From the IMG/VR virus record IMGVR_UViG_3300006071_000027, positions 1 through 40,655 of that record: a stretch of DNA of 40,655 nt, one strand, 5' to 3'. Both the position numbers and the translations under genes were made by a program. The notes under the pieces are model-generated. The model was not told where the DNA came from and ran no database searches. It worked only from the letters and a program-made list of their open reading frames with translations. The DNA is from a virus. Below, one piece after another: positions 1 through 40,655 of the stretch (its first letter is position 1; each line of letters begins with the position of its first letter).

Positions 1-548
1 ATCTTTCAAATCCAAATACCAAAACAATGAATAAGTTTCCTTTGACCAACAACTATAAGAATAGATTGGGTGGTACGATGTATGAAACACCACCAAAAAC
101 TGCAGTTGGTCTTGAAATTGGTACACTTCGAATGAGTTCTGGTAATGCCAATCAAAAGAAAAATACATATGTATCACAAGGACCTGATGCAGTTGCTAAT
201 GATGTACAGATTGAAAAATACATTCCCAATCGAGTTGCTCAATTAGCATTAGCAAATTATATGCGAATTAAAATCTCTGTGCCTGGTGATCCTTTATTAT
301 CTGCCGGTACGGTTGTTAATTTTAATACTTATGGAATTGATCCAGTAAACTTTACACAAAGTGGTTCAAATGTTACGAGAGAACCTGATCCATTTTATTC
401 AGGTAGATACCTTGTGACTGCGTGCAGACATATCGTTAAAAACAACGGATATATAACGGTATTAGAAATGTGTAAAGAAAGTGTAAATACTTCTTATTCA
501 GGTACAAATACTTCTTTAACTCAATATATTAATGGTGTACAGATATAA
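1..548 (+). CDS. 27: Baseplate hub protein, gp27-like, C-terminal part (5' end outside window)
   Basis: The frame is open from base 3 with no stop, and the first ATG (base 27) has no Shine-Dalgarno sequence, so this is read as the end of a longer gene cut by the window edge. The visible part is about 180 residues; T4 gp27 is about 390. The C-terminal part has the layout of hub proteins of the gp27/gpD/gp44 type: a PGDPLLSAGTVV segment followed by a GRYLVTACRHIV strand and a YITVLEMCKES ending. In such phages the protein forms the trimeric ring that joins the tail tube to the central spike. The next gene overlaps its stop codon (TAATG at 546-550) and encodes the spike OB domain, which fits. 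Identity as hub is fairly sure; equivalence to gp27 rests on family pattern and position. Confidence 0.75.
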   Translation, partial: LSNPNTKTMNKFPLTNNYKNRLGGTMYETPPKTAVGLEIGTLRMSSGNANQKKNTYVSQGPDAVANDVQIEKYIPNRVAQLALANYMRIKISVPGDPLLSAGTVVNFNTYGIDPVNFTQSGSNVTREPDPFYSGRYLVTACRHIVKNNGYITVLEMCKESVNTSYSGTNTSLTQYINGVQI

Positions 549-859
549 TGGAACGTAATAATTTTGCTGGATTAAGTGGGTTTATTTGGTGGGTCGGTGT
601 AATTGAAAATGAAGATGCACGAAAGGATCCGTTAGGTATTGGTCGTTGCCAAGTTCGTATATTTGGATGGCACACAGACGATACTACTGCATTACCCACA
701 AAAGATTTACCTTGGGCACACCCAATGTTACCATTAAATTCACCTAATACTTTTAGTAAACCAAGGGTTGGAGATTGGATTGTAGGATTCTTCATGGATG
801 GAGAATCAGGTCAATTTCCAATTATGATGGGTATTCTTCCAGGAATAAAACCAAAATAA
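548..859 (+). CDS. 5: Baseplate spike OB-fold protein (gp5 N-terminal domain as a separate protein)
   Basis: The 103-residue protein matches the N-terminal OB-fold of T4 gp5 and related spike proteins: a WWVGVIENEDARKDPLGIGR start, then RCQVRIFGWHT, a LPWAHPMLPLNSP stretch, and a KPRVGDWIVGFFMDGE strand ending in PIMMGILPG. This domain usually binds the hub ring and begins the membrane-piercing spike. T4 gp5 continues into a lysozyme domain and a beta-helix; here the protein stops after the OB-fold. The beta-helix is found separately at 1736-2560. The ATG overlaps the stop of the hub gene, indicating translational coupling. The family call is strong; working as a separate chain is inferred. 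Confidence 0.85.
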   Translation: MERNNFAGLSGFIWWVGVIENEDARKDPLGIGRCQVRIFGWHTDDTTALPTKDLPWAHPMLPLNSPNTFSKPRVGDWIVGFFMDGESGQFPIMMGILPGIKPK

Positions 860-860
860 A

Positions 861-1727
861 ATGGCAAATTTATTATCAAATTTAAGTCCTACCACTAAAG
901 TTGCTGGTATAACTGCTGCAGCTTTTGTTGCATTATTAAATTCTAAACCAACATCAACAAGTGCAACACTGCCTGTTGTTACTACGGCCAACAATTCACC
1001 AACAACAGTCACATCTGGCGATACACCACAACCTGGTGCACCATCTAATACTCCAATCTATGCTTCAGGTAATGCTCCTAACGCAGACACATCATTACGC
1101 AAATCGAATCAAAATATTGCTCACGTCTGTAATTTACCGGCATCTGTTAGTACCGCATTATTTAAAGCAGGTTCAGTAGGCAGACAAATTATTCTTGCAA
1201 TTCGTAATGGTATTAAAGCTCTATTAGCTTTTTTAGGTGTAACGCCAACTTCCAATGGATTAAGTTCACAATTAAAAAAATTAGCACACGATATTGCTGA
1301 TGCTACTAAATGGGTAAAAGATTTAACCGCTCAAATTAATGGTTTAATTGTTTATGTTAATGCTATTAAACAGTTAATTGCTTATATTCTTGCTTTACCT
1401 TCTGAATTGATTGTTTTCTTTAAAGATTGTTTACAAAAAGCATATGCACAATTACAAGCAGGATATTTGTCTGTCGTGGCAGATTCAACTAATAGTATTG
1501 ATACAAGTTCATCTGATAGTATTATTTCAGCAGCTAAAGATGTAATAAATCAAACATCACAATTAATTTCCGCTTCGGTTGCTTTAGCTGCTGCTCCGGC
1601 AAATTTAGCAATTGCTGCTTTAACACCAGGTCTAACTCCTGTGGCAAATACACAAGCACAACAAGCAGCAACAACAGCAGTATTTTCTGCCGCTGGATTT
1701 AATGCACCAAGTTCTGCTAAACCTTAG
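861..1727 (+). CDS. Unrecognised helical protein encoded between the two spike genes
   Basis: No firm family was recognised. The 288-residue protein has a short hydrophobic N-terminal stretch (about residues 12-27), a Thr/Pro/Ser/Asn-rich low-complexity linker (about 28-75), a central helical region with two strongly hydrophobic stretches (IILAIRNGIKALLAFLGV near 110-127 and LIVYVNAIKQLIAYILALP near 162-180), a single Cys after VFFKD, and an Ala/Thr/Gln-rich C-terminus. It starts one base after the OB-fold gene and ends eight bases before the beta-helix gene, so it is very probably a tail-tip component. It takes the genomic place of the lysozyme domain of T4 gp5, but no lysozyme catalytic pattern is visible. 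A membrane-active or tube-plug role would be a guess. Confidence 0.55.
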   Translation: MANLLSNLSPTTKVAGITAAAFVALLNSKPTSTSATLPVVTTANNSPTTVTSGDTPQPGAPSNTPIYASGNAPNADTSLRKSNQNIAHVCNLPASVSTALFKAGSVGRQIILAIRNGIKALLAFLGVTPTSNGLSSQLKKLAHDIADATKWVKDLTAQINGLIVYVNAIKQLIAYILALPSELIVFFKDCLQKAYAQLQAGYLSVVADSTNSIDTSSSDSIISAAKDVINQTSQLISASVALAAAPANLAIAALTPGLTPVANTQAQQAATTAVFSAAGFNAPSSAKP

Positions 1728-1735
1728 GACATATT

Positions 1736-2560
1736 ATGGCTAATTCAAGTGGCGCAGGTACAGTAGATTACTCATGGACAGAACCGGTATCGGCATCCAA
1801 TACACAGTACCCATACAACAATGTAATGCAGACCGAATCTGGTCATTTTCAGGAGTTTGATGATACTCCTGGTGCTGAACGTATTAGAACACAACATAAA
1901 GCTGGAACATTTACTGAAATTCAACCTGATGGTTCAGTAGTTCACAAAATACTTGGTACAAATTATACTATTGTTGCTAAAGATAACAATGTATTAATTC
2001 AAGGTATTTGTAATATTACGATTCAAGGTGATGCGGTATTGGACGTACAAGGCGATGCCTACGAACACATTAAAGGTGATTTTAATAAAGTTGTTGATGG
2101 TAATTATAATGTATTAGCCAAAGGTGATATGACTTTGAGTGCAGGTGGAGACTTAAATATTAACAATCTTGGCCAAACTGGATCAATTCACATGATTGCT
2201 GGTGATAGATTAATTGTTGATACTGATGTTACGGTTCATGGTGAAGTACTTGCTGATTCTTTACATTCTTCAGGTTCAGTAACCGCAGGCACAGGTATTC
2301 ATGCTGGTATTCCTGGTTCAGCAAATCCAACCGCAGGCATTTCAACACTTGGTGGTATCAATGTTGGACTTCCTGGTCCTGCTACACCAGGGTCAATCAC
2401 AGCAGTAGGTTTTATAAATGCTGGTATATCAATGTTTGCACCTACTGTATCCGATATGTTTGGTGCAATGGAAATGTTTAGATTGAAGGTAGACCAACAC
2501 GTTCATATTGGTAACAAAGGTTTCCCAACATCACCACCAACTAGTCCGATGGAAATATAA
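1736..2560 (+). CDS. 5: Spike beta-helix protein (gp5 C-terminal / VgrG-like) with HxH tip
   Basis: The 274-residue protein begins with an ESGHFQEFDDTPGAERI motif and an HKAGTFTEIQPDGS segment, the signature of gp5/VgrG-type spike proteins just before their beta-helix. It continues with short strands of regular spacing (NITIQGDAVLDVQGDAYEHI, VLAKGDMTLSAGGDLNI) that would form a three-stranded beta-prism. After a Gly/Pro-rich region (about residues 180-235) it ends with QHVHIGN; His255-Val-His257 resembles the HxH metal site at the tip of P2 gpV-like spikes. An AGGA sequence precedes the ATG. It probably trimerises and caps the baseplate, working with the OB-fold protein at 548-859. The spike call is secure; the metal site is inferred. 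Confidence 0.85.
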   Translation: MANSSGAGTVDYSWTEPVSASNTQYPYNNVMQTESGHFQEFDDTPGAERIRTQHKAGTFTEIQPDGSVVHKILGTNYTIVAKDNNVLIQGICNITIQGDAVLDVQGDAYEHIKGDFNKVVDGNYNVLAKGDMTLSAGGDLNINNLGQTGSIHMIAGDRLIVDTDVTVHGEVLADSLHSSGSVTAGTGIHAGIPGSANPTAGISTLGGINVGLPGPATPGSITAVGFINAGISMFAPTVSDMFGAMEMFRLKVDQHVHIGNKGFPTSPPTSPMEI

Positions 2561-2562
2561 TC

Positions 2563-3357
2563 ATGAGTGTATATGGTCGATTAGGATACAATTTCAACAC
2601 ATCATTATTTAATGGTGCGGATGTACTTTCACAAAATGTTATTAATTATATTAGTAACACAAACATACAATTATCTCAATGGCAGATTAATGACCTTGCC
2701 AATAGTAACGTTGGTGGTTATTATCAAAATCCACATCAATATGTATTGGCAACACTATCAATCTATTTAAACGGTTTGGCAACATTGGCCAATTCAAATA
2801 CAACCATTTTTACTAATGCTCCAGACACAGCAAATACGTTATCTAGTAGTTTGGCAACATTATCTTCATCTTTAATTAGTTTTACAACTCATACTAATAA
2901 TTTATCTGGTGTTTCTCGTTCTGCCAATACTGCTTTGTATCCAGATTTAACTTCTGCTTTGGCTGTTGGTCGCCAGATGTTAAACATAACCAGTACAACA
3001 GATGGTGTACAAAATAATACACCTATACTTGGTAATTTTACCAGTTTGTATATTGGACCACAGTTATCAAATTCAAGTAATAATATTACCATTGATTATA
3101 ATACATTAAATAATTCAATTACAGCAAATACAAGTAATATATCAAATGCAGCAATGAATGTAATTGTATCTGATGTACAAACTTTACAAACTTTGGTTGA
3201 TGGCCAAAGAACACAAGATTGGGCATTTTATCAAAATTCTTTATCAGTTCTACAAGACTATCAAACACTCCTACAATTTAGTAATATGGGTGGTACACAA
3301 AACTCACTCATTCAACTAATTGGAACCAGCAAACTACACTCTGAGTTAGGATACTAA
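2563..3357 (+). CDS. Conserved structural protein of unknown role
   Basis: The 264-residue protein is rich in Asn, Ser, Thr and Leu and has no Cys. The N-terminal part (SQNVINYISNTNIQLSQWQ, then NDLANSNVGGYYQNP) and the middle segment NNTPILGNFTSLYIGPQ look like conserved blocks of a phage structural family seen beside the spike in T4-like environmental phages, but no function can be named. The C-terminal part (about residues 195-250) is predicted helical and could form a coil. It starts two bases after the spike gene and overlaps the next gene (TAATG at 3355-3359), so it belongs to the same operon. Its position suggests a tail-tip or baseplate component; this is inference only. Confidence 0.6.
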   Translation: MSVYGRLGYNFNTSLFNGADVLSQNVINYISNTNIQLSQWQINDLANSNVGGYYQNPHQYVLATLSIYLNGLATLANSNTTIFTNAPDTANTLSSSLATLSSSLISFTTHTNNLSGVSRSANTALYPDLTSALAVGRQMLNITSTTDGVQNNTPILGNFTSLYIGPQLSNSSNNITIDYNTLNNSITANTSNISNAAMNVIVSDVQTLQTLVDGQRTQDWAFYQNSLSVLQDYQTLLQFSNMGGTQNSLIQLIGTSKLHSELGY

Positions 3358-4517
3358 TGATTAATTTTAATTTACCGTTAGATGCCAATGTTGTATCATC
3401 CATTGTAAATCAAGTTATAGGTATTATTGGCAGTTCCAATGTTACTGGTACATTAGGTACTCCAGGTGTTGCTATAGATCCTGCTTACGTTCAAGCTAAT
3501 GCTGCGTTTATACAAGCTAATGCAGCATACAATCAAGCCAATACAATTGCTTTATTTAACCAAGGTATAAACACTTCACAGAATAATTCAATCATTTCAC
3601 TTAATAATTATGCACAAAATGTTTATAATTTTGCCAATGGTTTAAGTGGTGGTACTGCTACTGACGGAGTGGCTCGATTAGGAGTTACTCAAGTAAACAC
3701 ATATGCTGCCTCTGCATATGCAACTGCCAATGCAGCTTATACTCAAGCAAACACAATTACATCATATACACAAGGTGTTGATACAACTCAAAATACAAAT
3801 ATTTCAGCGGTAAACAGTTATGCAGCATCAGTATATACATTAGCTAATACACATACCAATAATATTAGTTCTTTAAATAATTTAACAGCTTCAGCATTTT
3901 CACAAGCCAATTCAGCCAATGCTTTGGCGGCTGGTGCATACTTTCCAGCAGGTACTGCATTAATATTTCAACAAGCTGCCGCACCTACGGGTTGGACAAG
4001 ACAAACCACCCACAACGATAAAGCTCTGAGAATTGTTAATGGTTCTGGTTCTGTTGGTTCTGGAGGTTCGGTTGCATTTACTTCAGCTTTTTCAGCAGGC
4101 ACTACTGTTGATGGTACTGCAATTAACGTTAGTCAGATGCCTGCACACAATCACGGAGTTTCGGATCCTGGACACAACCACGGAATTTCAGATCCTGGTC
4201 ACTCACACGGAGTTTATGATCCTGGACATGCTCATATTTTTGGTGCGGACGACCAAATTGCTACACAAGGTGGTTTTAGTGTAGCAGGAAATTTCTCATA
4301 TGATGCCGTATCAACAACCTCTGGTGGTGGTGTGTATCTATATACTTACGGATCCGGCACTGGTGTTGGCATTTATGGTGCAAGTACGGGTATTGGTACA
4401 TATGGTGCAGGAACAGGAATCAGTACACAAAACAATGGTAGTGGAGTTGCACATAACCACACAATTTCAAATTTAGCTGTACAATATGTTGATGCAATCA
4501 TTTGCACTAAAAACTAA
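3357..4517 (+). CDS. Tail-collar fibre with Ala/Gln/Asn coil and His-rich metal-binding-type repeats
   Basis: The 386-residue protein has three parts. Residues about 1-40 are an N-terminal attachment region; about 41-190 are Ala/Gln/Asn repeats (AYVQANAAFIQANAAYNQAN) like those in the fibres at 10474 and 23558; about 195-386 are a tail-collar/microcystin-dependent-type domain opening with FPAGTALIFQQAAAPTGW and ending in DAIICTKN. Inside the last part is QMPAHNHG, followed by three tandem nine-residue units around DPGHxH (residues 266-292) and a final AHNH. Histidines of this kind coordinate metal along the axis of T4 gp12 trimers. It probably acts as a short fibre or tip adhesin. The start codon overlaps the upstream stop and has AGGA before it. 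Confidence 0.8.
   Translation: MINFNLPLDANVVSSIVNQVIGIIGSSNVTGTLGTPGVAIDPAYVQANAAFIQANAAYNQANTIALFNQGINTSQNNSIISLNNYAQNVYNFANGLSGGTATDGVARLGVTQVNTYAASAYATANAAYTQANTITSYTQGVDTTQNTNISAVNSYAASVYTLANTHTNNISSLNNLTASAFSQANSANALAAGAYFPAGTALIFQQAAAPTGWTRQTTHNDKALRIVNGSGSVGSGGSVAFTSAFSAGTTVDGTAINVSQMPAHNHGVSDPGHNHGISDPGHSHGVYDPGHAHIFGADDQIATQGGFSVAGNFSYDAVSTTSGGGVYLYTYGSGTGVGIYGASTGIGTYGAGTGISTQNNGSGVAHNHTISNLAVQYVDAIICTKN
4152..4232 (+). repeat. Three tandem 27-bp units encoding His-Gly-x-x-Asp-Pro-Gly-His-x
   Basis: Units start at 4152, 4179 and 4206 and are followed by a further CAT at 4233. The encoded nonamers are HGVSDPGHN, HGISDPGHS and HGVYDPGHA. Each unit adds two His spaced for a trimeric metal site. 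The DNA copies differ mainly at third codon positions (GGATCC, AGATCC and TGATCC around the Asp codon). Confidence 0.9.
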
Positions 4518-4526
4518 GGAATAATT

Positions 4527-4673
4527 ATGACGGCAGAAAATCCACAATGGGTAAAACCACTATTTCCAGGTGATATTCCAGCAAATACAGCGCCAGTTTG
4601 GAACACTACAACAGAATCCTGGGAATTTGTTTCTATGGAACTAAAAATTACGGCAAACACATCAAATACATGA
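4527..4673 (+). CDS. Small 48-aa protein, unrecognised
   Basis: This short gene fills the gap after the collar fibre. It starts at an ATG nine bases after the upstream stop and has an AAGGA Shine-Dalgarno sequence (4516-4520) at good spacing. It ends with TGA at 4671-4673. The product is acidic to neutral with three Trp (WVKPLF, VWNTTTESW) and a PANTAPVWNTTTESW core; the ending on a Trp-containing NxTxxxW pattern recalls the small fibre-associated protein at 34245. No known family was recognised. A fibre partner or baseplate decoration role is possible. The good ribosome site and exact fit between genes are the main support. Confidence 0.6.
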   Translation: MTAENPQWVKPLFPGDIPANTAPVWNTTTESWEFVSMELKITANTSNT

Positions 4674-4691
4674 TAAGAAAGTGATATTATA

Positions 4692-4988
4692 ATGAAAATT
4701 GAAACAAAAGCAAATTGTCCTTTATTAGGAATGAAACCATGCCAACAACTCGAATGTTCATGGTTTATGAAAGTGGTTGGTAAAAACCCTAATACTGGTG
4801 CTGATGTAGAAGAATGGGGTTGTTCCATGGCTTGGCTTCCAATATTATTAATTGAAAACAGTCAACAACAAAGAGGTACAGGAGCAGCAGTAGAATCATT
4901 CAGAAATGAAATGGTTAAAGCTAATGAAAGTAGCCAGCAAATGTTATTGGCAGCTGCTAACTTAAATGAATTACCTAAATTAAAATAG
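4692..4988 (+). CDS. Small four-cysteine protein, conserved-looking, unknown function
   Basis: The 98-residue protein has four Cys (9, 17, 22, 44) in a C-x7-C-x4-C-x21-C layout inside a compact N-terminal half containing CPLLGMKPCQQLECSWF and EEWGCSMAWLPILLIEN. This spacing would suit a zinc or iron-sulfur site. The C-terminal half (about residues 58-98) is a charged, probably helical tail (AAVESFRNEMVKANESSQQ). The N-terminal block appears in small uncharacterised proteins beside the gp25 gene of environmental T4-like phages, from general recollection of the family. Its place just before gp25 suggests a baseplate assembly factor, but no function is known. The ribosome site is weak (GAAAGTGAT upstream). 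Confidence 0.65.
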   Translation: MKIETKANCPLLGMKPCQQLECSWFMKVVGKNPNTGADVEEWGCSMAWLPILLIENSQQQRGTGAAVESFRNEMVKANESSQQMLLAAANLNELPKLK

Positions 4989-5009
4989 ATTTTTTACTAC
5001 CAAAATCAA

Positions 5010-5017
5010 CATAAATA
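5010..5017 (+). promoter_or_regulatory. T4-late-promoter-like octamer CATAAATA before gp25
   Basis: The octamer differs from the T4 late consensus TATAAATA at the first base only. It ends four bases before the gp25 ATG (5022), and no Shine-Dalgarno sequence intervenes. With T4 spacing (+1 about six bases after the octamer) transcription would start at the start codon, giving a nearly leaderless mRNA. Confidence 0.4.
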
Positions 5018-5021
5018 AAGA

Positions 5022-5414
5022 ATGGCAATCAATCAACACATATACTCAGACTTAGATTTAACCTTCTTGCCTTCACCGGCAACAGGTGATGTGTCTATGA
5101 AATATGATGAACAGGCAGTAATCCGTTCAATCCGTAATCTTTTGAATACCAATTTATATGACCGGTTGTTTCAACCAGACATTGGAAGTACATTAAATCG
5201 ATTATTGTTTGAACCAGTAACTCCATTAACAGCCACACTAATTCAGAATGAAGTCACTCGGACGATTACAAACTACGAACCAAGAGCCAGAATCAATACT
5301 CTTGTTGTGAGTGCTAATCCAGATGGTAATGCCTTTAATGTGGCACTAACGGTTTTTATAGGTAATCAAACATCACCTACAGCAATTAACATTTTATTAC
5401 AAAGGACCAGATAA
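5022..5414 (+). CDS. 25: Baseplate wedge protein gp25 (GPW/gp25 family)
   Basis: The 130-residue length and sequence fit the gp25/GPW family: an N-terminal YSDLDLTFLPSPATGDVS segment, AVIRSIRNLLNTN, a LFQPDIGSTLNRLLFEP core, and the diagnostic Glu-Pro-Arg at residues 86-88 (NYEPRARI). In T4-like baseplates gp25 sits in the inner wedge next to gp6 and gp53 and helps start sheath assembly. The gene follows a late-promoter-like octamer and overlaps gp6 (TAATG at 5412-5416), so gp25 and gp6 are coupled. No Shine-Dalgarno sequence is visible before this ATG. Assignment is secure. Confidence 0.92.
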   Translation: MAINQHIYSDLDLTFLPSPATGDVSMKYDEQAVIRSIRNLLNTNLYDRLFQPDIGSTLNRLLFEPVTPLTATLIQNEVTRTITNYEPRARINTLVVSANPDGNAFNVALTVFIGNQTSPTAINILLQRTR

Positions 5415-7495
5415 TGGCCGGCGCAAATAGTAACATGCAATTAACAAATTTAGATTTTGATTCTATCAAGTCTAACTTTATTACCTATTTACAGGGTCAA
5501 AATACATTCCAAGACTATAACTTTGAAGGTTCTGGTCTAAATGTTCTTTTGGACGTACTGGCATACAATACACAATATAATGCTTATTATTTGAATCAAG
5601 TTGCTAATGAAATGTTTTTGGATTCGGCAGTACAAAGAAGTTCTGTCGTTTCTCAAGCAAAAGTTTTAGGTTATACACCAAAATCAGCCATTGCCCCTAC
5701 TGCCACGGTTAACGTTGTATTTACTGGCGTTACTACAGGTTCTTTAACATTACCTGCCTATCAGAGTTTTGGTTCTGCTGCAATTAACGGGGTAAACTAT
5801 ACCTTTACTAATCCTGATTCATATACAGTCAACACAGTAAATAATACTGCCACTTTTCAAAATGTGGTAATTAAACAAGGTGTACCAGCAACTTATTCAT
5901 TTACTGTAGATTCTTCTACAAATCCAAAGTATCTGTTTGAAATTCCAGACAATGCTATCGATACAACAACATTACAAGTGTCTGTACAACAATCTTCATC
6001 CAATTCATTCACAGTTATCTATAACCCTGCTTCCAATTTCTTACAATTAACTAATACTTCACAGGTATATTTCTTACAAGAAGCATTAAATGGAAACTAT
6101 CAAATTTATTTTGGTGATGGTGTATTGGGTCAAAAATTATCTGACGGTAATATTTTACGAGTAAACTACCTTTCAACTGAAGGTACGAGTGGCGCTGGTG
6201 CCAATTCGTTTGTATTATTGAATACTGTTTCAGGTTATCCACCTTCTGCTGTTATTTCGGTAACTTCTGCCACACAAGGTGGTGATAAAGAGTCTATTGA
6301 TTCTATTAAGTTTCAAGCACCTAAGTCATATGCTGCTCAAAATCGTGCGGTGACTAAGAGTGATTACATTAGTATGATACAGGAAAATAAATTAGGTATT
6401 TCTTTTGATGCTGTAAACGTATGGGGTGGTGAAGAAAATAGTCCACCAGTATATGGCCAAGTATTCATTTGTTTAAAACCAACAGGTTCTTATACATTGA
6501 CTGCCACACAAAAGACAAGATTGTTATCCGAAGTTATTTCACCAATTTCAGTATTAACTGTTAAACCTTCTATTGTCGATCCAGATTATACTTATATCGC
6601 ATTGACTGTTGATGTATTATATGATCCAACTAAGACTACACAAACAGCTTCACAAATTCAGGCAGGTATTACAAATGCTATTCAAAAGTTTGGTACATCC
6701 ACACTTAATACATTTAATTCATCATTTAATGCCTACGATTTATTAAATACGATCCAAAGTTATGACGCTTCTATTGTGACCAGTGACTTTAATTTACAAT
6801 TACAGAAGAAGTTTTTCCCTAATTTATCTTCTACACAAACTTATAACTTATATTACCATACACCATTAAAAAAAGGTGTATTGTTAAGTGGTATTAGTAA
6901 TTCACCAGACATTCAATATTTGGATCCCGTAAACAAGGCTAATACAATTACTGGTGTGTTTATCGAAGAAGTTCCATCAGCAACATATGGTGTAGATACT
7001 ATTTCAGTTATTAATCCTGGTTATAGTTATCAGTTACCACCAAAAGTTACTATTACTGGTGACGGAACTGGTGCAGAAGCACATGCAGTTATTGTTGGTG
7101 GTGCAATTACTGCTGTTAATGTTACTTCATCAGGAAATAACTATACGAGTGCTATTGCAACAATTACTCCACAAACTGGCGATACAACAGGTCAAGGTGG
7201 TGCAGTTGTAGTTAATCTTCAGGGGAGATTTGGTGCACTAAGAACTTATTACTATAATGCAAATCAAGTTAAGACCATTTTAAATTCAAATGTTGGTACT
7301 GTAGACTATATTAATGGTGTTATTACATTAAATAACTTTAATCCTGTTGGCATAGATAATCCATTAGGAGAGTTGGCAATTACTGCAACTCCAACAACCT
7401 CAATAATTTCATCTACATTCAATGGAATTATAACAATCGATCCTTATGATCCTAATGCCATTACAGTTAACGTTACTGCTAAAACGAATTCATGA
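5414..7495 (+). CDS. 6: Baseplate wedge protein gp6 (baseplate J-like)
   Basis: The 693-residue protein opens with the conserved gp6 N-terminus (LDFDSIKSNFITYLQ, then FNGSGLN-like FEGSGLNVLLDVLAYNTQ and YYLNQVANEMFLDSA). The middle carries the baseplate-J-type blocks IYFGDGVLGQKLSDGN, an AAQNRAVTKSDYISMI segment and VNVWGGEE. T4 gp6 (660 aa) forms the dimer that knits the baseplate ring. The C-terminal part carries an added glycine-tyrosine module (about residues 533-590; NPGYSYQLPPKVTITGDGTG) also found in the next gene, in gp8 and in the DUF4815 protein. AAAGGA precedes the overlapping start. Assignment is secure. Confidence 0.93.
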   Translation: MAGANSNMQLTNLDFDSIKSNFITYLQGQNTFQDYNFEGSGLNVLLDVLAYNTQYNAYYLNQVANEMFLDSAVQRSSVVSQAKVLGYTPKSAIAPTATVNVVFTGVTTGSLTLPAYQSFGSAAINGVNYTFTNPDSYTVNTVNNTATFQNVVIKQGVPATYSFTVDSSTNPKYLFEIPDNAIDTTTLQVSVQQSSSNSFTVIYNPASNFLQLTNTSQVYFLQEALNGNYQIYFGDGVLGQKLSDGNILRVNYLSTEGTSGAGANSFVLLNTVSGYPPSAVISVTSATQGGDKESIDSIKFQAPKSYAAQNRAVTKSDYISMIQENKLGISFDAVNVWGGEENSPPVYGQVFICLKPTGSYTLTATQKTRLLSEVISPISVLTVKPSIVDPDYTYIALTVDVLYDPTKTTQTASQIQAGITNAIQKFGTSTLNTFNSSFNAYDLLNTIQSYDASIVTSDFNLQLQKKFFPNLSSTQTYNLYYHTPLKKGVLLSGISNSPDIQYLDPVNKANTITGVFIEEVPSATYGVDTISVINPGYSYQLPPKVTITGDGTGAEAHAVIVGGAITAVNVTSSGNNYTSAIATITPQTGDTTGQGGAVVVNLQGRFGALRTYYYNANQVKTILNSNVGTVDYINGVITLNNFNPVGIDNPLGELAITATPTTSIISSTFNGIITIDPYDPNAITVNVTAKTNS

Positions 7496-10470
7496 TTCAA
7501 AGTAATCAAAAAACCTCGCTATTAGTAGCGTCACAACTTCCTGAGTTTATTCGGGAAGATCCGTCATATGCTAATTTTGTGGCATTCGTACAAGCATATT
7601 ACGAATGGTTAGAACAAGAAGGCAATGTAACTGATGTTTCGAAGAATCTTTTAACCTATAAAGATATTGATGAAACTACAACTCAGTTTTTAGATTTCTT
7701 TACTAATGATTTTTTACCTTTTTTCCCTGCGGATATATTAACTGATAAAACAAAAGTAATTAAAATTGCTAAAGAGTTGTATCAGACTAAAGGTACGCCC
7801 GCTTCATACAAATTTTTATTTCGTATTCTTTATAATACCGATGTTGATTTCTTCTTTACCGAAGATGCTGTATTAAAAGCATCCTCTGGAACATGGTATG
7901 TGGCTCAAAGTCTTAACTTAGCCAGTAATAATCCAAACTTTTTAAATATTGCCAATTTAAGAATCTTTGGTGAAACAACCAAGTCAATTGCAACAATTGA
8001 AACTTCAACGTTTGATGGAACTAAAACAGAAGTCTTTATTTCAAATATTGAACGTTTGTTCCAATCTGGAGAATTTGTTCGTGTTGTTGATAGTAATAAC
8101 CAAGATGTTTATTTCTTAAATGGTCAACAAGTACCAGTTGGTACACCTGGTGCTGAAACTTTATCCGCAAAAGTTATTGGCCAGATTTCTCAAGTAAAAG
8201 TCGATCCAAACAATAGAGGTTTGGCATATCAACCAGGTGATCCTGTAGTGTTTTACGGTGGTTTAAATTCAAATACAGGTCATGGTGCTACTGCAACAGT
8301 TGCCACGACCACCTCCGGTTCCATTCAACGGGTTACAGTACTTACCGGTGGTTATGGTTATACTGCTTATCCAAATACCGTTATTTCTTTTAATGATTTG
8401 AATGCTGGTGCTGCGGCACCAATTGCTGTTGTTGGTTCTCTAAACCCAGCTGGCGTTGCCAATGTATCATTAATTCCTACTGACGTTATTGCTTTGAAAC
8501 GTTTTGAGTATATTGGAAACGTTTACCATAATGGTTTACCATACTCCGTTGGTGCCAATACTAAAGACCCACGAAACGAATCTGGTGGTGCATTTTCTAC
8601 AAATTGGACACAATCTCAGTATAACTTTGCTAATAATTTAACAGCTAATGCCAACACTTCTTTGGCCAATGCCTTTACGTTTACTGGATTCTCAACATAT
8701 CCAATCGGTTCCATTTTAGTTCAAAATGCTGGTGGTGGTATCACTCAGCCACCTACAGTTGTGGCCACTTCAGAATTTGCTGTCGAAGATAGTTTAGTTA
8801 GTAATTTGACCAACTTAGGTATTTTAGCACCAATTCAAATTGTTAATGGTGGTTTAGGTTATCAAGTTAATGATACTATTGTTTTTTCTGGTGGTACTGG
8901 TTATGGAGCACACGCAAACGTAACTCAGGTAGCATCCAACGGAATGATTACTGCCATTAATTATGTTTATTCAACATATGAACAGACACCACATCGTTAT
9001 CCATTAGGTGGTATGGGTTATAGAGTAAATGGTTTACCTTCCGTTACCGTACATTCAGCCAATACACAAGCATCAAATGCTTCAATTTATGTTCCAGGTG
9101 TATTAGGTTCTGGTGCCACATTCTCTCCTGTTTATAACCGTGTGGGTTCTATTTCAACTTTCAATATTACGGATCCAGGCACAGATTACATTAGTACTCC
9201 AAATATTTCACTAAAAGTACAAGATATCTGTGTAAGTAATGTATCAATTACTAACCTGCCAACTAAAGGCGATATTGTATATCAAGGTGTTAGTTTGAAC
9301 AATAGTAGTTATATTGCTACTGTAGATTCAATTACACAATTGGTTTCTTTTGCCAATACAGCACAATCACTTTACAATATTCGCCTCTATAACTATAATA
9401 ATGTTCCAAATTATAACTTACCATTGGTTGTAGAATATGCTGGTCCTATTACGAATCCAGGATATCATCCAACTGGTGCAGTATTAAGATTAAACAATTC
9501 TTATGCTTCATTGAATGTAAACTCCAAGTATGATAGTAGTGGTGTAATTACCTACGGTGACGGTACAGCTAGAGGAAATACAAGTTTCTTGAATGGTTTG
9601 GCAATTTCTCAAGGTCAATATTTGGACAGTTCTGGCCAATTAAGTTCATATGATGTATTACAAAGTCCAAAATACAATAACTACACTTATGAAATTACAT
9701 TAGAAAAAGAGATTGCTGCTTATAGAAAAACCTTATTAGATTTACTACATCCATCAGGTATGCAGGTTATTGGTCGTTTTGCTATGAAAGGTCAAGCAAA
9801 TATCAACTTTACTGAATCTGGTTATTTGGATCAAGGACACACATTAGGTTATTATACTGGTGATCCAGGATCTTATGCTTCAATGACTTCTGATTATGTA
9901 AATCAGAGTAATAATATTATTCAATTTGGTAGTTTAGTTGGTGCCAATTTACAGCAAATTATTCTTCCAAACGATTCTATAACTTTAACATTAACCAATG
10001 GATTCCAAGTTCGTTCAGAGGTTATATCAATTAACGATGGCCAAGCAAATACTGTTGTACTGAAAGATAATGTTTGGTTGACCTATGCAAATGTTGCTTA
10101 TGTAACGGCAAATGCTGGTAGCAATGTGATAAATATATCAAGTCTGACTGGTTCTTATGATATCGTTAATAATGAAAATTATAGCAATACTGCGGCTCCT
10201 ATTTTAGATATTGTATACCCTGGTGACCATGTTTTGGTTGCTAATAATTCAGAATTGTTGGTTATTGGAGTTAATGCTAGTGCCAATACAATTACAGTAG
10301 GTTCTAATTTAACTTCTGCTGCTAATTCATTAATGACTGTTAGAAGGACTGTATTAACAACCAACGTTAGAATTGATGGTCCTGTTGGAACTCAATTCTT
10401 CCCTGAGTTAACAGACCAATTTGGTAATAGAATTGTAACACAAAACAACGACATAATACTTTTAGGATAA
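7492..10470 (+). CDS. Large baseplate wedge protein in the gp7 position
   Basis: The 992-residue protein lies between gp6 and gp8 and overlaps the gp6 stop by four bases (ATGA). Its length is close to T4 gp7 (1032 aa), but sequence identity to gp7 was not recognised, so the equivalence is positional. The N-terminal 130 residues (QLPEFIREDPSYANFVAFVQ, EWLEQEGN, ELYQTKGTPASYKFLFRILY) form a conserved helical block. Two glycine-tyrosine beta modules lie near residues 237-300 and 450-495, with a weaker one near 560. A charged helical segment (LEKEIAAYRKTLLDLLHPSG) near residue 740 leads into a beta-rich C-terminus. It most likely bridges inner wedge and fibre-bearing periphery. Confidence 0.7.
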   Translation: MIQSNQKTSLLVASQLPEFIREDPSYANFVAFVQAYYEWLEQEGNVTDVSKNLLTYKDIDETTTQFLDFFTNDFLPFFPADILTDKTKVIKIAKELYQTKGTPASYKFLFRILYNTDVDFFFTEDAVLKASSGTWYVAQSLNLASNNPNFLNIANLRIFGETTKSIATIETSTFDGTKTEVFISNIERLFQSGEFVRVVDSNNQDVYFLNGQQVPVGTPGAETLSAKVIGQISQVKVDPNNRGLAYQPGDPVVFYGGLNSNTGHGATATVATTTSGSIQRVTVLTGGYGYTAYPNTVISFNDLNAGAAAPIAVVGSLNPAGVANVSLIPTDVIALKRFEYIGNVYHNGLPYSVGANTKDPRNESGGAFSTNWTQSQYNFANNLTANANTSLANAFTFTGFSTYPIGSILVQNAGGGITQPPTVVATSEFAVEDSLVSNLTNLGILAPIQIVNGGLGYQVNDTIVFSGGTGYGAHANVTQVASNGMITAINYVYSTYEQTPHRYPLGGMGYRVNGLPSVTVHSANTQASNASIYVPGVLGSGATFSPVYNRVGSISTFNITDPGTDYISTPNISLKVQDICVSNVSITNLPTKGDIVYQGVSLNNSSYIATVDSITQLVSFANTAQSLYNIRLYNYNNVPNYNLPLVVEYAGPITNPGYHPTGAVLRLNNSYASLNVNSKYDSSGVITYGDGTARGNTSFLNGLAISQGQYLDSSGQLSSYDVLQSPKYNNYTYEITLEKEIAAYRKTLLDLLHPSGMQVIGRFAMKGQANINFTESGYLDQGHTLGYYTGDPGSYASMTSDYVNQSNNIIQFGSLVGANLQQIILPNDSITLTLTNGFQVRSEVISINDGQANTVVLKDNVWLTYANVAYVTANAGSNVINISSLTGSYDIVNNENYSNTAAPILDIVYPGDHVLVANNSELLVIGVNASANTITVGSNLTSAANSLMTVRRTVLTTNVRIDGPVGTQFFPELTDQFGNRIVTQNNDIILLG

Positions 10471-10473
10471 GAA

Positions 10474-12687
10474 ATGAGCTCCGTAAAAATAACGCAATTA
10501 CCGTTTTTTACAATGATTAATGCCAATACGGCAAATACAATTTTTGCTGGTGTAGATATTCCTACAGATACTACATTTCAAATGACGGCACATACTTTGG
10601 CACAAGGTCTTTATTCTAATGAAATTTTAAATGTTGGTGGTAATCCTGTAGTATTTTCAAACACTATTGCACAATTTTCTGGTTCGGATCCAACTTTTTT
10701 ACAATTAAATTTACAAAACTTTAATAGTAATGGTTCAGGTGATTTAATTGTTACCTCGGACACAGGTACCAATTCAAATAATTATATTGATTTGGGTATC
10801 AATGGATCTACATTTAGTAATCCAACATATTCTTCTATGAAACCATTGGATGCATATTTGTATGTTCAAGGTCCTACAGCATTAAGTAACGTAGCAAACC
10901 TTGTTATTGGTACTGCTTCTTATGGTGCAAATATTGTATTTATTGCTGGTGGAACAACTTCAAATGATATTATTGCCACTATTAATGAAGATATTATTAC
11001 AATGTATGAACCATTGTTGGTTAATGGTGGAATTTCTTTTGGTGACGCTTCATATCAAAACACAGCGCCAGCAACTTTAGTATACTCACAAGCAAGTTAT
11101 GCTCAAGCCAATGCTGCCACAGTTTCAGCGCAGTCTGGATATAATTTGGCAAATACAGTTAGTACAACTGCAAATGCCGCTTATTTACAAGCAAACGCAG
11201 CAACCATTTCTGCTCAATCTGGTTATAACTTAGCAAACACAGTTAGTACAACTGCTAACGCAGCATACTTACAAGCAAATGCTGCCACAGTTTCAGCACA
11301 GTCTGTATATAATTTAGCCAATACTGTAAGTACTACTGCCAATGCTAGTTACCTTCAAGCCAATGCAGCCACATCATCTGCTCAGTCTGGTTATAACTTA
11401 GCCAATACTGTATCAACAACAGCTAATGCTGCTTACCTACAGGCTAACGCTGCAACTAATTCAGCACAGGCCGCTTACAATCTAGCTAACTCAACTACTG
11501 CTACAGTAACATATCAAACTGGTGTTAACCTTCAACAAAACACCAATATTACTGCTGTTAACACCTATGCCGCTTCTGGTTATGCTCAGGCAAACGTAAC
11601 TGTTGGTGTTGATGCCACACAGAATACTTTAATTGGAATTATTCAAGGTGTAGACTTAACACAAAATACTAATATTGCATTGTTACAAAGTTATGTAACT
11701 ACTGCTAATGCCAATATTGCAGCAGCCTTTGCTCAGGCAAACTCAGCAGCTGCCAACACCATTTACCAAGCGGGTGTAAGTGCAACACAAAACACAACAA
11801 CTCAAACTATTTGGAATCAAGTTAATACTGCTGTTCAAAATACATCAACCATTATATTAAACAATTTAAACCTTAATGGTAATTTAATTGCAAATAATAC
11901 AACATCTACTGCAAATTTCTTTAAAGTTAATATTTTAGGAAATAATAATGGATCTTTAACTATTAATAATAATTCTTTTTCTGCTCAAACAGCATTAGTA
12001 AAAATTATTGGTAGTTCTACATACGCTTCACAGACACCTATTAATGCTGGTTATATGATGCAAATTGTTGGTTTAGATAATACTCCAACAAGAATTGTTA
12101 TAGATTCCGCTAGTGCTTCTGGTAATGCTTATGGATTGATTGCTGGTCGTACATCAAGAGGTTCTGCTGCAGCACCAAGTGCTGCTCAAGCAGGTGATGT
12201 GTTAATGAGATTCTCTGGTAATGGATACGGTACAACATCATACAGTCCATTAGGTGTTGCTAGAATGGATGTTGTGGCAGCTGAAAACTTTAGTGATACA
12301 AATAAAGGTGCAGTAATTAATTTTAGTGTAACCCGTGTTGGTTCAAATACCGTGTATGCAAACGTAGTATCTATTGCATCCAATACAGTTTCATTTGGTA
12401 CTAATAATTACACACAACCAAACACCATTATTGATATGGCCAATAGCCGTATTCAAGTATCAAATACTGGTGTTTCTAAGCATGCATATGCTATCTCATG
12501 GATAGATTTTACTCCTACATATCCAAATGGTTCTGCCGGAGATAAAAAAGGTATGATGTTCTTGGATGCCGGTAATGCAATTGGTAATGGAGTAAGGTTA
12601 TATTGGTGTAATGCAGACTATACATCAGGTGCTGCACAAATTTGGTACACACAAACCACCGGTCCTAATGGAACTATTTGGGGTTAA
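10474..12687 (+). CDS. Structural fibre protein with four-copy 28-residue coil repeat
   Basis: The 737-residue protein begins with a block conserved in marine T4-like structural proteins as I recall them (KITQLPFFTMINANTANTIF, then TLAQGLYSNEILNVGG). Residues about 75-190 form a beta domain also present in the giant fibre at 23558 (DLGINGSTF, KPLDAYLYVQG). Residues about 205-345 hold four exact 28-residue repeats of YNLANTVSTTANAAYLQANA type, followed by further Gln/Asn-rich coil to about 455. The C-terminal 280 residues are beta-rich (NKGAVINFSVTRVGSN; ending IWYTQTTGPNGTIWG). It sits between the gp7-position gene and gp8, so it may be a wedge-attached fibre or connector. AGGA precedes the start. 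Confidence 0.7.
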   Translation: MSSVKITQLPFFTMINANTANTIFAGVDIPTDTTFQMTAHTLAQGLYSNEILNVGGNPVVFSNTIAQFSGSDPTFLQLNLQNFNSNGSGDLIVTSDTGTNSNNYIDLGINGSTFSNPTYSSMKPLDAYLYVQGPTALSNVANLVIGTASYGANIVFIAGGTTSNDIIATINEDIITMYEPLLVNGGISFGDASYQNTAPATLVYSQASYAQANAATVSAQSGYNLANTVSTTANAAYLQANAATISAQSGYNLANTVSTTANAAYLQANAATVSAQSVYNLANTVSTTANASYLQANAATSSAQSGYNLANTVSTTANAAYLQANAATNSAQAAYNLANSTTATVTYQTGVNLQQNTNITAVNTYAASGYAQANVTVGVDATQNTLIGIIQGVDLTQNTNIALLQSYVTTANANIAAAFAQANSAAANTIYQAGVSATQNTTTQTIWNQVNTAVQNTSTIILNNLNLNGNLIANNTTSTANFFKVNILGNNNGSLTINNNSFSAQTALVKIIGSSTYASQTPINAGYMMQIVGLDNTPTRIVIDSASASGNAYGLIAGRTSRGSAAAPSAAQAGDVLMRFSGNGYGTTSYSPLGVARMDVVAAENFSDTNKGAVINFSVTRVGSNTVYANVVSIASNTVSFGTNNYTQPNTIIDMANSRIQVSNTGVSKHAYAISWIDFTPTYPNGSAGDKKGMMFLDAGNAIGNGVRLYWCNADYTSGAAQIWYTQTTGPNGTIWG
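11140..11475 (+). repeat. Four tandem 84-bp coding repeats with scrambled synonymous codons
   Basis: Copies start at 11140, 11224, 11308 and 11392, each exactly 84 bp (28 codons, four heptads). The fifth start at 11476 diverges after YNLAN. Copies 1 and 4 share 25 of 28 residues, yet 18 of those 25 residues use different codons, including AGT against TCA for the same Ser (counted by eye). Confidence 0.9.
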
Positions 12688-12689
12688 TA

Positions 12690-12697
12690 GATAAATA
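12690..12697 (+). promoter_or_regulatory. Late-promoter-like octamer GATAAATA before gp8
   Basis: It lies just after the stop of the upstream fibre gene and seven bases before the gp8 ATG (12705), with no Shine-Dalgarno sequence between. T4 spacing would place +1 near 12703, two bases before the start codon. Confidence 0.4.
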
Positions 12698-12704
12698 AAT
12701 CAAT

Positions 12705-14078
12705 ATGGCAAATCAAGACCTTTTAACATACGCAGCAAAAGTATCTCAAGTAGAGCAATCTTACTTTGCTCCTGTATCCGTGCTGCCGGTTACAAACCAA
12801 GCAATCTCAACACTCTATGTTTTTCTTTCTAGGGTTGATTCTTGGCCAGATGATAATGTTCCACCTGTACCAACTCAAGACCAAAGATATATTAAATCTG
12901 TTTTTGCTAATATGTTTGTGGCAAAACAAGTATCTTCAAATCAAATTTCTCCAGTAATCCAGCGTATCGATTGGCAATCAAATGTTGTTTATCAGTATTA
13001 TCAAGATAATATCGATATGTTTGCTTTGGACCAAAACGGTTTATTGTTGAATCTTTTTTATGTAAGAAATCGTTACGACCAAGTATTCAAGTGCCTTTGG
13101 AATAATAATGGTGCTTTGTCCACAGTAGAACCATTCTTCCAACCAGGAAGTTACGGAACAGATAATATCTATATTGGTACTGATGGTTACAAATGGAAAT
13201 ACATGTATACGATTGACGTAGGTTCTAAAAAGACCTTTATGGATGCTGGTTGGATGCCAGTTCCTATCGGATACAACACACCAAATCCATTATCAACAGC
13301 AGCTGGTATTGGTGATATTGAAGTAATTAACGTGATAAATGGTGGTTCTGGATATGATCCAGCAAATGCTGTGGTAGATGTTGTAGTTACCACAACTTCT
13401 GGTATTGGTACTGGTGCTGCAGGTACTCCTGTAATTCAAAATGGAGTAATTACCGATGTTGTTGTAACCAATCCAGGTTCAAATTATTCAAATTATACTA
13501 TCGATGTAGTAAGTGCTATTGGAAGTGGCGCCGTACTCGATTCCCATGTGTCTCCGATTGGTGGCCACGGGTTTGATCCTGTATCAGAATTAGGATGCAG
13601 CCATACCATGATTACCTGTGAGTTTAATGGCTCAGAAGGTGGTATTATTCCAACAGATATCGATTATCGCCAAATTGGTATTGTAGTTAATCCTACATCA
13701 TTAAGAACTTTTCCAAATCCAGCCAACAGTTCCATTTATAAAGTTTCAACTGACTTAATTGTTTCTCCAGGTTTTGGTTCTTATATTTCTGATGAGTTGG
13801 TATATCAAGGCGCTTCTTTAGAAACAGCATCATATGTTGGAACCGTTTTAAGTTTTAATCCAGCAACCAATGTTATAAGCATCATAAATATAACAGGAAC
13901 TCCAACACTTAATGCTACTGTTGTAGGAAATACATCAAAAACAGCAAGAACATTATTATCTGTTAGCACTCCAGACTTTGTACCATTCTCTGGTTATATG
14001 ACTGTTATTGAAAATAGAACAGGTGTACAAAGAAGTTCTGATGGTATTGAACAATATAAATTTGTCTTAGGATTTTAA
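12705..14078 (+). CDS. 8: Baseplate wedge protein gp8
   Basis: The 457-residue protein has the gp8 hallmark blocks: FFLSRVDSW-like YVFLSRVDSWPDDNVPP near residue 35, RYIKSVFANMFVAKQ, IQRIDWQSNVVYQYYQDN, YVRNRYDQVFKCLWNN near 125, and the run GTDGYKWKYMYTID near 165. T4 gp8 (334 aa) is a dimeric wedge component contacting gp7, gp10 and gp53. The extra length here comes mostly from a glycine-tyrosine beta module (about residues 210-270; NGGSGYDPANA, NPGSNYSNYTI) absent from T4 gp8. The start is taken at the first ATG after the stop of the fibre gene. Assignment is secure. Confidence 0.9.
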   Translation: MANQDLLTYAAKVSQVEQSYFAPVSVLPVTNQAISTLYVFLSRVDSWPDDNVPPVPTQDQRYIKSVFANMFVAKQVSSNQISPVIQRIDWQSNVVYQYYQDNIDMFALDQNGLLLNLFYVRNRYDQVFKCLWNNNGALSTVEPFFQPGSYGTDNIYIGTDGYKWKYMYTIDVGSKKTFMDAGWMPVPIGYNTPNPLSTAAGIGDIEVINVINGGSGYDPANAVVDVVVTTTSGIGTGAAGTPVIQNGVITDVVVTNPGSNYSNYTIDVVSAIGSGAVLDSHVSPIGGHGFDPVSELGCSHTMITCEFNGSEGGIIPTDIDYRQIGIVVNPTSLRTFPNPANSSIYKVSTDLIVSPGFGSYISDELVYQGASLETASYVGTVLSFNPATNVISIINITGTPTLNATVVGNTSKTARTLLSVSTPDFVPFSGYMTVIENRTGVQRSSDGIEQYKFVLGF

Positions 14079-14087
14079 AGGAAAAAA

Positions 14088-17000
14088 ATGTCTCTGAATT
14101 TTAACGTCAGCCCCTATTATGATGATTTTGATCCGGCAAAAAATTATTACCGTGTTCTATTTAAACCAGGTTATGCTGTACAAGCACGAGAATTAACTCA
14201 ATCGCAATCAATTCTTCAGAATCAAATTACTAACTTTGCTGATAACATTTTTGCCTCTAATTCTCCTGTTACTGGCGGACAAGTAACAATCAATTTAAAT
14301 TGTTCTTACATTCAATTGCAACCAACGTATAATGGTGCTTTGGTTGACGTTAACCAGTTTCTCGGTGAGTTAATTCAAGACGCAACTGGTACAATTACTG
14401 CTAAAGTTATTGCTGTTGCCGTTGCTACTGGTACTGCCGGCAACGGTGAACCACCAACATTAATTGTAACTTATAAATCAGGTGGACAATTCACTAATGG
14501 TTCAATCATTTTTGGAACATTAAACAACCTAGTGTGCCAAGCACAAGCAACAAATGCCACAGGTACAAGTTCTGTAGCATCTATTGCGCAAGGTGTATTC
14601 TACATTTCTGGTAGTTACATCAATGCTTCTGGTGAAACCATTTCAAGTGGTAATTTTGTTCAAGTTAACCCACAAACAATTATTTTAGATAAGTACGATT
14701 CTACTCCTAATTTGCGTGTTGGTTTAAATATTACTGAAACAATTCACGATTATATTAATGATGCTTCTTTATTAGACCCTGCTGTTGGTGCTTCTAACTA
14801 TCAGGCACCAGGTGCTGACCGTTATCAGATTACATTGGCATTAGAAACACGTCCATTAACATTTGGTGATGATGATGGATTTATTGAATTAGTTCGTATT
14901 ACTAATGGTAACGTTGCCAAATTGGTAGATGGTTCTGTATATTCAGTTATTGATGATTACTTTGCTAAACGTGATTATGAAACTAATGGTGACTATGTTG
15001 TTAATAACTTTAAATTAACACCAAAGACTAACACAAACGATTCTTCAAATAACACTTATGTTATGAGTGTTGGTAAAGGTTTGGCATATGTTCATGGATA
15101 TCGTGTTGAAAGTACAACCAATGTAGATTTGGTTACTGACCGTGCTAGAACAACGGCTTCACAGACTAATAATCCAACGTTCTTATCATATGGTAATTAT
15201 TTCTATGTTGATACAGTTCATGGTGCTAATGGTACATTCTTTGATACTACCACACAACAAAACATTGACTTACACGATGTTCCAGCAGCATCCGTAAACG
15301 TATCTTCTGCTTTAGCATATAATGCTACTGTTGTGGCAACTGCCAATGTTCGTTCATTATCATATGACCACAACACCAATGATGCGGTTGCAAACACTTA
15401 TGTTTACAAGATGTTTGTTAATAATTTACAGTTGAATACTCCGAGCGACCATGCTGTAACTGCCACAACAAATACAATTACTTTTCCTAGTTATTTTTCA
15501 TCATCTAATGCTGCTTATATTGGAGCAACAATTTCTATCAATTCTGGTACAGATGCTGGTGATTTTAGAACAATTACTTCTTATAACGGTTCAACAAAAG
15601 TTGCAACAGTTAATCAAAACTGGACAACAACTCCAGATACCACTTCTGTATTTGCAATCAATTATCAAATTGCACAAGCCAATTCAATTATAGCTGCATC
15701 AAAATCATCATATCCAGCAACAATTGATGGTACTGCAAATATGAATTCAACTGGATTTGATGCTTTTAACAATACACTACTGGAGAACGCAGGTTCACCT
15801 GAATTAATTTTTCAAGTTGGTAATCCATATGTTGCTTCTTTAGTTAATACTTCATATACAACACAACAAGAGTGGAGAAACGTATCTTTCACTGCTGCTG
15901 GTTCTGGTGTATCTGCTCAGTTAAACTATTCTTCATATAACAACACAATTCGTCATTTTGGTACACCAAGTACAACAATCCCTGCTTCATTAGCAAAACA
16001 AAATTACACTATTGTAGTTACAAACAAAGGTGCAAATGCTAACGTAAACGTAGGTGATATTCTTTCTGTTGTAACTGGCCCAAGAAATATTTCTTTAGAC
16101 AGTACTGCAACTATTGCCACTATTGCTTTCCCAGACTTAACAGCATTTACTGCTACAATTCTTGCTACCGTGTTTGTTGAAAACGGTGACAGTACTGGTT
16201 ATATTCTTAAAGGTAAGAATTTAATTAATGCCAACACATCAACTGTTAATATTAATGGAACAAACGTTAATACCTACACACACGTTGATAATACAACTTA
16301 CAATCCTATTGCATCACTTTCTTCAACAGGACAAGTTTATATTCAAAATGCTGGTTTGGTAACTCCTGGTCAAAAACAAAGTTTGTATCTATCTGACGTT
16401 AAGAACATTGTACAAATTATTGATACAGGTAATCCATCTATTACACCAACAGTTTCTATGTTGGGCGCAAGTTCACCTTACGATGTTACTTCACATTATG
16501 TGTTAGATAACGGACAACGTGATGGTTATTATGACCATGCTAGTATTACATTACTTCCTGGTGCTCCACAACCTGCTGGTAACTTATTAGTATTATTAAA
16601 CTACTATCAACATACTGGTGGTGATGGTTACTTCTCTGTACAATCATATATCTCTGCTGGTGTATCATCAAGTCCAGAAAAATATCAATCAATTCCAAAA
16701 TACACAAGTACACATGGTACATTATATGCTCTCAGAGATTGTGTAGACTTTAGACCTGCTCGTTTAAATGCTCAATCAGCATTTGTATTCCGCTATTCAA
16801 ATTCTTCATCAACACAAGGTGTATTAATTCCTGTTGATTCAACATTGTTTGAAACAGATTACTCATACTATTTGGGACGTAAAGACCAATTGGTATTAAG
16901 CAAAGATAGAACTTTCCAAATTATTGAAGGTTCTCCAGCAATTAACCCAATACTGCCTGCTACACCAGATGGTTCATTGGTACTTGCTCAACTCACACAC

Positions 17001-20000
17001 AATCCATATACAGGTTATATTCCATCTGAAGCACCTCCTGGATTTGTTTCAGACTTATCTGTTGTCGGTGTTCAACACAAACGTTACACAATGGCAGATA
17101 TTGGTGCCTTAGACACTCGTATCAGTAATGTAGAATACTACACCGCATTAAGTTTATTGGAACAAAATGCTCAGTCATTACAAATTTCTGACGCATATGG
17201 TTTAAACAGATTCAAAAATGGTATTATGGTAGATGACTTCTCTAGTTATGCTACTGCTGATACAGCAAACCCTGACTATGCTGTATCTATCAATAAACGT
17301 ACCAATCAAATGACTGCTTTACAACGTGTAAACAATTATCCATTGAAATCATTGGCACTTGCTTATAATATGGGTCTTTCTGCTGCTGACCAAAACAATA
17401 CATTAGGTTACAACATTGGTTCTGATGGTTTAATTAACTACTTCTCATTACCATTTACAACTGCTAATGCTGTTGTTCAACAATTTGCTTCTAGAACGGT
17501 TAATGTAAATCCATTTGCTTATGTTACAGAACAAGGTGTAATGTCTTTAACACCAAACGTTGATAATTGGGTTGATACAAAACAATCTCCTGCTTTGTTA
17601 ATTACTGATCCTAACCTACAAGTATTCCAAGCAAACTCAGCTGCAATCAATGTATTGTCTGCTGGTGACTGGCAGACTATTTCTGGCACATCATATTCAT
17701 CAAGTATTTCTGTTGTTAACCATGGTAATCCAAACGTACAAAGTCCTTATGGATCAATCGTTGGATATACCGCCACAACAACATATTCAAGTCAAGTACA
17801 ACAACAAAGTAACATCGTAGGTAACTATGATAACATTGGTAACACTTATGCTTTAAACAATGGTTATATTACAGACGTTTCTGTATTGCCATACATTCAA
17901 GCACAAGAGATTATTATATCTACACAAAACTTATTGTTTAACACACAATTAGAAGCATCTTTTGATGGTCAAAACATTCAAAACTACATTCGTAAAACAA
18001 ACGTAGTTGAATTAACCAATGTTTCTGGTAAATTCACAGTTGGTGATATTATTGGAACATATTCTGCTGGTGTGTTTACTGGTACTGCCAGAATTATTGG
18101 TATTCAGAATTATCCTAATACAACTAATGTAAGATTGTATGTTGCTTCTGATCCTTACACAACTGCTTACTCAGCAAGTGATACTGTTGGTGAGTCAATT
18201 CAAAATGCTTACTTTGATCAAAATGGTAATTATGTTTCAACAACTACCAATGGTCAATTTGCAAGTCAAAAACATTATGGTGGTCGTGTACTTGCAACTA
18301 CTACAAATACTGTACAACTTTCACCTTTAGCATCTTCTACCAATAATTATTATAACGGTAATACAATTTACTTCAGTACAGGTACTTCAATTGGCCAATC
18401 AGCAACAATTACTGCTTACAATGGTTCAACAAAAGTAGCAACATTATCTGCTTCTTTAGGTACTGCTGTAGGTGATGTATATTCTATCGGTAGCATGAAT
18501 ACTGATGAATATGGTTCATTCTATGGTATCTTTAATATTCCTGCTGGTGTGTTCCATACTGGCCAAAGAGTATTACAATTAGATAATGGTAGCAACTTTA
18601 ATGCCAATTCTTGGACAACATATGCTCAAGCAACATTCTATGCTGAAGGTTTACAAACAACTTCACAATCTGTTGACTTTGGTGCTTCACCTGCTGGCGC
18701 TAAGAATACATTTACACAAACAAATCAACAAACTCAAACAAATATTGTTAAGACTTACAGTCCTTATGACCCTGTAGCACAAACATTTGAAATTTCGTCT
18801 GATAACTATCCAAATGGTTTGTTCTTAAATGCTATTAAAGTATTCTTTAAAACTAAACCTTCAGATAACTCACCAATCACATTGTCGATTGTTGGTACAT
18901 TAAATGGTTATCCAAATGGTTCAACATTAGACCACTCTATTGTTACATTGACACCAGACCAAGTTAATGTATCTTCAACTCCACAGTTTTTGGATCCAAC
19001 AGCTTATACAAGTTTTCAATTTGCTGCTCCGGTTTATATTCAACCAAATACATTGTATGCCTTTATTCTGAAATCAAATTCTGATGAATATAATGCTTGG
19101 ACAGCAGCGGCTGGTGATATTGCCTTATCAAGTTCTGTTAAGAATAAACCAACAGATGCTAATCCTTCTGTAATTACTAAGATTGGTTCAGCACCTTACA
19201 TTGGCGCTTTGTTTTTATCACAAAACTCACAAACTTGGACTGCCGACCAAAACCAAGACTTAATGTTTGTAATGGATAATTGTGTATTCAATACTTCTGT
19301 TAGTCCAACTGTTGAGTTTATTGTACCTAATAAGTTACCAAAACGTTCATTAATTGACCAATTATTGAATTATTTCAATAATGCCAATAGTGTTCCAAAT
19401 ACTGTAACAACCATTTCTACAACAAATTATTTGGTTGATGCTTTCAACGTAACAACAACAGATTTTGTTCCAACAACCACTGGTATTCAGTATCAATATA
19501 ATGCTACATTGGCAACAGGTTCAATGACCGGTTTCACAAATATCACACCAGGTAAATATGGTACATCTACACCAGATAATATCTACTTGAATGATGGTAA
19601 CGGTGAACGAATGTTAGTTGCTAACTCCAACACATCATTTATTGTTAACGCAACATTATCATCAACTGACCAATATGTAAGTCCTATTCTTTCTGATGCT
19701 GGATTATCAACATTTGCAATTAACTGGAATATCAACAACCTTAGTTTATCAAATAACTTGATAAACTTAATTTCTGGTGGCGGTGGTTATAGTAACTCCA
19801 ATACAACTGTAACAATCTCAGCACCTACAGGTAAGAATGGTGTTCAAGCAACTGCTGTGGCAAACGTGGTGAGTGGTAACGTAACTTCAATCTACTTAAC
19901 AAATGGTGGTCAAGGTTACTTAACTACACCAACAATTACCATTACTGGTGCAAACACATCAATGGCAACTGCCAATATCACAGGAGAAACTTCATCCTTT

Positions 20001-20435
20001 GGCGGTCCTGCGCTTGCTAAGTACGTTACTAAGAAGGTTGTTTTAGCACCAGGAAACGATTCTGGTGACTTGAATGTGACTGTAACTGCTTATCGTCCTG
20101 TTAATACAGATATCAACGTATATTACAAAATTTTAAGTCGTAACGATACACAAACATTTGAGAGTGGTAACTGGCAGTTAATGACTAAGACTAATAGTTC
20201 AGACACAGCATACTCACAATCAAGATCAGATTTGATAGACTTTACATTCGCACCAGGTACAAATGGTACAGACCAAGGTTATGTAAGTTATGTTTCTTCA
20301 AACGGACAAACATATACAAACTTTAGTCAATTTGCTATCAAAGTTGTATTAACAACAATAGATAAAACTGCTGTTCCTTTTGCAACAAGTTTACAAGCGA
20401 TTGCTCTTCCTTCTAACGTTAATACCACAAACTAA
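14088..20435 (+). CDS. Giant DUF4815 baseplate/tail structural protein
   Basis: This 2115-residue protein begins with the DUF4815 signature: NVSPYYDDFDPAKNYYRVLF, then KPGYAVQARELTQSQSILQN and NQITNFADNIF. The domain extends through GVFYISGSYINA and LDKYDSTPNLRVGL to about residue 330 (GKGLAYVHGYRVES). The remainder is beta-rich. Residues about 461-522 and 1407-1467 are copies of one small domain (both with YNGSTKVAT). A glycine-tyrosine module lies near 1896-1957. KRYTMADIGALDTRISNVEY near 1000 is a conserved helical block typical of the family. In environmental T4-like phages such proteins are virion components near the wedge; a gp9/gp10-like fibre-holding role is inferred. A strong AAAGGA precedes the start. 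Confidence 0.85.
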   Translation: MSLNFNVSPYYDDFDPAKNYYRVLFKPGYAVQARELTQSQSILQNQITNFADNIFASNSPVTGGQVTINLNCSYIQLQPTYNGALVDVNQFLGELIQDATGTITAKVIAVAVATGTAGNGEPPTLIVTYKSGGQFTNGSIIFGTLNNLVCQAQATNATGTSSVASIAQGVFYISGSYINASGETISSGNFVQVNPQTIILDKYDSTPNLRVGLNITETIHDYINDASLLDPAVGASNYQAPGADRYQITLALETRPLTFGDDDGFIELVRITNGNVAKLVDGSVYSVIDDYFAKRDYETNGDYVVNNFKLTPKTNTNDSSNNTYVMSVGKGLAYVHGYRVESTTNVDLVTDRARTTASQTNNPTFLSYGNYFYVDTVHGANGTFFDTTTQQNIDLHDVPAASVNVSSALAYNATVVATANVRSLSYDHNTNDAVANTYVYKMFVNNLQLNTPSDHAVTATTNTITFPSYFSSSNAAYIGATISINSGTDAGDFRTITSYNGSTKVATVNQNWTTTPDTTSVFAINYQIAQANSIIAASKSSYPATIDGTANMNSTGFDAFNNTLLENAGSPELIFQVGNPYVASLVNTSYTTQQEWRNVSFTAAGSGVSAQLNYSSYNNTIRHFGTPSTTIPASLAKQNYTIVVTNKGANANVNVGDILSVVTGPRNISLDSTATIATIAFPDLTAFTATILATVFVENGDSTGYILKGKNLINANTSTVNINGTNVNTYTHVDNTTYNPIASLSSTGQVYIQNAGLVTPGQKQSLYLSDVKNIVQIIDTGNPSITPTVSMLGASSPYDVTSHYVLDNGQRDGYYDHASITLLPGAPQPAGNLLVLLNYYQHTGGDGYFSVQSYISAGVSSSPEKYQSIPKYTSTHGTLYALRDCVDFRPARLNAQSAFVFRYSNSSSTQGVLIPVDSTLFETDYSYYLGRKDQLVLSKDRTFQIIEGSPAINPILPATPDGSLVLAQLTHNPYTGYIPSEAPPGFVSDLSVVGVQHKRYTMADIGALDTRISNVEYYTALSLLEQNAQSLQISDAYGLNRFKNGIMVDDFSSYATADTANPDYAVSINKRTNQMTALQRVNNYPLKSLALAYNMGLSAADQNNTLGYNIGSDGLINYFSLPFTTANAVVQQFASRTVNVNPFAYVTEQGVMSLTPNVDNWVDTKQSPALLITDPNLQVFQANSAAINVLSAGDWQTISGTSYSSSISVVNHGNPNVQSPYGSIVGYTATTTYSSQVQQQSNIVGNYDNIGNTYALNNGYITDVSVLPYIQAQEIIISTQNLLFNTQLEASFDGQNIQNYIRKTNVVELTNVSGKFTVGDIIGTYSAGVFTGTARIIGIQNYPNTTNVRLYVASDPYTTAYSASDTVGESIQNAYFDQNGNYVSTTTNGQFASQKHYGGRVLATTTNTVQLSPLASSTNNYYNGNTIYFSTGTSIGQSATITAYNGSTKVATLSASLGTAVGDVYSIGSMNTDEYGSFYGIFNIPAGVFHTGQRVLQLDNGSNFNANSWTTYAQATFYAEGLQTTSQSVDFGASPAGAKNTFTQTNQQTQTNIVKTYSPYDPVAQTFEISSDNYPNGLFLNAIKVFFKTKPSDNSPITLSIVGTLNGYPNGSTLDHSIVTLTPDQVNVSSTPQFLDPTAYTSFQFAAPVYIQPNTLYAFILKSNSDEYNAWTAAAGDIALSSSVKNKPTDANPSVITKIGSAPYIGALFLSQNSQTWTADQNQDLMFVMDNCVFNTSVSPTVEFIVPNKLPKRSLIDQLLNYFNNANSVPNTVTTISTTNYLVDAFNVTTTDFVPTTTGIQYQYNATLATGSMTGFTNITPGKYGTSTPDNIYLNDGNGERMLVANSNTSFIVNATLSSTDQYVSPILSDAGLSTFAINWNINNLSLSNNLINLISGGGGYSNSNTTVTISAPTGKNGVQATAVANVVSGNVTSIYLTNGGQGYLTTPTITITGANTSMATANITGETSSFGGPALAKYVTKKVVLAPGNDSGDLNVTVTAYRPVNTDINVYYKILSRNDTQTFESGNWQLMTKTNSSDTAYSQSRSDLIDFTFAPGTNGTDQGYVSYVSSNGQTYTNFSQFAIKVVLTTIDKTAVPFATSLQAIALPSNVNTTN

Positions 20436-20437
20436 TC

Positions 20438-20659
20438 ATGCTAGTACAAATACCCAACTCTACATTAATTCGTGATACAACTTCCATGGCACTTATCAAT
20501 AATGATAAAAATGGATTACAAGAATATTATCGCCAAAGAAACCGTTTAGCCAGTCAGGCAAGTGAAATAAATACCATGAAATCCGACATCAATAGTGTAA
20601 AAGAAGATTTAAGTGAATTAAAGCAACTATTGATTCAACTATTAGAAAAGAGTAATTAA
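20438..20659 (+). CDS. Small coiled-coil structural protein
   Basis: The 73-residue protein starts two bases after the DUF4815 gene. The first half carries a conserved-looking stretch (IPNSTLIRDTTSMALINNDK, then NGLQEYYRQRNRL) that I recall in small proteins beside the large structural gene of T4-like cyanophages. The second half (about residues 42-71) is a clear heptad coil (INTMKSDINSVKEDLSELKQ) rich in Leu, Ile and charged residues. No catalytic motif is present. It may be a trimeric or dimeric linker between baseplate and fibre. There is no obvious Shine-Dalgarno sequence; translation probably depends on coupling with the gene before it. Confidence 0.65.
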   Translation: MLVQIPNSTLIRDTTSMALINNDKNGLQEYYRQRNRLASQASEINTMKSDINSVKEDLSELKQLLIQLLEKSN

Positions 20660-20662
20660 CAC

Positions 20663-22834
20663 ATGGCTAATACAGTTACCCTATTAGGTTATGCCAATAC
20701 ATTTGGTGATTGGGTTGTTACAACTAATGCTTTAGCAATAGAAAATAACAACATGGCGGCTAATAATTATATTAAGCCATCAGGAACATTATACCTAAAC
20801 GACCCAACCTTAGGTTTACAAGTTGGTAACAATGCCATCTTTGCTGGACAACTCCAAGTTACTGGTGTTGGTTCTTCTGCTTATGTACAAAACAACCTTC
20901 GTGTTGATACTCAAGTTTATTTTACAAATACATCTTTAGGTTTAACCAATTCAGGTCAAGCAAATATTGGTGGTCCTTTATTAGCATTAGGTGCTAATAC
21001 TGGTTTACAAGTTTCCAATTCCGCATCTATTGGTGCAAACGTTATTGTTTACGGAACAGGTACAATTGTTGGTGCTGCCAATTTAGGTAATACTTTGATT
21101 GTTACTGGTGCTGCTACACTTTCCAACACATTAAGTGTATTAAAAGATGCTTCATTTACAGCAAACATTAATGCTGCCAAATATATTAATGTAACAAATG
21201 ACGTTAATGCTACAGATTTTATTGCTACACAGTTAATTTCTGGTTCAAATTTAAATATTGTTAATAATGCTCAAATTGGTGGCCAATTAGCGGTTACTGG
21301 TAACTTTATTATTAACGGTACAACAGTATATAATACTAATACTTTCACGATTAACGCCAATAGTAACGTAGGTTTAACAAGTACATTTGCGGTTAATCGT
21401 GGTGTTAATGCCAATGCGGCCATTCGTTGGAATGAAGCAAATACTTATTGGGATATTCGTGATGTTAATAATCCAACAGGTTATTCCAAGATTCTTACTG
21501 CCAATCTAATTAGTGATTCAGTAATTACTGTTAATTCTTCTGGTTTAGCGTCTCAAACAGCAGCAAATACATTGAATAACTCAATTATTGCTGTTAATAC
21601 ATTATTGAGTGCATCTATAACCAATTTTCAAAACCAGATTACATCAAATACCAATCTACAATTAGGTATTAATGCAACTCAAAATACAGCATCTTTGGCC
21701 ATCAACAATTACGCCAATTCAGCATATGCTCGGGCCAATACATCATTAAATCAGTTTAATGGTACAACAGGTTCTATAAATCCAAGTAACGGACTAGTTA
21801 CATTTAGTAGTGATAATGGCATGACTATTGTTGCTTCTGGTAACAATTTAGATATTAGTTCTCCACAAGATTTGAGAACATCTGCCAGTCCTACTTTTGC
21901 TGGATTAACATTAAATGGTACACCAACAGCACCAACAGCAACCAACGGAACAAGTACTACACAGATTGCTACTACCGCATACGTTTTAAATCAACTTGGT
22001 TCTGGTGGAACTTACGGCCACAATATTTCAGGTAATGCAGCAACTGCATATGGATTAGGCGTACAAACGGCAGGTTCAGTACCTGGTGCCAATCAAGTAT
22101 TGAGATCGGATGGTAGTGGATACATTTTTGGTAGTTATTTTAACTCAAATACAAGCAATAATGAAAATCCAACAGTTTCACAAGTTCTCGTAACTAATGG
22201 TGCTGATGGTTACTATCGTAAATCAAGTATTGGTAGCTTTACTACTCAATTGACAGGTACTGCTTCGAGTTTGACTGCCGGATTGGCCAATGGTGTAAAT
22301 CAAAATCCTAATAGAACTGATAGTGCTTGGTATCAAGCTGTTTGGAGTAATGCTGCCGGTGGTGATAAAGCTATCTACTCTACAGGTAACGTTACGATTA
22401 ACTCAGGAAGTTATGGTGCTGTAGGTTTCTATGGTTCATCTTGGTCTATAGGTGGTAACCCAACTTACGGATTAATTACAAATACAGGTTTATATGTAAG
22501 TGGTCAAGTGTGGGCAACATCAAATATTACTGCTTACTACTCAGATATGAGATTGAAGAAATATTTGGGTCCTATTGAGAATCCGTTAGATAAAATAATG
22601 TCGTTAAACGGTTTCTACTATGAGGCGAATGAAACTGCCCAAGCACTTGGTTATAAGCCTAAACGTGAAGTTGGTGTGTCTGCTCAAGAAGTACAAGCAA
22701 TTATGCCAGAAATTGTTTCTCCAGCACCTATCGATAATCAATATCTAACAATTGACTATGAAAGATTAGTACCACTTTTAATTGAGTGTGTTAAAGCACT
22801 CAAATTAGAAATTGACGAATTGAAGAAAAAGTAA
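20663..22834 (+). CDS. Tail fibre with C-terminal self-cleaving Peptidase_S74 chaperone
   Basis: The 723-residue fibre ends in an S74 intramolecular chaperone: SDMRLKKYLG, a LDKIMSLNGFYYE strand, VGVSAQEVQAIMPEIV, and LTIDYERLVPLLIECVKALK running into a short Lys-rich coil. The Ser627/Lys632 pair matches the catalytic dyad spacing of the family, so about 97 residues are probably removed after trimerisation. Upstream, residues about 420-445 carry a PTAPTATNGTSTTQIATTAYV-type motif of P2/Mu-like fibres (the TTQIATTA element), and residues 1-230 are repeated short beta segments alternating with Gly/Asn. It closes the baseplate cluster and precedes the longest non-coding gap. Likely a receptor-binding fibre. 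Confidence 0.85.
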   Translation: MANTVTLLGYANTFGDWVVTTNALAIENNNMAANNYIKPSGTLYLNDPTLGLQVGNNAIFAGQLQVTGVGSSAYVQNNLRVDTQVYFTNTSLGLTNSGQANIGGPLLALGANTGLQVSNSASIGANVIVYGTGTIVGAANLGNTLIVTGAATLSNTLSVLKDASFTANINAAKYINVTNDVNATDFIATQLISGSNLNIVNNAQIGGQLAVTGNFIINGTTVYNTNTFTINANSNVGLTSTFAVNRGVNANAAIRWNEANTYWDIRDVNNPTGYSKILTANLISDSVITVNSSGLASQTAANTLNNSIIAVNTLLSASITNFQNQITSNTNLQLGINATQNTASLAINNYANSAYARANTSLNQFNGTTGSINPSNGLVTFSSDNGMTIVASGNNLDISSPQDLRTSASPTFAGLTLNGTPTAPTATNGTSTTQIATTAYVLNQLGSGGTYGHNISGNAATAYGLGVQTAGSVPGANQVLRSDGSGYIFGSYFNSNTSNNENPTVSQVLVTNGADGYYRKSSIGSFTTQLTGTASSLTAGLANGVNQNPNRTDSAWYQAVWSNAAGGDKAIYSTGNVTINSGSYGAVGFYGSSWSIGGNPTYGLITNTGLYVSGQVWATSNITAYYSDMRLKKYLGPIENPLDKIMSLNGFYYEANETAQALGYKPKREVGVSAQEVQAIMPEIVSPAPIDNQYLTIDYERLVPLLIECVKALKLEIDELKKK

Positions 22835-22969
22835 AATTTCGATTTTTTGCGTTCCGGCCTCCAAATTCCGGAGATGAAATCCAAGACTCCAAAAAGCGAT
22901 TTTACTTTTGAGCCAAGGTAGGAATTGACTAAATATCCGATATAATAATAACAATAATCAGGAATTTAA
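22835..22969 (+). other. Longest non-coding gap (135 bp) with hairpin and promoter-like box
   Basis: No gene was seen. It contains a T-run (22843-22848), a short GC-rich inverted repeat TCCGG/CCGGA (22853-22857 with 22868-22872, loop 10), a weaker AAAAG/CTTTT stem near 22892-22909, then a CTAAATA box. The T-run lies before rather than after the GC-rich hairpin, so a standard intrinsic terminator is not supported. It marks a boundary between the baseplate block and the fibre block. Confidence 0.6.
22928..22935 (+). promoter_or_regulatory. CTAAATA-type late-promoter-like box
   Basis: ACTAAATA matches the CTAAATA variant seen again at 35164. T4 spacing puts +1 near 22941, leaving a leader of about 29 bases with an AGGA ribosome site before the ATG at 22970. 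It is the only candidate promoter in the long gap. Confidence 0.45.
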
Positions 22970-23332
22970 ATGCCGGCAGCCTACCAAGACCTGTACATCG
23001 AACAAGGAACAACATATTCAACGTCCATTACTTTGGATGATGTATATAATAATATATTCGACTTGTCTGGTTATATAGCTAAAGCTCAATTGAAGCATTC
23101 CTATTATACATCAAATGTTACAGCAACATTTTCCACCACTATTAATTCAGGTTCAGGAACAATCACTTTACAGTTGGATGCACCGACCACAGCAAATATT
23201 TCTCCAGGTCGTTATGTTTATGATACCATTATTATTGATCCATCCCAAAATGTAACCAGAATTTTAGAAGGAATTGCTGAAGTGGCGCCTGGTGTTACTA
23301 ACATTATCAGCACTAAAATTTTGGAGCAATAA
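22970..23332 (+). CDS. Small beta-sandwich structural protein (fibre/baseplate adaptor type)
   Basis: The 120-residue protein has the pattern of small phage Ig-like/BppU-N-type domains: DLYIEQGTTYSTSITLDD at the start, then FDLSGYIAKAQLKHSY, an SGTITLQLDAPTTANISPG strand-turn-strand and GRYVYDTIIIDP. Such domains in other phages attach receptor-binding proteins to the baseplate or decorate the virion. No Cys, no signal peptide. AGGAA lies seven bases before the ATG. It is the first gene after the long gap, and the next gene starts immediately at its stop codon, so the two are co-translated. Fold is inferred from pattern; function is not known. Confidence 0.65.
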   Translation: MPAAYQDLYIEQGTTYSTSITLDDVYNNIFDLSGYIAKAQLKHSYYTSNVTATFSTTINSGSGTITLQLDAPTTANISPGRYVYDTIIIDPSQNVTRILEGIAEVAPGVTNIISTKILEQ

Positions 23333-23557
23333 ATGGGACAAGTCATTGGGACAGTCAATGTCCAAGTTGGATCAGCAACAAATCCAAGAGTAAATTCAAT
23401 CAGTTATGGTGGTAAAAACACCATCAAAGGTGCTGCGGACTTTAATGGAACTGGTGGTATTAACCTTGATGTTATCGCATATCAAGCAAATACCAATTCT
23501 TTTGTACTTTCACCAGCAGGTTCATTAATTACCAACATCGATGCGGGGTTCTTTTAA
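23333..23557 (+). CDS. Small structural protein, unrecognised function
   Basis: The 74-residue protein begins directly after the stop of the previous gene and has GGAG at about the right distance. It is made of short Gly- and Asn-rich beta stretches (GQVIGTVNVQVGSATNPRVN, then SISYGGKNTIKGAADFN and INLDVIAYQANTNSF). A protein of this kind next to the 120-aa beta-sandwich gene is familiar from marine T4-like phages, but no function is known to me. The giant fibre follows with no spacer, which suggests a fibre-attachment or virion-decoration role. Confidence 0.6.
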   Translation: MGQVIGTVNVQVGSATNPRVNSISYGGKNTIKGAADFNGTGGINLDVIAYQANTNSFVLSPAGSLITNIDAGFF

Positions 23558-26500
23558 GTGTCCAATACAGTCATACAGATACTCCGGTCGTATACATCGA
23601 ATGTACCGACCACTTTAGCAGACGGTGCTTTAGCGTATTCGTTTAAATCCAATACTTTGTTTATTGGAGATGCAAATAATGAGATTATTCCAATTGGTGG
23701 TGAATCTTATATTCTCAATCTGATTGAAGTTAATGCTGGCCAGAACGTAGTTATTCAAGATGCTTTTGACCAAGCAAATGCCGCAACACATTCTGCACAA
23801 TTTGCTTATACAAATAGTAATGTCGCCTATACACAAGCAAATGCTGCTACCAACTCAGCACAAGCCGGATACAATCAAGCCAACGCTGCTACGGCTTCTG
23901 CTCAATCTGGTTATAATTTAGCAAATACGGTAAGTGCATATGCTAATGCTGCTTTTTTACAAGCAAACAATACTAATACATATGCAACTTCTGCGTATAA
24001 TCTAGCAAATACTGTTTCAACTACAGCAAATGCAGCTTATGCTCAGGCTAATGCAGCTACGGCTTCTGCTCAAGCAGCCTATACTGATGCTAATGCCGCT
24101 TTTATTCAAGCCAATGCAGCATATCAATTAGCCAATACAGATTCTACTACTGCTAATTCTGCTTACTTACAAGCTAATGCAGCCACAGCATCTGCTTCTG
24201 CCGCTTATTATAATTCAAATTCTGCCTATATTCAAGCTAATGCGGCTTTTGTACAAGCAAACGCAGCAAATCAATATGCTAATTCAGCATATGCTCAGGC
24301 AAATGCAACAAACCAATATGCTGTGTCTGGATATGCTCAAGCCAATGCAGCAACTAATTCTGCTCAAGCGGCATATAATAATGCAAACTCAGCAGTAAGT
24401 CAGATTGCAGCTAATACGGCATATCAGGTAGGTGTTAATACTACACAAAATACACAGATTATTGCTGTAAATACTTACGCCACATCAGGTTACAATCAAG
24501 CAAATACTACAACTGCCAACTTGGCAGCCAATATTATTTACTTCCAAATTGTAACGAATACTATTAATGCCAACGTGGTTGCTGTTAATACCTATGCGGC
24601 TTCTGCTTATAACCAAGCAAATATTACCAATACATACGCTACATCAGGTTATGCTCAGGCAAATGCTGCAACAAATTCAGCACAATCTGTATACAACTTT
24701 GCTAACAACATTTCTACTGAAGCTAATTCGGCATATAATTTGGCCAATACAGTCAGTACAACTGCCAATGCTGCTTATCTACAAGCTAATGCGGCAACCA
24801 ACTCTGCTCAATTTGCTTATACCAATTCTAATGCAGCTTATCTCCAAGCAAATGCTGGAACTAATTCAGCACAAGCTGCCTATAATGCCGCTAATACAGC
24901 TGCAGCAAATACTGTATACATTACTGGTGGTTTAAATACTGCCAATTCAACACTTACTTACATACAAGGTGTTGATAATGCTCAAAACGTAACAACTGCA
25001 CAATTAACCATATATGCAACTTTTGGATATAACCAGGCGAATGCTGCAGCAGCTTCAGCACAATCAGTATACAACTTTGCTAATAATATTTCAACACATG
25101 CTAATGCATCATATGATTTGGCCAACACAGTATCGACAGAAGCCAACTCAGCATATAACCTGGCAAATACTGTATCAACTACAGCAAACGCTGCCTATTT
25201 ACAGGCCAATGCAGCCACAGCATCAGCACAGTCTGTATACAACTTTGCCAACAATATATCAACTGAAGCAAACTCATCATATAATCTTGCCAATACTGTA
25301 AGTACAACCGCTAATGCGGCTTATTTGCAAGCCAATGCTGCCACTAACTCGGCTCAATCAGTTTATAACTTTGCTAACAATATCTCATTACATGCTAACG
25401 CAGCATATGATTTAGCCAATACTGTTTCAACAACTGCCAATGCAGCATATAACCAAGCAAATTTAACCAACACTTATGCTACTTCTGGATATGCTCAAGC
25501 GAATGCCGCTACAGCATCTGCTCAGTCTGGTTATAACCTAGCAAATACAGTAAGTACCACGGCTAATGCCGCTTATCTACAGGCTAACGCAGCAACCAAC
25601 TCAGCACAGGCTGCCTATGATAATGCAAATACTAAATTTGCTTCTGCTGGTGGAACAATTACTGGTTCTGTTACTATTAGTAAAGATTTAGCTGTTTCAG
25701 GTAACGTCAGTATTTCTGGTAACCTAACATATTATGAAGTTAATTCTGCTAACGTAGGTAATTCAATTATCTACCTTGCTGGTAATAACTCATCGAATGT
25801 GGTTGATATTGGTATTGTGGGTCACTTTGTTGGTGGTGTACCAAGTCATTATCAACATACTGGTGTTGTTCGTAATCATAACAATGGTAATTGGGTATTC
25901 TTTAGCAATGTATCTACTGAACCTACATCGGTAATCAATTGGACTGAAGCAAATATCACTTATGATTCTATTACTACTGGTGGCATCAACAGTCCTACTG
26001 CCAATATTAATGGCCTAGAATTATTTGCTTACTCAACCGCAGCATACAATCAGGCCAATTTAACTAATCAGTATGCCACAACTGCATATGCTCAAGCAAA
26101 TGCTGCCACAAATTCAGCACAATCAGTATACAACTTTGCCAATAATATTTCAACAGAGGCAAACTCAGCATATAATTTGGCTAATACAGTTAGTACGACT
26201 GCTAACGCAGCATACCTACAGGCCAATGCTGCCACCAATTCTGCTCAATCAGTATACAATTTTGCTAACAATATTTCTACTGAAGCCAACTCAGCATATA
26301 ACCTAGCAAATACCGTTTCTACTACATCCAATGCGGCTTACTTACAAGCCAATGCGGCTACGAACTCTGCTCAATCTGGATATAACCTAGCAAATACTGT
26401 AAGTACCACAGCCAATGCGGCTTACCTGCAAGCTAATGCAGCAACCAATTCTGCTCAGTCTGGATATAATTTAGCTAATACTGTTAGTACAACTGCTAAC

Positions 26501-28381
26501 GCAGCATATCTACAGGCTAATGCTGCTACAAACTCAGCACAATATGCCTATAACAATAGTAACTCGGCTTACATACAGGCAAATGCCGCTTTTGCTCAAG
26601 CCAATCAGGCATACAATACTGCCAATACAAACTTAGCATATATTCAAGGCGTAGATAATACTCAGAACACCAACATTACTTTACTACAAGGTTATGTAAC
26701 TACTGCTAACGCCAATATTACTGCTGCTTTTGCTCAAGCAAACGCTGCGGCAGCTTCAGCACAGTCTGGATATAATCTGGCAAATACAGTATCGGCATAT
26801 GCTAATGCCGCTTATTTACAGGCTAATAATACCAATACATATGCAACTAGTGGTTACGCACAAGCTAATGCAGCAACTGCTTCTGCTCAGTCAGGATACA
26901 ACCTTGCTAATACGGTGTCTGCTTATGCTAACGCAGCATTCTTACAAGCAAACAACACAAACACTTATGCAACTAGTGCGTATGCTCAGGCTAATGCTGC
27001 CACAAACTCTGCACAATCTGGTTATAATTTAGCCAATACCGTATCAGCATACGCTAACGCAGCATTCTTACAGGCAAATAATACTAATACTTACGCCACA
27101 TCAGGATATGCTCAGGCAAATGCAGCAACTAACTCAGCACAGGCATCTTATAACTTAGCCAATACTGCCGTACTCCGTGCTGGCGATACAATGACTGGTC
27201 GTTTGAATATTGCTAATAGTAATAGTTCTACTGCCTTAACTGTTACTGGTGGTTCTACATTTAGTGGTAACACATACCACAATAGTTATGTTGTAATTGC
27301 CAATACCACATATATTGGTAATAATGCTTTCAATACCAATATTACCAACCCTGCTTTGGTAATGAAAGGTGTGGCAACAACAGGTACAGCAGGACAATAC
27401 TATACTCAAGCAGCACTCCTGAATGGAGGATCCAACACAGGTTCTGCGGACTATATTGCTTATGTCGACACCTATCCAGGACCATTAAATGACCATGGTT
27501 GGGTCGATATGGGTATCGCCGGTTCTTCTTTTGCTGACCCTAACTTTACAATCACCAAACCACAAGATGGATACATTTTCACTGGTGCTGTGGCAAGTTC
27601 AGGTGCTGGTGGTAACTTAGTATTTGCTACCGATTCCACTTCTGCTGTCGGTGATATGGTATGGGCAACTGGTGGTTTCTTGGCTGCCAATGAGGTAATG
27701 AGATTCAATAATACTGGTAAGTATTTGATTATTGAAACTGGTACTTCCTCAACCAGTAATACTTCTGGTGCTCTACAAGTTATTGGTGGTGCCGCAGTTA
27801 AAGGTAATCTCTTTGCCGATTCTATTACTACATCATCATTGGCAATCAATGGTAACACAAGTCATGTAGGTAATGTTCTAATTAATGGTGCAACGAGTTA
27901 CTTACGATTCCCTGATGGCACCATTCAAACAACTAATGCTCATTCATTTGCTTATACGGCAGCTGCATATGCTCAAGCAAATGCGGCAACCAATTCTGCT
28001 CAGGCGGCTTACACCAATAGTAACTCTGCTTACATACAGGCTAATGCGGCTTACATTCAAGCCAATGCAGCATTTGTACAGGCCAATGCAGCCAACTCAT
28101 TGGCCACATCAGCATACTTTCAGGCAAACTTAGTAGGTTCTATTGCTAATACAGCAGTACAGCGTGCCGGTGATACCATGACTGGTGCCTTAACCATCAA
28201 TAATAATTTGAATGTAACTGGTACCGTAGCAGCATGTACAGCAATTCAATTCCCTGATAGTTCGACAATCGTGGCCACAAGTAGTTCTGTTTCCTCTAAT
28301 GCAGCAAACACATTGGCAACTTCTAATGCTGTTTACATAGCCGTCTCTACCGCTTTGGCATTCAGTATTGCTTTAGGTTAA
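23558..28381 (+). CDS. Giant Ala/Gln/Asn-repeat tail fibre (1607 aa), GTG start
   Basis: Translation is read from a GTG directly after the previous stop; this keeps the conserved fibre N-terminus (LRSYTSNVPTTLADGALAYS followed by NTLFIGD, residues 9-38), which no ATG would. Residues about 70-690 are coil built of AAYLQANAATNSAQ and YNLANTVSTT units with more than 25 QANAA cores. A beta island follows (about 695-825; GGTITGSVTIS, GIVGHFVGGVPSHYQHTG), then coil to about 1205, a RAGDTMTGRLNI unit, a beta domain shared with the 10474 fibre (about 1295-1420), a FPDGTIQTTN motif, a last coil and a second AGDTMTGALTI unit. The length suggests a long flexible fibre or whisker. Confidence 0.85.
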   Translation: MSNTVIQILRSYTSNVPTTLADGALAYSFKSNTLFIGDANNEIIPIGGESYILNLIEVNAGQNVVIQDAFDQANAATHSAQFAYTNSNVAYTQANAATNSAQAGYNQANAATASAQSGYNLANTVSAYANAAFLQANNTNTYATSAYNLANTVSTTANAAYAQANAATASAQAAYTDANAAFIQANAAYQLANTDSTTANSAYLQANAATASASAAYYNSNSAYIQANAAFVQANAANQYANSAYAQANATNQYAVSGYAQANAATNSAQAAYNNANSAVSQIAANTAYQVGVNTTQNTQIIAVNTYATSGYNQANTTTANLAANIIYFQIVTNTINANVVAVNTYAASAYNQANITNTYATSGYAQANAATNSAQSVYNFANNISTEANSAYNLANTVSTTANAAYLQANAATNSAQFAYTNSNAAYLQANAGTNSAQAAYNAANTAAANTVYITGGLNTANSTLTYIQGVDNAQNVTTAQLTIYATFGYNQANAAAASAQSVYNFANNISTHANASYDLANTVSTEANSAYNLANTVSTTANAAYLQANAATASAQSVYNFANNISTEANSSYNLANTVSTTANAAYLQANAATNSAQSVYNFANNISLHANAAYDLANTVSTTANAAYNQANLTNTYATSGYAQANAATASAQSGYNLANTVSTTANAAYLQANAATNSAQAAYDNANTKFASAGGTITGSVTISKDLAVSGNVSISGNLTYYEVNSANVGNSIIYLAGNNSSNVVDIGIVGHFVGGVPSHYQHTGVVRNHNNGNWVFFSNVSTEPTSVINWTEANITYDSITTGGINSPTANINGLELFAYSTAAYNQANLTNQYATTAYAQANAATNSAQSVYNFANNISTEANSAYNLANTVSTTANAAYLQANAATNSAQSVYNFANNISTEANSAYNLANTVSTTSNAAYLQANAATNSAQSGYNLANTVSTTANAAYLQANAATNSAQSGYNLANTVSTTANAAYLQANAATNSAQYAYNNSNSAYIQANAAFAQANQAYNTANTNLAYIQGVDNTQNTNITLLQGYVTTANANITAAFAQANAAAASAQSGYNLANTVSAYANAAYLQANNTNTYATSGYAQANAATASAQSGYNLANTVSAYANAAFLQANNTNTYATSAYAQANAATNSAQSGYNLANTVSAYANAAFLQANNTNTYATSGYAQANAATNSAQASYNLANTAVLRAGDTMTGRLNIANSNSSTALTVTGGSTFSGNTYHNSYVVIANTTYIGNNAFNTNITNPALVMKGVATTGTAGQYYTQAALLNGGSNTGSADYIAYVDTYPGPLNDHGWVDMGIAGSSFADPNFTITKPQDGYIFTGAVASSGAGGNLVFATDSTSAVGDMVWATGGFLAANEVMRFNNTGKYLIIETGTSSTSNTSGALQVIGGAAVKGNLFADSITTSSLAINGNTSHVGNVLINGATSYLRFPDGTIQTTNAHSFAYTAAAYAQANAATNSAQAAYTNSNSAYIQANAAYIQANAAFVQANAANSLATSAYFQANLVGSIANTAVQRAGDTMTGALTINNNLNVTGTVAACTAIQFPDSSTIVATSSSVSSNAANTLATSNAVYIAVSTALAFSIALG
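23770..27170 (+). repeat. Degenerate coding repeats of Ala/Gln/Asn coil in two blocks
   Basis: Two blocks (about 23770-25640 and 26030-27170) are separated by a beta island. Units are multiples of seven codons; the longer unit with FANNIS occurs six times (near 24697, 25072, 25243, 25366, 26128 and 26257). Protein copies are nearly identical while the DNA differs at most wobble positions. Confidence 0.85.
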
Positions 28382-28384
28382 TAA

Positions 28385-28392
28385 CATAAATA
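28385..28392 (+). promoter_or_regulatory. Late-promoter-like octamer CATAAATA
   Basis: It lies in the 35-bp gap after the giant fibre. T4 spacing gives +1 near 28398 and a leader of about 19 bases to the ATG at 28417. This is the most promoter-like spacing of the octamers in the window. Confidence 0.5.
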
Positions 28393-28416
28393 TAACATTA
28401 TATGAGATAATAAAAA

Positions 28417-28755
28417 ATGTCCAACAACTTCCGTAACAGTCTAAAACCTAGTATTGGTACCGCCAATACGACAGTCTACCAAACACCTTTGGCTACACAG
28501 TCAACGGTGATTGGACTTTCTATTGCCAATAGAACTACATCAAATACTATTCAAGTTTCTGCTTACGTTTTAGATTCTGCCAACTCATATACTCCAACAT
28601 ATATTGTAACAAATGCTACAGTACCTATTGGTGGTACTATTGTTGTAATTGGTGGTGATCAAAAGATGGTTCTTAAAGCAAGTGATTCAATTCAGGTATC
28701 TTCATCTGTTGCTGGTTCAGCAGATGCAATACTCAGCGTTCTGGAAATCTCATGA
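28417..28755 (+). CDS. Small virion protein ahead of the fibre array, unknown role
   Basis: The 112-residue protein is beta-rich: SIGTANTTVYQTPLATQSTV, then VIGLSIANRTTSNTIQVSAY and GGDQKMVLKASDSIQVSSS. The pattern (two strands, a turn, DQKMVLKASDSIQV) resembles small phage structural proteins of Ig-like or jelly-roll type that decorate capsid or tail. It has no Cys and no signal peptide. There is no good Shine-Dalgarno sequence (GAGAT only). Its stop overlaps the next fibre start (ATGA at 28752-28755), so it heads the fibre array operon. Function is unassigned. Confidence 0.65.
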   Translation: MSNNFRNSLKPSIGTANTTVYQTPLATQSTVIGLSIANRTTSNTIQVSAYVLDSANSYTPTYIVTNATVPIGGTIVVIGGDQKMVLKASDSIQVSSSVAGSADAILSVLEIS

Positions 28756-30599
28756 GCTTCTTAGGCGCAAGACCAGACTCCTTCCAATATGGTTCTACAG
28801 CTTATGACCATTTTAATGGTGATGGTGTTACAACCACATTTACACTATCACGCCAAGTATCCGCTAATGCTGATATTCAAGTAGTTGTTAATAACGTTAT
28901 TCAGGATCCAGGTGTTGCTTATTATGTAAGTAATCTAAACACACTTACATTTACTGGTGCTCCAACTTCAGGTACAAATAACATTTATGTTGTATATCGT
29001 CAGATGGTTCAATCTGGTATTGCTCCTGGTGCCAACACAGTTACAATGTCTGCCATTGCGGCAAATACAATTCAACCATGGCAATTATCAAATAGTTTAT
29101 TGAATCCATTGGTAAGTACATTTACCGGTGATGGTTCAACAGTTACTTTTACATTAACACAAGCAGCAGTATCTTCTAATTCTTGTTATGTAACGGTTAA
29201 CGGAATTACACAAGGTTCTCCAGCAAATTATTCAACAAATGGAGCAACACTTACATTCACATCAGCACCAGCAGCCAATTCAACTATTCGTGTGGTTCAA
29301 AACTCTGTTGTTGGTACAAGTATAGTACCAGTAGATGGTTCGGTAACCAACTCTAAGTTAGCCAGTAATTTAACATTGACTGGTAGTACAATTCTTCCTA
29401 TTATTTCAGGCAATACTTCTATTACAGGTAGTATTAAAGCTAATAACGGATTATATTCTTCAAATAATTTCACAGGTACCTACACAGATGGTATTGTGAT
29501 GGACTATGTGACGGGTAATGGAAGAATAAGTGTTGGTGGCGGAGACGGACTTACATTCTATAATGGTGGGCCAGCAACAACAGCTTTGATGACTTTAACT
29601 TCCGGTGGTAGTTTAGGTATTGGTACTACATCACCAAGAGGTAAATTACACGTCAACGCCACAACAAATCAAAATCTTGTTTTTGGTGGTCCTGTTAATT
29701 TTGCCAATGGTGTTTCTATTGCTTCAACTAATGATGCATATTCTCAAAACTATCCAATGGAATTTAGAGGAGGTAGTTTATTATTCACGTCAAATAACTC
29801 CGATTCTAGTGGTGGTAATATAGTTTTTAATGCCGGTGGTGAAGGCGAGAAGATGCGATTAGATTCTTCTGGTAATTTAGGACTTGGAGGCGCACCATTA
29901 AGTTGGCAATCAGGATATTCCGTATTTCAATTGGGTACTACATCATCTTTTTCGGTCAATACTGGCGGATTGTATACATTTATTGGAAATAATTTTTATA
30001 TTAATTCTTCTGGTGGTATAAATTATGCAGCAACCGGACCTGGCGCATATTATTCTATAAACAGAAATGCTGGAATACACCAATGGTCAACCGTTCTTCC
30101 TGGAACACAAGGTACAAGTGCAACAGCAAACGCATCTCAGATTATGACTTTGACTGCTGGTGGAGTATTGCAATTATCTTCTACAACAGGTGGGATTCAA
30201 TTTAATAATAGTTCAGCTTTAAATAATTCGGTACTGAACGATTATGAAACAGGTACATGGACACCAACTTGGAGTTCAACTGGCGGAGGCGTTTCCGGTT
30301 TAACTCAAACAGCAACATATACAAAAATAGGAAGAATTGTAACAGTAAATATTTCCGTTTCTGGAACTGCTGCAAGTGGAACTGCAAATCCTACAATTAA
30401 TAATTTACCATTTACTTGTGCTTCGGTTGGTTCATCCAGTGGTATTGCTAGAGAGTGGAATCAAACTGGATATTTTTGGGGTCTTAATGTAACGGGAGGA
30501 GGAACATCAGTAGGATTATGGAGATATGATAACGCCAACACCCTTCCTGTAGGTTCTTTTGGATTTTATATGACTTATACATATCAAGCATCTTTCTAA
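28752..30599 (+). CDS. Tail fibre 1 of the array (paired beta domains, TWTP-type tip)
   Basis: The 615-residue protein opens with two similar beta domains (about residues 16-90, HFNGDGVTTTFTLS; and 118-190, TFTGDGSTVTFTLT), each a fibre N-terminal module. A link GSVTNSKLASNLTLTG leads into the shared block NNGLYSS...GIVMDY...GLTFYNGG (about 235-280), nearly the same as in the fibre at 37609. GIGTTSPRGKLHV and EKMRLDSSGNLGLG repeats follow. The tip (about 495-615) begins YETGTWTPTWSSTGGG and contains TYTKIGRIVTVNI and NLPFTC, a module common at fibre ends. The start overlaps the upstream stop. Probably a receptor-binding fibre; trimer formation inferred. Confidence 0.8.
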   Translation: MSFLGARPDSFQYGSTAYDHFNGDGVTTTFTLSRQVSANADIQVVVNNVIQDPGVAYYVSNLNTLTFTGAPTSGTNNIYVVYRQMVQSGIAPGANTVTMSAIAANTIQPWQLSNSLLNPLVSTFTGDGSTVTFTLTQAAVSSNSCYVTVNGITQGSPANYSTNGATLTFTSAPAANSTIRVVQNSVVGTSIVPVDGSVTNSKLASNLTLTGSTILPIISGNTSITGSIKANNGLYSSNNFTGTYTDGIVMDYVTGNGRISVGGGDGLTFYNGGPATTALMTLTSGGSLGIGTTSPRGKLHVNATTNQNLVFGGPVNFANGVSIASTNDAYSQNYPMEFRGGSLLFTSNNSDSSGGNIVFNAGGEGEKMRLDSSGNLGLGGAPLSWQSGYSVFQLGTTSSFSVNTGGLYTFIGNNFYINSSGGINYAATGPGAYYSINRNAGIHQWSTVLPGTQGTSATANASQIMTLTAGGVLQLSSTTGGIQFNNSSALNNSVLNDYETGTWTPTWSSTGGGVSGLTQTATYTKIGRIVTVNISVSGTAASGTANPTINNLPFTCASVGSSSGIAREWNQTGYFWGLNVTGGGTSVGLWRYDNANTLPVGSFGFYMTYTYQASF

Positions 30600-30603
30600 T
30601 ATA

Positions 30604-30623
30604 CCTAGTATGGATGTACTAGG
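30604..30623 (+). promoter_or_regulatory. Perfect 7-bp inverted repeat between fibre 1 and its partner gene
   Basis: CCTAGTA (30604-30610), six-base loop TGGATG, TACTAGG (30617-30623). It lies five bases after the fibre stop and about 12 bases before the AAGGAG ribosome site. No T-run follows, so it is not a typical terminator; an RNA processing or stability element is possible. Confidence 0.6.
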
Positions 30624-30647
30624 CGGACAACAAAAAGGAGATTTAAA

Positions 30648-30905
30648 ATGGCATTAGAAAAAGTAGTAGTAAACGATAAAATAGAAATTTCAGAAAATGG
30701 TGTAGTACATGTAAGAGAATGTACCCGTATTTTGGAAGATGGTAAAGAATTATCTTCATCATACCACAGGTTCACTATTGCACCAGGTGAAGATTACTCT
30801 ACACAAGATGACCGAGTAAAAGCAGTATGCGCTGCTGTACATACACCAGAGACTATTGCTGATTATCAAGCTGCTCTAGCGAATTCAGTATCAAAATTAG
30901 GATAA
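30648..30905 (+). CDS. Small fibre-partner protein
   Basis: The 85-residue charged protein (EKVVVNDKIEISENGVVHVR, then CTRILEDGKELSSSYHRFTI and PGEDYSTQDDRVKAVCAAVH) is of a kind often found beside fibre genes in T4-like environmental phages. It has a beta N-terminal half and a helical C-terminal half (VKAVCAAVHTPETIADYQAA). Two Cys are present. It has the strongest ribosome site in the array (AAAAAGGAG, in the context GGAGATTTAAAATG repeated at 35247). It sits between fibre 1 and fibre 2 with four bases to the latter. A fibre-assembly chaperone or adaptor role is inferred from position only. Confidence 0.65.
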   Translation: MALEKVVVNDKIEISENGVVHVRECTRILEDGKELSSSYHRFTIAPGEDYSTQDDRVKAVCAAVHTPETIADYQAALANSVSKLG

Positions 30906-30909
30906 TTAA

Positions 30910-32394
30910 ATGTCTTTACAACAGATTGTCGCCACCGATATTTCTTCTTCTGCGGCTATTGGGCCTACTCAGTTAAGTACTGGTGCGCCAACTTGGTTAA
31001 CTAATGGTAATATAAATTTATCTGGTAATACAATAAATTCAACAAGCAATCTTACATTACAAACTGCTAATACAAACAGGATATCCATTACTTCTAATGG
31101 TAATGTGGGTATTGGTACTACCAGTCCAAATCATCCTTTGGATATTTTAAGTTATTCTGTGGATGCAGTAGGACTTACAGTAAGAAATAGAACTGGAAAC
31201 GATTACGCTAATTTTTCTTTTACCACTAATGATGGTGGAACTATACAAACTGGTTTTGTTAATGCTCTCACAGGAGCAAATGGTGCAAGTTTAATTTTTA
31301 ACAAAAAACCGGATGGTAGTGCTGCGGTAGAAGCAATGCGAATTACTTCCACAGGATATGTGGGTATTAACACAACAGGTCCAGCAACATTATTAACAAT
31401 AAACGGTGCCGGTACAGCATCAAGTAATAATTGGATGTGGATGGGAGCCAATTCATTAAATCCTCCTGCTGCAGCAACTTATGGTTTGTTAATAGGTGGA
31501 AATTTATCTCAATCAAATAGTGAAACAAATATTGTTTGGGGACAAGGCGTAAGTTCAAATCAGTATCTTGGTTTTGGAAAATGGACCGGCTCTGCTTACA
31601 CAGAACAAATGCGTATGTATAGTAATGGTACATTATCTATTGGTACAAACCTTAATAATGGTCACAAATTTAACGTGTATGATGGATCTTCTTATTTTTG
31701 GGTAAGTGACGGCACTTATGGTACGGCTGGATTTGGCCCAAGACCTGCAAATGATAGTATTTGTAGTGTTATTTTTTATTACAATGCAAATCCTGATAGT
31801 TGGAAAATTGATGCCACAACAGGAGCTTTTAACATACACCAAACTATTGTAGGTAGTGGTGATGTAACTCCATTTTCACTTAATTCAGCTGGATCCCTTG
31901 CTCTTTCTGGATCCAGCACAAATAGTACATATCTTTCTTTAGCTACCAGTGCTACCGGAGGACGGAGTTGGTCCATTTATTCTTCTGGAGGTGGACCAGT
32001 AACAGCTGGATATTTTGGAATTTACGATAATAATGCCGGAGCAAATAGACTTTACATTGATACTGGTGGTACCGTATATGCACCAACAGCTCTTTCTACT
32101 GGTGGAAACTTTTTTGTTGGTGGGGTTGCTTCTGGTGCAGGTACATGGTTGTGTACTTTTACTTCTAATATTGATGTTAATGCAAATAGATCACCAGGTG
32201 TTTGGGGTTCTTATGCTTCTAGTGCTACCAACGCTCCCGACAATGCAGGTATTCTTTGGAATGGTATGAGTGGCGGACAAGGTACAGGTGTAGGAGATGG
32301 TGGTCAACTTTTCCAAGACTATAGTGATAATAAATTTTGGACTCGTAAACGCTGGGGCGGTGGTTTTGGCGCTTGGACATATATTGGAGGTTAA
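30910..32394 (+). CDS. Tail fibre 2 of the array (knob-like tip)
   Basis: The 494-residue fibre starts with MSLQQIVATDISSSAAIGP and a LSTGAPTW element, the short form of the N-terminal block of fibres 3 and 4. It continues with NVGIGTTSPNHPLDILS, VEAMRITSTGYVGINTTGP and EQMRMYSNGTLSIGT units, a repeat type widespread in environmental phage fibres. The C-terminal 90 residues (about 405-494) end with a Trp-rich segment (GQLFQDYSDNKFWTRKRWGG, then FGAWTYIGG) resembling the pyocin-knob class of tips that bind surface sugars. AGGA lies before the start. It overlaps the next gene by one base. Receptor-binding role is inferred. Confidence 0.8.
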   Translation: MSLQQIVATDISSSAAIGPTQLSTGAPTWLTNGNINLSGNTINSTSNLTLQTANTNRISITSNGNVGIGTTSPNHPLDILSYSVDAVGLTVRNRTGNDYANFSFTTNDGGTIQTGFVNALTGANGASLIFNKKPDGSAAVEAMRITSTGYVGINTTGPATLLTINGAGTASSNNWMWMGANSLNPPAAATYGLLIGGNLSQSNSETNIVWGQGVSSNQYLGFGKWTGSAYTEQMRMYSNGTLSIGTNLNNGHKFNVYDGSSYFWVSDGTYGTAGFGPRPANDSICSVIFYYNANPDSWKIDATTGAFNIHQTIVGSGDVTPFSLNSAGSLALSGSSTNSTYLSLATSATGGRSWSIYSSGGGPVTAGYFGIYDNNAGANRLYIDTGGTVYAPTALSTGGNFFVGGVASGAGTWLCTFTSNIDVNANRSPGVWGSYASSATNAPDNAGILWNGMSGGQGTGVGDGGQLFQDYSDNKFWTRKRWGGGFGAWTYIGG

Positions 32395-32726
32395 TGATGA
32401 AATGTGTATTTAATCCAGACGGAACGATGTTTCTTATTGGTCCAGACGACCATAGAGATTATGAAGGTAAAACATCATATGTTGTACCGGACGAACTTGT
32501 AATTCATAAACAAGATACCGATCCTGTTACAAAAGAAGTAGGTATTCGTGAATTGACTCATGATGAATTTCAACAAGCTTTATCTGACCACATGGCAATT
32601 TACAGTAATGCTCGCAAAGCGGCTTACCCATCTATTGTTGACCAATTGGATACTTTATATCATGGTGGTTATGATGCATGGAAAGCACAAATACAAGCAA
32701 TCAAAAATCAATATCCTAAACCTTAA
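32394..32726 (+). CDS. Fibre-partner protein, XkdW / tail-assembly-chaperone-like
   Basis: The product is about 110 residues. The start is placed at the ATG overlapping the fibre 2 stop (TAATG); an in-frame ATG at 32397 has better spacing from GGAGG (32386-32390) and is equally possible. A start at 32373 is open but lies inside the fibre gene. The C-terminus carries a pattern common to XkdW-like and tail-fibre-assembly proteins: ARKAAYPSIVDQLDTLYHGG, then YDAWKAQIQAIKNQYPKP. The first half (FNPDGTMFLIGPDDHRDYEG) is beta-like. Likely a small chaperone for an adjacent fibre; the function is inferred from family and context. Confidence 0.7.
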   Translation: MMKCVFNPDGTMFLIGPDDHRDYEGKTSYVVPDELVIHKQDTDPVTKEVGIRELTHDEFQQALSDHMAIYSNARKAAYPSIVDQLDTLYHGGYDAWKAQIQAIKNQYPKP

Positions 32727-32732
32727 TAAATA
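32725..32732 (+). promoter_or_regulatory. Late-promoter-like octamer AATAAATA before fibre 3
   Basis: It overlaps the stop of the upstream gene and ends four bases before the ATG at 32737. No Shine-Dalgarno sequence is present. The distance to the ATG is the same as at 5010 and 37597. Confidence 0.35.
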
Positions 32733-32736
32733 AGAC

Positions 32737-34242
32737 ATGGCACTTACACAGATAACCACAGACGTTGTAACAGGTAACGTACTTGCTTCGGCAACCAATT
32801 CTTATTTTGCTAATACGCAGAATGGCGGAGTCATTCCTGGTAACTTTATTACTCCATATACATTACCAGCAAATGCTCATGCCAATAATAGTATTACTTT
32901 TTCACAACTAAGTGTTGGTGCTCCATATTGGAATTCTTCTAACGTTGGTATTGGAACTACATCACCCTTGTTTGTATTGGATGTTCAGGGTCCAACAGGC
33001 ACTAATATACCATTCAGCGTTAAAAATACTACAGCAGCAAACACTACACCTTTCTCAAATTTAGTAGGTAGATTTGCAGCAAATACATCTGGTGCCGATG
33101 CAACCATCAATTTAACTGATGCTGTTACATATAATGCCTTTATTGGTATGGGAAGTGGCCATTTATATTTTGGTACCAATGGTTTTGTTGAGCGCATGCG
33201 TATTGCTAATACAGGTAACGTAGGTATTGGAATAACCAATCCAATTTATTCTTTACATGTAAAAAATCCAAATGATTATCGTGCGGCTTTATTTCAAACA
33301 GGAAGTACATATGGTCCTTCAATTCAAATTCAAGGTAGTAAAATTTATGAATTAAGAAGTACGGATACTGGAGCAGGTGAAGGTGCAGGATTATTTTTTA
33401 TTTACGACAAAGATAATAATACATCTCGATTAACCGTCAATTCATCAGGTCAAATAGGTATCAATACAAATTCACCTTCACAAACACTTACTGTTAATGG
33501 TAATATTAGTGCTACAACTTATTATGGAAATTTAGGTTCAAACGTATATACAACATATGCAAATACTAATGTATCAAGTGCTGCAACTTTAGTTACACTC
33601 ACGTCAGGCACATCTTGGACAGTACCATCAAATGTTTATCATATTGATGTTTTAATTATTGGCGGTGGTGGTGGCGGTGGTGCAAATTTAGCTGGTGGTG
33701 GCGGTGGAGGCCAAGTAGTTTTTGTTTCAAAAATGGCCGTCACACCAGGAGCAGGAATTTCATATAGTATTGGTGCTGGTGGTGGAGGAGGCACAAATAG
33801 TACTAGTAATGCTGGCGGTGGCGGCGGTTCTACAACATTTAATGGTATTACCGCTGTGGGTGGAGGTGGCGGTGGTGGTGGAGATAATGGCGGCGGAGGT
33901 ACCGGAGGAAATGGTTCTAACAACGGATCACAAGGTGAAAAAATTAATGCTTCTGGTGGAGGCATTATTAGTGATATAACCGGAGTAGGTGTAACATATG
34001 CATCTGGCGGAGGCGGTGGCGGAGCATACTCAAATGTTAATTCTAGTTATTATCCACCAGGAACCGGAGGACCAGGAGCCGGAAACGGCGGATGGGGAAC
34101 CAATACCCTAGGTTGGGGTCCAGGTGCTGGTGGAAATGCCACATGGTATGGTTGTGGTGGAGGCGGCGGTGGATTAGAACTTGATGCTGGTGGTTCAGGA
34201 TATCAAGGCGCAGTTATTATCAGATATGTAGCAGGAATATAA
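32737..34242 (+). CDS. Tail fibre 3 of the array (polyglycine tip)
   Basis: The 501-residue fibre has an N-terminal region (1-65) ending in LSVGAPYWNSSN, a VGIGTTSPLFVLDVQGPTG block also found in fibre 4, and VERMRIANTGNVGIGITNP repeats. From about residue 289 it changes to SGTSWTVPSNVYHIDVLIIG followed by about 200 Gly-rich residues in runs of three to eight Gly separated by strands (SYSIGAG, STTFNGITAVG). It ends with GYQGAVIIRYVAGI. Such Gly-rich domains form polyglycine-II bundles in the adhesins of T2/S16-like phages and occur in the 'glycine-rich domain' family. It is likely to bind the host directly. Two small genes and then a 2OG oxygenase follow. Confidence 0.82.
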   Translation: MALTQITTDVVTGNVLASATNSYFANTQNGGVIPGNFITPYTLPANAHANNSITFSQLSVGAPYWNSSNVGIGTTSPLFVLDVQGPTGTNIPFSVKNTTAANTTPFSNLVGRFAANTSGADATINLTDAVTYNAFIGMGSGHLYFGTNGFVERMRIANTGNVGIGITNPIYSLHVKNPNDYRAALFQTGSTYGPSIQIQGSKIYELRSTDTGAGEGAGLFFIYDKDNNTSRLTVNSSGQIGINTNSPSQTLTVNGNISATTYYGNLGSNVYTTYANTNVSSAATLVTLTSGTSWTVPSNVYHIDVLIIGGGGGGGANLAGGGGGGQVVFVSKMAVTPGAGISYSIGAGGGGGTNSTSNAGGGGGSTTFNGITAVGGGGGGGGDNGGGGTGGNGSNNGSQGEKINASGGGIISDITGVGVTYASGGGGGGAYSNVNSSYYPPGTGGPGAGNGGWGTNTLGWGPGAGGNATWYGCGGGGGGLELDAGGSGYQGAVIIRYVAGI

Positions 34243-34244
34243 AA

Positions 34245-34532
34245 ATGTACTTTTGGTCTCAAATAGATTCTTCAAATACTGTAATTAATGTTGTTGTTAA
34301 TGACGTTAAACCTGAAGGTAATTTTATACAAACCTTTCAAGATGGAACACGTGGCCACTATGGTAGTGTAGGACACACATGGGATGGTACTAATTTTATA
34401 CCACCATGTCCACATAGAGGATGGTTATTAAATGGAATAAATTGGGAGCCTCCAATTCCATATCCAGGACATGATATGACCAGAGGTAGATATGTTCGTA
34501 GATGGAATGATGAAACATTAAATTGGGATTGA
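34245..34532 (+). CDS. Small Trp/Pro-rich fibre-associated protein
   Basis: The 95-residue protein begins MYFWSQIDSSNTVINVVVND and ends with a proline- and Trp-rich run (TNFIPPCPHRGWLLNGINWE, then PPIPYPG and RRWNDETLNWD). This layout (viral SQID..VINVVV start, FIPPxP.xSW-like middle, W.APxPYP.. ending in ETxxW) is known to me from small proteins of T4-like environmental phages located near fibre genes; their role is unknown. The ATG follows the polyglycine fibre stop by two bases and has AGGA upstream. One Cys. A capping or assembly partner for fibre 3 is a reasonable guess. Confidence 0.65.
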   Translation: MYFWSQIDSSNTVINVVVNDVKPEGNFIQTFQDGTRGHYGSVGHTWDGTNFIPPCPHRGWLLNGINWEPPIPYPGHDMTRGRYVRRWNDETLNWD

Positions 34533-34533
34533 A

Positions 34534-35118
34534 ATGCAAGTAATTGAAAATTTGTTATCGAAGCACTATGAAAATGATATTGAAAATACATTAAATGATA
34601 TTAATTTTCCTTGGTATTTTTATGATGAAATATCAAAAGGAGATTATAATAATCCAGCAGTAACAGAATCTTTTGGATTGGTACATACCATATATGATTC
34701 ATATAATGGAGTAAATTCAAATTATTATCCTTTTTTTAAATCCATATTATATTTTATGGAAGATAAATTTAATATTGAATTTAATAGAATATTAAGAATA
34801 AGAATTAGAAAAACAACACCTATTATTGGACACAATTTAAACAAATATAATAGACCACATGTTGATTTACCAGAAGCTTCTCCGTACAAAACATTAGTAT
34901 ATTATGTTAATGATTCAGATGGAGATACCGTATTGTTTAACGAATTTTATACTTTAGGCGAAAGCACCGAAATAACAAAAGAAATATCAGAATATAAAAG
35001 AAATACTCCAAAAAAAGGTAGTGCAATTTTATTTGATGGTCACAGAATACATGCTGGAAATAATCCAGTAAATTATAAACAAAGAATTGTAATAAATTTT
35101 GATTTTTTGGAAAAATAA
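34534..35118 (+). CDS. 2-oxoglutarate/Fe(II)-dependent oxygenase
   Basis: The 194-residue protein has the double-stranded beta-helix oxygenase pattern: His109-Val-Asp111 in RPHVDLPEA, GDTVLFNEF, and the distal His173 (HAGNN) with Arg184 (YKQRIVINFDF), which together would bind Fe(II) and 2-oxoglutarate. The family hydroxylates amino acids in proteins, nucleobases or small molecules; related enzymes are frequent in T4-like marine phages with substrates mostly unknown. The gene begins one base after the stop of the small fibre partner. All eight Arg codons are AGA and the sequence is visibly more AT-rich than the fibre genes, which suggests later acquisition. Modification of nearby Gly-rich fibre is a hypothesis; the enzyme class is fairly sure. 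Confidence 0.85.
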   Translation: MQVIENLLSKHYENDIENTLNDINFPWYFYDEISKGDYNNPAVTESFGLVHTIYDSYNGVNSNYYPFFKSILYFMEDKFNIEFNRILRIRIRKTTPIIGHNLNKYNRPHVDLPEASPYKTLVYYVNDSDGDTVLFNEFYTLGESTEITKEISEYKRNTPKKGSAILFDGHRIHAGNNPVNYKQRIVINFDFLEK

Positions 35119-35163
35119 CTTAATAACACAAGAAATACTTTACCTTAAGCGGTTTTAACACAG

Positions 35164-35171
35164 CCTAAATA
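35164..35171 (+). promoter_or_regulatory. CTAAATA-type late-promoter-like box
   Basis: CCTAAATA has the same CTAAATA core as at 22928, again in one of the two longest gaps. T4 spacing puts +1 near 35177, one base before the hairpin at 35178. Confidence 0.5.
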
Positions 35172-35177
35172 ATATAC

Positions 35178-35211
35178 AGACTTGTATTAGACAACCATCC
35201 TATACAAGTTT
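35178..35211 (+). terminator. Hairpin with T-rich tail (terminator or 5' mRNA stabiliser)
   Basis: ACTTGTAT (35180-35187) pairs perfectly with ATACAAGT (35202-35209), loop 14 bases; a G-T and an A-T pair extend it to ten. TTATTTTTAA follows. It could end transcription of the oxygenase unit, or form the 5' end of a transcript started at the box just upstream. The low GC content of the stem makes a strong terminator less likely. Confidence 0.5.
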
Positions 35212-35246
35212 ATTTTTAATAGATGGTAAATTTATGGAGATTTAAA

Positions 35247-35438
35247 ATGAGTGATATTTCGATTACCCTTAATTTAGACGAAGTTAATGTAGTTATGCAA
35301 GGTCTTGGACAATTGCCATATGCGCAGGTAAGTCCAGTTGTTGATAAGATTCGTGGTCAAGCAATTCCACAAGTTCAAGCTCAACAACAGACACAAGCAC
35401 CTACACAACCAACAGTAACAGACGTAACACCAAACTAA
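35247..35438 (+). CDS. Small 63-aa protein with helical core and Gln/Thr/Pro tail
   Basis: The start is placed at the ATG at 35247 because GGAG (35236-35239) lies eight bases before it in the same context (GGAGATTTAAAATG) as the gene at 30648; an upstream in-frame ATG at 35223 has no ribosome site and falls in the leader. The product begins MSDISITLNLDEVNVVMQGL and contains GQLPYAQVSPVVDKIRGQA, then a low-complexity Gln/Thr/Pro tail (QAQQQTQAPTQPTVTDVTPN). A similar N-terminal pattern (LDEVNxVLxxLGxLPYxxVxxLIxKI) occurs in small phage proteins of unknown function. Seven bases separate its stop from fibre 4. Confidence 0.7.
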   Translation: MSDISITLNLDEVNVVMQGLGQLPYAQVSPVVDKIRGQAIPQVQAQQQTQAPTQPTVTDVTPN

Positions 35439-35445
35439 AAAATAG

Positions 35446-37260
35446 ATGAGCATATCGCAGATTAATGCAGCAAGTATTCAAGCAGGTACCGTTGTTGCCT
35501 CTGATATTGCTGCAAATACCATTACTCAAACAAACCTGACTATTGGAGCACCTTACTGGAACTCCAGTAATCAGGTGGGTATTGGTACGACAACACCAGG
35601 ATATCAATTGGATGTTCAAGGTCCAACAGGTATTACGTCAACAAAATCTACGACAGGCACAAACACATCTTATTTTATCTCTAACAATGGAGCAGGTGCC
35701 ACAGCAATTGGTATTGATAGTTCTTCAGGAACACTTACTGGTGTTGCTAATGCTTCATTTGTTTGGAGTTCAGTAAACTCTCCTTTGATATTCTCACAAA
35801 ATTCTACTGAGAGAATGAGAATTGATACAAATGGAAATTTAGGTCTTGGTGTAACTCCAGCAACCGCCACAAGAACAACACTTCAAATTGGTGCATATGC
35901 TACTATTGATAATAATGCAGGTACTGGTATTGAAATAAATTCTAATGCGGTATATAATTCCGGTTGGAAATATATTAATAGTGCCGCAGCAACACAATAT
36001 TATCAATATTCTGGTACTCATGTATGGCAATATGCTACGTCAGGAACAGCAAGCAATTCCATTTCATGGACAGAAGCAATGCGTATCACCTCTGCAGGTA
36101 ACGTTGCTATTGGTTCTACTAGTGCAAATTTCCCATTATCTTTTGGTGCTAACATAGGTAAATCTATTGCTCTTTATGAGAGTAGTGGTACGAATATGTA
36201 TGGTATAGGAATGGGTGGATTAGGAACAACTCCAAGTCCATATCGTACACAATTATTTGCCAATGGTTCAGAAGCTGTTTCAATTACTGCAACGGGAAAT
36301 GTTGGTATTGGAATAGTAAATCCATCAACAACATTAAATCTTTATTCATCCACAAAACCCACATTAACTTTTGGTGATTCAACTTTAGGTAATAACTATG
36401 GTGGACAAATTACTGGATATGGAGTATCGGGTAATGGTGGTTATTTAAGTCTTGGAACAAATGATAACAACACATACAATGAAGGTATACAGTTAACTCA
36501 ACAAGCAACTAATATAATCTTTAAAACGAGTACAGGTACAAATGGTACCACGGCAGAACGTATGCGTATTAATTCTACTGGATATGTGGGTATTGGCCAA
36601 TCATCTCCGGGTGCATACTTGGATATTTTAACTGCCACATTAGGTAACACGGTTGGTAATATTCAATACATTTTTAATAGTGCTACAAATGATGGAAATA
36701 CTGACCAAATACAATTATATGCCTATAGAAATACATCTACTGGCAGTTGGCCTTATGTTGATTTCTTTTTAAGACGCAGTGTTGATGGAACGCAAAACCA
36801 AGGTTATTTTAAATTTGGTGCAACTGTATCAGGTTCATATTTAGCATTTTCTTCCAATAGTACTGAGCATATGCGTATTGACCCATCTGGCAACATATTT
36901 GTTGGGGGTACTACACAAAATACAGCTACTGGTATTGTGTATGCAAAAACTACTGCTAAAGCATGGGCTAAATGGGGAGGTGGCAACCAAACAACAGCTG
37001 GCTCTATTTTTGCTTCTTACAATTGCTCAAGTATTACTGTTAATAGCACAGGAAGATATACATTTAATTTTACCAACGCTATGGCTTCTGCCAACTATGC
37101 AATATCAGCTTTAACATCATATTCAAATGGAAATACTGGTGTTGGCATTTCAGCTAACCAAGATAGTGATAATCCGCCTAGTTCCACTAGATTTGATGTA
37201 GCTGTTTGGACTTCTGGATATTCTAACTCAAATTATGTATATGCTTCTGTATTTGCTTAA
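35446..37260 (+). CDS. Tail fibre 4 of the array
   Basis: The 604-residue fibre opens with MSISQINAASIQAGTVVASD, then LTIGAPYWNSSNQVGIGTTT and LDVQGPTG, the block shared with fibre 3. It carries several RMRI-type units (TERMRIDTNGNLGLGVTPA, EAMRITSAGNVAIGSTS, AERMRINSTGYVGIGQSSP, EHMRIDPSGNIFVGG). The tip (about residues 490-604) starts TAKAWAKWGGG, with SYNCSSITVNSTGRYTFNFT and a YVYASVFA end, a beta-sandwich-like tip pattern found on many fibres. No Shine-Dalgarno sequence is obvious before the ATG; coupling with the small gene upstream is likely. Receptor-binding role is inferred. Confidence 0.8.
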   Translation: MSISQINAASIQAGTVVASDIAANTITQTNLTIGAPYWNSSNQVGIGTTTPGYQLDVQGPTGITSTKSTTGTNTSYFISNNGAGATAIGIDSSSGTLTGVANASFVWSSVNSPLIFSQNSTERMRIDTNGNLGLGVTPATATRTTLQIGAYATIDNNAGTGIEINSNAVYNSGWKYINSAAATQYYQYSGTHVWQYATSGTASNSISWTEAMRITSAGNVAIGSTSANFPLSFGANIGKSIALYESSGTNMYGIGMGGLGTTPSPYRTQLFANGSEAVSITATGNVGIGIVNPSTTLNLYSSTKPTLTFGDSTLGNNYGGQITGYGVSGNGGYLSLGTNDNNTYNEGIQLTQQATNIIFKTSTGTNGTTAERMRINSTGYVGIGQSSPGAYLDILTATLGNTVGNIQYIFNSATNDGNTDQIQLYAYRNTSTGSWPYVDFFLRRSVDGTQNQGYFKFGATVSGSYLAFSSNSTEHMRIDPSGNIFVGGTTQNTATGIVYAKTTAKAWAKWGGGNQTTAGSIFASYNCSSITVNSTGRYTFNFTNAMASANYAISALTSYSNGNTGVGISANQDSDNPPSSTRFDVAVWTSGYSNSNYVYASVFA

Positions 37261-37268
37261 GGATAAAA

Positions 37269-37601
37269 ATGGCTAAAATAATTATTCATACAAACGATAA
37301 TGGCGGCGTTTCCGTTACATATCCTTCTCCTGAGTTTTTAGAAAATAATACTATTGAGGATGTGTTAGCTAAAGATTGTCCTGACCACGCTATCATTATT
37401 GAAGATTCAGAACTTCCAGAAGATCATACTTATTTCAATGCTTGGGAACTGATTGACGGAAAAGTAGTGGTAAATGAAACCAAAAAACAAGCCATAATTG
37501 ATGCTGAACAAGCAAAAATAAATTCTAAACAAGAAGTTAAAACAAAATTGTCTGCTCTTGGTTTAACAGAAGATGAAATTCAACACCTACTAAATCCATA
37601 A
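37269..37601 (+). CDS. Small fibre-partner protein with helical tail
   Basis: The 110-residue protein begins MAKIIIHTNDNGGVSVTYPS, then EFLENNTIEDVLAKDCPDHA and IIEDSELPEDHTYFNAWELI. This pattern (IIxxNxxGGVSVxxP..., AKDxP, LP.DhtFfnAWe) is common among small proteins found next to fibre genes in many tailed phages; the family is widely seen but poorly characterised. The C-terminal third (about 70-108) is a helical, Lys/Glu-rich segment ending LGLTEDEIQHLLNP. AAGGA precedes the ATG, eight bases after fibre 4. A chaperone for fibre 4 or 5 is inferred from position. Confidence 0.7.
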   Translation: MAKIIIHTNDNGGVSVTYPSPEFLENNTIEDVLAKDCPDHAIIIEDSELPEDHTYFNAWELIDGKVVVNETKKQAIIDAEQAKINSKQEVKTKLSALGLTEDEIQHLLNP

Positions 37602-37604
37602 ATA
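37597..37604 (+). promoter_or_regulatory. Late-promoter-like octamer CATAAATA before fibre 5
   Basis: It overlaps the stop codon of the partner gene and ends four bases before the ATG at 37609. No Shine-Dalgarno sequence is present. The arrangement repeats that of 5010 and 32725. Confidence 0.4.
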
Positions 37605-37608
37605 AAAC

Positions 37609-39858
37609 ATGTCTTATCTAGGAAATCCTTTATCGTCAATGAATTATCCTGTGGATTATTTCACAGGCGATGGTACATCTACGACATTTACTTTATCATA
37701 TACTCCAGCATCCGCCACATCGATTCTGGTGTATATTGGTGGCGTTAAACAAGTTGCTTCGACAACCAATCCAGCATACTACCTAATTGGTAATCAATTA
37801 ATACTCTCAGCAGCACCAGCAGCCAACTCCCCAATCGAAGTGAACTATCTTGGTATTGCTTCTCAGGTGAATGTGCCATCTTCACAGAGTATTACACAAT
37901 CGATGCTCTCGTTACAAATTGCTAATACATTTGTAACCAACACAATTACCAATGGTACACAAAACGTAATCACATTGGTTGCTCCACCGGTTTCTTCTAA
38001 CTCATTAATTGTTACAGCAAACGGTGTTGTACAATATGATTATTATGTAAATGGTTCTAATCTTTATTTGAACTTTACTCCACCAGCAGGTACTAGAATT
38101 CGTGCTCAAGGTATTGCACTTACTTCTATTGGAGTTCCTAATGATGCTTCAATTACATCTGCCAAATTAAGTTCTAATTTAACATTTACAGGTACATCAA
38201 CATTTGCCGCTAACGTGGTAGTTGCTGGTAACTTAACTGTTGCCGGTAACACAACTTATGTTAATTCAGAAGTTGCTAACAATGGATTATATTCCACAGG
38301 AGCATTTTTAGGATCATATACATCTGGTATTGTAATGGATTATTCAGGATCCACAGGAAGAATTTCTGTTGGTTCTGGTGCAGGTCTTACATTCTATAAT
38401 GGTGGTGTGGGTAGTTCATCATTAGGTTCTGTAAACTCTAGTGGTACATGGACTTTACCAACATTAAATCTAACAAATGCTTTAGGTGTTGCTTATGGTG
38501 GTACTGGCTTGTCTACAGTTGGTACTTCTGGTTATTTCTTGCAGTCTACTGGTACTGGTTTGCAATACACAGCTGTTGCTGGTGTAACCCCAGGCGGCTC
38601 AAATAATTATATACAATACAATAGCTCTGGCAGTTTTGCTGGTTCTGCTAATTTAAGTTTTGATGGAAGCCACTTATATGTGGGATCTGCTGCTACTCAA
38701 GCTACTTCTGTTTTGTCAGTAAATCAAGGATCAGCTCAAAGCCCAATTACATCTGGTAACATGACTACAGGATCGGTAGTGTTTGGTTCTGGATCTGGAG
38801 CACAGGCATTAAATATAGGTACAGATGGCACAGGAGCTTGGTATAACTCTGCCTACGTTAATAATGCTGGTGTACCTTTGGCCCACCGCTGGTTGGTTGG
38901 TGGGACAGAAGCTATGCGTATTAATTCGTCTGGTCAAGTGTTAGTTAATACTACAACATCCACAACATATTACTCAGGGTCAAGCCAAGTTTACCCAAAT
39001 GCTTTGATTCAAGGTGATTACGATACTTTGTATTTGGCTGGATATACAACTAATCCAGGTCTAAACTTTGCTGGTCCAAATAGTGCATCAAATAGATTTA
39101 GATTTGCTGCTATTCAGGGAGCATTCACAACAACTACAGCAGGTTCTGAAGCTGGAGCTTTATTATTTGAAACATCTAATGGTGGCTCAAATATTGCAGA
39201 ACGGATGCGTCTTGATTCTAGCGGACATTTAAATATTGGATGTTCATCAGGTAATTTTCAGTTAAACATTCAATCAAGTGGCACAACAGGTATCCAATTA
39301 AATCCTAACGGTTCAACTTCAACCGCTGGATACTTGGTTAATGATGGAACAAACTTATATTTAGGTTCATCATATGGTGCTACTGGTATTAAATTCAGAT
39401 TAGCTATAGCAGCACCTGATTATTGCGCAACAATTACAAGTACTGGCGCCGTGTTAACACCTTACCAACCTTCATTTTTCTCTTCAGTTACCGGTGGAAG
39501 TTATACCGCTGGTTCAACTTTTGGTGGAGGTCTTGTTACTACACCATCACAACCTTCAACTAGAACTTCTGGATATAGTAATGGCACGTTTACAGCTCCA
39601 GTAGCAGGGTATTATTCATTTACGTTCCAAGTGTATGATTTTAATACTGCTGGTGCAAATTATCAAGTCTACAAAAACGGGGCTGGATACTACCCCGCTG
39701 ACGCATTGCAGATGATTGCGAGTTCAACCATGATGTCTTGGGCATTTATTATATACTTAAATGCAAATGATTATGTACAAATGGGTTTAAGAACTGGCTC
39801 TGCCAGTCCAAATGTTTATAGTGGCCACACTTACTGGTCAGGATTTTTAATAGGATAA
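37609..39858 (+). CDS. Tail fibre 5 of the array (C1q-like tip)
   Basis: The 749-residue fibre starts MSYLGNPLSSMNYPVDYFTG with two beta domains (about 15-85, YFTGDGTSTTFTLSYTP; and 105-175) like fibre 1, then the shared NNGLYST...GIVMDY...GLTFYNGG block. RMR-type units follow (EAMRINSSGQVLVNTT, AERMRLDSSGHLNIG). The final 135 residues (about 615-749) read as a C1q/TNF-like jelly roll: YQPSFFSSVTGG, GTFTAPVAGYYSFTFQVYDF, MMSWAFIIYLNANDYVQMGL and YWSGFLIG at the very end. C1q-like tips trimerise and bind ligands in many phages. It probably recognises a receptor different from that of the other fibres. Confidence 0.83.
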   Translation: MSYLGNPLSSMNYPVDYFTGDGTSTTFTLSYTPASATSILVYIGGVKQVASTTNPAYYLIGNQLILSAAPAANSPIEVNYLGIASQVNVPSSQSITQSMLSLQIANTFVTNTITNGTQNVITLVAPPVSSNSLIVTANGVVQYDYYVNGSNLYLNFTPPAGTRIRAQGIALTSIGVPNDASITSAKLSSNLTFTGTSTFAANVVVAGNLTVAGNTTYVNSEVANNGLYSTGAFLGSYTSGIVMDYSGSTGRISVGSGAGLTFYNGGVGSSSLGSVNSSGTWTLPTLNLTNALGVAYGGTGLSTVGTSGYFLQSTGTGLQYTAVAGVTPGGSNNYIQYNSSGSFAGSANLSFDGSHLYVGSAATQATSVLSVNQGSAQSPITSGNMTTGSVVFGSGSGAQALNIGTDGTGAWYNSAYVNNAGVPLAHRWLVGGTEAMRINSSGQVLVNTTTSTTYYSGSSQVYPNALIQGDYDTLYLAGYTTNPGLNFAGPNSASNRFRFAAIQGAFTTTTAGSEAGALLFETSNGGSNIAERMRLDSSGHLNIGCSSGNFQLNIQSSGTTGIQLNPNGSTSTAGYLVNDGTNLYLGSSYGATGIKFRLAIAAPDYCATITSTGAVLTPYQPSFFSSVTGGSYTAGSTFGGGLVTTPSQPSTRTSGYSNGTFTAPVAGYYSFTFQVYDFNTAGANYQVYKNGAGYYPADALQMIASSTMMSWAFIIYLNANDYVQMGLRTGSASPNVYSGHTYWSGFLIG

Positions 39859-39872
39859 TTTAAGGAAATAAA

Positions 39873-40139
39873 ATGGCAACATATACAGTAACATTAACAG
39901 ATGCAGAAGATAAAGCTATTCATTATGTAGCCAATTCGGCACAAGAATGGATTGATAATGCAGTTCATAATCGTTGTAGAATTGCAATGGATGAAATTGT
40001 AAATAACCATGTTCAAGAGCAGTTAAAAAATGGTCAGCCAATTGCTGGTACAACACATGAGGAAATTGTTTTAAATGTGGATATTAAATCCGCTTACCAA
40101 AGAACTCAAGAACAATTGGTTCAACAAATTTCAAATTAA
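39873..40139 (+). CDS. Small helical fibre-partner protein
   Basis: The 88-residue protein (MATYTVTLTDAEDKAIHYVA, then SAQEWIDNAVHNRCRIAMDE and IVNNHVQEQLKNGQPIAG) is mostly helical and charged, with one Cys. Small proteins with a WIxNxxxxRxxxAxxEI segment are frequent beside fibre genes of environmental phages, with unknown function; this is from general recollection. AAGGA lies before the ATG, 14 bases after fibre 5. Its place between fibres 5 and 6 repeats the fibre/partner alternation of the array. Confidence 0.65.
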   Translation: MATYTVTLTDAEDKAIHYVANSAQEWIDNAVHNRCRIAMDEIVNNHVQEQLKNGQPIAGTTHEEIVLNVDIKSAYQRTQEQLVQQISN

Positions 40140-40151
40140 TTAAAAAAATAA

Positions 40152-40655
40152 ATGTCTCAACAACTAATTACCGCCAATGAAGTTTCTCCAACATCAGGTG
40201 TTGCTAACACAGGTATTGTTGGACTAATTACATCTGCTCAGTTACAACCTAATTTGGTATTTTCTGGTACCACAACAATGTCTGGTAACTTGGTTGTTCA
40301 AGGTACAACCACGACAGTTAATCAAGAGATTGTTAATACATCAATTATTACAAGTACTTCTGTAAGCAGTCCTATATTAAATGGACCAAGTACATTAGCG
40401 TTACAGACGGCTAATACAAATGCTCTATACATTAATTCAAATCAGCAAGTGGGTATTGGAACGAGTAGTCCAGCAATTAACTCTGGATTAAACAACACAC
40501 TTACTGTTTTCAATTCTGCTGGTGGTTATGGTTCTATTGAAATTTATGGAAATACTTCAACTCAAGGCGGTATATTAGATTTTGGTGCAGCAACTGTTCG
40601 TTATGTTAATTTAGCAGGTGAATATGATGGAGCCACAAATAAAGGTAGATTGGTG
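40152..40655 (+). CDS. Tail fibre 6 of the array, N-terminal part (continues past window)
   Basis: 168 codons are open to the right edge. The start MSQQLITANEVSPTSGVANT is followed by SAQLQPNLVFSGTTTMSGNL and VVQGTTTTVNQEIVNTSIIT, a trimerising beta pattern seen in the other fibres, then LALQTANTNALYINSNQQVG and IGTSSPA, the same repeat family as fibres 2-4. The ATG is preceded by AAAAAAATAA without a Shine-Dalgarno sequence. Tip and length are outside the window, so specificity cannot be judged. Confidence 0.8.
   Translation, partial: MSQQLITANEVSPTSGVANTGIVGLITSAQLQPNLVFSGTTTMSGNLVVQGTTTTVNQEIVNTSIITSTSVSSPILNGPSTLALQTANTNALYINSNQQVGIGTSSPAINSGLNNTLTVFNSAGGYGSIEIYGNTSTQGGILDFGAATVRYVNLAGEYDGATNKGRLV

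Follow-up and report, generated by a model that had tools for sequence, protein, structure and literature searches.

Pairs of a fibre gene and a downstream chaperone gene are known from phages T4 (gp37/gp38) and Mu (S/U, Tfa) and from the Alteromonas phages V22 (gp26/gp27) and A5 (gp8/gp9) (PMC7289586, PMC10579305), as well as from cyanophage Pam3 (gp24/gp25) (PMC9608196). In pelagimyophages and cyanomyophages, a hypervariable host recognition cluster with several fibres lies between the baseplate/VrlC genes and the neck genes (PMC7029224). The array described here occupies the same place. It was analysed in a window of 40,655 nt (positions 1-40,655 of IMG/VR record IMGVR_UViG_3300006071_000027). 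The virus is a T4-like myovirus, and this region, whose hypervariable fibre genes lie between those for baseplate and neck, is its host-recognition cluster.

Layout of the fibre array

A preliminary description had placed six fibre genes (F1 to F6) and six small genes (S1 to S6) in this region, and an ORF was found for each of them, starting at the position given and all on a single strand (see table). Small genes stand directly downstream of fibre genes on the same strand, as in Tfa- and gp38-like pairs. The intergenic gaps across the array range from -1 to +48 nt, with the exception of 128 nt downstream of the oxygenase-like gene. The proposed alternation of fibres and small genes holds for most of the array and is broken between F3 and F4, because the 2OG-Fe(II) oxygenase-like gene sits there. 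An additional small gene, S0, was absent from the earlier list and stands before F1. Since its relatives often lie downstream of proteins ending in (A)LAFSIALG, S0 is probably associated with the 1607-aa protein encoded upstream. The overlapping contig IMGVR_UViG_3300006127_000025 (99.997% identical to the window over 29,427 nt) completes F6, which runs off the window end; beyond it follow a 207-aa Peptidase_S74 ORF, a 125-aa Phage_tail_APC gene and gp13.

Table. Genes of the fibre array, with positions in the window.
Feature	Position	Strand	Remarks
S0, 112-aa small protein	28417..28755	+	phrog_1276; end overlaps F1 start by 4 nt
F1, 615-aa fibre	28752..30599	+	T1 tip at C-terminus
S1, 85-aa partner of T1 tip	30648..30905	+	phrog_6228
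F2, 494-aa fibre, own tip (..NKFWTRKRWGGGFGAWTYIGG)	30910..32394	+	
S2, 110-aa small gene	32394..32726	+	first base is last base of F2
F3, 501-aa fibre, glycine-rich tip	32737..34242	+	Pfam Gly_rich_2
S3, 95-aa partner of glycine-rich tips	34245..34532	+	phrog_7759
2OG-Fe(II) oxygenase-like, 194 aa	34534..35118	+	Pfam 2OG-FeII_Oxy_3 at E 1e-4, score just short of the gathering cut-off
S4, small gene, 63-71 aa	35247..35438	+	alternative start 35223
F4, 604-aa fibre, AWVNFNGTG/SSITDNGTG-type tip	35446..37260	+	
S5, 110-aa partner of F4-type tip	37269..37601	+	
F5, 749-aa fibre, F1-like N-terminus, C1q-like tip	37609..39858	+	Pfam C1q, E 1.5e-6, above cut-off
S6, 88-aa small gene	39873..40139	+	
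F6, fibre truncated by window end	40152..40655	+	full 371 aa in overlapping contig

As previously suggested, the fibres share N-terminal or central blocks with similarity above chance. The N-termini of F1 and F5 are 38% identical over 286 aa (E 4e-34), F3 and F4 are 44% identical over 128 aa (E 9e-17), and central repeats of the GIGTTSP type are common to F2, F3, F4 and F6, most pairs scoring between E 1e-5 and 1e-8. F1 consists of N-terminal T7-tail-like GDGxTTxF domains, GIGTTSP repeats and the T1 tip (residues ~456-615, pattern DYETGTWTP..YTKIG..NLPF..YxAxF). The tips are indeed unlike each other, with zero matches in tip-to-tip comparisons among the fibres of the window; their number, given earlier as five, is six once F6 is complete. 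The small genes have no significant mutual match and fall into separate PHROGs or none, in line with the proposal that each represents a different family. In S2 the C-terminal part is conserved (..YDAWKAQIQAIKNQYPKP) and the N-terminal part is variable.

Small partner genes and the tips they follow

As judged by sequence comparison, the small gene goes with the preceding fibre, and the partner family tracks the family of the C-terminal tip and not that of the stem. For the T1 tip and S1, a first count gave 45/47 associations. This number was not taken as proof because most of these loci had been fetched with F1, and searches with S1 alone were therefore run. A T1 tip was directly upstream of S1 in 12 of the 13 phage records fetched in this way. 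The HMM recognised 11 of these 12 tips (E 1e-39 to 7e-24), and the tip in HTVC119P is split across two ORFs. An S1-only scan of contigs placed the same tip family upstream in 7/10 distinct contigs, and with all loci pooled 54 of 60 nonredundant S1 genes lie directly behind a T1 tip. The exceptions, in which S1 has no recognised T1 tip directly upstream, are DSL-LC05 and loci L210, L237, L243 and L248. A separate scan of genome contigs with an S1 homologue as query found nothing. The distances among T1 tips and among S1 partners correlate (Mantel r 0.49, reached by 0/2000 permutations). A search of the phage collection with the T1 tip alone gave zero matches although the loci retrieved by S1 carry divergent T1 tips, and tip searches therefore need profiles.

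Other families were also examined. S5, searched alone, had a homologous F4-type tip directly upstream in all five other phage records examined, and elsewhere the tips in front of it are of more than one type. Glycine-rich tips precede S3 in three Melnitz-3 units, in CRP-143 and in a Pontimonas phage, the exception being S-MS29, where S3 lies behind another gene. The single homologue of S6 is likewise behind a C1q-type tip (L203), making two cases in all, and relatives of S2 elsewhere follow a different tip type than that of F2. Few loci were recovered when the tips of F4 and F5 were used as queries. The assignment of S4 as a fibre partner found no support, as there was no evidence of pairing. 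No pairing is claimed for S7, because in other loci its profile had shifted to a shorter family. The earlier idea of one specific partner per fibre survives as partner specificity, with the specificity lying at the level of the tip family and not of the single fibre or receptor.

Profile searches, including Pfam and PHROGs, returned no convincing similarity of S1 to S6 to known chaperones: none for S1, S2, S3 and S6, and only phrog_136 at E 0.06 for S5. Chaperone homology was found only for the gene just past the window (Phage_tail_APC, E 9e-12). PDB sequence searches with S1, S2, S3 and F1 gave nothing significant. The model of S1 (pLDDT 93) has a three-stranded beta sheet followed by two C-terminal helices, and no PDB entry matched this fold significantly. 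By Foldseek, the T1 tip model matched receptor-binding heads: the Det7 tailspike at E 2e-4 and, more weakly, the TP901-1 RBP and the heads of adenovirus and reovirus. A read-through model of tip and S1 had a pTM of 0.51 and showed no convincing docking.

Joint exchange of tip and partner, and its interpretation

Relatives of this virus do not keep six fibres in a fixed order; their arrays are quite different, with gp13 84-91% identical. Searches for F1 and F4 in long relatives found by gp6 gave zero matches because the arrays differ too much. Within the species of the window no swap was seen, the relatives showing only wholly different arrays. The cultured phages Melnitz and Melnitz-3 provide such a case: their flanks are 99.9% identical and they differ by tip and partner units. 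In gene 175 the first 102 aa are kept (93%), and T1 with S1 is replaced by a glycine-rich tip with an S3-type partner. Genes 177/178 and 181/182 are also changed as pairs, and 179/180 are unchanged (98-99% identical). The suggestion that fibre tip and partner are swapped by recombination as one unit is borne out in this pair of phages, as expected for Tfa- and gp38-like genes.

At the level of sequence, it is thus shown that the partner family tracks that of the tip in phages and on stems that are unrelated, and that both are replaced jointly in near-identical genomes. The probable explanation is that these fibres have chaperones or caps specific to the tip fold, exchanged as cassettes. Each unit would comprise a fibre gene, encoding a stem at the N-terminus and a receptor-binding tip at the C-terminus, and then a small gene for the tip's dedicated partner. 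The fibres would be trimers, and the partner, by analogy with Tfa of phage Mu and gp25 of cyanophage Pam3, may act as an intermolecular folding chaperone or as a transient cap. It would bind a conserved part of the tip fold, so that a new tip would work only with the matching partner. Recombination in shared stems would exchange whole units, tips of one family may also diversify while the partner stays unchanged, and several units per genome could allow a virion or a population to present several specificities, perhaps simultaneously. By exchanging ready-made units of tip and partner, the virus apparently alters or broadens its attachment range.

If the partners were instead permanent virion parts (tip adhesins or distal caps such as gp38 of T2-type phages), the receptor-binding unit would be tip plus partner. 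Specificity for tip families and co-exchange fit this reading equally well, and Tfa remains on the fibre tip in Mu, as cited in PMC10579305 and PMC7289586. However, partners can be >90% identical behind tips that are ~30% identical. Such a partner fits the tip fold and not the receptor, the reverse of what is expected of a receptor-contacting adhesin; in addition, the final small gene of the array encodes a Phage_tail_APC chaperone. We consider permanent partners rather unlikely. Co-inheritance of tip and small gene through conserved gene order, without functional pairing, is less probable still. Short distances favour joint inheritance, and some loci come from related contigs. An unsupervised permutation test gave 2426 concordant pairs, the mean being 63, but it also takes in conserved core-gene neighbours and was not used as sole proof. 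What argues against mere gene order is that the same tip and partner occur on 14 clusters of unrelated stems, in myoviruses and podoviruses that infect different hosts, and that one swap changed partner and tip family jointly inside otherwise nearly identical genomes.

The array might also be largely a store of fibre genes that are decaying or out of use, one or two fibres doing all the work. From one relative to another the arrays are completely replaced, no Shine-Dalgarno sequence precedes F3, F4, F5 or F6, and Melnitz isolates that differ in their units had the same host range among the few hosts that were tried (PMC9004378). Nevertheless, the ORFs are all intact and tightly packed, the array is identical in the second contig of the same virus, and the absent Shine-Dalgarno sequences are also compatible with translational coupling of each fibre gene to the small gene before it; we regard a store as improbable. 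Programmed switching of tips within a lineage, by site-specific inversion of the Mu/P1 type or by a diversity-generating retroelement, would account for several tips at one locus and is very improbable, as all genes are on the same strand and just two weak inverted repeats were detected, not positioned as switch sites. The window and the overlapping contig, both partial records, contained no serine recombinase or reverse transcriptase family matches, and accordingly neither a Mu G segment-type switch (inverted crossover sites and an invertase gene) nor a reverse transcriptase near a variable tip.

Comparison with known systems

Much variable fibre DNA of aquatic phages is annotated as hypothetical. 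The rule linking tips and partners would make it readable as units, give families such as phrog_6228 a testable role, explain how tips move between unrelated phages yet still fold, and suggest which neighbour to co-express when such fibres are produced for binding studies; the cultured Melnitz phages are a natural experiment. Chances are about even that the rule is a modular code across tailed phages, in which each tip fold family has its own family of small partners (S1, possibly with a new fold, S3, S5 and S6 being among those so far unrecognised as partners), several units are collected in arrays, and tip plus partner are traded across phage families.

The principle is already known from Tfa and gp38; what looks new is the set of partner families, the rule on tip families and the scale of the array. 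As in the T4, Mu, V22, A5 and Pam3 pairs, the small gene is directly behind the fibre, linked to the tip and co-exchanged between unrelated phages, and the beta domain and C-terminal helices of Pam3 gp25 have the layout predicted for S1. Unlike the partners in those systems, S1 to S6 have no detectable homology to them, several distinct kinds of tip and partner share one array, and tracking of tip families is seen over many genomes. In the excerpted text of PMC7029224, the host recognition cluster is described without tip-partner units or a rule linking them, and with glycosyltransferase genes, none of which were seen in this array. RaK2 (PMC10253068) likewise has many receptor-binding proteins per genome, but there the modelled fibres form a branched complex, and at least one of them contains a chaperone domain of its own. 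The OM43 phages Melnitz and Melnitz-3 (PMC9004378) have T1 with S1, glycine-rich tips with S3 and APC-type partners in the same place; nine genes of altered length were reported for this region, and the joint replacement of tip and partner families emerges from the present comparison of the sequences.

Fibre array and its genomic setting

The preliminary description had listed six fibre genes alternating with six small genes. All twelve open reading frames are present, on a single strand and almost without gaps, and two further genes had been overlooked: an oxygenase-like gene within the array and a small gene, S0, ahead of it.

Features of the array and its surroundings
Feature	Position	Type	Match or remark
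	3357-4517	14-residue repeats	ANAAYLQANAATNSAQ type
	10474-12687	14-residue repeats	ANAAYLQANAATNSAQ type
	23558-28381	1607-aa protein	14-residue repeats (ANAAYLQANAATNSAQ type); C-terminus LAFSIALG
S0	28417-28755	small gene	
F1	28752	fibre	weak T7-tail-fibre N-domain match
S1	30648	small gene	phrog_6228
F2	30910	fibre	
S2	32394	small gene	phrog_9114
F3	32737	fibre	Gly_rich_2
S3	34245	small gene	phrog_7759
	34534-35118	oxygenase-like gene	2OG-Fe(II)
S4	35247	small gene	no family match
F4	35446	fibre	
S5	37269	small gene	weak family hits only
F5	37609	fibre	C1q
S6	39873	small gene	no family match
F6	40152	fibre	
	about 41269-41892 (extended window coordinates)	207-aa ORF	Peptidase_S74 chaperone domain

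The N-termini of F1 and F5 are alike (38% over about 285 residues), as are F3 and F4 (44% over 128 residues), and central GIGTTSP-type repeats are common to F2, F3, F4 and F6. Within the array, no match was found between one tip and another or between one small protein and another. Oxygenases also lie near the array/neck border in locus L069 and in HTVC008M, and occur among the neighbours of the fibre region in S-MS29. In relatives, a C-terminus like that of the 1607-aa protein stands before S0-type small genes.

An overlapping contig of 44,525 bases (IMGVR_UViG_3300006127_000025), 99.997% identical to positions 11229-40655, runs on 15 kb further. It completes F6 (371 aa), which is followed by the Peptidase_S74 ORF, a 125-aa Phage_tail_APC protein (E 9e-12), a member of a known chaperone family that closes the array, and then gp13, gp14, gp15, terminase, sheath, tube, portal, protease, scaffold and capsid genes, putatively named from their position and likeness to T4-like phages. 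gp6 matched proteins of the baseplate wedge from pelagimyophages, Melnitz phages and cyanomyophages. Given these flanking genes and the gp6 matches, the array is the hypervariable host recognition cluster known in such phages (PMC7029224). The separate self-cleaving chaperone ORF directly behind F6 places a chaperone in cis beside partners in trans.

Exchange of tips and partners

Neither the array nor a fixed order of the six fibres is kept in relatives. Contigs with gp6 55-80% or gp13 84-91% identical retain the flanks and carry different arrays: L070 has a single 2266-aa protein and one small gene, L069 several glycine-rich fibres together with an oxygenase and a homologue of S3, and contigs G010 and G013 have other proteins. 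Small ORFs resembling, by eye, homing-type (GIY-YIG-like) endonucleases lie beside or within gp13 in the close relatives L067 (6344), L068 (2986) and L070 (9301).

Exchange was seen directly between Melnitz (MZ577097) and Melnitz-3 (MZ577098), OM43 phages cultured on the same host strain, whose sequences agree at 99.94% across the 21 kb that precede the variable part and at 100% across the 8.8 kb behind it. The first 102 residues of gene 175 are kept (93%), after which the tip family of F1 (T1) gives way to a glycine-rich tip, and in gene 176 S1 is replaced by an S3-type protein. Genes 177/178 and 181/182 were also exchanged as pairs, while 179/180 between them are 98-99% identical. The paper describing these phages reports nine genes of altered length and a host range that did not differ across the small number of hosts tried (PMC9004378).

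The proposed swapping, and the pairing of tip with partner, thus proved largely right. The idea of one specific partner per fibre held as to pairing and is refined in that the partner follows the tip family: across the T1/S1 set, S1 proteins more than 80% identical can follow tips no more than 27-36% identical, and between loci L160 and L191 (surroundings 94-95% identical) the T1 tip changed and S1 hardly did. The fold of the tip, rather than its receptor-contacting surface, is therefore most likely what a partner recognises.

Pairing of tip and partner families

Tip and small-gene profiles were run across 215 loci. An S1 homologue (S1 itself has 85 residues) stood directly behind a T1-tipped fibre in 45 of 47 cases. 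Since most of these loci had been fetched with F1, we also searched with S1 alone. In the phage collection 41 records matched; among the 13 fetched, the T1 tip was directly upstream in 11 (by HMM) and split over two ORFs in one more. These records include Synechococcus and OM43 myoviruses and SAR11, Synechococcus and Roseobacter podoviruses, several of the podoviruses being related to one another. Among viral contigs fetched by S1 alone, 7/10 distinct contigs had the T1 tip directly upstream of S1. In the nonredundant pooled set, S1 lay behind a T1 tip in 54/60, and the small gene after a T1 tip was S1 in 54/58. Tip and S1 distances were correlated (Mantel r 0.49, reached in none of 2000 permutations), and the stems (N-terminal parts) of 32 longer T1 fibres fell into 14 clusters. 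Of the phage records fetched, DSL-LC05 (L223) departs most clearly from this pattern: its S1 lies behind another small gene, after a tailspike of a different kind. The record with the split T1 tip is the Pelagibacter phage HTVC119P (L231, 1164-3976), in which S1 behind the two ORFs is intact; the split may reflect decay, a frameshift or a sequencing error in the deposited genome.

Other pairs behaved similarly. A search with S5 alone retrieved ct3Oc712, Vibrio phages 1.101, 1.077 and 1.009 and cyanophage NATL2A-133, and all five have an F4-homologous tip in the gene directly upstream (E 5e-14 to 3e-5). Glycine-rich tips precede S3 homologues in three Melnitz-3 units, CRP-143 and a Pontimonas phage, with S-MS29 as an exception. 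The one S6 homologue found is likewise behind a C1q-type tip. In P-SSP7 and HTVC010P the conserved C-terminal part of S2 recurs behind tips whose last residues are E(I/V)A(A/G), an ending unlike the C-terminus of F2. By analogy with Pam3 gp25 (PMC9608196), S2 may combine a variable tip-binding part with a conserved rest, which would explain the differing tip ends. For S4, no such tip link was found among the loci profiled.

Predicted structures, translation and known fibre partners

The high-confidence model of S1 (pLDDT 93) places two helices after three long strands. No PDB entry matched it past E 0.001; the four viral matches that did are all uncharacterised phage proteins, and a limited literature search found no publication on S1. 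In a read-through model of tip plus S1, which gave no indication of how the two dock, the T1 tip is predicted to be a head-like beta sandwich. Its best PDB match was the Det7 tailspike (E 2e-4), followed by weaker matches to the TP901-1 receptor-binding protein, adenovirus fibre heads and reovirus sigma1. Most likely, each fibre would be a trimer whose tip depends on a dedicated partner, acting as chaperone or cap, for folding, for trimerisation or for being kept capped until release, and the array may display several tips.

Shine-Dalgarno sequences are strong before S1-S7 and absent before F3-F6 (positions 30910-40152; 6 vs 7 genes, P 0.003), which suggests that the fibres of the window are translated through coupling to the preceding small gene. 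This difference between fibres and partners was not seen in Melnitz-3.

For V22 gp26/gp27 a dedicated fibre partner has been shown (PMC7289586); PMC10579305 discusses one for A5, and that of Pam3 has been solved (PMC9608196). Exchange of a fibre together with its downstream chaperone is a known principle. As far as we found in the open-access literature, what is new is the partner families, the rule that ties the family of a partner to that of its tip in many phages, and its use in a six-fibre array.
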